Both the position numbers and the translations under genes were made by a program. A stretch of 64,000 bases of DNA from assembly GCF_004114935.1 (NCBI RefSeq), contig NZ_CP022221.1, positions 9,135,001-9,199,000 of the forward strand, in the 5' to 3' direction. The stretch is from Bradyrhizobium zhanjiangense. Its GTDB lineage: Bacteria; Pseudomonadota; Alphaproteobacteria; Rhizobiales; Xanthobacteraceae. Positions 1-64,000 of the stretch are shown here, piece after piece. The notes under the pieces are model-generated. The model did not search any database. It saw only the letters and a list, made by a program, of their open reading frames with translations, and was not told where the DNA came from. Position 1 is the first letter of the stretch. Every line of letters begins with the position of its first letter.

Positions 1-166
1 TTCCGAGCAGTGCGGCCGTCGCACTGCTCTGCGCCCGCTCCACCCGCCCGATCATGGCCCGGCTGACGCCGGACCGCGCCGCAAGTTCGTTCAAGGTCAT
101 GCCGGCCTGCGTCCTCAGCGTCTTCAGGCGCCGACCGATCGCGCGATCGAGTTTCTGCTGGTCCAT
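1..166 (-). CDS. XRE-family HTH transcriptional regulator (5' part only, runs off the window)
   Basis: The reverse strand encodes a protein beginning MDQQKLDRAIGRRLKTLR and continuing with GMTLNELAARSGVSRAMIGR. This is a Cro/C1-type helix-turn-helix in which the recognition helix follows LAARSGVS. The stop codon lies outside the window, so the effector domain is not seen; many regulators of this type carry a C-terminal cupin, but that cannot be checked. The start at 166 was chosen because AGGG stands 8 nt upstream; an in-frame ATG at 187 is possible but lacks a Shine-Dalgarno sequence. The gene is divergent from the hydrolase at 348. The DNA-binding call is secure; the regulated function is unknown. 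Confidence 0.75.
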   Translation of the reverse strand, partial: MDQQKLDRAIGRRLKTLRTQAGMTLNELAARSGVSRAMIGRVERAQSSATAALLG

Positions 167-347
167 TTTTTCAGCCCTGGCCTTCATCCAAGCGTTGCCC
201 AGCACAAGGACTGCATGCCGCCTGGGCAAGAGCCTAAGCTGGGCGAGAGGCAAACGCCGGGAGCGACGGTGCAATATATTAGAATCTTTGCGCAGCCTGG
301 AGGCCCGATTAGGATGCTCCCAACAATCATGTCAGGGAGGCGACGAC

Positions 348-1340
348 ATGGGCGAGCCGACGCAGCGGACGATCAAGGCCAACGGCATCAGCCTCAACAT
401 CGCCGAGCAGGGCGAGGGGCCAATGGTGCTGCTCTGCCACGGCTTTCCGGAAGGCTGGTACTCCTGGCGCCACCAGCTCGAGGCGCTGGCAGCGGCCGGT
501 TACCACGCTGTCGCGCCCGACATGCGCGGCTACGGCAAGAGCGACCGGCCGGAAGCGATCGACCAATATACGATCTTCCATATGATCGGCGATCTCGTCG
601 GCGTGCTCGACGCGTTCGAGGCCAAGGACGCCGTTATCGTCGGGCATGACTGGGGCGCGACGATCGCCTGGCACACGGCGCGCCTGCGTCCCGATCGCTT
701 CCGTGCCGCCGCCATCCTCAGCGTACCCTATCGCCCACGCAGTCCGGTGCGGCCGACCAGCGTCATGCCGCAGACGGCGGATGCGCAGTTCTATCAGCTG
801 TACTTTCAGGAGCCGGGTGTCGCCGAAGCGGAATTCGAAAGGGATCCGCGCGCAACACTCGGCGCCATGCTCTTTGGCGGTTCCGGCGAAGGGGCGGCAG
901 CGATCCGCGCCAATGCCGAGCGCGCCGGCAGGACTGTTGGCATCGGAATGGTCTCGCGCAAGGATGGCATGCTGCCGAAGGTGCAGGTGCCGCTGCCCTC
1001 ATGGCTGAACGGCCCGGACCTCGACCATTATGGCGCCGAATTTGCCCGCAGCGGATTTCGCGGACCGCTCAATTACTACCGCAACATCGATCGCAACTGG
1101 GAGCTGATGGGCGCCTTCGAGGGCGTGAAGGTGGTCGTGCCATCGCTCTTCATCGCCGGCGACCATGACATGGTCCTTGCCTTCCCCGGCGCCGCCGAGC
1201 ATCTCGCCAACATGAGACAATGGGTGCCGCAGCTACGCGAGATCAAGATGCTGCCGGGCTGCGGACATTGGACGCAGCAGGAGCGGCCGGCGGAGGTGAA
1301 CGCGGCGCTCGTGGAATTCCTGCGAAGCCTGCCGAACTGA
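348..1340 (+). CDS. alpha/beta hydrolase, soluble epoxide hydrolase-like
   Basis: This is a 330-residue alpha/beta-hydrolase of the epoxide hydrolase/haloalkane dehalogenase branch. The oxyanion-hole motif HGFPE lies at residues 31-35, followed by YSWRHQ. The nucleophile elbow GHDWGA is at 99-104 with Asp101 as expected nucleophile. GDHDM supplies a candidate acid residue, and GCGHW near residue 306 the catalytic His. The Asp nucleophile and HGFPE point to epoxide hydrolase rather than to a Ser esterase; the substrate cannot be read. The start follows a GGGAGG Shine-Dalgarno at about 335. A longer in-frame reading from 54 would overlap the divergent regulator and has no family similarity, so it was not used. 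Confidence 0.85.
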   Translation: MGEPTQRTIKANGISLNIAEQGEGPMVLLCHGFPEGWYSWRHQLEALAAAGYHAVAPDMRGYGKSDRPEAIDQYTIFHMIGDLVGVLDAFEAKDAVIVGHDWGATIAWHTARLRPDRFRAAAILSVPYRPRSPVRPTSVMPQTADAQFYQLYFQEPGVAEAEFERDPRATLGAMLFGGSGEGAAAIRANAERAGRTVGIGMVSRKDGMLPKVQVPLPSWLNGPDLDHYGAEFARSGFRGPLNYYRNIDRNWELMGAFEGVKVVVPSLFIAGDHDMVLAFPGAAEHLANMRQWVPQLREIKMLPGCGHWTQQERPAEVNAALVEFLRSLPN

Positions 1341-1344
1341 AGCT

Positions 1345-1418
1345 TGGAGCGGGCGAAGGGAATCGAACCCTCGTATGCAGCTTGGGAAGCTGCCGTTCTA
1401 CCATTGAACTACGCCCGC
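1345..1418 (-). tRNA. tRNA-Gly (anticodon CCC)
   Basis: The reverse strand folds as a complete cloverleaf. The acceptor stem GCGGGCG pairs with CGCCCGC, followed by discriminator T and an encoded CCA. The T arm contains GGTTCGATTCC. The anticodon stem GCAGC/GCTGC encloses the loop TTCCCAA, giving anticodon CCC, which reads glycine codon GGG. Length is 74 nt including CCA. It lies immediately after the convergent hydrolase gene. Confidence 0.95.
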
Positions 1419-1591
1419 GGATGCGCAAGCCGCGCGCCTCCTGATTAGCCGAGACGGCGCCGCGCGCCAAGCGCTTTGGCGCGGCCGGCCTGACGCTTCT
1501 TAACGTTTTGGCAAGATTCCAGGTGCGCCGGATTGTGGCGGTGTTATGATCGCCGGTCTGGGGAGAAACGTGCACTGAGTGGGGCGTGTGC

Positions 1592-2170
1592 ATGGTGGGG
1601 CGTGTTTACGCGATATTCGACACGGCCATAGGGCGCTGCGGCATCATCTGGAGCAGCACCGGCGTGGTCGCCGTGCAATTGCCCGAGGCGCGGGAGATCG
1701 ACACCCGCCGCCGGATTTTTGCGATCCATCCCGAGGCGCGCGAGCAGCGGCCGTCCGAGAACGCCGAGCTTGCGATCGAGGGCATCGTAGCTCTGCTGCA
1801 AGGCAGCGACCCCGATTTTTCCGACGTCAGCCTGGACGCCGGCGGCGTGCCCGGCTTCAACCGGCGCGTCTATGAGTTCGCCTGCACCATTCCGCGCGGG
1901 GAGACTCGCACCTATCACGAGGTCGCCAAGGCGCTGGGTGCCTCCGGTGCCGCGCATTCGGTGGCGCAGGCGATCGCGAAAAATCCCTACATGCTGATCG
2001 TGCCCTGCCATCGGGTGCTGGAGGCCGGCAACTATACCGACCGGCTCTCGCCTTACGGCGGCGTGATCTCCAAGCGGCGGCTTCTGGCGCTCGAGGGCGC
2101 TCATCCCGTCGCCAGCAAGACGCTGTTCGAAGTGCTGCTGCCCGTTGCCCCGCCGCGTGCCCCCACCTAG
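1592..2170 (+). CDS. ogt: methylated-DNA--[protein]-cysteine S-methyltransferase (Ogt/Ada C-terminal type)
   Basis: This is a 192-residue suicide repair protein. The C-terminal DNA-binding domain contains PCHRV, with the alkyl-acceptor cysteine at about residue 139, preceded by GETRTYHEVAKALG and followed by GNYTDRLSPYGG, all typical of O6-alkylguanine-DNA alkyltransferases. The family transfers O6-methyl (and O4-methylthymine) groups to the Cys irreversibly. The N-terminal half is diverged and lacks the zinc-binding Cys set of full Ada. ATG 1592 was preferred to GTG 1586 because GGGG precedes it. An AraC regulator starts 10 bp after the stop, so the two are probably co-transcribed. Some members act on other alkyl lesions; exact specificity is not determined. 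Confidence 0.88.
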   Translation: MVGRVYAIFDTAIGRCGIIWSSTGVVAVQLPEAREIDTRRRIFAIHPEAREQRPSENAELAIEGIVALLQGSDPDFSDVSLDAGGVPGFNRRVYEFACTIPRGETRTYHEVAKALGASGAAHSVAQAIAKNPYMLIVPCHRVLEAGNYTDRLSPYGGVISKRRLLALEGAHPVASKTLFEVLLPVAPPRAPT

Positions 2171-2180
2171 ATAAGGCGGC

Positions 2181-3020
2181 ATGGACGCGACCACGCTGCT
2201 GACGACACGCTCGATGACCGTCTCTGAGTTTCGCTGCGATGCGGGACCGGACGACACGCCGTTTGCCGAATGCCGCACCGGCCATTCCATCGCCTATGTC
2301 CGTTCGGGCAGCTTTGGTTGCCATTGCCGCGCCGGCTTCTTCGAACTGGTGGCAGGCTCGATGCTGGTCGGCGCCCCCGGCGAGGAATACACCTGCACGC
2401 ATGAGCACGTGTCCGGCGACGTCTGTCTGGGCTTCTTCCTCAGTGAGGACCTGGTCGACGCTCTTGGTGGACGTCGCGAGGTCTGGCAGATCGGCGCGAC
2501 GCCCCCGCTGCCCGAGCTGATGGTGTTCGGTGAACTCGCCCAGACGGCGGCAGATGGCAACAGCGACATTGGCCTCGACGAAATCGGTCACATCCTGGCC
2601 GGCCGCTTTATCGATGTCGCCTCGGGCAAGGCGCGCAAGCAGACACCACCGACCGCGCGCGACCGACGGCGCGCGGTGGAAGCTGCGTTGTGGATCGACG
2701 ACAATTCGCAATCCGAAGTCGGCCTGGAACAGGCCGCGCGGCAAGTGGGCCTTAGCCCATTCCATTTCCTCCGACTGTTCTCGAGCGTGCTCGGTGTCAC
2801 CCCGCATCAATATCTGGTGCGCTCGCGCTTGCGACATGCGGCGCGGCTACTCACTGATGAAGACATCGCGGTCACCGACATCGCTTATGACGTCGGCTTT
2901 GGCGACCTCTCCAACTTCGTCCGCACCTTCCACCGAGCCGCGGGCGTGTCTCCGACCAAGTTCCGTCAGGCCTCGAAGGGGGAACGCAGCATTTTTGGGG
3001 AACGCCTCGTCCTCAACTGA
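2181..3020 (+). CDS. AraC-family transcriptional regulator
   Basis: A 279-residue regulator. The C-terminal third (about residues 170-275) carries the double helix-turn-helix of AraC/XylS proteins: [19 protein letters not shown], then [22 protein letters not shown] and GVSPTKFR. The N-terminal 150 residues resemble a cupin-like sensor domain and hold several cysteines ([27 protein letters not shown]). It starts 10 bp after the alkyltransferase, which suggests one operon and a role in alkylation or electrophile response. That link comes from position only. Confidence 0.85.
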
Positions 3021-3148
3021 GACAGGCCCGGCATCGCAGGTAACCGTCTGTTGACCAGACAGGCGCGACGCGCTGGCGCCCGCGGCACATCGCGCTGTAC
3101 TACAACCGAAGGGCGAATCAACGCCCCGTCAATGCGGCGAGCCGGCAG

Positions 3149-3508
3149 ATGGACAGTCCCTCGGGTAACGTGATTGCGGCCACGCTGATCGCGCTTGCCG
3201 TGGGGCTCGCCTTCATCGCGGGCTGCGCCCTCTATTACGGCCGCCAGATCAACTCGCGCAAGATTCCGATGCAGTGGGGCCCCGATGGAGAGCCAACCTG
3301 GTTTGCACCACGCCTCATCGGGCTCTGGTCCAGCTTTGGAGTCACGGCGATCCTGTCCGCGTTCCTGCTCGTCCTCGCCCTCCATAAACCGCACAAGCTC
3401 ACGGCATTGATCGTCGCAACGGTTAGTGTGATCGGAGCCAACATGTGGGTCCAGCTGTATCACCTAAAGCGGGTGATCCGGTGGCAGGCGGAGACGCCGG
3501 CGACCTAA
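3149..3508 (+). CDS. small membrane protein of unknown function
   Basis: A 119-residue protein with about three hydrophobic segments: residues about 8-29, 57-80 and 84-103. Between the first two is a loop reading IPMQWGPDGEPTWFAPR, resembling the signature of DUF1648/SdpI-type membrane proteins (a Pro-x-H/Q-W-x2-x-G-x-P pattern). That assignment is tentative. It is a stand-alone gene between the AraC regulator and a VOC protein. Confidence 0.6.
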   Translation: MDSPSGNVIAATLIALAVGLAFIAGCALYYGRQINSRKIPMQWGPDGEPTWFAPRLIGLWSSFGVTAILSAFLLVLALHKPHKLTALIVATVSVIGANMWVQLYHLKRVIRWQAETPAT

Positions 3509-3612
3509 CCGGCCACCGAGCGCAAGATTTTCCAAGAGCGTCCCACCTCCCCTCGACTAGCTTCGGCTCCGGCGCGCGCCAGTTGCGGCGCGCTTTGCAA
3601 ATGGAGACGAAT

Positions 3613-3972
3613 ATGTACGACCACATCGGATTGCGCGTTGCCGACCTCGACGCTGCCACGCGCTTCTACACCGCGGTGCTGGCGCCGCTCGGCCATGTCC
3701 TGTGCTCGAGCGGCGACGGCTATGCCGGCTTCGGGCCGAAGGGCGAGCCGGCGCTGTGGCTGCACCTGAACAAGGGACGCAAGGCCGACGGCGCCCACAT
3801 CGCGTTCCGTGCCAAGGACCATGACGCGGTGAAGGCGTTCCACAGCGAAGGCCTGAAGAACGGCGGTCGCGACAATGGCGGCGCCGGCCCGCGCAAGGAC
3901 TACAGCCCGACCTATTATGCGGCGTTCTTGATCGACCCTGATGGCAACAATGTCGAGGCGGTTTGCGTGTGA
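3613..3972 (+). CDS. VOC-family protein (glyoxalase/bleomycin resistance/dioxygenase fold)
   Basis: A 119-residue single vicinal-oxygen-chelate module. It opens with YDHIGLRVADLDAATRFY and ends with YYAAFLIDPDGNNVEAV, the paired beta-alpha-beta-beta-beta signatures of the family; DHIG and the terminal NNVEAV position the usual metal ligands His and Glu. Members include glyoxalase I-like isomerases, antibiotic-binding proteins and extradiol dioxygenases; this short form is usually annotated only at superfamily level. ATG 3613 is preferred because GGAGA lies 6-7 nt upstream, within the alternative ATG at 3601. Confidence 0.8.
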   Translation: MYDHIGLRVADLDAATRFYTAVLAPLGHVLCSSGDGYAGFGPKGEPALWLHLNKGRKADGAHIAFRAKDHDAVKAFHSEGLKNGGRDNGGAGPRKDYSPTYYAAFLIDPDGNNVEAVCV

Positions 3973-3995
3973 GCTTTAGCCGCTTACGAGACTTC

Positions 3996-4142
3996 GTAGG
4001 GTGGGCAAAGCGAAAGCGTGCCCACTAACTGCTCGCGACAATGCCGACAAACGGTGGGCACGGCGCTATGCGCCTTTGCCCACCCTACCAATACTGTCTC
4101 CGCGGAAAGACTCTGGGTTGCTTCGCTACGCTTGCAATGACG
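3996..4142. repeat. palindromic intergenic repeats (family A copy, then half a family B copy)
   Basis: Positions 3996-4088 start GTAGGGTGGGCAAAG and end CTTTGCCCACCCTAC, an almost complete inverted repeat with an inner GTGCCCAC/GTGGGCAC pair. The same element recurs at 11284-11380 and 43340-43432. Positions about 4097-4142 hold the right half of another family, ending GCTTGCAATGACG, with full copies at 15215, 43464, 45821 and 61633. Both lie between genes and could fold in RNA. Confidence 0.8.
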
Positions 4143-4181
4143 GTGTTTGTGGCGATCACCTATTGAATCAAGGACACCTCC

Positions 4182-4583
4182 ATGGCCTCCATCCACAATG
4201 ACATTCCCCTTCCCGCCTCCGCGCACGATGTCTGGGACGCGGTGCGCGATTTCGGCGCGCTGCATCAGCGGCTGGTGCCGGGCTTCGTCACCGCCTGCAC
4301 CCTCGACGGTGACGCGCGCATCGTCACCTTCGCCAATGGCTCGGTGGCACGCGAGGTGCTGGTCGATTGCGACGACGCGCGACAGCGGCTGGTCTACGCC
4401 ATCAGCAACGAGCGGCTGAAGCACTACAGCGCCTCGGTGCAGGTGATTGCCGATGGTGAGAAACGGTGTCGCCTGGTCTGGATCATCGACATGCTGCCGA
4501 ACGAGCTTGCGCCTTATGTTCAGGGGCAGACCGGCGAAGCCGTGACCGCCTTGCACAGAGCGTTTCCGCCCGCGGCGGCCTGA
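4182..4583 (+). CDS. SRPBCC-family protein (polyketide cyclase/dehydrase-like)
   Basis: A 133-residue START/Bet v 1-like fold protein. It begins with IHNDIPLPASAHDVWDAVRD, the usual beta-strand then helix opening, with FGALHQRLVPGFV after it, and ends with a long C-terminal helix (GQTGEAVTALHRAF). Such proteins bind hydrophobic ligands in a helix-grip cavity; no catalytic residue can be assigned. It stands alone downstream of palindromic repeats. Confidence 0.78.
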   Translation: MASIHNDIPLPASAHDVWDAVRDFGALHQRLVPGFVTACTLDGDARIVTFANGSVAREVLVDCDDARQRLVYAISNERLKHYSASVQVIADGEKRCRLVWIIDMLPNELAPYVQGQTGEAVTALHRAFPPAAA

Positions 4584-4696
4584 TCATCCTATGTGAGTTT
4601 TCTCACGGAGGCCTCCGTTCATCGGCCGTAACCATGGCGACGTGCGCCCGGTTGCCTCCGCTCTCCCGGCGGAGCCACGCACGCGAGGAGCATGCC

Positions 4697-5164
4697 ATGA
4701 GAGGTGCGGACAAGGTGACCTGTCAGGCGGCCGCCGTGCTGCTGTTGTTGTCGATCGCGAGCTCGCCGGCGAAGGCGCAGTTCGCAGGTTTTGGCGGCGG
4801 CGGTGCCGGCGGCGAGGACATGATGACCCAGATGGCCCCGATGCTGGAAATGATGAAGGCAAAGATGGGCAAGCGCCGCTTTGCCATGCTGATGCAGACC
4901 ATGGGCCCGATGATGAGCCGCATGATGGAGAATGGCGGCGGCGGGGTCGGCGGGATGATGGGCGGCGGTTTCGGTGCGCCGAACTACGGCGGTTACATCC
5001 CGATGGGTGGAGGCGGCTATATGCCGACCGGGCTCGGCGGCATGGGCGGCGGCGACATCATGGGCGTGGTCGGTGGCGGCGACATGATGGCGATGATCCC
5101 GCAATTGATGCGGCTCGCCAACACCGGCGGCGGTGGCGGCCATCGCCGCCATAGGCATCGCTAA
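4697..5164 (+). CDS. secreted Gly/Met-rich low-complexity protein
   Basis: A 155-residue protein with a signal peptide (MRGADKVT, a Leu-rich core, then cleavage near AKA-QF). The mature part is dominated by Gly and Met: repeated MM, MMG and GGG blocks, a helical Met/Lys patch (MLEMMKAKMGKRRFAMLM), then GGGYMP-type repeats, ending HRRHRHR. No known domain was recognised. Met-rich and His-rich tails often bind Cu or other soft metals, but that is inference. The start was chosen for GAGGAG 7 nt upstream and for the signal peptide; a longer in-frame reading from 4466 has no such support. Confidence 0.6.
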   Translation: MRGADKVTCQAAAVLLLLSIASSPAKAQFAGFGGGGAGGEDMMTQMAPMLEMMKAKMGKRRFAMLMQTMGPMMSRMMENGGGGVGGMMGGGFGAPNYGGYIPMGGGGYMPTGLGGMGGGDIMGVVGGGDMMAMIPQLMRLANTGGGGGHRRHRHR

Positions 5165-5211
5165 AGCATGATCCGGAAAAGTGCGCAGCGGTTTTCCGAA
5201 AAGATCATGCT
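5165..5211. repeat. palindromic repeat beginning AGCATGATC
   Basis: AGCATGATC at 5165-5173 is matched by GATCATGCT at 5203-5211, with GGAAAA and TTTTCC pairing inside. It lies immediately after the stop of the Gly/Met-rich gene. It looks like a dispersed palindrome of rhizobial genomes rather than a simple terminator, since it has no T tract. Confidence 0.6.
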
Positions 5212-5223
5212 CAAACAACAACC

Positions 5224-5264
5224 TAAAGCGCGATGACGATTCATCCTAATCTCATCGCGCTTTA
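5224..5264. terminator. hairpin between two convergent genes (probable bidirectional terminator)
   Basis: TAAAGCGCGATGA (5224-5236) pairs perfectly with TCATCGCGCTTTA (5252-5264), giving a 13-bp stem with a 15-nt loop. It sits between the plus-strand Gly/Met-rich gene and the minus-strand MATE gene, whose stop codon forms the right end of the stem. The A/T ends give weak U-tract character in both directions. Confidence 0.55.
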
Positions 5265-6707
5265 GTCGGCAGCACCTGACAGAGCTGGCCTGATCGCAGA
5301 TTTCGTCTGGCGCGGTCCCCAGCGGGTCAGCACCACACTGGAGCACGACAGCAGGCCGAGCACGACCATCGAGCTCGCGGCCAGCCAGAAGAAGCTCTGC
5401 GCGGTGGCGTCGTGGGTCGACAGCCACCAGCCGACGGCTGCGATGTAGATCAGCCGCGCGGTCTGCGCCAGCACCGGCCCGATCACCTTCGCGGCGCCTT
5501 GCGAGGAGAAATACATCGTCGTTGCAAGGCCGAAGAAAGCGTAGAACGGTCCGACCGTTGACAGATATTGATGGCTCGCTGCGCGCACGGCGACGCTGTC
5601 GGTGAAGATATTGACCCAGAGATCGGGGAACATCGCAACGAAGCATGCCGGCGCGCCGACCGCCACGAAAGCGGCAGCACTGGCGATCCAGGCGATGCGC
5701 CGGGCGCGCGCGATGCGACCCGCGCCGATCGCCATCCCTACCATTGGCACACAGGCAATGCCGAACGAGAACGCGATCGAGGTCAGCAAAAATTCCAACC
5801 GCGCGCCGATGCCGTAGCCGGCGAGGATCGCAGTGCCGAACTTCGCCAGCATGTGGGTGAAGATCGAGATCGTCAGCACCGATTGCAGCGGCGAGAAGCA
5901 GGCGATGGCGCCGACCTTCAGGATGTCGAAAAACATCGCCCATTGGATGCGCAAGCCGCGCAGCCTCGGCGCGATGCGGGCCCGGCCGGAAAACAGGTAC
6001 CAACCCATGATACAGATATTCATGGAGTAAGCGATCAGCGCGCCGGCCGCGACGCCGCGCATGCCGAGCTGCGGCACCGGTCCGAGCCCGAGGCCCAGGG
6101 TACCGCCGAGTACGACCTGCCAGGCCGCCGAATTGAGGATCAACAGCGACGGCAGCTTCATGTTGCCGGTGCCGCGCAGGACGCCGGCCATGGTGTTGAG
6201 CAGCCAGGGCAGCACCGCGCCGCCAAAAAACACCTGCGTGTAGGCGATTGCGTGGGTCAGCACATTGCCGCGGCCGCCGAGCAATTCCAGCAGGGGCGGC
6301 CCGAAGATCAGCATGCCCAGCATGAAGACGAGACCGAAGCTGATGCCGATCAGCATCGCGTGTACGGCGAGCGTTCCGGCGCGCTCGCGATCTCCGGCGC
6401 CGAGAGCGCGCGCGATGGCGGAGGCCACCGCGCCGCCCATGGCGCCGCCCGACATCGTCATGGTTAGGATCACGGTCGGAAACACCAGCGCCATCGCGGC
6501 CAGCGCCTCGACACCGAGCCGGCCGACATAGGAGGTCTCGGCGATGACCACGCACATGCCGGCCGATAACCCGATCACGTTCGGCCAGGCGAGCCCGAGC
6601 AGCGTGCGCAGGATCGGGCCATCGGTCAGCGCGCTTCTGACCGGCCGCGGAGGCGGCGGCAGCGGGCGCTCCTGTGCATCGACCGGGATTTCGGCGATGT
6701 CGGACAT
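5262..6707 (-). CDS. MATE-family efflux transporter
   Basis: A 481-residue inner-membrane protein with about 12 hydrophobic segments arranged as two similar halves. Features of the family include GLAWPNVIGLSAGMCVV in helix 1, SGGAMGGAVASAIARALGAGDRERA after helix 2, and the matching second-half stretch IACVPMVGMAIGAGRIARARR. MATE proteins export cationic drugs and metabolites using Na+ or H+ gradients; the substrate is unknown. The start at 6707 follows GGGAGAGG; a longer reading to 6770 adds an unconserved segment. It is transcribed alone and converges with the Gly/Met-rich gene. Confidence 0.9.
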   Translation of the reverse strand: MSDIAEIPVDAQERPLPPPPRPVRSALTDGPILRTLLGLAWPNVIGLSAGMCVVIAETSYVGRLGVEALAAMALVFPTVILTMTMSGGAMGGAVASAIARALGAGDRERAGTLAVHAMLIGISFGLVFMLGMLIFGPPLLELLGGRGNVLTHAIAYTQVFFGGAVLPWLLNTMAGVLRGTGNMKLPSLLILNSAAWQVVLGGTLGLGLGPVPQLGMRGVAAGALIAYSMNICIMGWYLFSGRARIAPRLRGLRIQWAMFFDILKVGAIACFSPLQSVLTISIFTHMLAKFGTAILAGYGIGARLEFLLTSIAFSFGIACVPMVGMAIGAGRIARARRIAWIASAAAFVAVGAPACFVAMFPDLWVNIFTDSVAVRAASHQYLSTVGPFYAFFGLATTMYFSSQGAAKVIGPVLAQTARLIYIAAVGWWLSTHDATAQSFFWLAASSMVVLGLLSCSSVVLTRWGPRQTKSAIRPALSGAAD

Positions 6708-6862
6708 GTCCTCTCCCGGGCACAAGCGCCAATTGCGGCGCGGCAATGAACAGGTGTGCGAATAAATCAATTCGCGCGCAGGGCGCGGCAGGGGCTTGTT
6801 AGCACGCTGCGCGCCGATTCCCCCTGCGTCAGGTGCAGGAGTGCCCTGCGGCAGCGGCTTTC

Positions 6863-7006
6863 CTTCTCCCTCTCCCCGTTCTTACGGGGAGAGGGCTGGG
6901 GTGAGGGGCTGCTGCGGCAAAGGCAGTGACAGTTGGACTCGTGGAGACCCCCTCACCCGGAATTTGCTTTCGCAGATTCCGCCTCTCCCCGCAGGCGGGA
7001 GAGGCG
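6863..7006. repeat. palindromic CTCTCCCCG/GGGGAGAGG intergenic repeat
   Basis: CTCTCCCCGTTCTTACGGGG opens the element, followed by GAGGGCTGGGGTGAGGGG. The second half contains CCCCTCACCC and closes with CCTCTCCCCGCAGGCGGG. Related copies lie at about 32,970, 55,020 and 61,800. The 320-bp gap between the MATE start (6707) and the next gene (7028) holds this repeat and the presumed MATE promoter; no gene was seen there. Confidence 0.7.
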
Positions 7007-7027
7007 AAGTGGTGGCGGCCCGCTCGC

Positions 7028-8080
7028 CTATTCAATCGTCCACACCAGCGGCGGGCGACCGCTCTTCGCGGTGCGCATGTGCACGCCTATGTTTCGTCCG
7101 CATCCCGCAGCCAGCCCTTGGAACAACCCCTCCAGCACCTTGGTGCAGGCGGGGTGATAGTCGGTGACATCATCCATCAGCTTCCAGCTCTGCTGGCTTG
7201 TTTCGAACGCGCCTTCTGATTGCACCGTTTCGGACGCATCGTCCTGCGCGGCGAACAGCGCGTTCAGGAACGATGCGAATTCGCGCGCACCGCCGCGGCT
7301 CATCGCCAACGCCGCCGCGACCTCGTCGAAATACTGCATGCCGATCAGCTTGCCGGTGAGGTGCAGCAGATAGCCGGCATCTTCCGGACCGAACACCTGC
7401 ACCATCACCGGCGCGGCGGTGCGGACATATTCCATCGCGTAGTTGCGATAGGCTTTTTCCAGCCGCGGTTTCGGCCAGCTCGCAACCGGCAAAGCCGGCG
7501 CGGTCTTCGCATCGAACGTAGGGGCCTCCAGATGCCGCGCGAACACCAGGCGCTGGTCGAGCTCGAGTGGGTGGTCGTATTGATGGTAATAGCCTTCGAG
7601 ACCGTCCTGGCCATCGACGCTCTGCTTGGTGCAGACGAAGCCTAAGCGGAGATCGCCGAGCGCGACGCCGTTGTTGGCGTGCCAGCCGCGCAGCATCGCG
7701 CGGCTGACCTCGCCGGGCACGCCGCAGATCGCGGTGCCCTTCCAGATCCAGCGCGGCGGCGGATAGCGGATCCAGGCTTTGCGGTCGCTCTCATACATGT
7801 ATTCGACATGCACGCCGCCGATCCAGTTGGAGAGATAGTGATATTGCGCAGCAGCCACCGCCGGCGGCAGATGACGCAGGCCGAGCTTTTCCAGGCCCGG
7901 CAGGAAGCGCTCCTGCTGCTGGCGGCGGAACACGCGGAAGACGAATTCTGCGGCATCCGCCGTGCCGCGCCGCGTGACAACAGTGAGGATCAGGCCCGTG
8001 AAGTAGGCGTGATAGAGATCCGCGACCGCGCGCCAGCGTTTCCATTGGGCTTCCTGCGCTGTGTCTGATGCGGCGGTCAT
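7028..8080 (-). CDS. conserved-looking protein of unknown function (350 aa)
   Basis: A 350-residue soluble protein whose family I do not recognise. Codon use and length match real neighbouring genes. Visible features are an N-terminal amphipathic stretch (QWKRWRAVADLYHAYFTG), a motif-like ESDRKAWIRYPPPRWIWKG, then CGVPGEVSRAMLRGWHANNG and FVCTKQSVDGQDGLEGYYHQYD, and a C-terminal DVTDYHPACTKVLEGLFQG. The Trp-, Tyr- and His-rich central part suggests an enzyme or ligand-binding fold. There is no signal peptide. It precedes the PAS protein gene on the opposite-reading side of a short gap. Function not assigned. Confidence 0.6.
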   Translation of the reverse strand: MTAASDTAQEAQWKRWRAVADLYHAYFTGLILTVVTRRGTADAAEFVFRVFRRQQQERFLPGLEKLGLRHLPPAVAAAQYHYLSNWIGGVHVEYMYESDRKAWIRYPPPRWIWKGTAICGVPGEVSRAMLRGWHANNGVALGDLRLGFVCTKQSVDGQDGLEGYYHQYDHPLELDQRLVFARHLEAPTFDAKTAPALPVASWPKPRLEKAYRNYAMEYVRTAAPVMVQVFGPEDAGYLLHLTGKLIGMQYFDEVAAALAMSRGGAREFASFLNALFAAQDDASETVQSEGAFETSQQSWKLMDDVTDYHPACTKVLEGLFQGLAAGCGRNIGVHMRTAKSGRPPLVWTIE

Positions 8081-8184
8081 GTTCGCTCCCGATCGTTGTT
8101 TCGATCGAGTGTGTCACTGCGCCCGGTGTCAGGCAACATGACGCGCATGCAGGCCGCCCTGCACGGCGGCCCGTCAATTCCGCA

Positions 8185-8598
8185 TCACGAATTTTGCGCG
8201 GCCTTGGCAGCGCGCTCGCGCTCGACGCGTTCCGTCACGTCGCGCGCCATCGCCACCGATCCCTGCACCGCTCCAGCGGCATCGCGCACCAGCGCGAAGG
8301 TCATCTCGATGTAGAGCTTGCGTCCGCTCTTGTGCAACGCGCGTGTCAGCGTCGGACGCCCTGCAAGCTTCATCGTGCCGCTGGAAAGCGCAGCCTCGAA
8401 ACCCTTCCAGTGCGCGGCGCGCAGATGCTCGGGAATGATCAGATCGAGATTTTGACCCAGCGCTTCCCCGGCGGAGAAGCCGAACAGGGCGGTCGATGCC
8501 CGATTCCAACGCGTGATCGTGCCGGAGCGATCCGAATAGATCAGCGCGTCCGCGACGTCTTCGATGATGTTTGCGTCGAGTTCGGATTGATCGGTCAT
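8185..8598 (-). CDS. single PAS-domain protein
   Basis: A 137-residue protein consisting almost wholly of one PAS domain: DALIYSDRSGTITRWNRAS (PAS core start), FGFSAGEALGQNLDLIIPE and a PAC-like tail GSVAMARDVTERVERERAA. No kinase, GGDEF or HTH output domain is present, so it would act as a sensory adaptor or by dimerising with another PAS protein. The likely ligand (haem, flavin or small molecule) cannot be told. It lies beside an 87-bp palindromic repeat. Confidence 0.82.
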   Translation of the reverse strand: MTDQSELDANIIEDVADALIYSDRSGTITRWNRASTALFGFSAGEALGQNLDLIIPEHLRAAHWKGFEAALSSGTMKLAGRPTLTRALHKSGRKLYIEMTFALVRDAAGAVQGSVAMARDVTERVERERAAKAAQNS

Positions 8599-8609
8599 GC
8601 CAACACCTT

Positions 8610-8696
8610 GTAGCCCGGATGGAGCGCAGCGTAATCCGGGATTGGTGCCACAAGCGAGAGAACTCCCGGATTACGCTTGCGCTCCATCCGGGCTAC
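8610..8696. repeat. long inverted repeat (GTAGCCCGGATGGAGC type)
   Basis: GTAGCCCGGATGGAGCGCAG at the left is mirrored by TTGCGCTCCATCCGGGCTAC at the right, and GTAATCCGGGA pairs with TCCCGGATTAC inside. The whole 87 bp could form one long imperfect hairpin. It fills the gap between the PAS gene and dcd, both on the minus strand. Confidence 0.75.
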
Positions 8697-8705
8697 AGGA
8701 TCGGG

Positions 8706-9812
8706 CTACACCCGAAAATGCTTCGATAGTTTGAGGCCCTGCGCCTGGTAGTTGGAGCCGATGCGCTGGCCGTACATGGCGTCGGGGCGTGCCAGCATCT
8801 TCTCGTAGACGAGGCGGCCGACGATCTGGCCGTGTTCGAGAATGAACGGCACTTCGCGCGAGCGCACCTCCAGCACGGCGCGCGCGCCTTGCCCGCCGGC
8901 ACCGGCATAGCCGAAACCGGGATCGAAAAATCCGGCATAGTGCACGCGGAATTCGCCGACCAGGGGATCGAACGGCACCATCTCGGCGGCGTAGTCGGGC
9001 GGGACCTGCACAGCTTCCTTGGAGGCGAGGATGTAGAACTCTCCGGGATCGAGGATCAGGCTGCCGTCGGGACGGGCCGAGATCGGCTCCCAAAAATCTT
9101 CCACTGCATAGCCGGAGCGGCGATCGACGTCGACGACGCCGGTGTGGCGCTTGGCGCGGTAACCGACGAAGCCGTTCGCTTTCTCACCCGACAGGTCGAC
9201 GGAGACGGCGACGCCGCCGGAGAGATCGGCATCGTCGATGTCGACCAGGCGCTCGGTGGCATGCAGCGCATCGAGCTCGTCGGCATTGAGGATGGCGTCG
9301 CCGGTGCGGAAGCGCACCTGCGACAGGCGTGAGCCCTCGCGCACCAGCACCGGAAACGTCTTCGGACTGATCTCGGCATAGAGCGGGCCGTGATAGCCGG
9401 CGCCGATCATGTCGAAGCGTCGGGTACCATCGGCGATCACGCGGGTGAAGACGTCGAGCCGGCCGGTCGAGCTCTTGGGGTTCGCGGCCGCGACGATCTC
9501 CGGCGGCAGCGCGAGGCTTTCCAGCAGCGGCACGATGTAGACGCAATTGGTCTCCAGCACCGCGCCGTCAGCCAGGCTGAACTCGTGCAGCTTCAATTCG
9601 TCGATGCGCTCGGCGACGGTGGCGCCGGGACCGGGCAGGAAGCTGGCGCGGACGCGATAGGCGATGTCGCCGAGGCGCAAATCGAGGCTCGCCGGCTGGA
9701 TCTGGCTCTCGACGAAGTCGTACGCGGGCAGGATGAGCCCCGCCTCCGCCATCGCCGCGATCATGCGGTCGGGCAGGATACCATTGGCGTCGGCAGCGAC
9801 CGTGAACGTCAA
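8706..9812 (-). CDS. dcd: 2'-deoxycytidine 5'-triphosphate deaminase, long bidomain form
   Basis: A 368-residue protein with two dUTPase-like/DCD modules, about twice the length of E. coli Dcd. The first half has QPASLDLRLGDIAYRVRASF and NPKSSTGRLDVFTRV; PKSSTGRLD is the nucleotide-binding motif. The second half has FILEHGQIVGRLVYEKM and a C-terminal QAQGLKLSKHF. The family converts dCTP to dUTP in thymidylate supply. TTG 9812 is proposed because GAGG lies about 9 nt upstream and the family begins near here; an ATG at 9905 gives a longer form that would reach close to the divergent riboswitch. Function is secure, start uncertain. Confidence 0.82.
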   Translation of the reverse strand: MTFTVAADANGILPDRMIAAMAEAGLILPAYDFVESQIQPASLDLRLGDIAYRVRASFLPGPGATVAERIDELKLHEFSLADGAVLETNCVYIVPLLESLALPPEIVAAANPKSSTGRLDVFTRVIADGTRRFDMIGAGYHGPLYAEISPKTFPVLVREGSRLSQVRFRTGDAILNADELDALHATERLVDIDDADLSGGVAVSVDLSGEKANGFVGYRAKRHTGVVDVDRRSGYAVEDFWEPISARPDGSLILDPGEFYILASKEAVQVPPDYAAEMVPFDPLVGEFRVHYAGFFDPGFGYAGAGGQGARAVLEVRSREVPFILEHGQIVGRLVYEKMLARPDAMYGQRIGSNYQAQGLKLSKHFRV

Positions 9813-9928
9813 CCGGGGATCCTCAGCAAGGGGCAACGCATCCCGATATACGGGAAATACTAGCCTTTTACGGCTATCCGATGGACGCCTTGACGGAAAG
9901 GGCATTGCGGAATATGAGCATCACTTAT

Positions 9929-9991
9929 CCCGTGGTGATTTGAGCCGGCCGGCTTGCAGCCACGTTAAATAAGTCGCTAAACAGGCCGGGG
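9929..9991 (+). ncRNA. SAM-II riboswitch aptamer upstream of metZ
   Basis: The stretch fits the SAM-II (metA element) pattern known upstream of alphaproteobacterial methionine genes. CGTGG (9931-9935) pairs with CCACG (9960-9964) as P1; TGATTTGAGCC follows; TTGCAGCCACGTTAAATAAG and TCGCTAAACAGG are near-consensus. The H-type pseudoknot is made by CCGGCC (9945-9950) with GGCCGG (9984-9989). The next gene is metZ, the classic SAM-II target. The assignment was made by eye from the remembered consensus. Confidence 0.88.
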
Positions 9992-10003
9992 ACCTCTGTG
10001 ATC

Positions 10004-10036
10004 CCGGCCCGTGGAGATATCCAGGCCGGTTTTTTT
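10004..10036 (+). terminator. SAM-dependent intrinsic terminator in the metZ leader
   Basis: CCGGCC (10004-10009) pairs with GGCCGG (10024-10029), with TGGA/TCCA inside the loop, followed by seven T (10030-10036): a textbook intrinsic terminator 38 bp before metZ. Its left arm can alternatively pair, as CCCGGCC (10003-10009), with GGCCGGG (9984-9990), which is also the pseudoknot strand of the aptamer. SAM binding should hold 9984-9989 in the aptamer, releasing the terminator. Confidence 0.85.
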
Positions 10037-10074
10037 GTGACCGTTCTCGTTCGACGGTCATGTCGGAGGGTCTT

Positions 10075-11262
10075 ATGTCGAAGTCGCCTGCCACCTACCG
10101 TCCCGAAACCCGCCTGGTCCATTCCGGGACCCTGCGCTCGCAATATGGCGAGACGTCGGAGGCGCTGTTCCTGACGCAAGGGTATGTCTACAACAGCGCC
10201 GAGGAGTGCGAGGCGCGGTTCAAGGGCGAGGATCCCGGCTTCATCTATTCGCGCTACTCCAATCCGACCATCGCGATGTTCGAGCGCCGCATGATCGAGC
10301 TCGAAGGCGCCGAGGCGGCCCGCTCGGCGGCAACCGGCATGGCGGCGGTGACGACCGCGATCCTGGCGCCGCTGAAGGCGGGCGACCATGTGGTGGCTTC
10401 GCGGGCGCTGTTCGGCTCATGTCTCTATGTGGTGCAGGATTTGCTGCCGCGCTACGGCATCGAGACCACGCTGGTCGACGGGCTCGATCTCGACCAGTGG
10501 CAGCGGGCGCTCAAGCCCAACACCAAGACGTTCTTCCTGGAGAGTCCGACCAACCCGACGTTGGATGTGCTCGACATCCCCGGCATTGCCGAGATCGCGC
10601 ACAAGGGCGGCGCGCGGCTCGTGGTCGACAACGTGTTCGCAACGCCGATCTGGCAGAGCCCGCTCGCGCTCGGGGCCGACGTCGTGGTCTATTCGGCGAC
10701 CAAGCACATCGACGGCCAGGGCCGGTGTCTGGGCGGCATCATCCTGTCCTCGGAAGCCTTCATCGCCGAGCACATCCACAATTTCATGCGCCAGACCGGC
10801 CCGTCGATCTCGCCGTTCAACGCCTGGGTCCTGCTCAAGGGCCTTGAGACATTGGGCGTTCGCGTGCGCGCGCAGACCGACACCGCGGCGTGCATTGCCG
10901 AGGTGCTGGCCAGCCATCCGAAGATTTCGCGGCTGGTCTATCCCGGCCGCGCCGATCATCCGCAGGCAGCCCTGGTGAAGAAGCAGATGCGCGGCGGCTC
11001 GACGCTGGTCGGCTTCGAGGTCAAGGGCGGCAAGCAGGCCGCGTTCCGCGTGCTAAATGAATTGAAGCTGGCGAAGATCTCCAACAATCTCGGCGATGCC
11101 AAGAGTCTCGTCACGCATCCGGCGACCACGACGCATCAGCGTTTGAAGCCGGAAGACCGCGCCGCGCTCGGCATCAGCGAGGGCTTCATCCGCTTCTCCG
11201 CCGGGCTCGAGCATGCGGACGATCTGATCGAGGATCTCACCGCGGCGCTGGAGAAGGCGTGA
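10075..11262 (+). CDS. metZ: O-succinylhomoserine sulfhydrylase
   Basis: A 395-residue PLP enzyme of the Cys/Met-metabolism (gamma) family. It makes homocysteine from O-succinylhomoserine and sulfide in methionine synthesis. The PLP lysine lies in VVVYSATKHIDGQGR, a form characteristic of MetZ. Other family blocks are FIYSRYSNPTIAMFE, SAATGMAAVTTA, LESPTNPTLDVLDI and the C-terminal IRFSAGLEHADDLIEDL. The start at 10075 is 4 nt after GGAGGG; an upstream in-frame ATG at 10060 lacks a ribosome site. Expression is expected to be turned off by SAM through the SAM-II riboswitch and terminator in its leader. Cytoplasmic. Confidence 0.95.
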   Translation: MSKSPATYRPETRLVHSGTLRSQYGETSEALFLTQGYVYNSAEECEARFKGEDPGFIYSRYSNPTIAMFERRMIELEGAEAARSAATGMAAVTTAILAPLKAGDHVVASRALFGSCLYVVQDLLPRYGIETTLVDGLDLDQWQRALKPNTKTFFLESPTNPTLDVLDIPGIAEIAHKGGARLVVDNVFATPIWQSPLALGADVVVYSATKHIDGQGRCLGGIILSSEAFIAEHIHNFMRQTGPSISPFNAWVLLKGLETLGVRVRAQTDTAACIAEVLASHPKISRLVYPGRADHPQAALVKKQMRGGSTLVGFEVKGGKQAAFRVLNELKLAKISNNLGDAKSLVTHPATTTHQRLKPEDRAALGISEGFIRFSAGLEHADDLIEDLTAALEKA

Positions 11263-11283
11263 GCGAGCCAAAGGCTCGGACTC

Positions 11284-11380
11284 GTAGGGTGGGCAAAGCG
11301 AAGCGTGCCCACCATTCACGATCACACTGCCGATAGATGGTGGGCACGGCGCGCGAAGAGCGCGCCTTTGCCCACCCTAC
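11284..11380. repeat. palindromic repeat family A, copy 2
   Basis: GTAGGGTGGGCAAAGCGAAG at the left is mirrored by TTTGCCCACCCTAC at the right, with GTGCCCACCA/TGGTGGGCAC inside. It occupies nearly the whole gap between metZ and the convergent SGNH gene, so it may also act as a transcription barrier. Confidence 0.8.
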
Positions 11381-11391
11381 GGCATTTATAC

Positions 11392-12384
11392 CTACATCGG
11401 CCGATACGCGCGCACGTCGGCCGGCACGTTCACACCCAGCTTGATCTGGCCGACGGAGTGGATGATGTCGTCGCCGAGGAGCTGGGCGAAGCAGGCATAG
11501 CCCCAATCGTTCATGTGCAGACCGTCGGCGATGACGAAGCCCTCGACCGGGATCGCCTGCTTCTCGTGCCACTCGCGCATCACCTCGAAGCGCGGGAAGA
11601 TGCCGACGTGACGGAGCTCGGCGACCTTGCCGAGCAGCTTCACCATCTTGCCGGCGCTCTCGGCGCGCTGGTTGACCGCCGGCGAATATTGCGGATCGAC
11701 CAGCACGATGTCGGCGCCGCCCGCAGCCTGGATGCGGGAGATGCCGTCCTCGACCATCTTTGCGGTCTCGCCGGGATCGAGGTTGCGCAGCACGGCGTTG
11801 GTGCCGACCTGCCAGATCACCATATCCGGATGCACGTCGATCACCTGCGTCTGAAGGCGCTTCATCATCTCGGGCGCATCCTCGCCACCAACGCCGGCAT
11901 TGACGACGGTGATGTCGGCAGTCGGATAATGCCGGCGCAGCTGTGCGGCGAGGCGGTTCGGATAATTGAACTCCGGCGAACTCGCACCGAATCCTGCTGT
12001 CGAAGACGAGCCGAACGCGACGATGACGACGGGCTGGCCGGCGACGAGCTTGCTTGCGACATGCGGCAGCGTGCCCATCGCCTTCGAGCCGCCCTTCGGC
12101 GGCAGGCAGGGCACGCGGCTGAAGATGTCGCCGGCGGACTTTGCGACCTCCTTCACCTTGTCGATGGCGCGCGCGGTGATGCCGCGCCGGTCGGGGGACG
12201 TCGCGGCGACAGTGGTTTGGGAGGACGGGGCGGAAGCGGGATCAGCCGGCTGCGCGGGCGCGGGCGTCGCCTGTGCGGCTTGCGTCTGCGCGCGCAGCTG
12301 CGAAGCGGGTGCCAGCACCAGCAGCATTGCTGCTGCGGGCGCAGCCAGCCATGACGTCAGACAAAAAGGGCGGAGAGAACTCAT
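11392..12384 (-). CDS. periplasmic SGNH/GDSL-family hydrolase
   Basis: A 330-residue exported esterase-like protein: signal peptide (hydrophobic core AAPAAAMLLVLAPASQLRA), an Ala/Pro/Gln-rich linker, then an SGNH domain from about residue 115. Block I is AFGSSSTAG with the nucleophile Ser127, block II NAGVGGED (Gly), block III QVGTNA with Asn196, and block V ADGLHMND with Asp287 and His290, so all four catalytic blocks are present. It is last in an operon after a degenerate paralog and opgC. The OpgC context suggests acyl-group handling on a periplasmic glycan; that is inference. Confidence 0.85.
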   Translation of the reverse strand: MSSLRPFCLTSWLAAPAAAMLLVLAPASQLRAQTQAAQATPAPAQPADPASAPSSQTTVAATSPDRRGITARAIDKVKEVAKSAGDIFSRVPCLPPKGGSKAMGTLPHVASKLVAGQPVVIVAFGSSSTAGFGASSPEFNYPNRLAAQLRRHYPTADITVVNAGVGGEDAPEMMKRLQTQVIDVHPDMVIWQVGTNAVLRNLDPGETAKMVEDGISRIQAAGGADIVLVDPQYSPAVNQRAESAGKMVKLLGKVAELRHVGIFPRFEVMREWHEKQAIPVEGFVIADGLHMNDWGYACFAQLLGDDIIHSVGQIKLGVNVPADVRAYRPM

Positions 12385-12396
12385 TAACGCTAGACC

Positions 12397-13176
12397 TCAA
12401 TTTTGCTGCTGGGCCGGCTCCAGATGGGCAGCGTCGATCACGAATTGTGCCAACGCCCGGCCGAGGCAATCATGAACCTGTTTCGCCAGCTCAGGCCCGC
12501 GGGACGGGTTGAACAGGTCGAACTGGCCCTGATCATTCCACTGTCGCATGATCGCGAAACGGTCGAACAGCGGGATGTCGTGCTCCTGCGCCACCACGCG
12601 CATATTATCGAGAAAAGGCTGCGCCGCGATCATGGTTTCGGTACGCGGGCTGTACTGCAAATTCATCAAGACGACGTCAGCCCCTGTCTTTTGCAACGCA
12701 GTAACCCCTTCGGTTACTGCGCTGCGAAATTCGTCGGGATCGATGGATCGGATAGCATCCACGGTCCCGGTCTGCCAGATGACCAAAGTAGGCGTTTTTG
12801 CTTCCATCAGCTTAACGAAGGTGGCGGCGGTCTCCTGTGCCGTCCTCTTGCTCTGTATTTCTACGGAGACGTGCACCGCTTCCGAGGGCGGCAGCTTGTC
12901 CTTGAGGCTCACCTCCATGCGCGCCGGATATGAGCTGCTCTCCGAGGAAGGAATCGTGGTCGAGCGGCTGCCGATGACCAGAATCTCGAGCGGCTTGCCG
13001 GCCTTGACGGCGTCGGCGACCTTGGGAAGCCGGCTTTCGCTGGTGAGCAGATAGGGCGGCAATTCGCAGGCCGCGGGCGCGGCCGGAGCAGCAGACGCAC
13101 CATCGCCCGCGCGCGCCATGGGCGCGGCGAGACCACCGCATAGCAGGATCAGGCTCAGGAGAACCTTCGCCTTCAT
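12397..13176 (-). CDS. SGNH-like exported paralog lacking catalytic residues
   Basis: A 259-residue exported protein (signal peptide to about residue 23, ARA-GD). It is collinear with the next gene: LVIWQTGT against MVIWQVGT, and MNLQYSPRTETM against VDPQYSPAVNQR. The catalytic positions are altered: block I reads IGSRSTT, so Arg71 aligns with the nucleophile Ser; block II NAGVGGED is replaced by EIQSKRTAQ; block III Asn is Val139; the C-terminal Asp-x-x-His block is absent (FNPSRGPELAKQ). This suggests a non-catalytic binding or partner protein. It starts within the opgC stop (TGATG overlap) and ends 12 bp before the intact paralog. Confidence 0.75.
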   Translation of the reverse strand: MKAKVLLSLILLCGGLAAPMARAGDGASAAPAAPAACELPPYLLTSESRLPKVADAVKAGKPLEILVIGSRSTTIPSSESSSYPARMEVSLKDKLPPSEAVHVSVEIQSKRTAQETAATFVKLMEAKTPTLVIWQTGTVDAIRSIDPDEFRSAVTEGVTALQKTGADVVLMNLQYSPRTETMIAAQPFLDNMRVVAQEHDIPLFDRFAIMRQWNDQGQFDLFNPSRGPELAKQVHDCLGRALAQFVIDAAHLEPAQQQN

Positions 13177-14432
13177 CAGCCCCCTCCCGCCAGATCGGCG
13201 TTGCCGACGGCGTTTTTGGTTTTCGCACCGCTCTTGTCAGCCACGCTCTTGTACCACGAAATGACCCAGGCCACCCCCCACATGATCAGGATTCCGGAGA
13301 GACTAATCAACGCATGCATGGCTGCGCCGCCGGAGACCTCGGCCAGGATGAAATGGCCGGCGAAGGCCAGGAAGACGCCGAGACAGAAGATCTCGAGGGA
13401 ATGCTGCCCACACAGGATCAGCGGCCGCAGCCAGCGCGATTTCAAACCCGGCCAGGTCCGCGGCAGGAAGCGCACGGTGAGCGCGGCCAGCGCCAGGAAA
13501 TGGGTGAAGCGCAGCACGTCGAGATCGGTCTTGTCGATCGGATACATCCACTGTTCGATGCGCTTCGGCATGAGGTGACCGAGCTGCGGCACGTACCAGG
13601 TCAGCGTCACGTAGAACGCTGCGACCAGATAGGCGATCGCAATCCACATCGTCACCGGTGAGGCCAGAATGCGCGACATGCGTCGCGCACCTCCGAGCGC
13701 ACACCATGCACCGAAGACGAAAAGCAATTGCCAGGCCAGCGGATTGAACGCCCAGAAGCCGTTCGGATAGGCCGAAAAGTAGAGGTCATATTCCCAGGTC
13801 ACCGCGTAGAGCACGACCGAGAGGCCGAGCGTGACGTCGGGCTTCCACTTCATCGACCACAGGATCAACGGCAGCGCCAGCATCAGCACGATGTAGAGCG
13901 GCAGCACGTCCATGTTGACGGGCCGGAAGCGCAGCAGCAACGCCTGCACGATGGTGACGTCGGGCTGCTTGAGGAAATCCATGATGCCCATCTCTTCGGT
14001 GTAGAGCGGGTTTTCGAAGCTGGTCGCCACATAGGAAATCTCGGCGAGGAAGATCGTGAACAAGAAGACGTGGGCGACGTAGATCTGCCAGACGCGCCGC
14101 AGGATGCGCGCGGTGGCGATGACGACGCCGTTCTCCAGCATCGCCCGCCCGTAGACGAAGGCGGCGGTGTAGCCTGAGATGAAGATGAAGATCTCGGTGG
14201 CGTCGCTGAAGCCGTAATTGCGGATGGTGAACCAGGTCAGCAGGCTGGTTGGCAGATGGTCGATGAAGATCAGCCACAGCGCCAGCCCGCGGAACAGATC
14301 GAGCCGGAGCTCGCGCTCGCCGATGGCCGGCAGCGTGATGGCCGGCGCGGCGGCCCGCGGCTTGGTGCCTGCGGGTTTGGCACCCGCGGTTCCCGCGATC
14401 GTCGATCCCGTCACTTGGTCGGCAATGGTCAT
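13176..14432 (-). CDS. opgC: OpgC-domain membrane protein (acyltransferase-3-like)
   Basis: A 418-residue inner-membrane protein with about ten hydrophobic segments. The start of the domain, RELRLDLFRGLALWLIFIDH, and GFSDATEIFIFISGYTAAFVYG are hallmark OpgC sequences; the His in FIDH and the Asp in LDLFRG are the expected active region. In other proteobacteria OpgC succinylates periplasmic osmoregulated glucans. The start at 14432 is proposed because the coding similarity begins here; extension to 15050 would overlap divergent apaG. The two SGNH proteins follow in one operon, which suggests that this system adds and edits acyl groups on a cell-envelope glucan. Confidence 0.85.
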   Translation of the reverse strand: MTIADQVTGSTIAGTAGAKPAGTKPRAAAPAITLPAIGERELRLDLFRGLALWLIFIDHLPTSLLTWFTIRNYGFSDATEIFIFISGYTAAFVYGRAMLENGVVIATARILRRVWQIYVAHVFLFTIFLAEISYVATSFENPLYTEEMGIMDFLKQPDVTIVQALLLRFRPVNMDVLPLYIVLMLALPLILWSMKWKPDVTLGLSVVLYAVTWEYDLYFSAYPNGFWAFNPLAWQLLFVFGAWCALGGARRMSRILASPVTMWIAIAYLVAAFYVTLTWYVPQLGHLMPKRIEQWMYPIDKTDLDVLRFTHFLALAALTVRFLPRTWPGLKSRWLRPLILCGQHSLEIFCLGVFLAFAGHFILAEVSGGAAMHALISLSGILIMWGVAWVISWYKSVADKSGAKTKNAVGNADLAGGG

Positions 14433-14627
14433 CGGGGGCCAAAACCCTTCCGCAAATCGCGACGTGCAATGGAGTTTACCGGTCCGGCCGTCGTCTCGCA
14501 AAGCGGCCAGATCACATAAGGGTGTCTTCCCTTGGGGGAGTCCTTCCCCGCGAATTCTGGCGGGACGATGTCGCCAAAGCCGCCTCCAGGGTTTGGTTCC
14601 CCGGGCGGATTTCGGTATGATGGCATC

Positions 14628-15020
14628 ATGTACCGCGCCGTGACCCGCCAGATCGAAGTGACCGTCGAGCCGAACTTTGTTCCGGAGCAGTCGTCGGCCG
14701 ACCGCTCCCGCTATTTCTGGTCCTACACCATCGTCATCACCAATTCCGGCGACGAGACCGTGCAGCTGAAGACGCGGCACTGGATCATCACCGATGCCTC
14801 CGGCCGCCAGCAGGAGGTGAAGGGCGAGGGCGTCGTCGGCGAGCAGCCGATCCTGGCTCCCGGCGAGCGCTTCGAATATACCTCCGGCGTACCGCTCACG
14901 ACCGCCTCCGGCTTCATGACCGGCCGCTACCAGATGGTCAGCGAAAGCGGCGAGCGCTTCGAGATCGACGTGCCGACGTTCTCGCTGGACAGCCCGGACT
15001 ACAAGCGGGTGTTGAATTAG
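14628..15020 (+). CDS. apaG: ApaG-domain protein
   Basis: A 130-residue beta-sandwich protein of the ApaG family, beginning MYRAVTRQIEVTVEPNFVPE and containing FWSYTIVITNSGDETVQL, LKTRHWIITDASG and GEGVVGEQPILAPGERFEYTSG, all very typical. ApaG is linked to Co2+/Mg2+ resistance and Ap4A levels in enterics; its biochemical role is unsettled. It is divergent from opgC, about 195 bp apart. In many relatives apaG lies next to metZ; here the OpgC/SGNH operon stands between them. Confidence 0.93.
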   Translation: MYRAVTRQIEVTVEPNFVPEQSSADRSRYFWSYTIVITNSGDETVQLKTRHWIITDASGRQQEVKGEGVVGEQPILAPGERFEYTSGVPLTTASGFMTGRYQMVSESGERFEIDVPTFSLDSPDYKRVLN

Positions 15021-15214
15021 GGGCGGTGCGGCGACGCCCACCGCTGTCATGCCCCGCCACCGGGTCTCGCCTTCGGCGAGCCCGATGACAGGCTCCGGCG
15101 AGTACGCCGCGGCCTATCGGTTCAATCAGCGCCGTCTCAGAGTACTGGATCGCCCGGTCAGGTGTTCAGGCCGGGCGATGACAGCGAGAATGAGGCGCGA
15201 GCGTGCCCCAAACT

Positions 15215-15302
15215 CGTCATTGCGAGGAGCCCTTGCGACGAAGCAATCCAGACTGACACCGCGGATGCATTTCTGGATTGCTTCGCTGCGCTCGCAATGA
15301 CG
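15215..15302. repeat. palindromic repeat family B, copy 1
   Basis: CGTCATTGCGAGGAGCCCTT at the left is mirrored by GCGCTCGCAATGACG at the right, with AAGCAATCCAGA/TCTGGATTGCTT inside. The region from the apaG stop (15,020) to hslO (15,315) also holds a shorter inverted repeat (TGTCATGCCCCGCC, CGGGCGATGACA) at about 15,045-15,182. No gene was seen in it. Confidence 0.75.
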
Positions 15303-15314
15303 GGAAATGGAGGC

Positions 15315-16322
15315 CTACGCGTTCTCCACGCCCGCCTCGTGCGGCGTGAACTGGTAGACCGACGAGCAGAACTCGCAGGTCACCACGACCTTGTCGTCCT
15401 TGACCATCGCGGCGCGATCGTCGGACGAGAAGCTCTTCAGCATGGACGCCACCGCATCGCGCGAGCAGGAGCATTGTGCCTTCAGGACCTGTGGATTGAA
15501 CACGCGCACGCCGCGCTCGTGAAACAGGCGGAACAGCAGCCGCTCACCGGACAGCTCGGGATCGATCAGCTCGACGTCCTCGACGGTCTCGATCAACGAG
15601 CGCGCCTCGACCCAGGCGTCGTCTTCCGCGACGCTGTGCACCTCGGTGCCTTCGGGCGCGTTGCCGGGATGCAAATCGGCCTGCCGCGCGCGCTCCGGCG
15701 CCTTCGGCAAAAACTGCATCAGCATGCCGCCGGCGCGCCAGCGATGCTTGCCGCCATCGCTACTGCGCCATTCCTCGCCGACCGCGAGGCGCACGCGCGT
15801 CGGGATCTGCTCGGAGCGCAGGAAATATTCGTGGGCGGCCTCTTCGAGGCCGCCGCCGTCGAGCGCGACCAGGCCCTGGTAACGGCTCATGTCGGGGCCC
15901 TGGTCGATGGTCATGGCGAGATGGCCGCGGCCGAGCAGCGTCCCTGAATCCCTGGCGTCACCGAGGCGCGCAGCATCGAAGCGCGCATAGGCGCGCAGGC
16001 GATCCGGCGCCATGTAGTCGACGACCAGGAACGATACCGGACCGTCGGTCTGGGCTTGAAGGATGAAGCGGCCCTCGAATTTCAGCGCCGAGCCGAGCAA
16101 CGTCGTCAGCACGATGGCCTCGCCGAGCAGCTTGCCGACGGGAGCGGGATAATCGTGCTTGGTGAGGATGTCATCGAGCGCCGGGCCGAGCCGCACCAGG
16201 CGGCCACGCACGTCGAGCGCATCGACCTCGTAGGGCAGCACGGCGTCATCGATCGGAACTGCTGATGGCGCGCGAACCGGGCCTTCTAGCCCGGTTTTCA
16301 TGTCAGGGGATTGGAAAACCAT
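15315..16322 (-). CDS. hslO: Hsp33 redox-regulated chaperone
   Basis: A 335-residue protein with the Hsp33 N-terminal fold (LVRLGPALDDILTKHDYP, VLTTLLGSALKFEGRFILQ, VDYMAPDRLRAYARFD) and the C-terminal zinc/redox centre made of CSCS near residue 287 and CEFC near 317. Under oxidative and heat stress these cysteines form disulfides, release zinc and activate holdase activity. A second start at 16301 is possible. It follows argF by about 140 bp on the same strand, the usual argD-argF-hslO order of alphaproteobacteria, although a hairpin lies between argF and hslO. Confidence 0.93.
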   Translation of the reverse strand: MVFQSPDMKTGLEGPVRAPSAVPIDDAVLPYEVDALDVRGRLVRLGPALDDILTKHDYPAPVGKLLGEAIVLTTLLGSALKFEGRFILQAQTDGPVSFLVVDYMAPDRLRAYARFDAARLGDARDSGTLLGRGHLAMTIDQGPDMSRYQGLVALDGGGLEEAAHEYFLRSEQIPTRVRLAVGEEWRSSDGGKHRWRAGGMLMQFLPKAPERARQADLHPGNAPEGTEVHSVAEDDAWVEARSLIETVEDVELIDPELSGERLLFRLFHERGVRVFNPQVLKAQCSCSRDAVASMLKSFSSDDRAAMVKDDKVVVTCEFCSSVYQFTPHEAGVENA

Positions 16323-16421
16323 GGCGCTCTATCTGGGGTCGGAGGTGAGGGATTGGAAGGGGTGCGAGGCGGCGTGTTCCGGATGCAGCTATGAGTGCAC
16401 ACGATCCTGCAAATTCGGTGC

Positions 16422-16443
16422 CGTCCTGGCGAAAGCCAGGACG
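16422..16443. terminator. 9-bp hairpin with GAAA tetraloop between argF and hslO
   Basis: CGTCCTGGC (16422-16430), loop GAAA, then GCCAGGACG (16435-16443). A longer copy of the same sequence lies at 32043-32070 after the polysaccharide deacetylase gene. Stable GNRA-capped stems such as this could attenuate transcription or protect mRNA ends; there is no T tract, so a simple intrinsic terminator is not assured. Confidence 0.5.
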
Positions 16444-16463
16444 ACGATCCAGATCCGCCCCGC

Positions 16464-17387
16464 CTACTTCACCGCGTCAAAGCACCAGGCCAGAATGCCC
16501 TTCTGCGCGTGCAGGCGGTTTTCGGCCTCGTCGAACACGACCGATTGCGGGCCGTCGATCACGTCATCGGTGACCTCTTCGCCGCGGTGGGCGGGCAGGC
16601 AGTGCATGAACAGCGCATCGGACTTGGCCAACGACATCAGCTTGGCATTGACCTGGTACGGCTTGAGCACGTTGTGACGGTGCTCGCCCTCCTTGTCGCC
16701 CATCGACACCCAGGTGTCGGTGACGACGCAGTCGGCACCGCGCACGGCGGCCTCCGGATCGGTGCCGAGCACGATCGGCGCATTGGTCGTCTTGATCCAG
16801 TCGCGCATCGCCTTTTTCGGGGCGAGCTCCGGCGGCGTTGCGACGTTGAGCTGGAATTTGAAGCGCTCGGCGGCGTGGGCCCAGGACGCCAGCACGTTGT
16901 TGTCGTCACCGGTCCAGGCCACCGTCTTGCCCTCGATCGGACCGCGATGCTCCTCGTAGGTCATGAGGTCGGCCATCACCTGGCAAGGGTGTGAACGGCG
17001 CGTCAGGCCGTTGATGACGGGCACGGTCGCATAGGCCGCAAGCTCCAGCAGCGCCTCGTGATTGAGGATGCGGATCATGATGGCGTCGACATAGCGCGAC
17101 AGCACACGCGCGGTGTCGGCGATGGTCTCGCCGCGGCCGAGCTGCATTTCGGCACCGGTGAGCATGATGGGCTCGCCGCCGAGCTGGCGCATGGCGACGT
17201 CGAACGACACTCGCGTCCGCGTCGAGGGGCGCTCGAAGATCATCGCCAGCGTCTTGCCTTCGAGCGGCCTGACCGGCTGATGCGCCTTCTGCTTCGCCTT
17301 CATGGCGGAGGATGCGGCGAGCATGCGCTTGAGCTCCGACAGCGGGAGCTCGTTGATGTCGAGGAAGTGCTTTGGCGACTTGCTCAT
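16464..17387 (-). CDS. argF: ornithine carbamoyltransferase
   Basis: A 307-residue cytoplasmic enzyme that makes citrulline from ornithine and carbamoyl phosphate in arginine synthesis. The carbamoyl-phosphate motif STRTR is at residues 55-59, [11 protein letters not shown] in the middle, and [11 protein letters not shown] near residue 262 carries the conserved Cys for ornithine binding. Length matches the family. The ATG overlaps the argD stop codon, so translation is coupled. Confidence 0.96.
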
Positions 17388-18595
17388 CAGCTTGCCGCCC
17401 GCTTGGTCTGACCGGACGAGATCGCCGTGCAGGCGCGCTCGAGCCGCCCGATGCTGTCCTCGATCTCGGCTTCGGTGACGATCAGAGGCGGCAGGAAGCG
17501 CACGACATTATCGCCGGCGCCGACGGTGAGCAGCTTTTCGTGGCGCAAGGCGGCAACGAGATCACCCGAAGGCACGACCGCCTTGATGCCGATCAGGAGA
17601 CCCTCGCCACGCACTTCGCTGACGACATCAGGATGGCGATCGATCACGGAGGCGAGCTTCTGCTTGAGCAGCAGCGACATCTTCTGCACGTGGTCGAAGA
17701 AGCCGGGCTTGAGCATGACGTCGAGCACGGCGTTCGCAGCGGAAATCGCGAGCGGATTGCCGCCGAAGGTCGAGCCGTGCGAGCCGGGTGTCATGCCGGA
17801 GGCCGCTTCCGCGGTCGCAAGGCAAGCACCGATCGGGAAGCCGCCACCGAGCGCCTTCGCCAGCGACATCACGTCGGGCGTGACGCCGAAACGGCGATGC
17901 GCGAACAGATCGCCGGTGCGGCCCATGCCGGTCTGCACCTCGTCGAACGCGAGCAACAGGCCCTTCTCGTCGCAGAGCTGACGCAGCGCCTTGAGGAAGG
18001 CGGGTGTCGACGAACGCACACCGCCCTCGCCCTGGATCGGCTCGATCAGGATGCCGGCGGTCTGCGGACCGATCGCCTTCTTCACGGCCTCGATATCGCC
18101 ATGCGGGACCTGGTCGAAGCCGTCCATCGGCGGGCCGAAACCTTCGAGATATTTTGCCGAGCCCGTCGCAGCCAGCGTCGCCAGCGTGCGGCCGTGGAAG
18201 GCACCCTCGAAGGTGATCATGCGATAGCGATCGGGATGGCCCTTTGCGGCGTGATAGCGCCGCACGACCTTGATCACGCATTCCAGCGCTTCAGCGCCGG
18301 AATTGCAGAAGAACACGAAGTCGGCGAAGCTTTCGCTGCACAGGCGCGCCGCCAGTTTCTCACCGTCCGGGCTTTGGAACAGGTTCGACATGTGCCAGAG
18401 CTTGGTCGCCTGCTCCTGCAATGCCTTGACCAGCGCGGGATGAGCATGGCCGAGCGCGTTCACCGCAACGCCCGACGTGAAATCGAGATAGCGATCGCCA
18501 TTGGTCGCGATCAGCCAACAGCCTTCGCCGCGCTCGAAACCAAGGTCGGCCCTGGCGAAAACGGGAAGCAGATGCGGCGCGGCGCTGTTGGTCAT
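17387..18595 (-). CDS. argD: acetylornithine transaminase
   Basis: A 402-residue class-III PLP aminotransferase of arginine synthesis. Conserved blocks include [68 protein letters not shown] and the lysine region [15 protein letters not shown]. Such enzymes can also act on succinyldiaminopimelate. A start 6 nt further upstream (18601) is possible. First gene of the argD-argF-hslO group. A stem-loop (GTGCCGCC/GGCGGCAC, 18684-18706) lies in its leader. Confidence 0.95.
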
Positions 18596-18770
18596 GACCA
18601 TCACTTGGATGTTGCATTTGAATGTTGAGACCTGCCTGGCGTGCCTTGCGCAGCGCACCATTGATCGGTCCGGAAAACGAAACGTGCCGCCTTTTAAGGG
18701 CGGCACGCGCCACTATCTTATGCCTGGCAAGACCGGTGTCAATGCCGCCTGGAAAGCCTCGCGAAACGCT

Positions 18771-18984
18771 GAATCCGTAGTCTTGCGGTGCCGATTTTGC
18801 GGGGTTTTCACCACGGAACATGTGGAAGCGAGTCGGCGGACTCTTGCGCGGGAGTCACGCCATATTGTAGCGTTTGGCCTGTCAGATACGACATCTCGTG
18901 CAGCGGTTCTGATCCTCTAAGTCCTCATGTACCGGCGTAAACGTTCGGGCGTCAGTAGCGCGCCCGGCGAGCCTTAAGGGATTC
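18771..18984. promoter_or_regulatory. cluster of five GANTC (CcrM) methylation sites upstream of gcrA
   Basis: GANTC occurs at 18771 (GAATC), 18830 (GAGTC), 18839 (GACTC), 18852 (GAGTC) and 18980 (GATTC), three of them within 27 bp. The intergenic stretch from argD (18595) to gcrA (19064) is 468 bp and holds no gene. CcrM methylates GANTC in alphaproteobacteria and GcrA binds methylated GANTC promoters, so this is a candidate methylation-responsive control region for gcrA. Confidence 0.6.
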
Positions 18985-19063
18985 TGGCGGCACGGGTTTT
19001 TCAAGGCTTAGGCATTCGCTGTGAGGCCCCAGGATGGTGGCGCGCAGCGAGGGAAAGGGTGCA

Positions 19064-19576
19064 ATGACGGTTTTGACCTGGTCCGACGATCGCGTCGAGC
19101 AGCTGAAAAAGCTCTGGGAGGCCGGACTTTCGGCCAGCCAGATCGCGGCCGAGCTCGGCAATGTGACCCGCAATGCCGTGATCGGCAAAGTGCACAGGCT
19201 CGGCCTGTCGGGCCGCGCCAAGAGCCCATCTTCGGCCGCGCCGCGGCCGCGCAAGGCGCGCCCAGCACAGCACATGATGCGGGTGACCCGGCCGATCTCG
19301 CGCGGCAACACCGCGCTGGCGCAGGCCTTCGAGGTCGAGGTGGAGGCCGAACCGGTCACCTACGACAACGTGGTGCCAATGAGCCAGCGGCTGTCGCTGC
19401 TGGAATTGAACGAGGCAACCTGCCACTGGCCGGTCGGCGATCCATCGAGCCCGGATTTCTTCTTCTGCGGCGGCAGGGCGCTGTCCGGCCTGCCCTACTG
19501 TGCCCAGCACTCGCGCGTGGCGTATCAGCCGGCCGCGGATCGGCGGCGGGCGCCGGCCAAGCCGAGCACGCGGTGA
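19064..19576 (+). CDS. gcrA: GcrA cell-cycle regulator
   Basis: A 170-residue member of the GcrA family. The N-terminal DNA-binding domain reads LTWSDDRVEQLKKLWEAG, ASQIAAELGNVTRNAVIGKV and HRLGLSGR, almost invariant in alphaproteobacteria. A low-complexity Pro/Arg/Ala linker follows. The C-terminal RNA-polymerase sigma-70-interacting domain has TCHWPVGDP, FFFCGG and YCAQHSRVAY with conserved Cys/His. GcrA binds sigma70 holoenzyme and activates promoters with methylated GANTC. ATG 19064 follows GGGAAAGGG; an upstream ATG at 19034 is less well placed. Confidence 0.95.
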   Translation: MTVLTWSDDRVEQLKKLWEAGLSASQIAAELGNVTRNAVIGKVHRLGLSGRAKSPSSAAPRPRKARPAQHMMRVTRPISRGNTALAQAFEVEVEAEPVTYDNVVPMSQRLSLLELNEATCHWPVGDPSSPDFFFCGGRALSGLPYCAQHSRVAYQPAADRRRAPAKPSTR

Positions 19577-19632
19577 GTTTGTTCTGAGACCAGAAATGAG
19601 CCGTCGTGCGATCGCGGCTCTACAAATCCGAT

Positions 19633-19788
19633 GTCGTCCCGGACAAGCGCGCCTCAAGCGCGCGTAGATCCGGGACCCACAGCCACCGCAAGCTGTGGCT
19701 ACGGGGACTCGGAGTTACCTTTTTAGCGCAACAATCACTCCCTGTGGCTATGGGTCCCGGATCTGCGCTTACGCTTGTCCGGGACGAC
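19633..19788. repeat. long palindromic repeat (GTCGTCCCGGACAAGCG type)
   Basis: GTCGTCCCGGACAAGCGCG at the left is mirrored by CGCTTGTCCGGGACGAC at the right, with GATCCGGGACCCA/TGGGTCCCGGATC inside. It is followed after 25 bp by the IS630 left end, so the IS lies at the edge of a repeat-rich gap. Confidence 0.7.
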
Positions 19789-19814
19789 AGTGAGAGTGTG
19801 GCAGCCGCCTGCTA

Positions 19815-20864
19815 GAGCATCCGCCGAGCTGAATGAATCGAAAGGGATTCCCAAATCAGCTGTGAGGTGATTCAAACTGCCTGCCGGGGCTGGAGGCCGG
19901 CGGGCATGTCGAAGGCTCTTTCGCTGGATCTTCGAGTTAGGGTTCTGGCCGCGGTGAAGGCGGGGGCATCGCACCGCGAGGCAGGTGAACGGTTTGGGGT
20001 GAGCGCGGCAAGCGTGAGCCGGTGGGGAATGCGCGAGCGCCAGCAGGGTGATGCACGCCCGAAGGCGCTCGGTGGAGACCGCAGGTCCGGCCGCATCGAG
20101 GCGCACAAGGAGACGATCCTTGCGATGCTGAAGGCGACGCCGGATGTCTCGATCGAGGAGCTGCGCCGGAGCCTGGCCCAAAAGGGGCTGGTGTTCGGCG
20201 AAGGCACACTCCGTCGCTTCCTGATGCGGCACGGCATCACGCGCAAAAAAAGACCGCACACGCCAGCGAGCAGGACCGGCCGGACGTCGTAAAGCGGCGC
20301 CAGGATTGGCTCGAGGGCCAGCCTGCGCTTGATCCCAAGCGCCTCGTCTTCATCGATGAGACCTGGGCTTCGACCAATATGGCCCGCCGCTACGGCCGCT
20401 GTCCGCGTGGAGAGCGGCTGAAGGTCGGGATCCCCACGGCCATTGGAAGACCACGACCTTCGTGGCCGGAATCACCTCCAGCGGCATCATCGCCCCCTGG
20501 GTCCTCGACGGACCGATCAATCGCGACGCCTTCGAAGTCTATGTCGAGAAGGTTCTCATCCCCGACCTTCCGCCAGGCGCCATCGTCGTCATGGACAACC
20601 TGTCCAGCCACAAGGGACCAAGGATCCGCCAGATGATCGAAGCTGCGGGTGCAAGCCTGCTCTACCTGCCTCCCTACAGCCCCGACTTCAATCCGATCGA
20701 GAATGCCTTCGCCAAGCTCAAGGCACTCTTGCGTCAGGCCGCAGAACGAACCGTCGACGGCCTCTGGAGCGCGATTGGTCGCATCATTGATCGCTTCACA
20801 TCAATGGAATGCCGCAACTACTTCATCGCCGCAGGATACGCTGCAACATGATCGGCGGATGCTC
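19815..20864 (+). mobile_element. IS630-family insertion sequence with TA target duplication
   Basis: The element is about 1,050 bp. Ends are GAGCATCCGCCGA at the left (19815) and TCGGCGGATGCTC at the right (to 20864), a perfect terminal inverted repeat, each flanked by the dinucleotide TA (19813-19814 and 20865-20866). TA duplication is the IS630/Tc1 hallmark. It carries one transposase in shifted frames. The right end is 20 bp from the phoB stop codon, so it inserted just downstream of the Pho operon. Confidence 0.93.
19906..20851 (+). pseudogene. IS630 transposase, programmed frameshift plus a further 1-nt deletion
   Basis: The first part (19906-20292) encodes the HTH region: LSLDLRVRVLAAVKAGASHR and FGVSAASVSRW. 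At a seven-A run (20245-20251) a -1 shift leads to KKTAHASEQDRPDV and then LVFIDETWASTNMARRYG with the first DDE Asp; this shift is the usual expression route in the family. A second shift is needed at the C run near 20433-20436 (GGGATCCCCACGG), where one C seems missing, before KTTTFVAGITSSG and VMDNLSSHKG (second Asp) and YSPDFNPIENAF (Glu). The second lesion is not explained by programmed shifting, so this copy is probably inactive, unless it is a sequencing error. Confidence 0.85.
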
Positions 20865-20883
20865 TAAAGCAACACCGCCTAAC

Positions 20884-21591
20884 TTACGTCTGCTCCGCCT
20901 TTGCAAACCGATCATCCAGCGCATAGCCGGCGCCGCGGACGGTGCGGATCGGGTCCTGCTCGCGGCCGAGATTGAGCAGCTTGCGCAGGCGGCCGATATG
21001 GACGTCGACGGTGCGCTCGTCGATATAGATGTCGCGGCCCCAGACGCTGTCGAGCAGCTGCTCGCGCGAGAACACGCGGCCGGGATGCTCCAGGAAGAAC
21101 TCCAGCAGGCGATATTCGGTCGGGCCGAGATCGATCGGCCGGCCAGAGCGCGCCACGCGGCGCTTGTCGCGATCGAGCTCGATGTCGCCATAGGCGAGCA
21201 CGGTGGCGAGCCGCTCCGGGCTTGCCCGTCGCAAGAGCCCCTTCACGCGCGCGAGCAGCTCCGGCACCGAGAACGGCTTGACGATGTAGTCGTCGGCGCC
21301 GGTCGCAAGACCCCGCACCCGCTCGCTCTCCTCGCCGCGCGCGGTGAGCATGATGATCGGGAGTTGCTTGGTCTCGGGACGGGTGCGCAGCCGCCGGCAC
21401 AGCTCGATGCCTGATAGTCCCGGCAGCATCCAGTCGAGCACGATCAGATCGGGGATGTGTTCCTTGAGGCGGGTGTCGGCGTCGTCGCCGCGCATCACCG
21501 TCTCCACGTCATAGCCGTCGCCTTCGAGGTTGTAACGGAGAAGCTCGGTGAGAGCTTCCTCGTCCTCAACCACCATGATGCGTGCGCCCAT
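20884..21591 (-). CDS. phoB: phosphate regulon response regulator PhoB
   Basis: A 235-residue OmpR-type response regulator. The receiver has acidic residues at VEDEE (9-12), phospho-acceptor Asp53 in LIVLDWMLPGLSG, and KPFS near residue 105. The C-terminal winged helix includes YRLLEFFLEHPGRVFSREQL and ERTVDVHIGRLRKLL. It activates Pho-box promoters when phosphorylated by PhoR. It is the last gene of the pst-phoU-phoB run, 14 bp after phoU, with IS630 just downstream. Confidence 0.96.
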   Translation of the reverse strand: MGARIMVVEDEEALTELLRYNLEGDGYDVETVMRGDDADTRLKEHIPDLIVLDWMLPGLSGIELCRRLRTRPETKQLPIIMLTARGEESERVRGLATGADDYIVKPFSVPELLARVKGLLRRASPERLATVLAYGDIELDRDKRRVARSGRPIDLGPTEYRLLEFFLEHPGRVFSREQLLDSVWGRDIYIDERTVDVHIGRLRKLLNLGREQDPIRTVRGAGYALDDRFAKAEQT

Positions 21592-21605
21592 GTTGTCGTC
21601 GCTCC

Positions 21606-22322
21606 CTAGGTATTCGGTACCGTCGTGGCGAAGGTCGTCATGTCGCCCTTCGGCCGCTTGTCGGTGATCGCCTGACCCTCGATCATGTAGAACACTGTTT
21701 CGGCGATGTTGGTGGCGTGGTCACCGATCCGCTCGATGTTCTTGGCGCAGAACATCAGATGGATGCAGAACGAGATGTTGCGCGGATCCTCCATCATGTA
21801 GGTGAGGAGCTCGCGGAACAGCGAGGTGCAGATGGCGTCGACTTCCTCGTCGCCCTTCCACACCGCCATTGCCGCCGGCAGATCATGCGCGGCATAGGCG
21901 TCCAGCACCGACTTGACCTGCTGCTGCACGAGGTCGGTCATGTGCTCCAGGCCGCGGAACAGTTTTAGCGGATGGAAGTCCGTCTCCAGCGCCGCAACGC
22001 GCTTGCCCATGTTCTTGGCGAGGTCGCCGATGCGCTCGAGATCGGTGGCGACGCGCATGGCGCCGACGATCTCGCGCAGATCCACCGCCATCGGCTGGCG
22101 GCGGGCGATGGTGAGCACGGCGCGCTCCTCGATGCGTTTCTGCAGCGCGTCGAGCTCGGCGTCGGTGGTGACGACGCGCTGGCCGAGCGCGACGTCGCGG
22201 CGGATCAGCGCGTCGACGGAATCGACGATCATGCGCTCGGCGATGCCGCCCATCTCGGCGACCAGGCGGGTGAGCTCCTGGAGGTCGGTGTCGAAGGCCT
22301 TTGCGGTATGTTCAGTACCCAT
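21606..22322 (-). CDS. phoU: phosphate transport system regulator PhoU
   Basis: A 238-residue, almost entirely alpha-helical protein with two PhoU repeats. Each repeat carries a metal/phosphate motif of the form E/DxxxD: ATDLERIGDLAKNMGKRV in the first and AKNIERIGDHATNIAETV in the second. PhoU couples the Pst transporter to PhoR and silences the kinase when phosphate is plentiful. It begins 11 bp after pstB. Confidence 0.96.
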   Translation of the reverse strand: MGTEHTAKAFDTDLQELTRLVAEMGGIAERMIVDSVDALIRRDVALGQRVVTTDAELDALQKRIEERAVLTIARRQPMAVDLREIVGAMRVATDLERIGDLAKNMGKRVAALETDFHPLKLFRGLEHMTDLVQQQVKSVLDAYAAHDLPAAMAVWKGDEEVDAICTSLFRELLTYMMEDPRNISFCIHLMFCAKNIERIGDHATNIAETVFYMIEGQAITDKRPKGDMTTFATTVPNT

Positions 22323-22333
22323 TTCCCGTCTCC

Positions 22334-23152
22334 TCAGCCGAACCGGCCGGTGATGTAATCCTGCGTACGCCGGTCGCTCGGCGACGTGAAGATCTTGCTG
22401 GTGTCGTCGAACTCGATCAGTTCGCCGAGATACATGAAGGCGGTCTTGTCGGAGACGCGCGCCGCCTGCTGCATGTTGTGGGTGACGATCGCGATCGTGT
22501 AGTTCTCGGACAGTTCCTGGATCAGCTCCTCGACCTTGGCGGTCGAGATCGGATCGAGCGCCGAGCAGGGCTCGTCGAACAAGATCACTTCAGGCCGCAC
22601 CGCGACCGTGCGGGCGATGCAGAGGCGCTGCTGCTGGCCGCCGGAGAGCGACAGGCCCGAGGCGTTGAGCTTGTCCTTGACCTCGTTCCACAGCGCGCCG
22701 CCGCGCAGCGCCTTCTCGACCCGGTCGTCCATCTCGGACTTCGAGATCTTCTCGTAGAGGCGGATGCCGAAGGCGATGTTCTCGTAGATCGTCATCGGGA
22801 ACGGTGTCGGCTTCTGGAACACCATGCCGACGCGGGCGCGCAGCAGATTGAGGTCGAGCTTGGGATCGAGGATGTTGGTCTGGTCGAGCATCAGCTGACC
22901 GGTCACGCGCTGGCCCGGATAGAGGTCGTACATCCGGTTGAAGATGCGCAGCAGGGTCGACTTGCCGCAGCCCGACGGGCCGATGAAGGCCGTGACGCGG
23001 TTGGTGCCGAGCGTCAGGTTGATGTTCTTCAGCGCGTGATGCTCGCCGTAATAGAAGTTGAGGTTGCGCACCATCACCTTGGCGGGCGCTTCCGGCAGCG
23101 GATGCGAGGCCAGGTGACCGTTGGAACTCACGGATACGGACAGGTCGGTCAT
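22334..23152 (-). CDS. pstB: phosphate ABC transporter ATP-binding protein
   Basis: A 272-residue ABC ATPase with Walker [13 protein letters not shown]-loop [18 protein letters not shown], signature [13 protein letters not shown], Walker [13 protein letters not shown] and H-loop [14 protein letters not shown] is diagnostic of PstB. The start overlaps the pstA stop by 4 nt (ATGA), indicating coupled translation. Confidence 0.96.
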
Positions 23153-23994
23153 TTTGCGGTCCTCTCGGCGCCGAGGATGCGGGCGCCAATGTTCAGGGCA
23201 AGCACGGTGAGCGTGATCAGCAGTGCGCCGCTCCAGGCGAGCTGCTTCCAATAGGCGTAGGGGCTCTGCACGAAATTGTTGATGGTCACGGGCAGGTTGG
23301 CCATCGTCTTGTTCAGGCCGAGGCTGAAGAACTGGTTCGACAGCGCGGTGAACAGCAGCGGCGCGGTCTCGCCCGCGACGCGGGCGGTGGCGAGCAGCAC
23401 GCCGGTGATGAGGCCGGAGCGCGCGGCGCGGTAGGCGATGCGCTTGATCACCAGTGAGCGCGGCAGGCCGAGCGCGGAGGCCGCCTCGCGCAGCGCGTTC
23501 GGCACCAGAAGCAGCATGTCCTCGGTGGTGCGCAGCACCACCGGGATGACGATCACGGCGAGCGCGAGGCTACCGGCGATCGCCGAGAAGCCGCGCATCG
23601 GCACCACAACGGCGCCGTAGATGAACAGGCCGATGATGATCGAGGGCGCCGACAACAGGATGTCGTTGATGAAGCGGATCACCGAAGTCAGCTTGTCGTT
23701 GCGGCCGTATTCGGCGAGATAGGTGCCGGCGAACAGGCCGAGCGGCGCGCCGATGCCGACGCCGAGCACGGTCATGATCAGCGAGCCGACGATGGCGTTG
23801 AGCAGGCCGCCTTCGGACGCGCCGGGCGGCGGCGTGTTCTCAGTGAAGACCTGGAGGTTCAGGCCGCTAAGGCCGTTGTAGAGCAGCGTGATCAGGATCA
23901 GTGCGAGCCAGGTGACGCCGAAGACGGCGGCGGCGATGCAGAGCCCGCGGATGACGACGTCGGTGCGGCGGCGGCGTGCGTAAATCGGGTTCAT
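23149..23994 (-). CDS. pstA: phosphate ABC transporter permease PstA
   Basis: A 281-residue inner-membrane permease with about six transmembrane helices. The EAA-like loop [21 protein letters not shown] marks the ATPase contact site. The periplasmic loop around [21 protein letters not shown] is typical of PstA. It starts one base after the pstC stop. Confidence 0.95.
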
Positions 23995-23995
23995 G

Positions 23996-24994
23996 TCACT
24001 TCCCCGCCTTCTGTTCCAGGCGCAGCAGCATCAGCCGCGCGGCCGCGAGCACGAAGAAGGTCAGCACGAACAGGAGCAGGCCGAGCAGGATCAGGCCGGA
24101 CTGGTGCAGGCCGTCACTCTCGGCGAACTCGGAGGCGATCGCCGCCGAGATCGTGGTGCCCGGCGCGAAGATCGACGAGGAGATCCGGAACGAGTTGCCG
24201 ATGATGAAAGTCACCGCCATGGTCTCGCCGAGCGCACGGCCTAGCGCCAGCATGACGCCGCCGATGATGCCGACCCGGGTGTAGGGGATCACCACGCTGC
24301 GGACGACTTCCCAAGTGGTGCAGCCGACGCCGTAGGCGGCCTCTTTCAGCACCGGCGGCACCGTCTTGAACACGTCGACCGAGATCGAGGTGATGAAGGG
24401 CAGCACCATGATGGCGAGGATCAGCGCAGCGTTGAACAGGCTGAGATAGGACGGGGGACCTGCGAAGATCGCCCCCAGCACCGGAACGCCGTCGAAGACC
24501 CTGATCATGAAGGGCTGGAAGGTGTTGGCCAGGAACGGGCCCAGCACGAAGAAGCCCCACATGCCGTAGATGATCGAGGGAATGCCGGCGAGCAGCTCGA
24601 TCGCCATGCCGATCGGGCGGCGCAGCCATTGCGGGCAGAGCTCGGTGAGGAAGATCGCAATGCCGAGACCGACCGGAATGGCGATCAGCATCGCGATGAA
24701 GGAGGTGACGAGCGTGCCGTACATCGGCCCGAGCGCGCCGAGCACGGGCGGATCGGCCGAGGGCGCCCAGCGCTGCGTCCACAGGAACGACAGGCCGTAT
24801 TCCTTGATCGCCGGGAAGGCGCCGACGATCAGCGAAATGATGATGCCGCCGAGGATCAGCAGCACCGAGATCGCGGAAAGCCGCGTGATCCAGTAGAAGG
24901 TGACGTCGCCGAGCTTGAACGCGCTCAAGGCCTTGGCGCGGTCGTACGGTCCGGCGTCGTCGATTACATCGCTCTGAACAGCCATCTCTGCCAC
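23996..24994 (-). CDS. pstC: phosphate ABC transporter permease PstC
   Basis: A 332-residue inner-membrane permease. Conserved stretches are [39 protein letters not shown] and the EAA-like loop [24 protein letters not shown] 24994 is proposed because AGGGGA lies 6 nt upstream; ATG 24985 in frame is an alternative. The 160-bp gap to pstS contains an inverted repeat (CCCCGGAT / ATCCGGGG, about 25041-25088), likely an mRNA structure that keeps pstS transcript levels above the permease genes. Confidence 0.95.
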
Positions 24995-25156
24995 GCCGAT
25001 CCCCTGTACCCGTTCTATATATGCTTGTTGCCGGACTTGTGCCCCGGATGCGGCGCGAGCAGCGAAGCGGCGCGACGCTGATCCGGGGCCCGGTTCTTGT
25101 CGGTCCCGGCGCTGCGCAGCAGCGTTTCACGCTGCAGCGCGTCCGGGCCATTCGCT

Positions 25157-26170
25157 TCAGCTCTTGATCTCGGCAGCCCAGGTCTTCTCGATCAGCTGGA
25201 CGACGCTGTCCGGCATCGGGATGTAGTCGAGCTCTTCAGCCGCCTTGCCGCCGTTCTTGAACGCCCAGCGGAAGAACTTGATGGCTTCCTGGGAGGCAGC
25301 CTTGTCCGTCGCAGACTTGTGCATCAGGATGAAGGTCGCCGCCGTGATCGGCCAGGACTTGTCGCCGGGCTGGTCGGTCAGGATAACGTAATAGCCGGGA
25401 GCCTTGGCCCAATCGGCGTTGGAGGCGGCGGCCTGGAAGGCCTCGACGGTCGGCTGCACCGGCTTGCCGGCCTTGTTGACGAGACCGGTGTAGGTCAGCT
25501 TGTTCTGCTTGGCATAGGCGTACTCGACATAGCCGATCGAGTTCTTGGTCTGGCTGATGTTGCCCGACACGCCTTCGTTGCCCTTGGCGCCGACGCCGAC
25601 CGGCCACTCGACCGCGGTGCCCTCACCGACCTTGCTCTTCCAGTCCGCGCTGGCCTTGGAGAGGTAGTTGGTGAAGTTGAAGGTGGTGCCCGAACCGTCC
25701 GAACGGCGGACCACGGTGATCGCCTCCGCGGGCAGCTTCACGTTCGGATTGAGCTTCTTGATCGCGGCGTCGTCCCACTTGGTGATCTTGCCGAGATAGA
25801 TGTTGGCCAGCGTCTCGCCATCGAACACCAGTTCGCCGGGCTTCACGCCCTCGAGGTTGACGACGGGGACGATGGCGCCCATCACCATCGGCCACTGGAC
25901 GAGGCCGTCCTTCTCGAGCTGCTCGGCCTTGAGCGGCGCGTCGCTGGCGCCGAAGGTCACGGTCTTGGCCTGGATCTGCTTGATGCCGCCGCCCGAGCCG
26001 ATCGACTGGTAGTTCAGACCGTTGCCGGTTTCCTTCTTGTAGGCGTCAGCCCACTTCGAATAGATCGGGAACGGGAATGTCGCACCGGCACCCGTGATGT
26101 CGGCTGCAAACGCCGCCGTCGTCGATGCGGCGACCAAGCCGGCAGCGACGATAGTTTTGAGGAAATTCAT
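25157..26170 (-). CDS. pstS: periplasmic phosphate-binding protein PstS
   Basis: A 337-residue exported protein: signal peptide [19 protein letters not shown] ending AFA-AD, then [19 protein letters not shown], the start of the PstS phosphate pocket. [29 protein letters not shown] and [14 protein letters not shown] are further phosphate-contact blocks. The start follows GGAGA by 6 nt. A three-repeat Pho box is about 90 bp upstream. Confidence 0.96.
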
Positions 26171-26258
26171 GCTGGTCTCCATACAGGGGAGCGAAGCGCC
26201 ATCCGCGCCCGATCGCGCTCCCCGCGCCGCCCCTTTAGGAGCGGTCGGCTGTGCTTTT

Positions 26259-26287
26259 ACGAAGGTTTCGTGACAGCTGGATGACAC
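26259..26287 (-). promoter_or_regulatory. Pho box (three 11-bp direct repeats) before pstS
   Basis: Read on the minus strand: GTGTCAT (26287-26281), CTGTCAC (26276-26270) and CCTTCGT (26265-26259), each starting 11 bp after the last with A/T-rich 4-bp spacers (CCAG, GAAA, AAAA). The first two closely match the CTGTCAT-N4-CTGTCAT PhoB consensus. The site lies between phoR and pstS, so pstS can be induced separately from phoR. Confidence 0.85.
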
Positions 26288-26314
26288 CCTCAAGCGCTTG
26301 GAATCGCTTGATTT

Positions 26315-27613
26315 TCACGTCGATGCCGGAGGCCTGGCCTGGGGAAAACAAGCGGTAAAAGTGGCGCCCTGTTTGGGTACGCTTTCGATCAGGAGCCGGC
26401 CGCGATGACGGTTAAGAATATGTTTCACCAGCGATAATCCGAGCCCGGTTCCACCCTGCGAGCGGCTGTCGCCGACGTCGACCCGGTAGAAGCGCTCGGT
26501 CAGCCGGGGCAGGTGCTCCGGTGCGATGCCCGGACCGAAATCCCGGACCATGGCCCGGATTTCCTGAGATCCATCAGTGGCCGCGCTTGACGTCAGCGAC
26601 ACGATGACGCGTCCGCCCGAGGCGCCGTATTTGAGCGCGTTCTCGATCAGGTTCTCGAACAGGCGAAGCAGCTCCTCGCGGTCGCCCGCGATCATCACGG
26701 GGGCTTCCGGCAGATGGGTCTCGACATCGACCTGGCGTTCCCGCGCCAGCGGCTCGAGCCCGTCGGCGACCTGGAGGATGATAGGCAAGAGGTCGACCAG
26801 CGTGTCGGGGCGGACATGGGCCGACAGCTCGACCCGCGACAGCGACAGCAGATCGTCGATCAGGCGCGCCATGCGGGTGGCCTGATTGTGCATGATGCCG
26901 AGGAAACGCTCGCGCGCCTTTGGATCGTCCTTGGCCTGGCCCTGGAGCGTGTCGATGAAGCCCGACAGCGCGGCGAGCGGGGTGCGCAGCTCGTGGCTGG
27001 CATTGGCGACGAAGTCGGCCCGCATCTCCTCGACCCGCCGCAGCGGCGTCTGGTCGTGGAAGGTCATCAGCATGCATTTGTCGGCGCCGCCGAAGGTGGT
27101 CGGCACCGGCACCGGCGTGATCATGAGCTCCATCCAGCGATCGACCGGTACATGGTCGAGATAGGTCGCGCGGCGCGGCTCGGTGGTCGCGATCGCCTCG
27201 CGCAACGCCGTGATGATCTCCGGCGAGCGCAGCGCGAATTGGGCGAGCTCGTTCCTGCGCAGCGCCGGCGCAAGCTGGGCGGCGGCGGCATTGAGATGGA
27301 TGACGCGGCCGGCGCGGTCGAGCAGCACCGCAGGATCCGGCATGCCGGCGACGACGGCGGCCACCGCTGCGCTCTCGACCGGGTTGATGCGCCTGACGTC
27401 GTCGCGCGAGGCTGTGGGATCGTGCAGGCGCCAAGGGATCAGCGCCGCGGCTGCGATGCAGAGGAACACGATCGCGGCGTGCAGCGCCGACAATTCGCCG
27501 AGCGAGACCACCACTGACAGCGCCAGCGCCGCCGCGATCAGGATGATGGTCGAGTGCCGCAGCCGATCGGACCAGGGCTGGGTGTTGGGAGAAGATGGGG
27601 CGTCGATCGCCAT
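26315..27613 (-). CDS. phoR: phosphate regulon sensor histidine kinase PhoR
   Basis: A 432-residue membrane histidine kinase. Two hydrophobic segments near the N-terminus (about residues 22-38 and 43-62) form the anchor; a PAS domain follows (PDPAVLLDRAGRVIHLNAAA). The H box is NASHELRTPL with His207. The N box LIENALKYGASG, the G1 box DFGPGIAPEHLP and the G2 box GGTGLGLSLVKHI follow. It phosphorylates PhoB when phosphate is low. It heads the operon-like run phoR-pstSCAB-phoU-phoB. Confidence 0.94.
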   Translation of the reverse strand: MAIDAPSSPNTQPWSDRLRHSTIILIAAALALSVVVSLGELSALHAAIVFLCIAAAALIPWRLHDPTASRDDVRRINPVESAAVAAVVAGMPDPAVLLDRAGRVIHLNAAAAQLAPALRRNELAQFALRSPEIITALREAIATTEPRRATYLDHVPVDRWMELMITPVPVPTTFGGADKCMLMTFHDQTPLRRVEEMRADFVANASHELRTPLAALSGFIDTLQGQAKDDPKARERFLGIMHNQATRMARLIDDLLSLSRVELSAHVRPDTLVDLLPIILQVADGLEPLARERQVDVETHLPEAPVMIAGDREELLRLFENLIENALKYGASGGRVIVSLTSSAATDGSQEIRAMVRDFGPGIAPEHLPRLTERFYRVDVGDSRSQGGTGLGLSLVKHILNRHRGRLLIESVPKQGATFTACFPQARPPAST

Positions 27614-27646
27614 CGGGGAGGGCTTCTCCTTAAAGGCTTGCGCCGC

Positions 27647-28702
27647 TCAGGCGCCGCTGTCGCTGCGCTCTCTCACATAAGCGGCCTCACGCGCGGGGCC
27701 GGGATCGAGCTTGAGCGCCGCCTGCTGCAAGCGCTTCGAACGTGCGCCGATGATAACTTCGCGAAACGTCAGCAAGATTACAGATAGAACGAAGGGGGAC
27801 AGATAATAGAGGACGCGGAACAGCAGCATCCCGCCCAAGAGCTCCTCGCGGTCCATCTGCCAGAGGCCGACCAGCATGGCGGCGTCGAACACGCCAAGGC
27901 CTCCCGGCGAATGGCTGGCAAAGCCGAGCAGTGTCGCCGAGACGAAAATCACCGCGACCACGACGAAGCCGAGATTGGGCTCGTCCGGGACCAGCACGTA
28001 CATCGCGAGCGCACAGAAACCGAGATCGACGATGCCGATCGCGATCTGGAGCAGCGTCAGCGGGCCGCCCGGCAGCACCACGGTCCAGGGCCCGCGGCCG
28101 ACCACCCGCGGCTGGGTCCAGACCCACACCACATAGGCGACCAGCCCCACGATGATCATCATCGCCAGCGCCCGGTTCAGCCAGGGCGGCAGCTGGTCAA
28201 TCGCGGCGGCGGCCTCCGGATGGTAGGAGATGCCGAGGCCGAGCACGGCGGCATTGCCGAGCCAGAAGGTCAGGCCGGCGAGAAAACAGATTTTTGCGAC
28301 GTCGATCGCGTTCAGCCCATAGGCCGAATAGATGCGGTAGCGCACCGCGCCGCCGGTGAAGACGCTGGCGCCGACATTGTGGCCGATTGAATAGCTGGTG
28401 AAGGCGGCGAGCGCGTTGATCCGGTAGGGCACGTGGGAATGCCCGATCGCGCGCGTGGCGAACAGGTCGTAGAAGGTCAGGGTGAAATAGCCCGCAGCCA
28501 CAAAAAGCGCCGCCATCGCAATCTGGCTCGGCTCGGTGCTCTTGATCGCCTCCAGAACCTCGTTGCGATCGATGCCGCGGAGCATGTGGTAGAGCACATA
28601 GCAAGCGATGCCGATGACCGCGACGCTGATCACAACTCCAAGCTTATGCAGGATTTGCTTCTGGCGCAGAAACGTCGTCGCCCTGCGTATGGCTTCCAGC
28701 AT
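27647..28702 (-). CDS. YbhN/UPF0104-family membrane protein (LPG synthase transmembrane domain-like)
   Basis: A 351-residue protein with about eight transmembrane segments. GASVFTGGAVRYRIY and FASHSPGGLGVFDAAML are the two conserved blocks of the family (both have the G-G-x-x-R / S-P-G-G-L-G pattern). The domain is shared with the flippase part of MprF; stand-alone versions are placed with lipid-modifying proteins. No synthase domain is attached. It ends 33 bp before phoR begins. Confidence 0.82.
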   Translation of the reverse strand: MLEAIRRATTFLRQKQILHKLGVVISVAVIGIACYVLYHMLRGIDRNEVLEAIKSTEPSQIAMAALFVAAGYFTLTFYDLFATRAIGHSHVPYRINALAAFTSYSIGHNVGASVFTGGAVRYRIYSAYGLNAIDVAKICFLAGLTFWLGNAAVLGLGISYHPEAAAAIDQLPPWLNRALAMMIIVGLVAYVVWVWTQPRVVGRGPWTVVLPGGPLTLLQIAIGIVDLGFCALAMYVLVPDEPNLGFVVVAVIFVSATLLGFASHSPGGLGVFDAAMLVGLWQMDREELLGGMLLFRVLYYLSPFVLSVILLTFREVIIGARSKRLQQAALKLDPGPAREAAYVRERSDSGA

Positions 28703-29084
28703 CTAGACCTCGAACAACGCTTCAGCGGCCAGGTTGGCCGGCAGACAGGCGGACGACGCACCGGCACTCAACGACCCCTCGCCGCCGGCTTCGGCATCGC
28801 GCATGCCCCCTGCCCTTCCACTAGCGCGTTTTCGGGCGAAGTGGAATTCGCCAATTCGAACAAAAACACGTGCCTTCAATATTTTACGCAGGGTTGCGGG
28901 CTCCTGATGCACGGTTTGGCGCTTTCGGCGGCAAGGCTTGACGCGAATCTCCTTGGCAATCCTGCGCAGACGCCATGAAGTTTTGATGATTTCAACCGCA
29001 CAATGTTCCGTCGCGGCTTAAGCCGACGTCAATCTATGGGGCGCGCCGGCCACCCATCCCTAGGAGTGAGGGTGCACGGCAATG
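28703..29084. other. 382-bp stretch without a supported gene
   Basis: Lies upstream of the YbhN gene and downstream of the OmpA-partner gene, both minus strand. It contains GCGTTTTCGGGCGAAGTGGA at about 28,827, which resembles one arm of a dispersed Bradyrhizobium-type repeat, and an AT-richer patch near 28,860-28,890 that could hold the promoter of the YbhN-phoR transcript. A 69-codon reverse frame here has no ribosome site and no recognisable similarity. Confidence 0.5.
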
Positions 29085-29390
29085 TCACAGGGCAGCTGGC
29101 GGCGCGCTTCGCGAGACCACCCGGTCGCGTAGCCATGCACCAATGGTGCAACCCACGAGATAGCACGCGAACATGATCAGGCCGAGGTCGAGCCAGTAGC
29201 CGAAACGACCGCGGACCACATGTGACAACGAAGCTGCGACCAGACCCGCGGCAAGGGCGGCAAGCCACCGCGCGGTCACCTTCGAGGTGCCGTTGCCGCG
29301 CTGGACCACCGAGATCCAGCCCATGCAAAAGCCCAGCAGCAGCGAGCCGATCAGCCAACCCATATGGAACGAGACGAGGTAGGGCATCAT
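29085..29390 (-). CDS. small membrane protein coupled to the OmpA-family gene
   Basis: A 101-residue protein with three hydrophobic segments: about residues 10-25 (GWLIGSLLLGFCMGW), 42-58 and 69-90 (LDLGLIMFACYLVGCTIGAWL). Its ATG overlaps the stop of the OmpA/BON gene (TGATG) and follows GAGGTG, so it is translated by coupling. This pairing resembles the ArfA-ArfB-type arrangement in which an OmpATb-like protein is made with small membrane partners; family membership is not shown. Confidence 0.68.
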   Translation of the reverse strand: MMPYLVSFHMGWLIGSLLLGFCMGWISVVQRGNGTSKVTARWLAALAAGLVAASLSHVVRGRFGYWLDLGLIMFACYLVGCTIGAWLRDRVVSRSAPPAAL

Positions 29391-30784
29391 CACCTCACCA
29401 GAAATTCGATGCGGCGGTTCTGCGCCTTGCCCTCGTCGGTGTCGTTGCCGGCGAGGGGCTGCGTGCTGCCGTGGCCGACCGCAGTAAAGCGGCTGGCGGG
29501 CAGGCCGGCCTTGACCAGATAATCGATCACCGCCTGCGCGCGCTTCTCCGAGAGAGCCTGGTTGAAGGAGTCCTCGCCGTCGGCATCGGTATGCCCGACG
29601 ACCTCGATATTGGTGGCGGGGCAGCGCAGCGCCGTCTCGATCAGATGGTCGAGAATGCCGGCGGAATCCGGATCGATGTCGGCGCGCTTCGCCGCGAAGC
29701 GGATCTTGCCCTTGCCCAGGAGGTCCGAGAACAATTGCTGGCACACGGTGCCGTCGACCGGGCCTGCCGCAGGCTTCACCGTGATCTCCGGCTTGTATTG
29801 CCAATTCTTCGGAAAGTCCTTGCCGAGCCCTGCGCGGATGTCGTTGGCAGCACCTTCATAGAGCGCATCGCCCGACAGCTTCACCTCGCGATCCGAGACC
29901 ACGAGTGTGCCGGTGGACAGCCGCGACAGCGCGCCGAGCGCTGCGACCACGGCGGTGTTGAAGGCGCCGGGCGCGCCGATGCTGGCCTTGAGATTGTCGA
30001 CGACCTTCTCGTTGAAGAACTTTCGCGCGGCGCTGGTTGCGATCGCGGCGTGGATGGTTTTGTCCGGGACGTAGCCGGTCAGCGTCACCGTCGCGGCCAC
30101 CGGATCCTTGTAGGCCTGGAAGATGTAGGGCGGCGCCTTGACGTCGTTGGCGGCGATCGAAAAACCCTCCGGCAGGTTCTTCAGCGCGGCCGCAATCGCC
30201 TCGCGACCGCCGAGCTCGCGCGCCATGCCCGACAGACTGACCTTGGTATCTGTGATCGTGATCTTGCCGTCCTTGAGCTTGCCGATCTGGTCGAGCAGCA
30301 ACGTTGCGGCGGCCTCGAACCGTGGCGGCGCACCGCGCGCCAGCCCCATCTGATCGGTCACCTCGACGCCGGCGACTTCCTTGCGCGCCGCCTCGGTCAG
30401 CCGCGCCCGCATCGAGGGCAGCGGCGCGGAGCCCGACAGGGTCACCCGCACCACGTCACGTTCGGCATTCCAGACGAAGGGTTTGGCCTCGGGAACAAGG
30501 CGGGTCCGGTCGTCGACCAGCCGCACACCGGGGACGGTTTCGACCGCCGTCACGGCGTCCCGGCGCCCCTCCTCGGAGAAGGCGTCCGCGGCCAGGCTGA
30601 CGTCGCGGCCGTCGACCGCGATCCGGGTCTTGTCCAGAACGGTATCCTTCAGCGCTGCCGAGCTGCGGGCCGCCAAGTCCGCCTCGACCGGCAAGGTGTT
30701 ATTCCAGGCCGCAAATCCCCACATGACGGCCAGGGGGATCAGCCCCGGCCACCATTTGCTGGCCCACCTGAAAAGCTTCTGCAT
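29390..30784 (-). CDS. OmpA-family protein with BON repeats (OmpATb/ArfA-like)
   Basis: A 464-residue envelope protein. An N-terminal membrane anchor (WPGLIPLAVMWGFAAWNN) precedes three or more BON-like repeats: the AVTAVETVPGVRLVDDRT, AIAAALKNLPEGFSIAAN and VTLTGYVPDKTIHAAI stretches. The C-terminal peptidoglycan-binding OmpA domain has IEVVGHTDADGEDSFNQALS, RAQAVIDYLVKAGL and NRRIEFLVR. The arrangement matches the mycobacterial OmpATb/ArfA type. The start at 30784 places the anchor correctly; extension to 30820 is less likely. Confidence 0.85.
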   Translation of the reverse strand: MQKLFRWASKWWPGLIPLAVMWGFAAWNNTLPVEADLAARSSAALKDTVLDKTRIAVDGRDVSLAADAFSEEGRRDAVTAVETVPGVRLVDDRTRLVPEAKPFVWNAERDVVRVTLSGSAPLPSMRARLTEAARKEVAGVEVTDQMGLARGAPPRFEAAATLLLDQIGKLKDGKITITDTKVSLSGMARELGGREAIAAALKNLPEGFSIAANDVKAPPYIFQAYKDPVAATVTLTGYVPDKTIHAAIATSAARKFFNEKVVDNLKASIGAPGAFNTAVVAALGALSRLSTGTLVVSDREVKLSGDALYEGAANDIRAGLGKDFPKNWQYKPEITVKPAAGPVDGTVCQQLFSDLLGKGKIRFAAKRADIDPDSAGILDHLIETALRCPATNIEVVGHTDADGEDSFNQALSEKRAQAVIDYLVKAGLPASRFTAVGHGSTQPLAGNDTDEGKAQNRRIEFLVR

Positions 30785-30950
30785 TCGACGACCCGAACTC
30801 TGGAACCGGAGACAAAACAAACCCTTGGCGGGCTGTCAAACCGGAAATGGTGCCCTTGTGGAGGCCCTGCGTGGACAACCGGAATAACTTTTTCTTCAAG
30901 GGTCCTTCCGTAAGTTGTGGGCGGAATGCCCGGGGGTCCGCCAGCCTGCA

Positions 30951-32009
30951 ATGAAACAACTCCGCAACAACGTCATCCGCGCCGGGCTGGAAGCGCTCTA
31001 TTTCAGCGGCGCTCATCACCTGCTGCGCCCGCTCTTGTCGGGTGTGGGTGCCATTTTCATGCTGCACCACGTGCGGCCGGCCCGTAAGGCTGCGTTCCAG
31101 CCGAACCGGCATCTCGAAGTCACCCCCGATTTCCTGCGCGCCACGCTGTGCCATTTGCGCTCACGCGACATCGACATCGTCGGCATGGACGAGCTGCATG
31201 AGCGGCTGGCGCAGGGCCGGTTCGCCCGGCGGTTCGCCGCCTTCACGCTCGACGACGGCTATCGCGACAATCTGGACTATGCGCTGCCGGTGCTGCGCGA
31301 ATTTGACGCGCCTTTAGCGGTCTATGTCGCAAGCGATTTTGCCGAGGGCAACGGACGTCTGTGGTGGACGGCGCTGGAAGCCGTAATCGCCAAGGCCGAG
31401 CACATTGATGTGCAGATCGGCAAGTCCGCGTTGCGGCTCGATGCGACGACACTTGCGGCCAAGCAAGCGGCGTTCGACCGCCTGCACGACTGGCTGCGCG
31501 CGCTGCCGAACGAACATGACCTCAAGCGCGAGATCGAGGCGCTCTGCACCAAGCATGACGTCGACATGGAAGCGCTGTGCCGCAGTCTCTGCCTGTCCTG
31601 GGACGAGGTGAAGACGTTGGCCGCCGATCCCCTGGTCACGATCGGCGCGCACAGCATCAGCCATAGCAATCTCGCCAAACAGGCGGCGGAGATCGCCACG
31701 CAGGAAATGGCGATGAGCCGGGCACAGATCGAACAGGCTCTGGAGCGCCCCGTGCTGCATTTTGCCTATCCCTATGGCGACCGTGAAGCGGCCGGTGAGC
31801 GCGAATTTGCGCTCGCTGCGGCAGCCGGATTCAAGACCGCGGTGACGACGCGGCCCGGTATGCTGTTCGCCGAGAACGCCGGCCACATGACCGCGCTGCC
31901 GCGCGTCTCGCTCAACGGCAACTACCAGGACAGGCGGATTCTGCCGGTGCTGACCTCGGGCGCCGCGACCGCGATGTGGAACGGTTTTCGCCGGATTGCG
32001 GCGGCGTAG
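30951..32009 (+). CDS. polysaccharide deacetylase-family protein
   Basis: A 352-residue protein with a NodB-homology domain. FTLDDGYRDN holds the catalytic/metal Asp pair, and GAHSISHSNLAKQ supplies the two metal His residues (H-x3-H). FAYPYGDREAAGERE and FKTAVTTRPGML complete the fold. A helical insertion (about residues 160-220) separates the first two motifs. Likely removes N- or O-acetyl groups from an envelope or extracellular polysaccharide. The start codon at 30951 was preferred to 30915. It is divergent from the OmpA gene, about 165 bp apart. Confidence 0.85.
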   Translation: MKQLRNNVIRAGLEALYFSGAHHLLRPLLSGVGAIFMLHHVRPARKAAFQPNRHLEVTPDFLRATLCHLRSRDIDIVGMDELHERLAQGRFARRFAAFTLDDGYRDNLDYALPVLREFDAPLAVYVASDFAEGNGRLWWTALEAVIAKAEHIDVQIGKSALRLDATTLAAKQAAFDRLHDWLRALPNEHDLKREIEALCTKHDVDMEALCRSLCLSWDEVKTLAADPLVTIGAHSISHSNLAKQAAEIATQEMAMSRAQIEQALERPVLHFAYPYGDREAAGEREFALAAAAGFKTAVTTRPGMLFAENAGHMTALPRVSLNGNYQDRRILPVLTSGAATAMWNGFRRIAAA

Positions 32010-32042
32010 CCGTCAAGCTCCGCCGTCGTGGCAAACCTCAGG

Positions 32043-32070
32043 CGTCGTCCTGGCGAAAGCCAGGACGACG
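32043..32070. terminator. 12-bp hairpin with GAAA tetraloop after the deacetylase gene
   Basis: CGTCGTCCTGGC (32043-32054), loop GAAA, GCCAGGACGACG (32059-32070): a perfect 12-bp stem 33 bp after the stop codon. A shorter copy lies at 16422-16443. Position suggests a 3'-end structure for the deacetylase mRNA. Confidence 0.55.
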
Positions 32071-32137
32071 ACGGGGGCGCATTCCTTGACTCTCCCCGGG
32101 CACCGGCTCACACAGCCTCCAACCCAAGGGAGGCACC

Positions 32138-32947
32138 ATGTTCAACGATCTGTTCTCGCTCAAAGGCCGCGTTGCGCTCGTGACCGGCGGCTCGCGTGGC
32201 ATCGGCAAGATGATCGCGGCGGGATTTCTCAGCGCCGGCGCGGCAAAGGTCTACATCACCGCGCGCAAGGCGGGGCCGTGCGAGGAGACCGCGAAGGAGC
32301 TCACCGCGCGATATGACGGCGAATGCATCGCGCTGCCGATCGACATCTCGACGATCGCCGGCGCCGAGCTGCTGGCGAGCGAATTTGGGAAGCGCGAGCC
32401 GAAGCTCGACATCCTCGTCAACAATGCCGGCGCGGCATGGGGCGCGGCGTTCGACGAATTCCCCGAAAGCGGCTGGGACAAGGTGATGAATCTGAATGTG
32501 AAGGCGCCGTTCTTCCTGACCAAGGCGCTGGCCGGCCCCTTGCGCGCGGCAGCCTCCGCCGAACGGCCGGCGAAGGTGATCAACATCGCCTCGATCGACG
32601 GCATCTTCGTCAATCCGATGGAGACCTATTCCTATGCCGCGAGCAAGGCCGGGCTGATCCACCTGACCCGGCGCATGGCGGTGAAGCTGATCTCGGATCA
32701 TGTCGTGGTCACGGCGATCGCGCCGGGCCCGTTCCAGTCCGACATGAACCGCGCTGCGCGCGATCATGGCGACGAGGTCGCAACGCGCGTGCCGGCGGGG
32801 CGCATCGGCACCGACGAAGACATGGCGGGCGCCGCGATCTATCTCGCCTCGCGCGCGGGAGACTACGTGGTGGGCGCGACCATCGCGGTCGATGGCGGCA
32901 TCGTCTATGCGAATCCGGGGATCAAGGGGAGCGGGTGGGATAGTTGA
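32138..32947 (+). CDS. SDR-family NAD(P)-dependent oxidoreductase
   Basis: A 269-residue short-chain dehydrogenase. Cofactor motif VTGGSRGIGK (residues 16-25), NNAGAAWGAAFDE, catalytic Ser in INIASIDGIF, and YAASKAG with the Tyr/Lys pair. An Arg just after the first Gly-rich turn and YITARKAG suggest NADP(H), though this is not certain. GGGAGGCACC precedes the ATG. It lies next to and converges with boxB; whether it acts on box-pathway intermediates is unknown. Confidence 0.88.
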   Translation: MFNDLFSLKGRVALVTGGSRGIGKMIAAGFLSAGAAKVYITARKAGPCEETAKELTARYDGECIALPIDISTIAGAELLASEFGKREPKLDILVNNAGAAWGAAFDEFPESGWDKVMNLNVKAPFFLTKALAGPLRAAASAERPAKVINIASIDGIFVNPMETYSYAASKAGLIHLTRRMAVKLISDHVVVTAIAPGPFQSDMNRAARDHGDEVATRVPAGRIGTDEDMAGAAIYLASRAGDYVVGATIAVDGGIVYANPGIKGSGWDS

Positions 32948-32969
32948 GGGTGAGGCACCGCGGTGCGCT

Positions 32970-33112
32970 CCCTCGCCCCGCTCTTGCGGGGAGAGGGTTG
33001 GGGTGAGGGGCCCCTCTCCGCGGACGAGATTGTCGACGCACCTGTACCCCCTCACCCGGATCGCATCTGCGATGCGATCCGACCTCTCCCCGCAAGCGGG
33101 GAGAGGTGAAGA
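32970..33112. repeat. palindromic CTCTTGCGGGGAGAGG-type intergenic repeat
   Basis: CTCGCCCCGCTCTTGCGGGG opens the copy, followed by GAGAGGGTTGGGGTGAGGGG; the second half ends CCTCTCCCCGCAAGCGGGG. It lies between the convergent SDR and boxB genes and would fold in either transcript. Same family as 6863-7006 and 55,020-55,210. Confidence 0.7.
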
Positions 33113-33115
33113 AAC

Positions 33116-34567
<1,452 letters not shown>

Positions 34568-34592
34568 GGCCGTGCTCCTTGCGATTTCGTTC

Positions 34593-34680
34593 CGTCATGC
34601 CCGGCCTTTGTGCTGGGCATCCACGTTCTTGCTTCCTTGAGCCAGGGACGTGGATGGCCGGGACAAGCCCGGCCATGACG
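34593..34680. repeat. inverted repeat between boxC and boxB
   Basis: CGTCATGCCCGGC at the left pairs with GCCCGGCCATGACG at the right, and CATCCACGT with ACGTGGATG inside. It sits in the boxC-boxB transcript and might alter relative expression of the two genes. Confidence 0.65.
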
Positions 34681-34692
34681 CAGTGAATGTCG

Positions 34693-36381
34693 TTACACCC
34701 GCGTCATATCGAATTTCGGCTTCTGGCCGCTGCCGTAGCGGCGCAGCGCGCCTTCCTCGCCGACCGCGTTCGGGCGCTGGAAGATCCAGTTCTGCCAGGC
34801 CGTCAGACGCGCAAAGATCTTTGATTCCATCGTCTCGGGGCCGACGAAGCGCAGGCTCGCTTCCATGCCGGTGAGGCTGTCGGGCGAGAAGCTGGCGCGC
34901 TCCTCCAGGAAGACGCGCACTTCATCATCCCAGTCGATGTCGTCGAGCGCGAAGGTCACGAGACCGAGCTCTTCCGCCTGCTCGGCGTCGAGCGCGGTGC
35001 CGAGCGTCGCCTCCGCGCGCTCCACGTCGGACGGATCGGCCTGGAAGCGCGATTGAAGCCGCGTCAGGCCGTGGCTCATCGGATACGGGCCGAAATTCAT
35101 CGCGGACAGTTCGATCGATGGCGGCGGGCGGTTGTCACCCTGGCGCGTGCCGATCAGCATGTAGGAGCGGTCGGCGGCGAACACGAGCTCGGCCAGCGTG
35201 CCGGCAAAGCAGGACCCGGGCTCGACCAGCGTCACCAGCGTGCGCGAGGTCACGTCGATGCGCTTGAGGACTCGCTTCCAGTAGTGCCTGATTTCGTTGA
35301 CCAGCCAGTGCGCCTTGTTGGCCTCGAGGAAGGCGTCGCTGGCAAGCACATGGGCGCGGTCGCCATGGCTCTTGAACACCAGCATGGCGATCTCGAGCTC
35401 GTTGATGCGCAAATGCAAAATGGCATCGTCGAGCTCGCGCGCGAGCTGAAGCGGCCAGAACGAAGCCCCTTGCGCCATCATGCCGTCGATGTCGGCCGGC
35501 GGCGCCGCTTCCGGACCCTTGATCGAAATGGTGGCGATGCGCGCTGTGCGATCGATATCGACCGTGACGAAGCCGTAGCGGATGCTGGTCTCGTCGATCA
35601 GGCGCTTGAGCGGCGTTAGCGCGATGCCCTTGCCGCTGCCCTTGCGCTTCGAGGCAGCCGCGAATTCCTTTGCGCGCTCGGTGATCTTGGCCTCGAGCTT
35701 CGAGTTCGGCGCGATCTCATCGACGAGGCGCCATTGCACGGCGCGCTTGCCCTTCACGCCCTCCTCGATGGTGCAGAAGAAATCGGCGTGGTCGCGGCGC
35801 ACTTTTCGCTTGTCGACGACGCGTGTCAGCCCGCCGGTGCCGGGCAGCACCGCGAGCAGCGGCACTTCGGGCAGCGCAACAGCGGACGAGCCGTCGTCGG
35901 CGAGGATGATGTGATCAGTCGCGAGCGCGAGCTCATAGCCGCCGCCGGCCGCCGAGCCGTTCACCACCGTGATGAAACGCTGGCCGGAATTCTCCGAGGA
36001 GTCCTCCATGCCGTTGCGGGTCTCGTTGGTGAACTTGCAGAAATTGACCTTGTGGGCGTGGGTGGAGCCGGCGAGCATGCGGATGTTGGCGCCGGCGCAG
36101 AACACGCGGTTTTTGGCCGAGCGCATCACGACGACCTTCACCTCGGGATGCTCGAAGCGCAGCCGTTGGAGCGCATCCGCGAGCTCGATGTCGACACCGA
36201 GATCGTAGGAATTGAGCTTGAGCAGATAGCCCTCGAACAGGCCGCCATTCTCGTCGACGTCCATGGTCAGCGTCGCGACGTCGCCATCGACCGCAAGCTT
36301 CCAATGCCGGTAGCGGGACGGGTCAGTCTGGAAATCGATGAATGTCGCGCCGCCTGCGAGGCGCCGATCTTCCCCGGCCAT
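34693..36381 (-). CDS. boxC: 2,3-epoxybenzoyl-CoA dihydrolase BoxC
   Basis: A 562-residue enzyme of the enoyl-CoA hydratase superfamily. It opens the epoxide ring of 2,3-epoxybenzoyl-CoA, releasing formate and 3,4-dehydroadipyl-CoA semialdehyde. NRVFCAGANIRMLAGSTHAH supplies the CoA oxyanion-hole region, and NGSAAGGGYELALATDHIIL the second; ALPEVPLLAVLPGTGGLTRV follows. The length, about twice a normal crotonase, fits BoxC. TGCA-type sites lie just upstream (36406-36493). Confidence 0.95.
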   Translation of the reverse strand: MAGEDRRLAGGATFIDFQTDPSRYRHWKLAVDGDVATLTMDVDENGGLFEGYLLKLNSYDLGVDIELADALQRLRFEHPEVKVVVMRSAKNRVFCAGANIRMLAGSTHAHKVNFCKFTNETRNGMEDSSENSGQRFITVVNGSAAGGGYELALATDHIILADDGSSAVALPEVPLLAVLPGTGGLTRVVDKRKVRRDHADFFCTIEEGVKGKRAVQWRLVDEIAPNSKLEAKITERAKEFAAASKRKGSGKGIALTPLKRLIDETSIRYGFVTVDIDRTARIATISIKGPEAAPPADIDGMMAQGASFWPLQLARELDDAILHLRINELEIAMLVFKSHGDRAHVLASDAFLEANKAHWLVNEIRHYWKRVLKRIDVTSRTLVTLVEPGSCFAGTLAELVFAADRSYMLIGTRQGDNRPPPSIELSAMNFGPYPMSHGLTRLQSRFQADPSDVERAEATLGTALDAEQAEELGLVTFALDDIDWDDEVRVFLEERASFSPDSLTGMEASLRFVGPETMESKIFARLTAWQNWIFQRPNAVGEEGALRRYGSGQKPKFDMTRV

Positions 36382-36405
36382 GGGTCACACCCCTGAGCTT
36401 GATTA

Positions 36406-36493
36406 TGCATTTTCGCCGTAGCGTTAGATGCACAATAATGCATCTTTTTGGATGCGTCTAGCCCCTAACAGCCATTACATGCACTTTGTTTCA
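36406..36493. promoter_or_regulatory. candidate BoxR operators upstream of boxC
   Basis: TGCA-N6-TGCA occurs at 36429-36442 and the close variant TGCA-N6-TTCA at 36480-36493; a further TGCA is at 36406-36409. BzdR/BoxR-type regulators are known to bind TGCA-containing operators. The sites lie 25-112 bp upstream of the boxC start, in the gap between the hydrolase gene and boxC, so boxC-boxB probably has its own BoxR-controlled promoter. Confidence 0.65.
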
Positions 36494-36563
36494 TGCCTGG
36501 TCCAAGGCCGCGCCGATGTTGCGGGCGCGCTCGGGTCTCGGACGTGTCACGCCGCTACCGCCA

Positions 36564-37382
36564 TCATGCGGCGCGTCCTTGCAGTCCCTGATCCTCGCGC
36601 AGGGCCGCTGTCGCAAATTGCCCAATCGCCTCAAGCGTCGCCGCCGGCGCCTCGCGATGCGGGGAATGCCCCGCGCCTGGAATGATTTTCAGATCGACCG
36701 GGCAGTAGCACTCCTGCTGCGCAATCTCGACCTGACGCAGGGTGCCATATTGGTCGTCCCTGCCCTGCAGGACCATGACGGGAACGCGGATGTAGGCGAG
36801 GTATTCGGAAATGTCCCAGTCGCGGAATTTCGGATCGAGCCAGGCGCCGTTCCAGCCGTAGAAGGCGTTGTCGACGTCCTGATGCCAGCGCGCGAGCTTT
36901 GCCTTGAGGTCCGTGGACTCGTAGGCGATCTTGATCGCGGCGATCGATTTCACCGAGATGTCCTCGACGATGAAATGCGGCGCGATCAGCACGAGGCCGC
37001 TGAGGCGATGATCCTGATGCGCGCCGGCATAGATCGTCGCGATCGAGGCGCCGTCGGAATGGCCGAGCAGAAGGCCGCGCTTGAAGGAGATCGCGTCGAG
37101 CAGCTTCGGCAGCACGTCCAGCGCCTCGCGCTGCATGTAGTCGAGTGGTCGCGGCAGCGCGACCTTGCTCGACTGGCCGTAGCCTGCCCGCGAGTAGACG
37201 AAGATGCCGGCGCCTGTGGCTTGCTGAAGCTTGTCCGGGAAGTCGCCCCACTGCCCGACCGAGCCGAGGCCTTCATGCAGCATGACGATGGTGGGCGCAT
37301 CTGCAGCTTGCGGCGCGAGCCATTTGTATTCGAGGCGGGCGTCGCCGATGCTGAGGAAGCCGGTGGGGGTGAGGTTGATCAT
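36564..37382 (-). CDS. alpha/beta hydrolase in the box cluster
   Basis: A 272-residue serine-type alpha/beta-hydrolase: oxyanion region MLHEGLGSVGQW, nucleophile elbow LLGHSDGAS (Ser about 107), acid LQGRDDQYG, and His in GAGHSPHREAP. It lies between benzoate-CoA ligase and boxC on the same strand. A thioesterase or hydrolase role on CoA or ring-opened intermediates is plausible but not shown; it is not one of the core box steps. Confidence 0.82.
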   Translation of the reverse strand: MINLTPTGFLSIGDARLEYKWLAPQAADAPTIVMLHEGLGSVGQWGDFPDKLQQATGAGIFVYSRAGYGQSSKVALPRPLDYMQREALDVLPKLLDAISFKRGLLLGHSDGASIATIYAGAHQDHRLSGLVLIAPHFIVEDISVKSIAAIKIAYESTDLKAKLARWHQDVDNAFYGWNGAWLDPKFRDWDISEYLAYIRVPVMVLQGRDDQYGTLRQVEIAQQECYCPVDLKIIPGAGHSPHREAPAATLEAIGQFATAALREDQGLQGRAA

Positions 37383-37418
37383 TGTCGAATTCCCATTCCT
37401 AGCCACTGCCGAGATGCC

Positions 37419-37595
37419 CACCCTCCCCTGGAGGGGGAGGGTCGATTCACAGCGAGCGTAGCGAGATGTGAAGCGGGGTGGGGTGACAGTCTGTCCACGG
37501 ATGCGGTGCCCGCGTGGAGAGATCACCCCACCCCGCTTCGCATTGCGCTTTGCTCCATGCGAAGCGACCCTCCCCCTCCAGGGGAGGGTAAGGCG
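37419..37595. repeat. palindromic repeat (CCCTCCCCTGGAGGGGGAGGG type)
   Basis: CCACCCTCCCCTGGAGGGGG at the left is matched by CTCCCCCTCCAGGGGAGGG at the right, with GAAGCGGGGTGGGGTGA/TCACCCCACCCCGCTTC inside. It lies between the alpha/beta hydrolase and benzoate-CoA ligase genes, on the same transcript. Confidence 0.7.
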
Positions 37596-37625
37596 CGGCG
37601 AGTGCGGTACGCTCAGCACCCAGCA

Positions 37626-39200
37626 TCAATTCGCCCCTTCCCGCAGCTTGAACCGCTGGATCTTTCCGGTCGCCGTCTTCGGCAGCGAGTCCACCACATC
37701 GATCCAGCGCGGATATTTCCACGGGCCGATCTTCTGCTTGACATGCTCCTTCAGCATCTCCTGAAGATCGTTCGTCGTTGCGCCAGGGCGCAGCACGACA
37801 AAGGCCTTTGGCTTCAACAAGCCTTCTGGATCGGCCTCGGGTACGACGGCGGCTTCCAGCACGGCGGGATGCGTGATCAACGCGCTCTCGACCTCGAAGG
37901 GCGAGACCCAGATGCCGGAGACCTTGAACATGTCGTCGGCGCGGCCGCAGAAGGTGTAGCGGCCATCAGTGTCGCGGACATATTTGTCGCCGGTCCGTGT
38001 CCACGGTCCCTCGAAGGTGCGGCGGCTCTTGTGGCGCTGATTCCAATAGCCCTCGCCGGCGGAGGGGGCATCGACCAGGAGCTCGCCGACCTCGCCGTCA
38101 GCCACATCCTGGCCGGCCTCGTTGACGAGCCGCACCGCATAGCCCGGCACCGGCTTGCCCGAGGAGCCATACTTGATATCGCCGGGCGCGTTCGACAGGA
38201 AGATATGGAGCAGCTCGGTCGAGCCGACACCGTCGAGAATGTCGACTCCGAAGCGTGCCTTCCAGCTGTTGCCGACGGACTCCGGCAGCGCCTCGCCGGC
38301 CGAGGTGCAGATGCGCAGCGCCTTGCCGCCGCGCTCATTCTTCATGGTCTCGTCGTTGAGCATGGCCGCGAACAAGGTCGGCACGCCGTAGAAGATCGAG
38401 GGGTTGTAACGGTTCATCAGGTCGAACATGCGTGCCGGTGTCGGCCGCTCGCTGTTCAGAATCACCGTGGCGCCGACCGACATCGGGAAGGTCAGCGCAT
38501 TGCCGAGACCATAGGCGAAGAACAGCTTTGCCGCGGACAGGCAGACGTCGTTCTCGCGGATGCCGAGCACCTGTTTTGCGTAGGTGTCCGCGGTCGCCTG
38601 CAAGTTCGAATGCAGATGGCGCACGCCCTTGGGCATGCCGGTCGAGCCCGAGGAATAGAGCCAAAAGGCAGGCTCGTCGGGATGCGTCGCCGCGGTAGTG
38701 AACTGATCGCTCTCGCCGGCGATCTCCTCGGCGAGCTGCTTGTGGCCATTCTGCTTGGCACCGGAGACCACGACATGCTCGAGATCCGGCATGCGGCCGA
38801 CGACGTCCTTGATGACGGGATAGAGCGCCTCGGACACGAACAGCACGCGCGCGCGGCAGTCGGCGAGTATGTAGGCGTATTGGTCCGCGGTCAGCAGCGT
38901 GTTGAGCGGCACCGGCACGATGCCGGCGCGGATCGCGCCGAGGAATACGATCGGGAAATCGACCGTATCAAGCATGATCATCGCCACGCGCTCCTCGCGG
39001 CGAACGCCGAGCCGACGCAGCATGTTGGCGGCGCGGCGGCTCTCACGTTGAAGCTCGCCATAGGTGAGCTGCGAGACGGTGTCGTCGAACACGAGCTTGC
39101 CTCCCCTGCCCTCCTCGACGTTACGGTCGAGCAGCCAGGTCACCGCGTTGTAGGATCCCTCGCTCACGGACGTCTCCCCGACTTTAGAATTATAATTCAT
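37626..39200 (-). CDS. benzoate-CoA ligase
   Basis: A 524-residue ATP-dependent acyl-CoA synthetase that activates benzoate, the entry step of the box pathway. The AMP motif is FWLYSSGSTGMPKGV; GVGSTELLHIFLSN, RTGDKYVRDTDGRYTFCGRAD and KTATGKIQRF (catalytic Lys) follow. FAYGLGNALTFPM is typical of the benzoate/hydroxybenzoate CoA-ligase group. The name badA or bclA would fit; I cannot choose. Start 39200 was taken at MNYNSK; 39242 is in frame but less likely. It is divergent from boxR with a TGCA-like site between. Confidence 0.92.
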   Translation of the reverse strand: MNYNSKVGETSVSEGSYNAVTWLLDRNVEEGRGGKLVFDDTVSQLTYGELQRESRRAANMLRRLGVRREERVAMIMLDTVDFPIVFLGAIRAGIVPVPLNTLLTADQYAYILADCRARVLFVSEALYPVIKDVVGRMPDLEHVVVSGAKQNGHKQLAEEIAGESDQFTTAATHPDEPAFWLYSSGSTGMPKGVRHLHSNLQATADTYAKQVLGIRENDVCLSAAKLFFAYGLGNALTFPMSVGATVILNSERPTPARMFDLMNRYNPSIFYGVPTLFAAMLNDETMKNERGGKALRICTSAGEALPESVGNSWKARFGVDILDGVGSTELLHIFLSNAPGDIKYGSSGKPVPGYAVRLVNEAGQDVADGEVGELLVDAPSAGEGYWNQRHKSRRTFEGPWTRTGDKYVRDTDGRYTFCGRADDMFKVSGIWVSPFEVESALITHPAVLEAAVVPEADPEGLLKPKAFVVLRPGATTNDLQEMLKEHVKQKIGPWKYPRWIDVVDSLPKTATGKIQRFKLREGAN

Positions 39201-39237
39201 AGAAAGACACCACAGCGGCTTGCTGTCAATGCCAGCA

Positions 39238-39251
39238 GGCACTATGTTTCA
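39238..39251. promoter_or_regulatory. candidate BoxR operator between benzoate-CoA ligase and boxR
   Basis: GGCA-CTATGT-TTCA, which matches the boxC-side site TGCA-CTTTGT-TTCA at 12 of 14 positions. It lies 38 bp from the ligase start and 37 bp from the boxR start, the place for an operator serving both divergent promoters. Confidence 0.55.
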
Positions 39252-39288
39252 TTAAAACGCGCCGCAGGACATCCGCTAAAGAAGCCTC

Positions 39289-40197
39289 ATGACCGAAAGT
39301 CCCGACGCCGAATCCCGATTTCTCGAACAGCTCGGCCAGCGCGTACGCACCATGCGCGCGCTGCGCGGCATGTCGCGCAAAGTGCTCGCCAAGGTATCGG
39401 GAATTTCGGAGCGCTACATCGCGCAGCTCGAGAGCGGCAAGGGCAATGTCTCCATCGTGCTGCTCCGCCGCGTCTCCGACGCGATGGGCGCACATCTCGA
39501 AGACCTGCTTCCCTCGGCGGATCCGACGCCGGACTGGCAGATGTTTCGCGATCTGTTGCGCAAGGCGACACCAGCGCAGATCGCGCAGGCCAAGGACCTG
39601 CTCGCCGGCGGCAGCGCGTCTGCGCCGCGGCGCGCGCCGTTCTGCGGCATTGCGCTGATCGGCTTGCGCGGCGCCGGCAAATCCACGCTCGGCCGGATGC
39701 TGGCGAAGAAGATCGGCTGGAGTTTTGTCGAGCTCAACAAGGAGGTCGAGCAGCAGAACGGTCTCTCGGTCGCCGAGATCATCGCGCTCTACGGCCAGGA
39801 AGGCTTTCGGCGCATGGAGCAGGCGGCGCTGCAGCAGCTGCTCGCGCGCAACGAGCTGATGGTGCTGGCGACCGGCGGCGGCATAGTCTCCGAGCCCCTG
39901 ACCTTCGACCAGATCCTGTCGTCGTTCTACACGATCTGGCTGAAGGCCGAGCCGGAAGAGCACATGGCCCGCGTCCGCCGCCAGGGCGATCTGCGCCCAA
40001 TGGCTGACGATCGCTCAGCGATGGCCGAGCTGCGCAACATCCTCTTGAGCCGCGAGCCGCTGTATTCGCGCGCGACGGCGGTGGTGGATACCGCGGGCCT
40101 CTCCATCGATGCCGCGGCCGCGCGGCTAATCGACGCGGTGCGCCCAGTGCTGCAGAACGAAGCGCGCAGTTTTGGATTGCGCAGCGTGGCGCTGTAA
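39289..40197 (+). CDS. boxR: BoxR-type transcriptional regulator (XRE HTH fused to shikimate-kinase-like domain)
   Basis: A 302-residue two-domain regulator. The N-terminal XRE helix-turn-helix reads MSRKVLAKVSGISERYIAQL (about residues 28-47). The C-terminal domain (from about 115) is shikimate-kinase-like with P-loop IGLRGAGKST (125-133 core) and LATGGGIV. BzdR/BoxR proteins with this layout repress benzoate genes and release DNA on binding benzoyl-CoA. It is divergent from the ligase gene and followed 2 bp later by a truncated haemoglobin. Confidence 0.93.
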   Translation: MTESPDAESRFLEQLGQRVRTMRALRGMSRKVLAKVSGISERYIAQLESGKGNVSIVLLRRVSDAMGAHLEDLLPSADPTPDWQMFRDLLRKATPAQIAQAKDLLAGGSASAPRRAPFCGIALIGLRGAGKSTLGRMLAKKIGWSFVELNKEVEQQNGLSVAEIIALYGQEGFRRMEQAALQQLLARNELMVLATGGGIVSEPLTFDQILSSFYTIWLKAEPEEHMARVRRQGDLRPMADDRSAMAELRNILLSREPLYSRATAVVDTAGLSIDAAAARLIDAVRPVLQNEARSFGLRSVAL

Positions 40198-40199
40198 AG

Positions 40200-40595
40200 A
40201 TGACCGACAGCACCGTCACTATCTCCATGTTCGAGCGGATCGGCGGCAGTGCCACGATCGAGCTTCTGGTCGATCGCTTCTACCAGCGCATGGACACGCT
40301 GCCAGAGGCGAAAGTCATCCGCGCGATGCATGCGGCCGACCTCGGCCTGATCAGGGACGTGCTGAAGCGATATCTCACCGAATGGACCGGGGGCCCACGA
40401 CTCTATTCGGTCGATAAGGGCCATCCGCGGCTGCGACAGCGCCACATCGGTTTTTCCATCGGCGATGCTGAGCGCGACGCGTGGATGGCCTGCATGCGCG
40501 GCGCGCTGGAGGAGACGGTGGCGGATCGTGCCGCGCGGCAGGATCTCGACAAGGCGCTGTCCGGCCTCGCCGACTGGATGCGCAACCGGAATTGA
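40200..40595 (+). CDS. group II truncated haemoglobin
   Basis: A 131-residue trHb2. It starts SMFERIGGSATIELLVDRFY; LTEWTGGPRLYSVDKGHPRL is the E-helix region with the proximal area at RHIGFSIGDAERDAWMACM, where the conserved Trp (WMACM) is the G8-type residue of group II. It begins 2 bp after boxR stops, so it is almost surely co-transcribed. The neighbour BoxB needs O2; O2 delivery, or protection against NO or O2, is plausible but inferred. Confidence 0.88.
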   Translation: MTDSTVTISMFERIGGSATIELLVDRFYQRMDTLPEAKVIRAMHAADLGLIRDVLKRYLTEWTGGPRLYSVDKGHPRLRQRHIGFSIGDAERDAWMACMRGALEETVADRAARQDLDKALSGLADWMRNRN

Positions 40596-40633
40596 TCCGA
40601 GCGTGGAGCTCGCCCACAGGAGCTGCGACGCGG

Positions 40634-40966
40634 TTAGATCGACCAGTAATGCGGATGCGGATAGGGCCGCGAGCGGTCGCCCCAATCGAACGCGTCGCCG
40701 TCGAATTCGCATGGGCCGCTGCTGAGCTGGTCCAGCGTCACCTCGGCCTGGAAGGCCTGACGTCCCGGATCATATTTCAGCGCGCTCCACTGCAGAGGAT
40801 AGTGGTGATGAGTGCCGAGCAGCCGGCCGGTCTTGATCACGGCGTAGGCGACGGTTCCGCTCACCTTGTCGAGCATCAATCGCTCGATCGTGCCGAGCTT
40901 GCTGCCGTCACTCCCATAGACGGCGACGTGCTCGACGCGATCACTGGGAACCATGGTGTGTTGCAT
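40634..40966 (-). CDS. PRC-barrel domain protein
   Basis: A 110-residue protein with a PRC-barrel fold: DRVEHVAVYGSDGSKLGTIE, LMLDKVSGTVAYAVI and YPLQWSALKYDP. The C-terminus is His/Tyr/Pro-rich (PYPHPHYWS). Such domains occur in photosynthetic reaction centre H subunits and in RNA-processing or stress proteins. It converges with the haemoglobin gene; no functional link is seen. Confidence 0.8.
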   Translation of the reverse strand: MQHTMVPSDRVEHVAVYGSDGSKLGTIERLMLDKVSGTVAYAVIKTGRLLGTHHHYPLQWSALKYDPGRQAFQAEVTLDQLSSGPCEFDGDAFDWGDRSRPYPHPHYWSI

Positions 40967-41066
40967 GGCGTGCTCCCTGATCTTGTCCGGACAGCATTAT
41001 AGCACAGACGGCGGCGTGTAGGACGGCTCTGCGTCAGCCCAGTCCGCTCTTGCGTTGCACCTAAAG

Positions 41067-41852
41067 CTACAGAAGTTGCGAGCGCACCGCCTCCGCGCCG
41101 TCGCGCAACAGCGGCAGGAAGCGATCGAGCAGCTCCTGAGCGGGCACGCGGTCGACATGGGCGCCCATGTTGATGGCGGCAACGATCACGCCGTCGTAAC
41201 GGCGGACGGGGACCGAGATCGAGCGGAAATGCGGCTCCGCTTCGCGGTCAACCAGCGAGTAGCCCTGTGCGCGGTCGGCGCTGATGCGCGCGAGCAGCGC
41301 CTTCGGATCGGTTTCAGTCTGCGGCGTCAGCGCCTGGCGGTTCATCGCATTCAGGCGCGCGGCGAGATCGGCATCGTCGAACTGGCCCAGCATGGCGCGG
41401 CCAACCGAGGTGCAGAAGGCCGGCAGCCGGTAACCGATCTCCAATCCGCCGGAAAATATCCGCGTCGGACCGCCGCGGGCGATAAACACGACGTCATCAC
41501 CATCGAGCACCGCCAGCGAAGAGATTTCCTGCGCCGCGATTGCGATGCGATCGAGCACGGGCTGAAGCACGGCGATGATCTGACTCGAGCGCAAATAGGA
41601 TGTAGCCAACGTCAGCACATGCGGCGTCAGCGAGAACAGCTTGCCATCGCCGGAGACGTAACCGCCGCGCTGGAGCGTGAGCAGCATGCGCCGCGCCGTG
41701 GCGCGCGGCAGATCGGCGGCACGGGCGAGATCGCTCAGCGTCATCGGGCCGGCCGTGGCGCCGAAGCACTGCAGCAGCCGCAAACCACGATCGAGGCTCT
41801 CGACGAAATCCGTCGCGCGCTCGTCACTCTCGCTGCGCTTCAGCTTGGGCAT
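41067..41852 (-). CDS. IclR-family transcriptional regulator (PcaR/PcaU/PobR group)
   Basis: A 261-residue regulator. The N-terminal winged helix has VESLDRGLRLLQCFGATAGP, LSDLARAADLPRATARRML and LQRGGYVSGDGKLFSLTP. The effector domain has LPAFCTSVGRAMLGQ and VPVRRYDGVIVAAINMG. This branch mostly controls protocatechuate and hydroxybenzoate genes. It is divergent from the Rieske oxygenase with a palindromic site between. Confidence 0.9.
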   Translation of the reverse strand: MPKLKRSESDERATDFVESLDRGLRLLQCFGATAGPMTLSDLARAADLPRATARRMLLTLQRGGYVSGDGKLFSLTPHVLTLATSYLRSSQIIAVLQPVLDRIAIAAQEISSLAVLDGDDVVFIARGGPTRIFSGGLEIGYRLPAFCTSVGRAMLGQFDDADLAARLNAMNRQALTPQTETDPKALLARISADRAQGYSLVDREAEPHFRSISVPVRRYDGVIVAAINMGAHVDRVPAQELLDRFLPLLRDGAEAVRSQLL

Positions 41853-41908
41853 GGCTTCGGGACAATCCTGCAAAATAGTGCTTGCTGCAGCTCCAAGGCA
41901 TGTCATAA

Positions 41909-41934
41909 TTCGCCCATTCGTTCAATAGGCGAAC
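41909..41934. promoter_or_regulatory. palindromic operator candidate between iclR-type gene and Rieske oxygenase
   Basis: GTTCAATAGGCGAAC (41920-41934) is an inverted repeat GTTC-N7-GAAC, similar in form to IclR/PobR-type operators. A wider TTCGCC (41909-41914) / GGCGAA (41928-41933) pair overlaps it. It lies 57 bp before the IclR-type start and 29 bp before the oxygenase ATG, so one protein could control both. Confidence 0.55.
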
Positions 41935-41962
41935 AAACGCCCTCCACAAGGATGCACCCGCC

Positions 41963-43321
41963 ATGATGAGCCAGGAGCAGAACGACCTGATCACCCGCAC
42001 CGGTCCGAAGGATCCTTGCGGCAAGTTGATGCGGAGTTATTGGCAGCCGGCGGCGCTGGTGGACGAGCTGGAGGGTGCGCGGCCGATCCGTCCCGTAAAA
42101 CTGCTCGGCGAGAGCCTGGTGCTGTTCCGCGACGAGCAAGGGCGTTACGGCCTGATCGATCGCCACTGCGCGCATCGCGGCGCCGACCTCGCCTTCGGGC
42201 GGCTCGAACATGGCGGACTGCGCTGCGCCTTCCATGGTTGGCTGTTCGACGCCACCGGCCAGTGCATCGAGACTCCGGCCGAGCCGAAGGACTCAAAACT
42301 CTGCCAGAACATCCGCCAGCGCTCCTATCCCGTGGTGGAGAAGAGCGGCATCCTCTGGGCTTATCTCGGCGAAGGTGAGCCGCCGGCATTCCCGGAGATC
42401 GACTGCTTCGTTGCGCCGGGCTCTCACACCTTCGCCTTCAAGGGCCACATGGCCTGCAACTGGCTGCAGGCGCTCGAAGTCGGCATCGATCCCGCGCACG
42501 CCTCCTATCTGCACCGCTTCTTCGAGGATGAAGACACTTCCACCGCCTACGGCAAGCAATTCCGCGGCGCCTCGGCCGGCTCGGACCTGCCGATGACCAA
42601 AATCCTGCGCGAATATGACCGCCCGATCATCAATGTCGAGCACACCGAATACGGTCTCAGGCTGATCGCACTGCGCGAGATCGACGAGGAGCGCACCCAT
42701 GTGCGCGTCACCAATCAGCTCTTCCCGCATGGCTTCATCATCCCCATGAGCACGGAGATGACGATCACCCAGTGGCACGTGCCGGTCGACGACGAGAACT
42801 GCTATTGGTACGCGATCTTCACCAGCTACACCAACCCGGTGGACAAGACGAAGATGCGCGAGCAGCGGCTCGAGCTCTATGAGCTGCCCGACTACAAATC
42901 GCGCAAGAACAGCAGCAACGATTACGGCTTCGATCCGCACGAACAGCAGACCGCGACCTACACCGGCATGGGCACCGACATCAACGTCCACGACCAGTGG
43001 GCGGTGGAATCGATGGGCGCGATCCAGGACCGCACCAAGGAGCATCTCGGTCAGAGCGACAAGGCGATCGTGCAATATCGCCGCCTGCTGCGGCAGGAGA
43101 TCGAGAAGGTTTCGTGTGGCGAGAAGCCGATGCTGTTTCTGGACGAAGCCAACGCACGCAGCATCCAGGGCCCGGCGACCATGGACGGCATCGGCCCGAC
43201 GCGGGGCTGGGAGACCTATTGGATGGAAGTCGACGTCAAGCGCCGCCGCGGCGCGCCATGGACTGCGCCGGTGCCTAAGGACATTGCCGACAACGTGCAT
43301 CGGCTGACGGCGGCGGAGTGA
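41963..43321 (+). CDS. Rieske aromatic ring-hydroxylating oxygenase, large subunit
   Basis: A 452-residue oxygenase alpha subunit. The Rieske [2Fe-2S] motif C-x-H...C-x2-H is at Cys69, His71, Cys88 and His91 (HCAHRGADL, CAFHGWLFD). The mononuclear iron site has Asp176, His179 and His184 in GIDPAHASYLH. It resembles the phthalate/phenoxybenzoate single-component group, in which a separate reductase is used; none is adjacent. It is divergent from the IclR-type regulator. The glutamine-synthetase-like ligase follows about 270 bp downstream beyond two palindromic repeats. Substrate unknown. Confidence 0.9.
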   Translation: MMSQEQNDLITRTGPKDPCGKLMRSYWQPAALVDELEGARPIRPVKLLGESLVLFRDEQGRYGLIDRHCAHRGADLAFGRLEHGGLRCAFHGWLFDATGQCIETPAEPKDSKLCQNIRQRSYPVVEKSGILWAYLGEGEPPAFPEIDCFVAPGSHTFAFKGHMACNWLQALEVGIDPAHASYLHRFFEDEDTSTAYGKQFRGASAGSDLPMTKILREYDRPIINVEHTEYGLRLIALREIDEERTHVRVTNQLFPHGFIIPMSTEMTITQWHVPVDDENCYWYAIFTSYTNPVDKTKMREQRLELYELPDYKSRKNSSNDYGFDPHEQQTATYTGMGTDINVHDQWAVESMGAIQDRTKEHLGQSDKAIVQYRRLLRQEIEKVSCGEKPMLFLDEANARSIQGPATMDGIGPTRGWETYWMEVDVKRRRGAPWTAPVPKDIADNVHRLTAAE

Positions 43322-43339
43322 CCTTAGTGCATCGAAGCC

Positions 43340-43542
43340 GTAGGGTGGGCAAAGGCGCAAAGCGCCGTGCCCACCATGCTTTCTTTCAGACGATAGGCAC
43401 GCGGTGGGCACGCTACGCTTTGCCCACCCTACGGTAGCGGAGTCAACGTGATGGCCTATCCTCGTCATTGCGAGCGCAGCGAAGCAATCCAGAAATGCCC
43501 CCGCAGAGAGACTCTGGATTGCTTCGCTACGCTCGCAATGGC
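43340..43542. repeat. palindromic repeats family A (copy 3) and family B (copy 2) in tandem
   Basis: 43340-43432 is family A (GTAGGGTGGGCAAAGG ... TTTGCCCACCCTAC) and 43464-43542 family B (CGTCATTGCGAGCGCAGCG ... GCTACGCTCGCAATGGCG). They fill the gap between the Rieske gene and the GS-like gene and may separate the transcripts. No gene was seen here. Confidence 0.75.
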
Positions 43543-43590
43543 GGAGTATGTTGCAGCAGCTTCGCGTCGAACGACTAGAGGAGTGGAGAA

Positions 43591-45051
43591 GTGACTTTCG
43601 TCGCGCGTCATGGGCTGTGGTCGGATGAGCAGAGGGACGCGGCGACGCGCATGCGCCGCATCGTCGAGGAAAAGAACCTCGAGGTCATTCGCCTCGCCTT
43701 TCCCGACCAGCACGGCATCTTGCGCGGCAAGACCATCATCGCCTCCGAAGCTCTCGCCTCGCTGGAGAGCGGCTGCTCCATCACCACCACCATGCTCGCC
43801 AAGGACACCTCGCATCGCACGGTGTTTCCGGTATTCACCTCAGGCGGCGGCTTCGGCATGAAGGAGATGGAGGGCGCGGCCGACGTGCTGATGGTCGCCG
43901 ATCCCACCACCTTCCGCGTTTTGCCTTGGGCGCCGGCGACGGGCTGGGTGCTGTGCGATCTCTATTTTGGCGACGGCCGTCCGGTGCCGTTTGCAACCCG
44001 CGGACTCTATCGCAAGGTGCTCGATGAGTTCGGCATGCGCGGCTACGATTTCGTTGCGGGCCTCGAAGTCGAATTCCACATCTTTAGACTCGACGACCCG
44101 CACATGCGCCCGGAAGACGCAGGCCAGCCCGGCACGCCGCCTTCGGTGAGCCTGCTCAGCCACGGCTATCAATACCTCACCGAGCAGCGCTTCGATCAGA
44201 TGGAACCGGTGCTGGAGATTTTGCGCCGCGACATCGTCGCGCTCGGATTGCCCTTGCGCTCGGTCGAGGTCGAGTTCGGGCCGAGCCAGTGCGAGTTCAC
44301 CTTCGCGCCGAGGAAAGGACTCGAACCGGCCGATAACATGGTGCTGTTCCGCTCCGCCGTGAAGCAGATCGCGCGCCGGCATGGCTATCACGCCACCTTC
44401 ATGTGCCGGCCGAAACTGCCGAACGTGTTCGCGAGCGGCTGGCATCTGCACCAGTCGATCGTCTCGCGCACGACCGGCGAGAACCAGTTCATGGCCAAAG
44501 AAACGGCAAGGAAAACGGCAAAGGACGACGGCGAGCCGCTTAGCGCGTTCGGCAAGGCGTACCTGGCCGGCCTGCTCGACCACGCCCGCGCCTCCACCGT
44601 GTTCACCACCCCGACCATCAACGGTTACAAGCGCTACCGCTCCTATTCGTTGGCGCCGGACCGCGCGATCTGGGGCCGCGACAATCGCGGCGTGATGATC
44701 CGCGTGCTCGGGGCGGCCGGCGATGCGGCGACGCGCCTGGAAAACCGCATCGGCGAACCCGCTGCCAATCCCTATCTCTACATGGCCTCGCAGATCCTGT
44801 CGGGCCTCGACGGCGTCGATCGCAAGCTCGATCCGGGCCCCTCCGCCGATACCCCCTACGAGACCAAGGCGCCGCTCCTGCCGAAATCGCTGCGCGATGC
44901 GGTTTCCGCACTCAAGGACGATCCGTTCTTCCGCGAAAAGCTCGGGCCTGAATTCGTCGACTATTACACCCACATCAAGAACACCGAGATCGATCGCTTC
45001 CTCGCCGAGGTGACCGACTGGGAGCACCGCGAATATTTCGAGGCGTTCTGA
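43591..45051 (+). CDS. glutamine synthetase-family ligase (gamma-glutamylamide-type candidate)
   Basis: A 486-residue protein of the GlnA superfamily, not the housekeeping enzyme. Metal/glutamate ligands lie in GLEVEFHIF, SVEVEFGPSQCEFTF and SGWHLHQSI; the nucleotide part includes PTINGYKRYR and ENRIGEPAANPYLYMASQ. The N-terminus is the usual beta-grasp (RLAFPDQHGILRGK). GS-like paralogs in catabolic clusters join glutamate to amines (polyamines, aniline, isopropylamine). The Rieske/IclR neighbours suggest an aromatic amine substrate; that is inference. It starts with GTG after a strong AGAGGAGTGGAG site. Confidence 0.85.
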   Translation: MTFVARHGLWSDEQRDAATRMRRIVEEKNLEVIRLAFPDQHGILRGKTIIASEALASLESGCSITTTMLAKDTSHRTVFPVFTSGGGFGMKEMEGAADVLMVADPTTFRVLPWAPATGWVLCDLYFGDGRPVPFATRGLYRKVLDEFGMRGYDFVAGLEVEFHIFRLDDPHMRPEDAGQPGTPPSVSLLSHGYQYLTEQRFDQMEPVLEILRRDIVALGLPLRSVEVEFGPSQCEFTFAPRKGLEPADNMVLFRSAVKQIARRHGYHATFMCRPKLPNVFASGWHLHQSIVSRTTGENQFMAKETARKTAKDDGEPLSAFGKAYLAGLLDHARASTVFTTPTINGYKRYRSYSLAPDRAIWGRDNRGVMIRVLGAAGDAATRLENRIGEPAANPYLYMASQILSGLDGVDRKLDPGPSADTPYETKAPLLPKSLRDAVSALKDDPFFREKLGPEFVDYYTHIKNTEIDRFLAEVTDWEHREYFEAF

Positions 45052-45443
45052 TCCGTGGGCGCCGTCGTTCCGGGATAGCGCGAAGCACCAGACCCGGAAC
45101 AGCGAGATTCCGGGGGTTCGGTCCTGCGGACCGCCTCCTGAATGACGGCAGGTCGCGCTCACACCGGCGTGAGGCCGTTTCGTCCCGCCGGTTCCGACGA
45201 CATCGCAAACCCGCCCCACGAAGCCATTTTCCGATAGCGGCGAAAATCCCCGGAAAGAAAGCGGGCGCAGACTACTGCCCATGATGAACAATGGAGTTCG
45301 ATCATGTTGAGTCAGTTGTTCAGTGTGATCTATCGCCTCTCCTGCCGGTCCACCCTGATCGAAATCGGCACGCACCGTCTGGCACGTTAGGCGCTGGCCG
45401 GCGCGATCAGGTAAGACGGACTGACCAGATGACGGGGATTCCC
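45052..45443. other. 392-bp gap without a secure gene
   Basis: It holds a short inverted repeat (GTCGTTCCGGGATAGCG to the CTCCTGAATGACGG area, 45064-45146). A 28-codon frame at 45304-45390 begins MLSQLFSVIYRL after GGAG 8-9 nt upstream; it could be a small peptide gene but has no other support. Confidence 0.4.
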
Positions 45444-45801
45444 ATGCGCAAGCTGATCCTGATCCGCGATGTCGCTGCTGGCGACGCAAGTGCATGCCGG
45501 CGGGTCGCGGAGCCTGAGCTTGGCGGCAACAAATCCGAACCAGCAGGCAGCCGAGCCGTCGGTCACATCGGCTGCACCGCAGGCTCCGGCAGCAACGCCG
45601 CCGGCAAATATCCAGACAGCGACCACCACGCCGACGACTACGACCGCGCCGGCCGCGACTGCGCCGGTTGCCACAGCACCTGCACAGTCAGCCGCAGCGC
45701 CGGTAACCAGCACGACCGAAGCGGCCAAGCCAAAGCGCCGCCAGCCCTCGGTCGAAGCGCGTGTGATCCGCGAATTGCATCGGCACGGGATTTATTGGTG
45801 A
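45444..45801 (+). pseudogene. small exported Ala/Pro/Thr-rich protein, frameshifted in its signal peptide
   Basis: A well-placed ATG at 45444 (GGGGA 6 nt upstream) starts MRKLILIR and would be an ideal signal peptide, but the reading frame then leaves the long open frame. If one C is dropped near 45465, the reading becomes MRKLILIAMSLLATQVHAGG, a normal signal peptide joined to the main frame. The main frame (from ATG 45469, 110 codons) has RSLSLAATNPNQQ, a Pro/Ala/Thr-rich middle and a conserved-looking tail, VEARVIRELHRHGIYW. Either the gene is disrupted by one inserted base or the sequence has an error; a short product from 45469 remains possible. Confidence 0.6.
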
Positions 45802-45820
45802 GAGCACCCGCCTTCTCCAC

Positions 45821-45907
45821 CGTCATTGCGAGGAGCCCTTGCGACGAAGCAATCCAGACTGCCTCCTCGGAGATGGTCTGGATTGCTTCGCTGCGCTCGC
45901 AATGACG
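45821..45907. repeat. palindromic repeat family B, copy 3
   Basis: CGTCATTGCGAGGAGCCCTT at the left, GCTGCGCTCGCAATGACG at the right, with GCAATCCAGA/TCTGGATTGC inside. It is almost identical to the copy at 15215-15302 and lies between the small exported-protein gene and convergent livF. Confidence 0.8.
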
Positions 45908-45923
45908 GGGAGAGAGCGGGGAC

Positions 45924-46637
45924 TCAGATCCCCAAATATTTGTGCTGGAGATCCGGCGCGGCCATCAGCTCGTCGGAGGTGCCGCTCCACACCGTCTTGC
46001 CGCGCTCGATGATGTAGTGGCGGTCGCAGATGCGAGCGAGGTGATCGACATTCTTGTCGACCACCAGGATCGACTGTCCGCGGCTCTTGAGCAGCGACAG
46101 GCAATTCCAGATCTCCTCACGGATCAGCGGCGCGAGACCTTCGGTCGCTTCATCCAGAATCAGGAGTTTTGGATTCGTCATCAGCGCGCGGCCGATGGCG
46201 AGCATCTGCTGCTCGCCGCCGGAGAGCTGGTTGCCCATGTTGGCGGCACGCTCGGCGAGGCGCGGAAACAGCACGTAGATCGCGGCCAGCGTCCAGGGAT
46301 TGGGGCTGCCGAAGCGATCGGCGGCGGCGGCCACGAGATTTTCGCGCACGGTGAGGTTCGGGAAGATCTGGCGTCCTTCAGGGACGAGGCCGACGCCGAG
46401 TTTTGCAATTCTGTACGACGGAAGCTGTCGCACCTCGGCGCCCGCAAAGCGGATCGCGCCTGATCGCGCCGGCGTCAGGCCCATAATCGAGCGGATCGTC
46501 GTAGTCTTGCCCATGCCGTTGCGGCCCATCAGCGAGACCATCTCGCCGGGCTTGATCGACAGCGACAGCCCGAACAGCACCTGGGAGAGGCCGTAGCAGG
46601 TTTCGATGCCGTCGACGTCGAGCAGCGTGTCAGCCAT
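45924..46637 (-). CDS. livF: LivF-type ABC transporter ATPase
   Basis: A 237-residue ATPase of the branched-chain-amino-acid (HAAT) class. Walker A GRNGMGKTT, signature QLSGGEQQMLAIGRAL, Walker B LLILDEATEGLAP. Such transporters carry amino acids, but in soil alphaproteobacteria also aromatic acids. It overlaps livG by 8 nt and is the last gene of livHMGF. The operon contains no binding protein. Confidence 0.9.
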   Translation of the reverse strand: MADTLLDVDGIETCYGLSQVLFGLSLSIKPGEMVSLMGRNGMGKTTTIRSIMGLTPARSGAIRFAGAEVRQLPSYRIAKLGVGLVPEGRQIFPNLTVRENLVAAAADRFGSPNPWTLAAIYVLFPRLAERAANMGNQLSGGEQQMLAIGRALMTNPKLLILDEATEGLAPLIREEIWNCLSLLKSRGQSILVVDKNVDHLARICDRHYIIERGKTVWSGTSDELMAAPDLQHKYLGI

Positions 46638-47397
46638 GATGCGTCACCACATGCTGATCGCCGAGATAGGCGCGCTTGACGTCCTCGTTCTGGCGGATCG
46701 CGGCCGGATCGCCGGAGGCGATGACACGGCCGTAGACCAGCACCGAAATGCGATCGGCGAGCGCGAACACCGCCGGCATGTCGTGCTCGACCAGCACGAT
46801 CGAGACCTCTTTGCGCAGCTCCTGGAGCAGCTTCACCATGCGCTGGGATTCGGTGACCCCTAAGCCGGCCATCGGCTCGTCGAGCAGCAGGAGCTTTGGC
46901 TTGCTCGCGAGCGCAACCGCAAGCTCGAGCTCGCGGCGCTCGCCATGGCTCAGCCTGGACACCACGACATCGGCGCGATGCGACAGGCCGACGCGATCGA
47001 GCGCGGCATGCGCGGCATCGCGCAGGCCCCTCTCCTTGCGCGCGTTGGCGAAGAAGCGGAACGACGTGCCGGCATGCGCTTGGGCTGCCAGCGCGACATT
47101 GTCGGCGGCGGTGAAATCGAGCAGCAGCGAGGTGATCTGGAACGAACGGGCAAGGCCCAGCGCGCAGCGCCGATAGGCCGGCAGATAGGTGATGTCGCGC
47201 CCAGCCAGCGAGACGCTACCGGAATGCGGTTCGAGATGCCCGGTGAGCTGGCTGATCAGCGTGGTCTTGCCGGCACCGTTCGGGCCGATGATGGCGTGCA
47301 GCTCGCCGCTAGCGACGTCGAGCGAGACGTTGTCGGTCGCGATGATGCCGCCGAAGCGGCGCACCAGCTTTTCGACGCGGAGCAGGGGTTCAGCCAC
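46630..47397 (-). CDS. livG: LivG-type ABC transporter ATPase
   Basis: A 255-residue ATPase. Walker A IGPNGAGKTTLISQLTG, signature SRLSHGERRELELAVALA (SHGE variant of the usual SGGE/SHGQ), Walker B LLLLDEPMAGLG. GTG 47397 is chosen because GGGAGGG lies 8 nt upstream; GTG 47418 would lengthen it by seven residues. It overlaps livM by 8 nt. Confidence 0.9.
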   Translation of the reverse strand: MAEPLLRVEKLVRRFGGIIATDNVSLDVASGELHAIIGPNGAGKTTLISQLTGHLEPHSGSVSLAGRDITYLPAYRRCALGLARSFQITSLLLDFTAADNVALAAQAHAGTSFRFFANARKERGLRDAAHAALDRVGLSHRADVVVSRLSHGERRELELAVALASKPKLLLLDEPMAGLGVTESQRMVKLLQELRKEVSIVLVEHDMPAVFALADRISVLVYGRVIASGDPAAIRQNEDVKRAYLGDQHVVTHHG

Positions 47398-48334
47398 GGC
47401 CAGCCCTCCCGAGCGCACCCATGATGCCGCCGCGGCCGAACAGGACGATGAGCAGCAAGAGCGGGCCCATGATCAGCGCCCAGTATTCGGTGATCTGCGA
47501 CAGGAACTCTTCCAGCAGCAGGAACACCACCGCTCCCATGATCGGGCCGAACAGCGTGCCCATGCCGCCCAGGATCACCATCACCATGAGATCGCCGGAG
47601 CGGGTCCAGTACATCACGGCCGGGCTGACGAAATCAGTGTTGTTGGCGAGCAGCGCGCCGGCAAGGCCGCACATCGTGCCGGATATGACGAAGCAAACCA
47701 GCTGGTAGCGCTTGGCCGGAAAGCCGATCGCCTGCATGCGCTGCTCGTTGGAGCGCAGACCCTGCACGACGAGGCCGAAGCGCGAATTGACGATGCGCCA
47801 GATCAGGAAGATGACGCCAAACAGGCAGGCGAGGCAGAGATAGTAGAACTGCGTGCGATTCGACAGGTCGACCAGCCCCGAGAAGTCGCTGCGCTTGTAG
47901 ATGGTCAGGCCGTCATCACCACCGTAGCGCGCCAGGCCCGAGGCGACGTAATAGGCCATCTGCGCGAAGGCGAGCGTGATCATGATGAAATAGACGCCGC
48001 GGGTGCGCAAAGAGAGCGCGCCGATCACGAGCGCATAGATCGCGGAGGCAGCGAGCGCGACCGGAAACTGAATGAAACCGGAACCTACGCCTTCCTGCGC
48101 CAGCATGCCGACGGCGTAGCCGCCGATGCCGAGATAGGCGGCATGACCAAAGCTCATCATGCCGCCAAAGCCCATGATGAGGTTGAGGCTCGCGGCCGCC
48201 AGCGCCAGGATGATGATGCGGGTGAACAGCGTCAGGATGAAGATGTTGCCGGTCAGGTGCGAATAGAGCGGCAGCAGCACGAGGCCCACCAGCATCAGGG
48301 CCGTGACGGCCTTGCTCACAGTGAAAGCCTTCAT
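47390..48334 (-). CDS. livM: LivM-type ABC transporter permease
   Basis: A 314-residue inner-membrane permease with eight to nine transmembrane segments. LNLIMGFGGMMSFGHAAYLG is the canonical LivM pattern. The loop NSRFGLVVQGLRSNEQRMQAIG is the EAA-like ATPase-contact region. LVMVILGGMGTLFGPIMGA closes the permease. It overlaps livH by 4 nt (ATGA). Confidence 0.92.
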   Translation of the reverse strand: MKAFTVSKAVTALMLVGLVLLPLYSHLTGNIFILTLFTRIIILALAAASLNLIMGFGGMMSFGHAAYLGIGGYAVGMLAQEGVGSGFIQFPVALAASAIYALVIGALSLRTRGVYFIMITLAFAQMAYYVASGLARYGGDDGLTIYKRSDFSGLVDLSNRTQFYYLCLACLFGVIFLIWRIVNSRFGLVVQGLRSNEQRMQAIGFPAKRYQLVCFVISGTMCGLAGALLANNTDFVSPAVMYWTRSGDLMVMVILGGMGTLFGPIMGAVVFLLLEEFLSQITEYWALIMGPLLLLIVLFGRGGIMGALGRAGRG

Positions 48335-49248
48335 CGACGACTGGCCGGAAACAGCCCCTCCGGCCGCACCACCAGCACGATCGCCATGAGGAGGTAGATC
48401 AGCATGGACGACAGCGCGGGCGCGGCGGTGGAGGCGGCGGCGCCGCTCAGCACCTGCCGCAGCAGGTTCGGCAGGAAGGCGCGGCCGAGCGTGTCGATCA
48501 TGCCGACGAAGATCGCGGCGAGGAACGCGCCGCGGATCGAGCCGATGCCGCCGATCACGATAATGACGAAAGCGAGGATCAGGATGTTCTCGCCCATGCC
48601 GATCTGCACGGTGAGGATCGGCGCCTGCATCAATCCGGCAAGGCCCGCGAGTGCGGCGCCGAGGCCGAACACCAGCGTGTAGAGCAGCTTGATGTTGATG
48701 CCGAGCGCGCCGATCATCTCGCGGTTGGAGGCGCCGGCCCGGATCAGCATGCCGATGCGCGTGCGCATCACGCCGAGATAGAGCAACAGCGCCACCAGTA
48801 GCGCGACGACGATGATGGCGAGGCGGTAGGCGGGGTAGTGGATGCCGGGCAGGATCGGCACCGGCACGGTGAGCCAGGCCGGCAGCGGCAGCGCGAGGCC
48901 GGCCGGGCCCCAGATCAGCCGCACGGCTTCATTGAAGAACAGGATCAGGCCGAAGGTTGCGAGCACGTGGTCGAGATGGTCGCGGCCATAGAGATGCCGC
49001 AGCGCGCTCATCTCGAGCACGATGCCGAGCACCAGCGTCGCGCCCAGCGCCAGCAGCGCACCGAGCAGGAAGCTGCCGGTCCATGCCGCGAAGGTCGCGG
49101 CGAAATAGGCGCCCATCATGTAGAGCGAGCCGTGCGCGAGGTTGACGAGATCCATGATCCCGAACACCAGCGTCAGGCCGGCGGCGAGCAGAAACAGCAG
49201 CAGGCCGAACTGCAATCCGTTCAAGAACTGTTCGACGACGAGCAGCAT
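48331..49248 (-). CDS. livH: LivH-type ABC transporter permease
   Basis: A 305-residue permease: QFLNGLQFGLLLFLLAAGLT, LVFGIMDLVNLAHGSLYMMG and IVIGGIGSIRGAFLAAIF are LivH signatures, and MLIRAGASNREMIGALGINI is the ATPase contact loop. ATG 49248 (AAAGAG upstream) was preferred over TTG 49251. First gene of the livHMGF operon, with a TGCA-N6-TGCA site 144 bp upstream. Confidence 0.92.
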   Translation of the reverse strand: MLLVVEQFLNGLQFGLLLFLLAAGLTLVFGIMDLVNLAHGSLYMMGAYFAATFAAWTGSFLLGALLALGATLVLGIVLEMSALRHLYGRDHLDHVLATFGLILFFNEAVRLIWGPAGLALPLPAWLTVPVPILPGIHYPAYRLAIIVVALLVALLLYLGVMRTRIGMLIRAGASNREMIGALGINIKLLYTLVFGLGAALAGLAGLMQAPILTVQIGMGENILILAFVIIVIGGIGSIRGAFLAAIFVGMIDTLGRAFLPNLLRQVLSGAAASTAAPALSSMLIYLLMAIVLVVRPEGLFPASRR

Positions 49249-49391
49249 CAAGACTCTTTCAGGCGCACGCGGTGTCGCGCCGATGTTCGAACACAGTCGC
49301 CATCAGTGAAAGAGCTCCCCCTGCCTGTTCAAGGCCGAAAAATGGGTAATGGCAGTATCGTTCCGAGGCAAGAGCGATTTGACACCAAACA

Positions 49392-49405
49392 TGCACTTTG
49401 TTGCA
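49392..49405. promoter_or_regulatory. candidate BoxR operator upstream of the livHMGF operon
   Basis: TGCA-CTTTGT-TGCA, an exact TGCA-N6-TGCA. The spacer CTTTGT is identical to the boxC-side site at 36480. The surrounding stretch from 49249 to 49550 (300 bp) holds no gene. The site is 144-157 bp upstream of livH and would place this transporter under the same regulator as the benzoate genes. Confidence 0.6.
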
Positions 49406-49550
49406 TCTCGGCGTGCGCGGCCGAAACCTGCTCGGCAATGCAAAAAGGTTGCCGCGCGGCATGGGGCAACCTGCCGCACCCAAACGATCACCCTCCCCCG
49501 GCAGGCCGAGGGAGGGTGCGAATATCGTCGAAATTCGGCGAGAAATGCGT

Positions 49551-49769
49551 CTAGTGCGACGTCATCTGCTGGGGAAAGTCGTCCGGTTCGGCGAGCACGC
49601 TGTTGGCCGTCGAGGCCTCGAGCGCGGCCATCCGGAACAGGTAGGCCAGCGTCGCCAATCCGGAATCGTCCGCCATCTGCGCCAGCTCGAGCGCCATGTC
49701 GGACATGTAGCCGAGGTTCTCGTCCTTGGTCTGCGCCATGATCTGGCTGTCCCGCATCAGGTTCGACAT
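49551..49769 (-). CDS. 72-residue protein translationally coupled to the LuxI gene
   Basis: Not a recognised family. It begins MSNLMRDSQIMAQTKDENLG and is acidic and probably alpha-helical (MALELAQMADDSGLATLAYL, then LFRMAALEASTANS), without membrane segments. Its ATG starts one base after the luxI TGA (TGAGATG), so it should be translated from the luxI mRNA. Position suggests a link to quorum sensing. Confidence 0.68.
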   Translation of the reverse strand: MSNLMRDSQIMAQTKDENLGYMSDMALELAQMADDSGLATLAYLFRMAALEASTANSVLAEPDDFPQQMTSH

Positions 49770-49770
49770 C

Positions 49771-50427
49771 TCAGGCGCTCTTTCGTTGCGCGGCAAGGCC
49801 GCGGAGGTTGGCACGGGCAATGCAGTCGATCCGCGGACCGTCCTGCTGGACGACGCTCGTCATTCCGATACGGTCACGCACGACATCGAGCGACTCCTGA
49901 CGGACCTCGATCGTTGCCGCCATGGTCCAGGAATTTTCCACCAGCGCCGGCAATCCCAGCGGCGTCACGATGAATCCGATGTCGTTGAAGCGCGGCAACC
50001 ACCACGTCTCCATGACGAGACAGAGACGCTCGATGCCCTGATCGAGACAGAACTCCTGCGCAGCCGCCATCAATTGTAGATTGAACGCGCCGTCGCGGCG
50101 CTCGCGCGACACGAAGAAGCGCGACCACTCCCAGACCAGCGGGTCCGACGGGCAACCACGCACCGCCGCGAGATGCGGGAAGACTTCGCTCATCATCGTC
50201 GGTCTGGTGGTGGGATACAGGCGGGAGCCGCCGAGCACCCGGCGGTTTTCGAGAGCCAGCAGGTAGACCGCGTCCTCATTGTCGTAGCTATCGATCTCGC
50301 GGCCGTCGGGCTTGCGTAGCGCCTCCCATTTCCGCTCCTCGACAAAAATCTCGTGACGAACCCGAAAATACTGTTCGAGAACGTCTTCGTAGAGATGCCG
50401 ATTGACGGCAGAAATCACATGAATCAT
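49771..50427 (-). CDS. bjaI: LuxI-family acyl-homoserine-lactone synthase (BjaI/BraI-like)
   Basis: A 218-residue autoinducer synthase. Conserved residues of the family are visible: RVRHEIFVEERKWE (Arg, Phe, Trp core), DSYDNEDAVYLLALE (Asp pair), GGSRLYPTT (Arg), VWEWSRFFV (the Glu of the Ser/Glu-type block). It resembles the bradyrhizobial BjaI/BraI group, which make isovaleryl- or cinnamoyl-homoserine lactone from acyl- or aryl-CoA rather than acyl-ACP. The symbol follows this resemblance and may be braI. ATG 50427 is used; 50439 is possible. A 22-bp palindrome lies 56 bp upstream. Confidence 0.9.
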   Translation of the reverse strand: MIHVISAVNRHLYEDVLEQYFRVRHEIFVEERKWEALRKPDGREIDSYDNEDAVYLLALENRRVLGGSRLYPTTRPTMMSEVFPHLAAVRGCPSDPLVWEWSRFFVSRERRDGAFNLQLMAAAQEFCLDQGIERLCLVMETWWLPRFNDIGFIVTPLGLPALVENSWTMAATIEVRQESLDVVRDRIGMTSVVQQDGPRIDCIARANLRGLAAQRKSA

Positions 50428-50482
50428 GAACTCCCCCATGGCTCGAAATGAGGGGGAGCCTCAGCGAAAAAGGCAAAGTCGA

Positions 50483-50504
50483 CTATTGGGAAATTTCCCA
50501 GTAG
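50483..50504. promoter_or_regulatory. lux-box-like palindrome before the LuxI gene
   Basis: CTATTGGGAAATTTCCCAGTAG, read as two 11-bp halves around 50493/50494, pairs at 10 of 11 positions (the exception is a T/G step). It sits in the 86-bp gap between the LuxR-type stop (50514) and the synthase start (50427), at a distance where a LuxR-type activator would contact RNA polymerase. LuxR-family operators are typically 18-22 bp palindromes. Confidence 0.72.
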
Positions 50505-50513
50505 GCGAGGATT

Positions 50514-51242
50514 TCAGGGATTGATGATTCTGTGGCGGATCGCGATCGCGACCGCATGCGTCCGGTTGACCGCACCGAGCTTGCGCGCGGCAGTTGCAAG
50601 ATGCTCTTCCGCCGTGCGTTGCGTGATGTGCAGGATCTCGCCGATCTCCCAGGCGGACTTGCCTTGCGACGCCCAGGCAATCACCTCGCGCTCGCGTGGG
50701 GTCAGGCGCATCGACGGATGCGGCACCGGATCGAGCAGACGGCGAATGTGATCGAAGCCGTACATCCCGATCAAGTGCAGCGCCGGCTTGCTGCGCGCGT
50801 TGAGATCGAGGTGGACGCCACCGAGCGAGACGCCGGCCTCGTAGCCGGTCAAGCCGTGGATCGGCACGACGAAGCCGCGCGACATGCGGAAATCGGCGGC
50901 GCGCCGCATCACCTCCACCGCACCCGGCTCCAGCTCCGGATCGTACGGCGCCTCAGACCACTCGAAAGGGTTCACCGTCTGCCGGCATTTGCGGATCACG
51001 GGGTCGACACGGTCGTAGCTCTTTTGGATGTAGAGGTCGAACCACTCCGCCGGCCACTTCTTGGCGAGCACCATCTGGGAAAAGCGTTGATCGGGATTCG
51101 GCAAGCCCGTTACGATGATATGCTCGAAACCGTATCGGCCGAACGCGGTTGCAAGCGCGTCCATGGCGTCCGGAACCTTGGTATAGGCTCCCAGGCCTTC
51201 GATGAAGTCGAGCGCCTCCCGGCCATAGTCTACGGCGGACAT
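50514..51242 (-). CDS. bjaR1: LuxR-family quorum-sensing regulator (BjaR/BraR-like)
   Basis: A 242-residue autoinducer-binding regulator. The N-terminal domain carries the ligand pocket: WPAEWFDLYIQKSYDRVDPV holds the Trp/Tyr/Asp of the AHL pocket, and SRGFVVPIHGLTGYEAGVSL the second side. The C-terminal HTH is MRLTPREREVIAWASQGKSA, WEIGEILHITQRTAEEHL. It lies just upstream of the synthase on the same strand, so it probably binds the same signal and activates from the palindrome at 50483. The symbol follows the synthase resemblance. Confidence 0.9.
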   Translation of the reverse strand: MSAVDYGREALDFIEGLGAYTKVPDAMDALATAFGRYGFEHIIVTGLPNPDQRFSQMVLAKKWPAEWFDLYIQKSYDRVDPVIRKCRQTVNPFEWSEAPYDPELEPGAVEVMRRAADFRMSRGFVVPIHGLTGYEAGVSLGGVHLDLNARSKPALHLIGMYGFDHIRRLLDPVPHPSMRLTPREREVIAWASQGKSAWEIGEILHITQRTAEEHLATAARKLGAVNRTHAVAIAIRHRIINP

Positions 51243-51410
51243 CAGTGCATTTCCTGACTCTCGCCCTGCCGTATAGCACGTATTTGGGGGCTGCCTCAAT
51301 TCGCTGCTCCCGTAGTTTGCCGGTGTTCCGTCCGCACTGAAGATTTAATCTACTTGTGGAAGAAGTGAGGTCAAGATACACCTGAACGCGTCCGTAGCGG
51401 GAAAACCACG

Positions 51411-51587
51411 ATGCAAGACGAGGACATCGCCCTCAACAGCGTGCTCGGCCTGGAATTGAACCGCGTGTTTTTCGCCGTCCGCCAAACGGCAAACAAGCAG
51501 AAGATCATCGAGTTCGCGCGCGAGGTGCTGCAAAGCGAGCGCGCGGAGCTGGCGGACAGCCTCTTGCCCGAGGGCCCGGCAAGCTAG
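51411..51587 (+). CDS. 58-residue protein of unknown function
   Basis: A short open frame divergent from the LuxR-type gene: it begins MQDEDIALNSVLGLELNRVF and continues with a charged helix (VRQTANKQKIIEFAREVLQS), ending LLPEGPAS. It is acidic with no transmembrane segment. The A-rich stretch GGGAAAACCACG precedes the ATG. The frame is open over its whole length with typical codon use. No family is known to me. Confidence 0.5.
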   Translation: MQDEDIALNSVLGLELNRVFFAVRQTANKQKIIEFAREVLQSERAELADSLLPEGPAS

Positions 51588-51669
51588 CCAACGCAGTTGC
51601 AGCAAACGACGCGTCCAGCGCGAGCGACGCCCTTGAACGTGCCGATTTTCGTCGAAACAGTTTGACCAT

Positions 51670-51828
51670 TGCCTTCCCTTCTCCCCTTGTGGGAGAAGGT
51701 GGCGCGAAGCGCCGGATGAGGGGTTGTCTCCGCGCGTTCAAATGCGAGAGCTCGCAAGGCGGAGAGAACCCCTCACTCGTCTCGCCGCTTCGCGGCGAGC
51801 CACCCTCTCCCACAAGGGGAAAGGGAAG
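51670..51828. repeat. palindromic repeat (CTTCTCCCCTTGTGGGAGAAGG type)
   Basis: CTTCTCCCCTTGTGGGAGAA opens it, with GGTGGCGCGAAGCGCC following; the right part mirrors this with GGCTCGCCGCGAAGCGGCGA-like and ACCCTCTCCCACAAGGGG elements. It separates the 58-codon gene from the LysR-type regulator. Confidence 0.65.
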
Positions 51829-51866
51829 GCCCCCGCCACCACGATCATGCTTCGGATGCCCAGGAC

Positions 51867-52805
51867 ATGATGACGCTGCGCCAGGTTGAAGTGATCCGTG
51901 CCGTGATGGTGACGGGCACCATCGGTGGCGCGGCGAAGCTGCTCAACGTCTCGGCGCCGGGGATCAGCCGCCTCGTCAAATACACCGAGCGCTCACTCGG
52001 CATCCGCTTCTTCCAGCGCCAAAACGGGCGCTACTTCCCGACGCCGGAAGCCGAGAACATCTTCGAGCAGATCAACGGCGTCTACAAGAAGGTCGACGAC
52101 CTCTCCGAGATCATCTCCAAGATCGGCCGCGGTGGATTGTCGGAGCTGCGCATCGGCTCGGTGCCGAGCATCTCGCAGGTGATGGTGCCGCGCGCGATCG
52201 AGCGCGTGCGTCGCCGCTATCCCGATCTCGGCATCGACATCAACATCCTCAAGCTCGAGGAAGCCATCGACTATCTGATGCTCGGCCGCGGCGAGTGCGT
52301 AGCGATGAGCTACCGGCTGGAGCATTCCGGGCTCGACTTCATGCCGCTCGCCTCGGGCGAGCTCTATTGCATCGTGCCGCCAGGTCACGAGCTCGCCGGC
52401 CGCAAGCAGGTCTCCGCCGCCGAGATCACCCGCTATCCGCTGATCGGCATCGATCCCAACGATCCCTACGGGCGGATCATGGCCGAGATCTTCGCGCGCA
52501 ACCGGCTCGACTACAACATCACCATCCGCGCGCGCTTCGGCACCACGGTCTGCGCGCTGGTGAAGGCCGGGCTCGGCATCGCCATCATCGACCAGTTCAC
52601 GGTGGCCCATGGCGGTTATCCCGGAATCGAGCTGTTGAAGATCACCGAGCCGACGCGGTTCGACACCTACATCGCAGTGAAGCGCGGCGCGCCGTTGTCG
52701 CTCCATGCCGAGTACTTCATCGACGCCCTGCGCGCTGAGATGCGCGCGGTCGAGCCGTCCCGCGGCAACAGCAAGGCCGGCCCGGCACGCGCGCGGAAGA
52801 AATAA
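51867..52805 (+). CDS. LysR-family transcriptional regulator of the quinate/shikimate set
   Basis: A 312-residue regulator. The N-terminal winged helix reads VEVIRAVMVTGTIGGAAKLL and SRLVKYTERSLGIRFFQR. The effector part has RIGSVPSISQVMVPRAIERV and ALVKAGLGIAIIDQFTV. A palindromic T-N11-A site overlaps its own stop codon. It immediately precedes the dehydrogenase and transporter genes on the same strand, which suggests control of quinate/shikimate uptake and use. An alternative ATG is 3 nt downstream. Confidence 0.88.
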   Translation: MMTLRQVEVIRAVMVTGTIGGAAKLLNVSAPGISRLVKYTERSLGIRFFQRQNGRYFPTPEAENIFEQINGVYKKVDDLSEIISKIGRGGLSELRIGSVPSISQVMVPRAIERVRRRYPDLGIDINILKLEEAIDYLMLGRGECVAMSYRLEHSGLDFMPLASGELYCIVPPGHELAGRKQVSAAEITRYPLIGIDPNDPYGRIMAEIFARNRLDYNITIRARFGTTVCALVKAGLGIAIIDQFTVAHGGYPGIELLKITEPTRFDTYIAVKRGAPLSLHAEYFIDALRAEMRAVEPSRGNSKAGPARARKK

Positions 52806-52845
52806 CATTATGTTAGGTTTGCCGGATAAAAGGGTAATTGTGTTA
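52803..52845. promoter_or_regulatory. LysR-type operator candidates upstream of the AroE-type gene
   Basis: TAACATTATGTTA (52803-52815) is a perfect palindrome of the LTTR T-N11-A form, beginning at the regulator's stop codon. A second half-palindrome, TAATTGTGTTA, is at 52835-52845. They are 93-135 bp before the dehydrogenase ATG, and the region is AT-richer than its surroundings, as expected for a promoter. Confidence 0.6.
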
Positions 52846-52937
52846 CGCCAGGGAAAGACTATCGTCAGAGCTGGAATTGCGCGGATTTCCCCGCTAATGG
52901 CCGGGACCGGACGCTCCCAACGAGACGATAGCGAACC

Positions 52938-53816
52938 ATGTCGAAGCGCGGATACGCCGCCAGCAAGAAGCTTCTCACCGGCCTGATCGGCGCGCCAATC
53001 GCGCATTCCGCGTCCCCCGCCATGCATGAGCGCGCCGCCGAGGCGCTCGGCCTGCGCGGCCACTACCAGCTCATTGAAGTGGCCGGCGCCGATGCGACCG
53101 GGCTCCGCATGATGCTCGAAGGAGTGCGGCGGCTCGGCTTTGCCGGCGTCAATGTCACTTACCCTTACAAGGAAGCCGTGGTCCCGCTGCTCGACGCGCT
53201 GGCGCCGGGCGCTGCCGCCATGGGTGCGGTCAACACCGTCGTCGTCAGGGACGGCCGGTTGACCGGCCACAACACCGACACCACCGGCTTTGCGCGCGCG
53301 GTGGCCCCGCTGCTGGCCCCGTCCGCCAATGCCGTCGCCGTGATCGGCGCCGGCGGCGTCGGCAAGGCGATCGCGTTTGCGCTGGCGAGCCTGGACGTGA
53401 CCGACATCCGCATTTTTGACAGCGAACCTGCGCGCGCCGAGAAACTCGCCTCGCTGCTTGCCAAGCAGGGCGGCACGAGGATGGCCGGAAGCGTCGAGGA
53501 TGCGCTCGATGGCGCAACCGGCCTCGTCAACGGCACGCCAGTCGGCATGCTGCCGAACCGCGACACGCCAGTGCCGGCGGCGCTGCTCAGGGCAGACCTG
53601 TGGGTTGCCGATGCCGTCTATTCGCCGCTGATCACGCCGCTGCTTGCCGCAGCGCGAGAGAAAGGCGCTCGGATCATGACCGGACGCGAGCTCGCGATCT
53701 TCCAGGCCGCCGACGCCTTCGAACTGTTCACGGGCCTTGCCCCATCGACCGAGATCATGGGAGAGGCTTTTGATACCGTGATGGCCGCGCGCAGCGCCGC
53801 CTATCAGGCAGCTTGA
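52938..53816 (+). CDS. shikimate/quinate dehydrogenase (AroE/YdiB/QsuD type)
   Basis: A 292-residue NAD(P) enzyme of the shikimate dehydrogenase family. The substrate pocket has AHSASPAMH (residues 22-30), the catalytic pair is Lys78 in VNVTYPYKEAVVP and Asp114 in HNTDTTGF, and the cofactor loop is VIGAGGVGKAIAFAL. Variation from housekeeping AroE (NTDTTGF against NTDxxG) and the catabolic neighbours suggest a quinate/shikimate-oxidising role, making 3-dehydroquinate or 3-dehydroshikimate. A biosynthetic role cannot be excluded without knowing whether another aroE exists. Confidence 0.85.
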   Translation: MSKRGYAASKKLLTGLIGAPIAHSASPAMHERAAEALGLRGHYQLIEVAGADATGLRMMLEGVRRLGFAGVNVTYPYKEAVVPLLDALAPGAAAMGAVNTVVVRDGRLTGHNTDTTGFARAVAPLLAPSANAVAVIGAGGVGKAIAFALASLDVTDIRIFDSEPARAEKLASLLAKQGGTRMAGSVEDALDGATGLVNGTPVGMLPNRDTPVPAALLRADLWVADAVYSPLITPLLAAAREKGARIMTGRELAIFQAADAFELFTGLAPSTEIMGEAFDTVMAARSAAYQAA

Positions 53817-53872
53817 GACGAAGCGGCCGGGCACAAGGCCGCTTGCAAGATTTGAAACGGGAGGAGAGGACG

Positions 53873-55003
53873 ATGAAATCAACGCTACTGGTGGGCGCGC
53901 TGCTCACCGCCATGACGGCAACGAGTGCCTTTGCCCAGGCGATCAAGCTCGCCGACGTCGCCGAGCTCTCGGGCGGCGGCGCCACCGTCGGCACCAATTG
54001 GAAGAACGGCATCGACCTCGCGATCGAGGAGATCAACGCCAAGGGCGGCGTGCTCGGCCGCAAGCTGGAGGTCACCCACGCCGACTCGCAGTCCAACCCC
54101 GGCGTCGCGCGCGCCCAGGTGCAGAAGGCGCTCGACGCCGAGCCCTATGTGCTGCTCGGCCCCGGCTATTCCGGCTCGGTCAAGGTCACCGCGCCGCTTG
54201 CCGCCGAAGCCGGCATCGCGCAGATCATGGGCGGCGAGGCCGCCGAGCTGACGCAAGCAGGCAACAAGTTCCTGTTCCGCACCTCGTTCGGCCAGCAATC
54301 CTCGATGCCGAAGGTCGCCAAATACATCCATGACGAGATGAAGGCGAAGTCGGTCGCGGTGGTCTGGGTCAACAATGATTTCGGCCGCGGCGGCCGCGAC
54401 GTCATCGTGAAAGAACTCGACCGGCTCGGCTCCAAGGTGGTCGCCGACCTCTCGACCGAAGCGGGCCAGGCCGATTTCGCCGCCGACGTCGGCAAGATCA
54501 AGGCTGCCAATCCCGATGCCGTGTTCGTCTACCTGAACGAAGAAGAGAGCGCGCGCATCCTGAAAGAACTGAAGCGCCAGGGTGTCACCGCGCCGCTGAT
54601 GGGCGAGACCACGCTGATCGGCCAGAAGGTGATCGAACTCGCCGGCGATGCCGCCAATGGCGCGCGCGGCCATGTCGGCCTCACCACCGACGCGCCGGTC
54701 GACCTCATCAAGGCGTTCCGCGAGAAGTTTTCCAAGAAGTACAATTACGTCCCCGATCACAACGGCCTGAAGGGCTATCTCGCCGTCTACATGGTGAAGG
54801 CCACCACCGAGAAGATGGGCAAAGTCGACCCGAAGAAGTTTGCCGACACGCTGCACGGTCTGACCATCAAGGCCGCGGACGAGCCGGGCATCCTGATGGA
54901 CGTCACCTTCAGCGACACCGGCGACATCGACCGCCAGAGCTTCCTGGTCGAGGTGGTCGAAGGCAAGCAGGTGGTGAAGCAGGTGCTGCCGAAAGTGAAG
55001 TGA
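53873..55003 (+). CDS. ABC transporter substrate-binding protein (LivK-type) of the quinate/shikimate set
   Basis: A 376-residue periplasmic protein: signal peptide to about residue 21 (SAFAQ-AI), then IKLADVAELSGGGATVGTNW, LLGPGYSGSVKVTAPLAAEA and VAVVWVNNDFGRGGRDVIV. These are features of the Peripla_BP_6 family. It precedes a full set of permease and ATPase genes, so it is this transporter's binding protein. GGAGGAGAGGACG precedes the ATG. Ligand inferred from neighbours: quinate, shikimate or dehydroshikimate. Confidence 0.88.
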   Translation: MKSTLLVGALLTAMTATSAFAQAIKLADVAELSGGGATVGTNWKNGIDLAIEEINAKGGVLGRKLEVTHADSQSNPGVARAQVQKALDAEPYVLLGPGYSGSVKVTAPLAAEAGIAQIMGGEAAELTQAGNKFLFRTSFGQQSSMPKVAKYIHDEMKAKSVAVVWVNNDFGRGGRDVIVKELDRLGSKVVADLSTEAGQADFAADVGKIKAANPDAVFVYLNEEESARILKELKRQGVTAPLMGETTLIGQKVIELAGDAANGARGHVGLTTDAPVDLIKAFREKFSKKYNYVPDHNGLKGYLAVYMVKATTEKMGKVDPKKFADTLHGLTIKAADEPGILMDVTFSDTGDIDRQSFLVEVVEGKQVVKQVLPKVK

Positions 55004-55018
55004 GGGACGTGGTCCTTC

Positions 55019-55212
55019 ACCTCTCCCCGCACCCGTCTCGCCGAAGCTTTAGCGAAGGCGGATGCGGGGAGAGATGTCTCCTCTCCCTCTCCCCGCCCTT
55101 CGCGGGGAGAGGGTGGGGTGAGGGGTGCTCCGAGCAGACGGTGAGAAATGATCTTGCCGAGACGGTCCCTCACCCCGCCCTCTCCCCGTAAGAACGGGGA
55201 GAGGGAGACGAC
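55019..55212. repeat. palindromic repeats (CTCTCCCCGC type) between binding protein and livH
   Basis: Three related segments, each with CTCTCCCCG / CGGGGAGAG arms and GTGAGGGG / CCCTCACCCC tails, occupy most of the 238-bp gap. They lie inside the transporter transcript and could raise binding-protein mRNA over permease mRNA, as is common in such operons. No gene was seen here. Confidence 0.65.
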
Positions 55213-55241
55213 AGAGCGGGGCTAGGGACACGAGAGGAAAC

Positions 55242-56117
55242 ATGTCCAATCTGTTCGATCTTCTGGTCGCGGGACTCGCCACCGGCGCGATCTATGCGCT
55301 GGTCGCGGTCGGCTTCACGCTGCTGTGGCAGACCTCGCAGACCATCAATTTCGCGCAAGGCGAGTTCGTGATGCTGCCGGCGTTCCTGATGCTGGCGGTA
55401 ATGCATGCCGGCGCGCCGTTCTGGCTCGCGATCATCCTCGGCATCCTCTTGTCGATGATCCTGCTCGGCCTCGCCTTCAAGATGCTGCTGGTCGATCCGA
55501 TGATGCGCCACGGCGTGCTGCCGCTGGCGATCGCGACCATGGCGCTGGCGATCGGCATCAAGGAATCCGTCAAGCAGTTCTTCAGCGCCGAGGCCTCGCC
55601 CTTCCCGTCGATCGTGCCGACCGGCGACATCTCCATTCTCGGCCATGCGGTGTCGCTGCAAAGCATCGGCGTGCTCGTCGTCGCTATTCTCGCTGTCTTC
55701 GGACTGACGGCACTTCTCAACCGCACCTCGCTCGGCCACCAGATGCAGGCGGCAGCGCAAAACCCGACGGTGGCGCGCATCATCGGCGTTCCGGTCGAGC
55801 GCATGATCCTGCTGACCTTCCTGATCAACGCCTTCCTGGTGGCGCTGGCTTCGCTGCTGATCACGCCGATCTATCTCGCCAAATTCTCCTCTGGCGAAGT
55901 GCTGGGCCAGGCCGCCTTCATCGCCGCGATCGTCGGCGGCTTCAACCAGGTGCGCGGCGCGATCGCCGGCGGTCTCTTGATCGGCGTGCTCGACAATCTC
56001 GCGGCCGCCTATGTCTCGACGCAGTACCGCGCCGCCGTTCCGATGATTTTCCTGATCGCCGTCATCCTGTTCCGGCCGCAGGGCTTGCTCGGCCGCGCCG
56101 AGGAGCGCACCGTATGA
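55242..56117 (+). CDS. LivH-type permease of the quinate/shikimate transporter
   Basis: A 291-residue permease with about eight membrane segments. LVAVGFTLLWQTSQTINFAQ and GEFVMLPAFLML are the family start; NRTSLGHQMQAAAQNPTVAR is the ATPase-contact loop; AFIAAIVGGFNQVRGAIAGG closes. The ATG is preceded by GAGAGGAAAC. The next gene's ATG overlaps its stop (ATGA). Confidence 0.9.
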   Translation: MSNLFDLLVAGLATGAIYALVAVGFTLLWQTSQTINFAQGEFVMLPAFLMLAVMHAGAPFWLAIILGILLSMILLGLAFKMLLVDPMMRHGVLPLAIATMALAIGIKESVKQFFSAEASPFPSIVPTGDISILGHAVSLQSIGVLVVAILAVFGLTALLNRTSLGHQMQAAAQNPTVARIIGVPVERMILLTFLINAFLVALASLLITPIYLAKFSSGEVLGQAAFIAAIVGGFNQVRGAIAGGLLIGVLDNLAAAYVSTQYRAAVPMIFLIAVILFRPQGLLGRAEERTV

Positions 56118-57112
56118 GCGGCTTCGCCAAACCCCTGAAGATCGCGCTCGGCCTTGCTGTCATCGCTGCGCTGATTATCGTTCCCATGAACTTCAACCGC
56201 TACGGCCTGTTCATCCTGAGCCAATGGGCGGTGATGAGCATCGCCGCGATGGGCCTCAACCTCACGCTCGGCTATGCCGGCCAGGTCTCGCTGGCGCAGG
56301 GCGCGTTCGTCGGCATCGGCGCCTATGCGGCGGCGATCATGACCACCCATGGCTGGCCGCTGCCGGCGGCGATACTGGTCGCGATTGCCTCAAGCTTCGC
56401 GGTCGGCTGGGTGCTCGGCTATCCGGCGTTGCGCGTGCAGCATCACTACCTCGCCTTCGTCACGCTCGCCTTCTCCACCCTCGCCTTCCTGGTGTTCCGC
56501 AACGAGAGCTGGCTCACCGGCGGCATCTACGGCATCTCCAACATCCCGCGCCCGCACATCTTTGGGCTAGCGACCAACAAGCCGCTGCCGTTCTACTATG
56601 TCTGCCTCGGCTCGCTCGCGATCGTGTCGCTCGCAGTGTGGTGGCTGATCCGCTCGCCCTGGGGCCGCGCCTTCATGGCGCTGCGCGAAAACCCGCTGCG
56701 CGCGCAATCGCTCGGCGTCGACACCCGCCGCTACACGTTGATGGCGTTTGCGATCGGCTCGGCGCTTGGCGGCGTCGCCGGCGCACTCTATGCGCCGCTG
56801 ACGCAATATATCGATCCCGTGCCGTTCAACCTGTCGCTCTCACTCGATCTGCTGATGATGGTGATCGTCGGCGGTGCCGGCTTCTATTTCGGCCCCTTCC
56901 TCGGCGCGATGATCGCCGTGCTGCTGCCGGAATGGCTGCGCTTCACGGAGGGCTATTATCTCATGCTCTACGCAGTCGCCGTCATGCTGCTACTGATCTG
57001 GTCGCCAACCGGCATTTTGGGAATTCTCGACCGCGCCATGGCGGCACGGCGGACCAAGGCAGCGTCCGCGCTGCGTGCCGTCGCAAAATCCCGCCTGGAG
57101 ACGGTGCAATGA
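56114..57112 (+). CDS. LivM-type permease of the quinate/shikimate transporter
   Basis: A 332-residue permease. MGLNLTLGYAGQVSLAQGAF is the canonical LivM stretch, SPWGRAFMALRENPLRAQSL the contact loop, and VIVGGAGFYFGPFLGAMIAV the last conserved block. It overlaps livH before it and the ATPase gene after it by 4 nt each. Confidence 0.9.
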   Translation: MSGFAKPLKIALGLAVIAALIIVPMNFNRYGLFILSQWAVMSIAAMGLNLTLGYAGQVSLAQGAFVGIGAYAAAIMTTHGWPLPAAILVAIASSFAVGWVLGYPALRVQHHYLAFVTLAFSTLAFLVFRNESWLTGGIYGISNIPRPHIFGLATNKPLPFYYVCLGSLAIVSLAVWWLIRSPWGRAFMALRENPLRAQSLGVDTRRYTLMAFAIGSALGGVAGALYAPLTQYIDPVPFNLSLSLDLLMMVIVGGAGFYFGPFLGAMIAVLLPEWLRFTEGYYLMLYAVAVMLLLIWSPTGILGILDRAMAARRTKAASALRAVAKSRLETVQ

Positions 57113-57852
57113 ACGCGGTCCTCGAGGTTACGAATATCAAGAAGAACTTTGGCGGCATCAGCGCCGTCGACGGCGTCTCTTTCGATGTGCGCGAGGGCGA
57201 GATCCTCGGCCTGATCGGCCCGAATGGTTGCGGCAAGTCAACCCTGTTCAATTGCATCCTCGGCCAGCTCACGCCATCGGGCGGCGAGGTCAAGCTCGAT
57301 GGCAAGCTGGTCACGGGATTGCGTCCCTCCGAGCTCAACAAGCTCGGGGTCAGCCGCACCTTCCAGCTGTTGCAGGTGTTCCCAAAGCTCTCGGTGCGCG
57401 AGAACCTGATCCTCGCGGGCCAGGAGCACCAGGGCAACATGGCCTCGCGACTGGTCGGCCGCTCCGATGCCGGGCTGACTGAGGCCGCCAACCAGATGAT
57501 CGGCTTTTTCAAGCTCGACCATCTCGCGGACGAGCCGGCCGGCGGCCTCTCCTATGGCCAGCAGAAGCTGCTCGATGCCGCCATGGCCTTCATGGGCGGC
57601 CCGCGCCTCGTGCTGCTCGACGAGCCCGCCGGCGGCGTCAACCCGTCGATGCTGGCGGACCTCAAGGACCGCCTGGTCGCGATCAACCGCGAGAAGAACG
57701 CCACCTTCGTCGTGATCGAGCACAACATGGAATTCGTGATGTCGCTGTGCTCGCGCGTCATGGTGATGGCGGAGGGCAAGGTGCTGGCGATGGGACGGCC
57801 GGACGAGGTCCGGAAAAACCCCGCCGTGATCGAAGCCTATTTGGGTCATTGA
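57109..57852 (+). CDS. LivG-type ATPase of the quinate/shikimate transporter
   Basis: A 247-residue ATPase: Walker A LIGPNGCGKSTLFN, signature GLSYGQQKLLDAAM (a SYGQ variant), Walker B RLVLLDEPAGGVNPS and H-loop VIEHNMEFVM. It starts inside the livM stop. Confidence 0.92.
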   Translation: MNAVLEVTNIKKNFGGISAVDGVSFDVREGEILGLIGPNGCGKSTLFNCILGQLTPSGGEVKLDGKLVTGLRPSELNKLGVSRTFQLLQVFPKLSVRENLILAGQEHQGNMASRLVGRSDAGLTEAANQMIGFFKLDHLADEPAGGLSYGQQKLLDAAMAFMGGPRLVLLDEPAGGVNPSMLADLKDRLVAINREKNATFVVIEHNMEFVMSLCSRVMVMAEGKVLAMGRPDEVRKNPAVIEAYLGH

Positions 57853-57863
57853 AGGAGCGGACC

Positions 57864-58601
57864 ATGAGCGACCCGATCCTCTCGGTTCACAATCTCGTCG
57901 GCGGCTACGGCAAGATGACGATTTTGAACGGCACGACCTTCGCCGTACCTCAAGCCACGATCACGACGATCATCGGCCCGAACGGCGCCGGCAAGTCGAC
58001 CGTGTTCAAGGCGATCTTCGGCCTGCTCAAGCTGCGCGAGGGCAAGATCAGCTTTGCTGGCCGCGACGTCACGAACTTGAGCCAGCGCGCGCTGCTCAAT
58101 GCCGGCATCTGCTACGTGCCGCAGGGCCGCAACATCTTTCCCGAGCTGTCCGTGCGCCACAATATCGAGCTCGGCGGCGTCGCTGCCGGGAAGGGCCTCG
58201 ACCTGCCGAGGCGGATCGAGGCGGCACTCGACCTATTCCCGGCGCTGCGGCGGAAATCGACGCAGCAGGCCTCCACGCTCTCCGGCGGCGAGCAGAAACA
58301 GCTCGAGATCGCCCGCTCGCTGCTGCTCGAACCAAAGCTGGTGCTGATCGACGAGCCTTCGATCGGCCTGTCGCCGCTGATGGTGCAGCAGACCTTCGAC
58401 ATTCTCAAAAGCTTGCGCGACCGCGGCGTCACGATCCTGATGATCGAGCAGAATGCCCGCTCGGCGCTGGAGATTTCCGACATCGGCATCGTGCTCGAGC
58501 TCGGCCAGACCCGCATGATCGACGACGCCAAGCGCATTCTGAACGATCCCCGCATCGGCCAGCTCTTCCTGGGCGGTGCCATGGAAGAGAGCGCGGCATG
58601 A
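57864..58601 (+). CDS. LivF-type ATPase of the quinate/shikimate transporter
   Basis: A 245-residue ATPase: Walker A IIGPNGAGKSTVFK, signature STLSGGEQKQLEIARSLL, Walker B LVLIDEPSIGLSP and H-loop MIEQNARSAL. GAAGGAGCGGACC gives a strong ribosome site. The next gene's ATG overlaps its stop by 4 nt, tying the dehydrogenase to this transporter. Confidence 0.92.
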   Translation: MSDPILSVHNLVGGYGKMTILNGTTFAVPQATITTIIGPNGAGKSTVFKAIFGLLKLREGKISFAGRDVTNLSQRALLNAGICYVPQGRNIFPELSVRHNIELGGVAAGKGLDLPRRIEAALDLFPALRRKSTQQASTLSGGEQKQLEIARSLLLEPKLVLIDEPSIGLSPLMVQQTFDILKSLRDRGVTILMIEQNARSALEISDIGIVLELGQTRMIDDAKRILNDPRIGQLFLGGAMEESAA

Positions 58602-59656
58602 GCGCCAAGATACGCATCGCCGTTGCCGGCGCGGGCCTGATCGGCCGCCGCCATATCGAGCTGATCGAGGCATCGCCGGATTGCGTGCTGGCCGGCATTG
58701 CCGATCCTTCGCCGGCCGCTGGCGATTTTGCGCGGGCGCACAACACACCCTGGTATGCCGATCATCGCGCATTGCTGGAGCAGGAGAAGCCGGACGGGGT
58801 GATCATCGCCTCGCCGAACACGCTGCATCTGCCCATGGCGCTCGACTGCGCCGCGGCGGGCGTGCCGGCGCTGATCGAAAAGCCGGTGACCGACAGCGTC
58901 GCAGCGGCACGTCGCCTCTGTGAGGCGGTCAAGCGCAGCGGCGTGCCGATGCTGGTCGGTCACCACCGCCGCCACAATCCGATCATCAAGTCGGCCCGCG
59001 AGGCTGTCGCGACCGGCAAGCTCGGCCAGCTCACCGCCGTGGCCGGGCTGTGGCTGCTGAAGAAACCCGACGATTACTTCGAGGTCGCCTGGCGGCGCGA
59101 ACAGGGCGGCGGGCCGCTGCTGATCAATCTGATCCACGACATCGACAATCTCCGCTTCGTCTGCGGCGAGATCGCCGAGGTGCAGGCGCTGACGTCAAAC
59201 AAGGTGCGTGGCTTTGCGGTCGAAGACACCGCCGCGCTGCTGCTGCGCTTTGCCAATGGTGCGCTCGGAACGGTGACGGTCTCCGATGCAACGCCGGCAC
59301 CCTGGAGCTGGGAGCTGACGGCGGGCGAGAACGCGGTCTATCCCAGACAGGACCAGCCCTGTTACGTCTTCGCAGGCACCAACGGCTCGCTGTCGGTGCC
59401 GACCATGGAGCTGTGGTCGTATTCAGAAAATCCCGGCTGGCACGCGCCCCTGGTTCGCGAGCCCGTCGCACTCTCCGCTTACGATCCGCTCGCCGAGCAG
59501 CTCAGACATTTCCAGGCCGTGATCGCGGGCCGCGAGCAACCGCTGATCTCGGTCGAAGATGCGATGGGCACGCTCGCGGTCGTGGAAGCCGTAAGCGAAG
59601 CCGCGCGCACGGGACGCACGGTATCGCCGGGCCGGATCATGGAGCAGGCAGCATGA
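58598..59656 (+). CDS. Gfo/Idh/MocA-family oxidoreductase
   Basis: A 352-residue NAD(P)-dependent dehydrogenase of the glucose-fructose oxidoreductase/inositol dehydrogenase group. Rossmann motif VAVAGAGLIGRRHIELIE, the EKP motif ALIEKPVTDSVA with the catalytic Lys, and HDIDNLRFVCGEI with the conserved Asp/His. In relatives, such genes sit with quinate/shikimate and inositol catabolism. Here it may act on quinate or a related cyclitol acid; not shown. It overlaps neighbours by 4 nt on each side. Confidence 0.87.
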   Translation: MSAKIRIAVAGAGLIGRRHIELIEASPDCVLAGIADPSPAAGDFARAHNTPWYADHRALLEQEKPDGVIIASPNTLHLPMALDCAAAGVPALIEKPVTDSVAAARRLCEAVKRSGVPMLVGHHRRHNPIIKSAREAVATGKLGQLTAVAGLWLLKKPDDYFEVAWRREQGGGPLLINLIHDIDNLRFVCGEIAEVQALTSNKVRGFAVEDTAALLLRFANGALGTVTVSDATPAPWSWELTAGENAVYPRQDQPCYVFAGTNGSLSVPTMELWSYSENPGWHAPLVREPVALSAYDPLAEQLRHFQAVIAGREQPLISVEDAMGTLAVVEAVSEAARTGRTVSPGRIMEQAA

Positions 59657-61524
59657 ACAAGCGCTCGATTGCAACGGTTTCCCTCTCCGGCGCACTGGAC
59701 GAGAAGCTCCGCGCCATCGCAGCCGCCGGGTTCGACGCGGTCGAGATCTTCGAGAACGATCTGCTGTCGTTCGGCGCCAGCCCGCGCGAGGTCGCGCGCC
59801 TCTGCAAGGATCTCAATCTCGAGATCTGCGCGTTCCAGCCGTTCCGCGATTTCGAAGGCATGCCGGAGCCGCAGCGTTCGCGCAACTTTGCCCGCGCGGA
59901 GCGCAAGTTCGATTTGATGCAGGAGCTCGGCACCGATCTCCTGCTGATCTGCTCCAACGTTTCGCCCGCCTCGCTCGGCGGCATCGACCGCGCCGCGGAC
60001 GATTTTCGCGAGCTCGGCGAGCGTGCGGCGAAGCGTGGCTTGCGCGTCGGCTACGAGGCGCTGGCCTGGGGACGCCATGTCAACGACTACCGCGATGCGT
60101 GGGAGATCGTGCGCCGCGCCGATCATGCCGCGATCGGCATCATCCTCGACAGTTTTCATGCGCTGGCTCCGGGATTTCCGACGCGCGCGATGGCCTCGAT
60201 CCCCGGCGACAGGATTTTTCTGGTGCAGCTTGCGGACGCGCCAAAGCTCGAGCTCGACATCCTCTCCTGGAGCCGGCACTTCCGCTCCTTCCCCGGCCAG
60301 GGTGACCTGCCGGTCGGCGAGTTCATGGCGGCGGTCGCGGCGACCGGCTATGCCGGGCCGCTGTCGCTGGAGATCTTCAACGATCAGTTCCGCGCCGGTT
60401 CGGCGGCGCAGACCGCGATCGATGGCCTGCGCTCGCTGATCCTGCTCGAGGACCAGCTCGCACCAGATTGGCCAAAGCTCGCCCACGAGCCGCTGGCGCC
60501 GAAGGCCGGGAGCTACGGTACCGGCTTCGTCGAATTCGCCGTCAACGAGACCAAGGCGGGCGAGCTTGCCCGCCTGTTCGCGCAGCTCGGTTTCCGCAAG
60601 ACCGGCAAGCACCGCAGCAAGGCGGTGGAGCGCTGGTCGCAGGGCAAGGTCGAGCTGGTGATCAATTGCGAGACCGACGGCTTCGCGCATTCGCATTACG
60701 TCACCCACGGGCCCGGCGTCTGTGCGATCGCGCTCGACGTCGACAATGCGGGCCTTGCCATGCAGCGCGCCGAAGCGCTCAAGGCGCGCACCTTCTATCA
60801 GCCGGTCGGGCCGGGCGAGCTGGAGATCCCGGCGATCCACGGCGTCGGAGGCAGCCTGCTCTATTTCCTGGATCAGGCCGGCAAGAACTGGGATACCGAT
60901 TTCGAACCGGTCGCGAGCGAGACGAGCGCGGATGCACTGCTGGCGGTCGATCACATCGCGCAATCGATGCCCTATGACGAGATGCTGTCCTGGCTGTTGT
61001 TCTACACCGGCATTCTCGACCTGACGCGGCTGCCGCAGATGGAGATCGCCGATCCCAGGGGGCTGGTGCAGAGCCAGGCCATCATCAACGCAGACCAGAG
61101 CCTGCGCTTCGTGCTCAACGGTTCGTCCGCCAACCGCACACTGCCGTCGCGCTTCATCTCGGAGTTCTTCGGCTCCGGCGTGCAGCACGTCGCGTTCTCG
61201 TGCCGGGACATCTTTGCGACGGTCGCGGAGATGCGCAAGCGGGGCGCGGATTTCCTGGACATCCCTGACAATTACTACGACGACATCGAAGCCAAATACG
61301 ACCTCGCGCCCGAGCTGATGGCGCAACTGCGCGCCAACCACATCCTCTACGACCGCGAGGGTAACGGCGAATTCTTCCAGGTCTATACCCACATCTTCGA
61401 CGAGCGCTTCTTCTTCGAGATCGTCGAACGGCGAAACTATCAGGGCTTTGGCGCGGCCAATGCCGGCATCAGGCTCGCAGCGCAGGCCCGCGAAGTGCGC
61501 CCGTCGAGCGTGCCAAGAGCGTAG
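59653..61524 (+). CDS. fused 3-dehydroshikimate dehydratase (sugar-phosphate isomerase-like + HPPD-like)
   Basis: A 623-residue two-domain enzyme. The N-terminal TIM-barrel (about 1-275) is AP-endonuclease-2/AsbF-like: EIFENDLLSFGASPRE, VGYEALAWGRHVNDY, IILDSFHALAPG and LSLEIFND, which place the metal Glu/Asp/His. The C-terminal half (about 290-600) is HPPD-like VOC: GVCAIALDV, VDHIAQSMPYDEMLSW, HVAFSCRDIFATV, FQVYTHIFDERFFFEIVERR. This QsuB-type layout converts 3-dehydroshikimate to protocatechuate. A residual dioxygenase role for the C-terminal half is possible. It ends the operon-like run. Confidence 0.9.
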   Translation: MNKRSIATVSLSGALDEKLRAIAAAGFDAVEIFENDLLSFGASPREVARLCKDLNLEICAFQPFRDFEGMPEPQRSRNFARAERKFDLMQELGTDLLLICSNVSPASLGGIDRAADDFRELGERAAKRGLRVGYEALAWGRHVNDYRDAWEIVRRADHAAIGIILDSFHALAPGFPTRAMASIPGDRIFLVQLADAPKLELDILSWSRHFRSFPGQGDLPVGEFMAAVAATGYAGPLSLEIFNDQFRAGSAAQTAIDGLRSLILLEDQLAPDWPKLAHEPLAPKAGSYGTGFVEFAVNETKAGELARLFAQLGFRKTGKHRSKAVERWSQGKVELVINCETDGFAHSHYVTHGPGVCAIALDVDNAGLAMQRAEALKARTFYQPVGPGELEIPAIHGVGGSLLYFLDQAGKNWDTDFEPVASETSADALLAVDHIAQSMPYDEMLSWLLFYTGILDLTRLPQMEIADPRGLVQSQAIINADQSLRFVLNGSSANRTLPSRFISEFFGSGVQHVAFSCRDIFATVAEMRKRGADFLDIPDNYYDDIEAKYDLAPELMAQLRANHILYDREGNGEFFQVYTHIFDERFFFEIVERRNYQGFGAANAGIRLAAQAREVRPSSVPRA

Positions 61525-61860
61525 GTGTCTTCGCCTCTACCCGCCTGCGGGGAGAAGCCGACGCGCGTAGCGCGGCGGGTGAGGGGCACTCTCAGCGAGT
61601 CACCTGACAATCGGGGGCAACGCTCTTCCAACGCGTCATTGCGAGCGCAGCGAAAATCCAGAGTTTTTCCGCGGAGGGATTCTGGATTGCTTCGCGGAGC
61701 CTGTCATCGGGCCGCGCTTTGCGCGGACCCGTTGGCTCGCAATGACGGTGTGGGAAGCATCGAGGAATTCGACTGTCTCCGTCCCCGCGGAGGCTCCCCC
61801 TCACCCTACCCTCTCCCCGCAAGCGGGGAGAGGGAAAGAAGCAGCGGGGATGGGGAGAGG
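61525..61860. repeat. three palindromic repeats and no gene
   Basis: 61533-61595 holds CTCTACCCGCCTGCGGGGAG-type arms; 61633-61747 is a family B copy with an inserted stretch (GGGCCGCGCTTTGCGCGGAC); 61795-61850 is a CTCTCCCCGCAAGCGGGGAG palindrome. They separate the dehydratase gene from the convergent binding-protein gene. No open frame in this gap is supported. Confidence 0.7.
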
Positions 61861-61872
61861 AAACAGATCAGC

Positions 61873-63045
61873 TCACTTCATCTTGCACTTGTCGTGGAAA
61901 CGATCCTGATCGTGCTCGACGATGGTGGCGACGGTCTTCAGTGCGAGCTGGCCGTCGGCGTCCTTGACCACGTCCTGCAGGTAGAAGTTCTGGATTGGGA
62001 TGTGGTTGTTGCCGTATTTGAACGGGCCGCGCACCGATTTGAAGTTCACCTTCTCCATTTCGGCCTTCATCGCGTCCTTCTTCGAGGTGTCGCCCTTCAC
62101 GGCGACGACCGCGCTGTTGATCAGGTTCGCGGCATCATAGGACTGCGCGCCGTAGAAGGTCGGGCGCAGGCCGGTATACTTCTTGCGGTAGTCGGCGACG
62201 AATTTCTTGTTCTCGTCGTTGGGCAGATCGTTGACCCATTGCTGAGCGCCGGGCACGCCGAGCGCGTTGTCCTTCTGCAGCGGCAGCGACAATTCGTCGA
62301 TCGTGAAGGCGGTGTAGAGCGGAATCTGCGCTTTGATGCCGGCCTGGGCGTATTGATTGAGGAACTGGACGCCGGCCGCGCCCGGATAGAACACGAAGAT
62401 CGATTCGGCCTTGGAGTTCTTGGCCTTGGTGAGCTCGGCGGAGAAGTCGAGCTGGCTCGGCCACACCGTGTATTCCTCACCCACGACCTGACCCTTGAAG
62501 GTGCTCTTGACGCCGGCCAGCATGTCCTTGCCAGCGGCGTAGTTCGGGCCGATCAGGAACACCGACTTGACGCCTTTCTGGTTCATATAGGTGCCGACCG
62601 CCTGCGGGGTCTGGTCGTTCTGCCAGGAGGTCGAGAACACGTAGGGCGAGCACAGCTCGCCCGCGAGCTGCGAGGGACCGGCATTGGCCGAGATCAGGAA
62701 GGTCTGCGAATCGACCGCGGTCTTGAGCGAGGCCAGCAGCACGTTCGACCAGATGTAGCCGACGATGAAATCGACCTTGTCGGATTGCACCAGCTTCTCG
62801 GTCTTCTGCTTGCCGACATCCGGCTTCTGCCCGTCGTCCTCGTAGATCACCTCGACCGGCTTGCCGCCCATCTTGCGGCCGAGATGGTCGAGCGCGAGCT
62901 CGAAGGAATTGCGCATGTCATTGCCGATTACGGCGGTCGGGCCGCTGAAGGTCGAGACGAAGCCGATCTTGATGGTGTCGCCGGCGAATGCCGGATTTGC
63001 CAGCACCAGCGCCGCTGCGCCCGCCAGCCAGAATGCCGTCCTCAT
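61873..63045 (-). CDS. orphan ABC transporter substrate-binding protein (LivK-type, aromatic-acid candidate)
   Basis: A 390-residue exported protein: signal peptide to about residue 21 (ANPAFAG), then IKIGFVSTFSGPTAVIGNDM and FIVGYIWSNVLLASLKTAVD, SVFLIGPNYAAGKDML. Family Peripla_BP_6; the group to which it looks closest includes benzoate/hydroxybenzoate binding proteins. No permease or ATPase is adjacent, while livHMGF at 45,924-49,248 lacks a binding protein. Start 63045 puts the signal peptide correctly; ATG 63057 is in frame. A weak TGCA-type site is 112 bp upstream. Confidence 0.85.
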   Translation of the reverse strand: MRTAFWLAGAAALVLANPAFAGDTIKIGFVSTFSGPTAVIGNDMRNSFELALDHLGRKMGGKPVEVIYEDDGQKPDVGKQKTEKLVQSDKVDFIVGYIWSNVLLASLKTAVDSQTFLISANAGPSQLAGELCSPYVFSTSWQNDQTPQAVGTYMNQKGVKSVFLIGPNYAAGKDMLAGVKSTFKGQVVGEEYTVWPSQLDFSAELTKAKNSKAESIFVFYPGAAGVQFLNQYAQAGIKAQIPLYTAFTIDELSLPLQKDNALGVPGAQQWVNDLPNDENKKFVADYRKKYTGLRPTFYGAQSYDAANLINSAVVAVKGDTSKKDAMKAEMEKVNFKSVRGPFKYGNNHIPIQNFYLQDVVKDADGQLALKTVATIVEHDQDRFHDKCKMK

Positions 63046-63357
63046 AACCACTCCCATCCTTGATTATCGATCCCGGAAACGGGGTGATCGCCGCACCGGG
63101 CCAGTCTTTATTGAACGCAAAATCTGTCGAGCCGCCAATGGCTCAGCGTCCGTCCCTGCACCATATTTCGCCAGAATTGGGGATGGCAAGAAATATAATT
63201 CTACTCACTTCGGCCAAGGCATGGTCAAGGCTGCGGCACTTTTTCGCGGCGGATCGATACACCAGGCCTATGCGGCGATTGATGACGGCTATTGGACCGC
63301 GGCGCCCAATCCGCACTTAAATGAGAAGGTAGAGCAGCGAGATTCGAGGGGCACATC
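63046..63357. promoter_or_regulatory. 312-bp divergent intergenic region between orphan binding protein and ndh-type gene
   Basis: It contains TGCA-CCATAT-TTCG at 63157-63170, a poor match (two changes) to the TGCA-N6-TGCA pattern near the box genes, followed by an AT-rich patch at 63176-63212 that could be the core promoter for either gene. No gene was recognised here, although overlapping frames are open. Confidence 0.35.
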
Positions 63358-64000
63358 ATGACCACGACACCGCACCGCGTCGTCATCGTCGGAGCCGGCT
63401 TTGGCGGGCTGGAGACGACCTACCGGCTCGCGGGCGCGCCGGTCGAGATCACGCTGATCGACCGTCGCAACCATCATCTGTTCCAGCCGCTGCTCTACCA
63501 GGTCGCGACTGCTTCGCTCGCGACCAGCGAGATCGCCTGGCCGGTCCGCCATCTGATGCGGGGCCGGCGCGAGGTGACGACGCTGTTTGCGACGGTGAGC
63601 GGCGTCGACACCGACAGGCGCTGCGTGCTGATCGACGACGGCAGCGAGGTGCCTTACGACACCCTCGTGCTCGCCACCGGCGCCCGGCACGCCTATTTCG
63701 GCCATGACGAATGGGAGCAGTTCGCGCCCGGCCTGAAGACGTTAGAGGACGCGACCACGCTGCGCCGGCACATCCTGGTGGCATTCGAGCGCGCCGAGCG
63801 CGAGACGGATCCGGAGAGGCGCGCGGCGCGGCTGACCTTCGTCATCGTCGGCGCCGGCCCGACCGGCGTCGAGCTCGCCGGCACCATCGCCGAGATGGCG
63901 CACCACACTCTGCCCGGCGATTTCCGCAACATCGACACGACGAAGGCGCGCGTCGTGCTGATCGAAGCCGGCCCGCGCGTGCTCGCGGGCTTTGCCGACG
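63358..64000 (+). CDS. ndh: type-II NADH dehydrogenase / FAD-dependent pyridine nucleotide oxidoreductase (5' part)
   Basis: The visible 214 codons begin MTTTPHRVVIVGAGFGGLET, a FAD Rossmann motif (GAGFGG at 12-17), then LIDRRNHHLFQPLLYQVATA, the NDH-2 hallmark, LVLATGARHAYFGHDEWEQF, and the NADH motif VIVGAGPTGVELAGTIAEMA. It runs off the window. NDH-2 passes electrons from NADH to quinone without pumping protons. GAGGGGCACATC precedes the ATG. It is divergent from the orphan binding protein. Confidence 0.9.
   Translation, partial: MTTTPHRVVIVGAGFGGLETTYRLAGAPVEITLIDRRNHHLFQPLLYQVATASLATSEIAWPVRHLMRGRREVTTLFATVSGVDTDRRCVLIDDGSEVPYDTLVLATGARHAYFGHDEWEQFAPGLKTLEDATTLRRHILVAFERAERETDPERRAARLTFVIVGAGPTGVELAGTIAEMAHHTLPGDFRNIDTTKARVVLIEAGPRVLAGFAD

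Follow-up and report, generated by a model that had tools for sequence, protein, structure and literature searches.

Among the closest described systems is the BoxR regulon of Betaproteobacteria, which, in the part of Suvorova and Gelfand 2019 (PMC6449761) drawn on here, covers boxR, bclA and the box genes and, in the majority of genomes, also a putative benzoate ABC transporter. BoxR control of such a transporter is thus of a known type, because it has been predicted there before. Its operators are palindromic, with TGCA halves separated by six bases, and most occur as several copies spaced by a number of helical turns. The BzdR/PN promoter system of Azoarcus, in the cited part of PMC6678401, combines a regulator having an XRE-type HTH and a shikimate-kinase-like domain with several copies of TGCA-N6-TGCA. 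HbaEFGH of Rhodopseudomonas palustris, as described in the cited part of PMC3223731, is a HAAT-type importer beside benzoate genes, and HbaE binds benzoate and 4-hydroxybenzoate.

The window analysed here, a whole 64-kb stretch of Bradyrhizobium zhanjiangense DNA, shares with these systems the form of the palindromes, the two-domain regulator and a HAAT-type importer beside benzoate genes. Its sites, too, lie several turns apart in multiples at boxC, bclA/boxR and livK. Unlike the betaproteobacterial regulon in that part of PMC6449761, this Bradyrhizobium has some TGAA/TTCA operator halves and no boxA over the cut-off, its binding protein is a distant relative of the usual one, and the transporter genes fall into two separate parts, each preceded by an operator. 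Compared with Azoarcus in the part of PMC6678401 cited, it has aerobic box genes and site pairs instead of OR1 to OR3, the livH site being single. In the open-licence literature we found nothing on BoxR and benzoate, or on the box pathway together with benzoyl-CoA, in Bradyrhizobium; for boxB and boxC there was only a Paraburkholderia paper. What is new is the genus, a binding protein that is no orthologue of the HbaE type usually found, and the split operon with its two operators. From sequence comparison, we put at roughly 0.8 the probability that the palindromes are BoxR operators repressing the box genes and the livK/livHMGF importer and released by benzoyl-CoA, the importer operon being split in the window's clade.

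Box genes and candidate operators

Profile matches identified boxB, boxC and benzoate-CoA ligase in the window (Table 1); boxA (TIGR03224) was not found in the genome (best match 83.4 bits, cut-off 459.2). The boxR gene adjoins bclA and the box genes, and residues 121-291 of BoxR are matched by shikimate kinase models. The sequence-only reading had listed four motif sites, TGCACAATAATGCA (36429-36442), TGCACTTTGTTTCA (36480-36493), GGCACTATGTTTCA (39238-39251) and TGCACTTTGTTGCA (49392-49405), all of which are present, but it had overlooked the best-scoring one, at 39185-39200, and both livK sites (63188-63203 and 63156-63171). Its attribution of the TGCA repeats to BzdR/BoxR agrees with the elements given in the cited parts of two papers, TGCA-N6-TGCA (PMC6678401) and ATGCACTATAGTGCAT (PMC6449761), which the box and liv operators match.

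Table 1. Genes and candidate operators in the window (score and rank within the window are those of the box-trained matrix).
Feature	Position	Strand	Evidence
boxB, benzoyl-CoA epoxidase subunit	33116..34567	-	TIGR03225, 937.9 bits (cut-off 499.1)
boxC, epoxybenzoyl-CoA dihydrolase	34693..36381	-	TIGR03222, 991.6 bits (cut-off 712.3)
boxC candidate operator 2, ATGCACAATAATGCAT	36428..36443		22.7, rank 2
boxC candidate operator 1, ATGCACTTTGTTTCAT	36479..36494		20.1, rank 4; 51 bp from operator 2
alpha/beta hydrolase frame, likely starting at 37382	36564..37619	-	PF00561
bclA, benzoate-CoA ligase (frame limits; real start probably lower)	37626..39242	-	TIGR02262, 952.9 bits (cut-off 375.25)
bclA/boxR candidate operator 1, TAGAATTATAATTCAT	39185..39200		22.9, rank 1; present in 29 genus loci
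bclA/boxR candidate operator 2, AGGCACTATGTTTCAT	39237..39252		20.3, rank 3
boxR, repressor, XRE-type HTH and shikimate-kinase-like domain	39289..40197	+	NF006015, 440.8 bits (cut-off 204)
iclR/Rieske gap candidate operator, CTGCAAAATAGTGCTT	41868..41883		15.6, rank 7
livF, ATP-binding subunit	45924..46637	-	NF008626, 188.1 bits (under cut-off 441)
livG, ATP-binding subunit	46630..47418	-	TIGR03411 and NF008449, under cut-offs
livM, permease	47390..48334	-	TIGR03408 and NF008450, under cut-offs
livH, permease, ATG at 49248	48331..49248	-	PF02653
livH candidate operator, ATGCACTTTGTTGCAT	49391..49406		19.1, rank 5; outside training set
livK, substrate-binding protein of split livKHMGF	61873..63045	-	ortholog of other clade's livK adjoining livH
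livK candidate operator 2, weak, GCGAAATATGGTGCAG (minus strand)	63156..63171		9.3, rank 11; 32 bp from operator 1
livK candidate operator 1, TAGAATTATATTTCTT (minus strand)	63188..63203		18.9, rank 6; outside training set

Frequency of the motif in the genome

The genome-wide count of bare TGCA-N6-TGCA that the sequence-only reading had proposed gave 110 matches. The window holds 3 against 1.15 expected, and at least 3 occurred in 10 of 100 shuffles; the third exact copy, unlisted before, lies within the Rieske gene (42455-42468) and outside the window's top 40 matrix matches. The bare motif alone is not significant, and was rejected as evidence for a regulon because it is too common. By contrast, the longer palindrome KGCACTWTGTTKCAT, although derived from three of the previously listed sites, is strong evidence, since its exact matches across the 9.34-Mb genome number three (boxC, boxR and livH), all in the box/liv stretch; with one mismatch there are none, with two 25. 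Less circular is DGMAYTWTDDTKCA, built from the window's four box 14-mers (36429, 36480, 39186 and 39238). It is fitted by 13 of 19 distinct genome places, the 4 source sites and 9 others, two of which (livH and iclR/Rieske) fall inside one 27-kb stretch (chance about 0.0003, the stretch having been chosen after the sites were seen).

A matrix trained on box-gene sites only (23 of 30 distinct 16-mers; the seven rarer ones dropped include one boxC variant with the same sequence as the livH site) ranked the livH site, the stronger livK site and the iclR/Rieske site directly behind the four box sites (Table 1). Eight sites scored at least 14, whereas the reversed matrix gave none and 200 shuffled matrices averaged 0.52. 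Background sequence sets scored with the matrix contain real operators, and the third, made up of loci picked by pattern match, is biased upward. Among the pattern-matched genome places scored, 12 distinct ones lie beyond the box/liv stretch. Nine of these score 10.0-13.3 or 14.8-15.3, all but one of them in open frames of at least 200 residues, and two are strong: 7628137, inside a PAP2 reading frame (19.2), and 628045, in a LysR/FAD-monooxygenase gap (20.2). The latter outscores the livH site, which counts against the proposed regulon.

Conservation of the sites

Within the genus, the boxC pair, spaced 50-53 bp, is present in 28/28 loci, and the spacing of the two bclA/boxR operators is 52 bp in 28/29 loci and 54 bp in the remaining one. 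The livH sequence recurs as an exact 15-mer 139-144 bp ahead of livH in 50/52 copies of the window's clade, and is found in 0/43 copies where livK still adjoins livH. A match by chance at livH would fit the abundance of the bare motif, but we regard it as highly improbable in view of this exact 15-mer at a fixed distance and of the three exact genome palindromes, all in the box/liv stretch. The possibility that the site was copied from a box promoter segment found no support, as similarity to the boxC site stops a few bases beyond the palindrome. One locus (L134, G065:C1:312097) carries the exact 15-mer without any searched gene nearby. The livH site is single, whereas BzdR, in the part of PMC6678401 cited, needs extra sites for release by benzoyl-CoA; this counts against the BoxR reading.

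Upstream of livK, a pair of sites spaced 32 bp was found in 79/80 livK loci, compared with 32/2000 random windows; the random windows include real operators. In separate comparisons of livK upstream regions, one site pattern was fitted to livK sites seen beforehand, and the row for L114 is invalid, that locus being incomplete. The weakness of the second livK site in the window also weighs against BoxR control.

In BoxR loci from other genera (n = 30), the box-trained matrix likewise finds sites at boxC, boxR and livK, with a site ahead of boxC in all 21 that have boxC. A livK homologue stands beside the box genes in 10/30; six of these have their own sites and the remaining four follow boxR or bclA in the same orientation. 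Five of the 30 loci (L177 and L179-L182) hold a BoxR homologue without box genes and have no site of at least 12.5, which is a further point against. The livH site might instead be bound by another regulator, the IclR-type (41067-41906) or LuxR-type (50514-51299) protein, both encoded next to liv genes. This appears unlikely: the motif also occurs at boxC and boxR, in this and other genera, and clade-B loci lacking luxI or luxR matches still have the livK pair, as do L111, L120, L122 and L123, which lack an iclR match. Taken together, the single regulon suggested by the sequence-only reading is supported as a conserved family of shared, predicted BoxR-binding operators, and extends to livK.

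A split importer operon

The livHMGF operon, in front of which the sequence-only reading had placed a motif site, is incomplete: its livK, overlooked earlier, lies 12.6 kb off with its own sites, parted from livHMGF by a block holding a quorum-sensing pair and another transporter. The livKHMGF genes are linked to boxR. A different binding protein (53813-55003) was considered as the livHMGF partner and rejected; it has 23% identity to the other clade's livK over the matched part, and leucine-type proteins are among its best PDB matches. Since no strong palindrome precedes livH in the other clade, we had suspected that liv there is free of BoxR control; this was rejected, because livK immediately precedes livH there and has a degenerate pair of sites ahead of it.

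We consider it an even bet that, in the window's clade, a BoxR-controlled livKHMGF was cut by inserted genes (here the block with the BjaI-like quorum-sensing pair), that the severed half gained a strong BoxR operator of its own, since kept nearly unchanged, re-establishing co-regulation, and that the regulon also spread to the iclR/Rieske promoter. The iclR/Rieske site is present in 11/12 loci of the window's clade, and the other clade has one weak site (12.8) in 20 loci.

The binding protein and its substrate

Among PDB entries, LivK matches 4evq (HbaE/RPA0668) best (1.6e-53). LivK's nearest solved relatives are Rhodopseudomonas-type aromatic-acid binding proteins, and the predicted aromatic-acid transport gains support from this kinship. 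LivK is not an HbaE orthologue: it scores 185 bits to 4evq, whereas the box-linked LivK of L174, to which it has 32% identity, reaches 430. An HbaE-type binding protein gave no match at E 1e-100 in 59/60 genus genomes, including that of the window. This divergence counts against benzoate import under BoxR.

BoxR might, somewhat doubtfully, control an importer of another aromatic acid (e.g. a substituted or amino-benzoate) destined for the Rieske and glutamine-synthetase-like genes. In both clades, most loci have such genes in the interval from boxR to livF, the iclR/Rieske gap has a candidate operator, and LivK is not of HbaE type. On the other hand, L122 has boxR and livKHMGF without Rieske or glutamine-synthetase-like matches, and, of the 10 livK homologues beside box genes in other genera, the two tested are HbaE-type. 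The most probable substrate of the importer is benzoate or a closely related aromatic acid.

Proposed regulation and its implications

Without benzoate, BoxR dimers would bind the sites (50-53 bp pairs at boxC and bclA/boxR, 32 bp at livK) and repress boxC-boxB, bclA, boxR and the livK/livHMGF importer. Once BclA has formed benzoyl-CoA, this product would release BoxR, so that uptake and breakdown may rise together. In the window's clade, where livKHMGF is split, livHMGF would respond through a strong operator of its own and livK through the old pair it retains. Candidate operators stand before both importer halves and the box genes; therefore, importer and breakdown enzymes are most likely made together.

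For a genus of importance in nitrogen fixation, these results propose a benzoate regulon that can be tested. They also suggest what class of substrate is likely for an importer otherwise annotated as branched-chain amino acid transport, and they supply the binding protein it had lacked. With its two operators, the split operon would provide a test case for whether co-regulation is restored by selection once an operon has been broken.

Gene organization of the region

The genome is a single contig of 9,342,022 bases, of which the window covers positions 9135001-9199000. BoxA (TIGR03224) was not found over the cut-off in the whole genome (best score 83.4 bits versus 459.2), so BoxB may use another reductase. 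The iclR, Rieske and glutamine-synthetase-like genes between boxR and the liv genes possibly constitute a pathway for another aromatic acid, and the further ABC transporter genes on the livK side possibly serve shikimate- or quinate-like acids. Most but not every locus in the window's clade (the group with split livK/livHMGF) gave a match to the globin gene, and none of the loci L104-L123 did.

Features of the window (window coordinates)
Feature	Position	Strand	Remark
boxB, boxC, alpha/beta hydrolase, bclA		minus	
Top-scoring operator site	39185-39200		bclA/boxR gap
boxR		plus	
Bacterial globin gene (PF01152)	40200-40595	plus	directly 3' of boxR
iclR (PcaR-like), Rieske oxygenase (LigXa-like), glutamine-synthetase-like gene	41067-45051	minus (iclR); plus (other two)	between boxR and liv genes; present in most loci read
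livF, livG, livM, livH		minus	
LuxI/LuxR pair	49771-51299		between livH and livK, inside the transporter-operon split
LysR, AroE-like gene, another periplasmic binding protein, further ABC transporter genes	51867-61524		
livK of livHMGF transporter	61873-63045	same as livH	12.6 kb upstream of livH

Specificity of the probable operator motif

The sequence-only reading had proposed that TGCA-N6-TGCA sites mark the box genes and livHMGF as one likely BoxR regulon. Its four motif sequences were all recovered at their positions. The bare motif fails as evidence by itself: the window holds three copies, one of them inside the Rieske gene, against 1.15 expected, 10 of 100 shuffles reached as high a count, and the genome-wide count is 110. 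Pattern KGCACTWTGTTKCAT, derived from three of these sites, has three exact genome matches, all within one 13 kb; at one mismatch there are no matches, at two there are 25. Since it was taken from the sites themselves, two fairer tests were made. DGMAYTWTDDTKCA, a pattern from the window's four box sites, fits 13 of the 19 distinct genome places of the pattern search (the four sources and nine others). Two of these nine, at livH and in the iclR/Rieske gap, fall within this 27 kb, with a chance of ~0.0003 for a stretch chosen after the fact. A symmetric 16-bp matrix, trained on genus boxC and bclA/boxR sites only, ranked the four box sites highest over the 64 kb. The livH site (19.1) and one upstream of livK (18.9) came next, then the iclR/Rieske gap (15.6) and a site (14.0) that overlaps one of those at boxC. 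Eight sites in the window scored at least 14, compared with none for the reversed matrix and a mean of 0.52 for 200 column-shuffled matrices. Two strong matches elsewhere in the genome, from matrix runs that covered the window and selected loci, count against the regulon reading. One, at genome position 628045 (L207:4044-4059), separates a LysR gene from an FAD monooxygenase and with 20.2 exceeds livH; the other, at 7628137 (L208:4137-4150), falls inside a PAP2 reading frame and reaches 19.2.

Conservation of the probable operators

BoxR was matched at E 0.001 in 98/98 genomes, the match in G090 (87% complete) reaching only 5e-22 and covering no true BoxR. By BoxR identity, the other 97 comprise 51 genomes at 94-100% (window's clade) and 46 at 81-90%; LivH was matched at E 1e-100 in 96/98. 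The HTH segment of BoxR is near-identical within the genus and recognisably alike in other genera.

The top-scoring site, TAGAATTATAATTCAT, had been missed by the sequence-only reading and lies 52 bp from the site noted there; thus, besides TGCA, a TGAA/TTCA-like half is also possible. At boxC, two sites are 50-53 bp apart in all 28 genus loci having that stretch. The bclA/boxR pair is spaced by 52 bp in 28 of 29 loci and by 54 in one, and in the thirtieth (L120) it lies further from boxR.

Of 52 livH copies in the window's clade, 50 are preceded at 139-144 bp by the exact 15-mer of the livH operator; G016 carries it on another contig, and G095 has no exact match to it. The livH 16-mer is identical in 10 of 11 aligned loci, with a one-base difference in the other. 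Its left flank is variable, and most of its right flank is conserved too, which leaves the footprint with a sharp edge on just one side. No livH site of at least 13 was found in 43 loci where livK adjoins livH; in the other 37 of the 80 livK loci livH lies beyond the fetched stretch, partly owing to contig ends.

These 80 best LivK loci (76 from Bradyrhizobium, two from Bradyrhizobiaceae, one from Hyphomicrobiales and one labelled Frankia) carry an upstream pair of matrix sites, 32 bp apart and with a score sum of at least 18, in 79 cases, versus 32 of 2000 random windows of the same loci, real operators included. In a smaller comparison, the pair was present at livK in 12/12 loci from the window's clade and 13/13 usable loci from the other clade (33 bp in one). 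L106, where no livK was detected at this position, retains a livK-type pair directly before livH. In the window, the second site of the livK pair scores weakly, which counts against the regulon reading. A pattern modelled on the first livK site was matched in 85/98 genomes, in one copy each except for one genome with two (control, 0); its position relative to livK was compared only where livK was located. On contig C16 of G011, boxR, livH, the livH operator and the livK site each occur twice, reflecting either region duplication or an assembly artefact.

Split of the livKHMGF operon

The livHMGF operon noted by the sequence-only reading has a strong site before livH; its livK had been overlooked. 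In the second clade livK directly precedes livH in loci where both were read, and we infer this arrangement to be the older one. In 11 of the 12 window's-clade genomes examined the two genes share a strand and are separated by ~4-20 kb; G047 has them far apart. With the split measured in just these 12 genomes, a slightly lower probability is given to co-regulation having been re-established after it. In G030 the interruption is smaller: livK and livH are parted by an inverted aroE-like gene, livK being preceded by a pair (17.2, 16.6) and livH by a weaker site (13.9). The LuxI within the window's split matches PDB 5w8c/5w8a (Autoinducer synthase; 410 bits), which we take to be BjaI, maker of isovaleryl-homoserine lactone.

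Other genera and the binding protein

The surroundings of 30 BoxR matches in other genera were read, out of a larger number found. A matrix site of at least 12.5 lies within 400 bp before boxC in all 21 stretches holding this gene, compared with 4.3% of random 400-bp windows of other-genus loci, real operators included. boxC was not found in the remaining nine, five of which (L177, L179-L182) show no matrix site of at least 12.5. A livK homologue stands beside the box genes in 10/30; six of these have their own sites, and the other four follow boxR or bclA in the same orientation. LivK proteins from two of these ten loci were compared with the PDB, and both resemble HbaE, the Rhodopseudomonas palustris benzoate-binding protein (430 and 410 bits to 4evq), while Bradyrhizobium LivK reaches 185 bits to that entry and is 32% identical to LivK of one other-genus locus (L174). 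Of 60 genus genomes searched for HbaE-type LivK at E 1e-100, only G030 gave a match. Bradyrhizobium thus has a binding protein of another type, although the regulator appears to be the same.

Proposed regulation

According to PMC6678401, PMC3602430 and PMC6449761, BzdR/BoxR dimers repress via several palindromes and benzoyl-CoA relieves repression; by analogy, BoxR dimers would act likewise here. For BzdR of Azoarcus, OR1 alone represses and relief requires OR2 and OR3 (PMC6678401); the operator pairs described here fit such multi-site relief, whereas the single livH site fits it less well. As HbaE binds benzoate and 4-hydroxybenzoate (PMC3223731), the LivK ligand is likely an aromatic acid. 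Among open-licence papers, none was found that treats BoxR or the box genes in Bradyrhizobium. For Betaproteobacteria, a putative benzoate ABC transporter has already been predicted to be under BoxR control (PMC6449761), and this much is shared. What is new is the genus, a binding protein that is not orthologous, the degenerate 32-bp pair and a split operon whose two halves each carry a probable operator.
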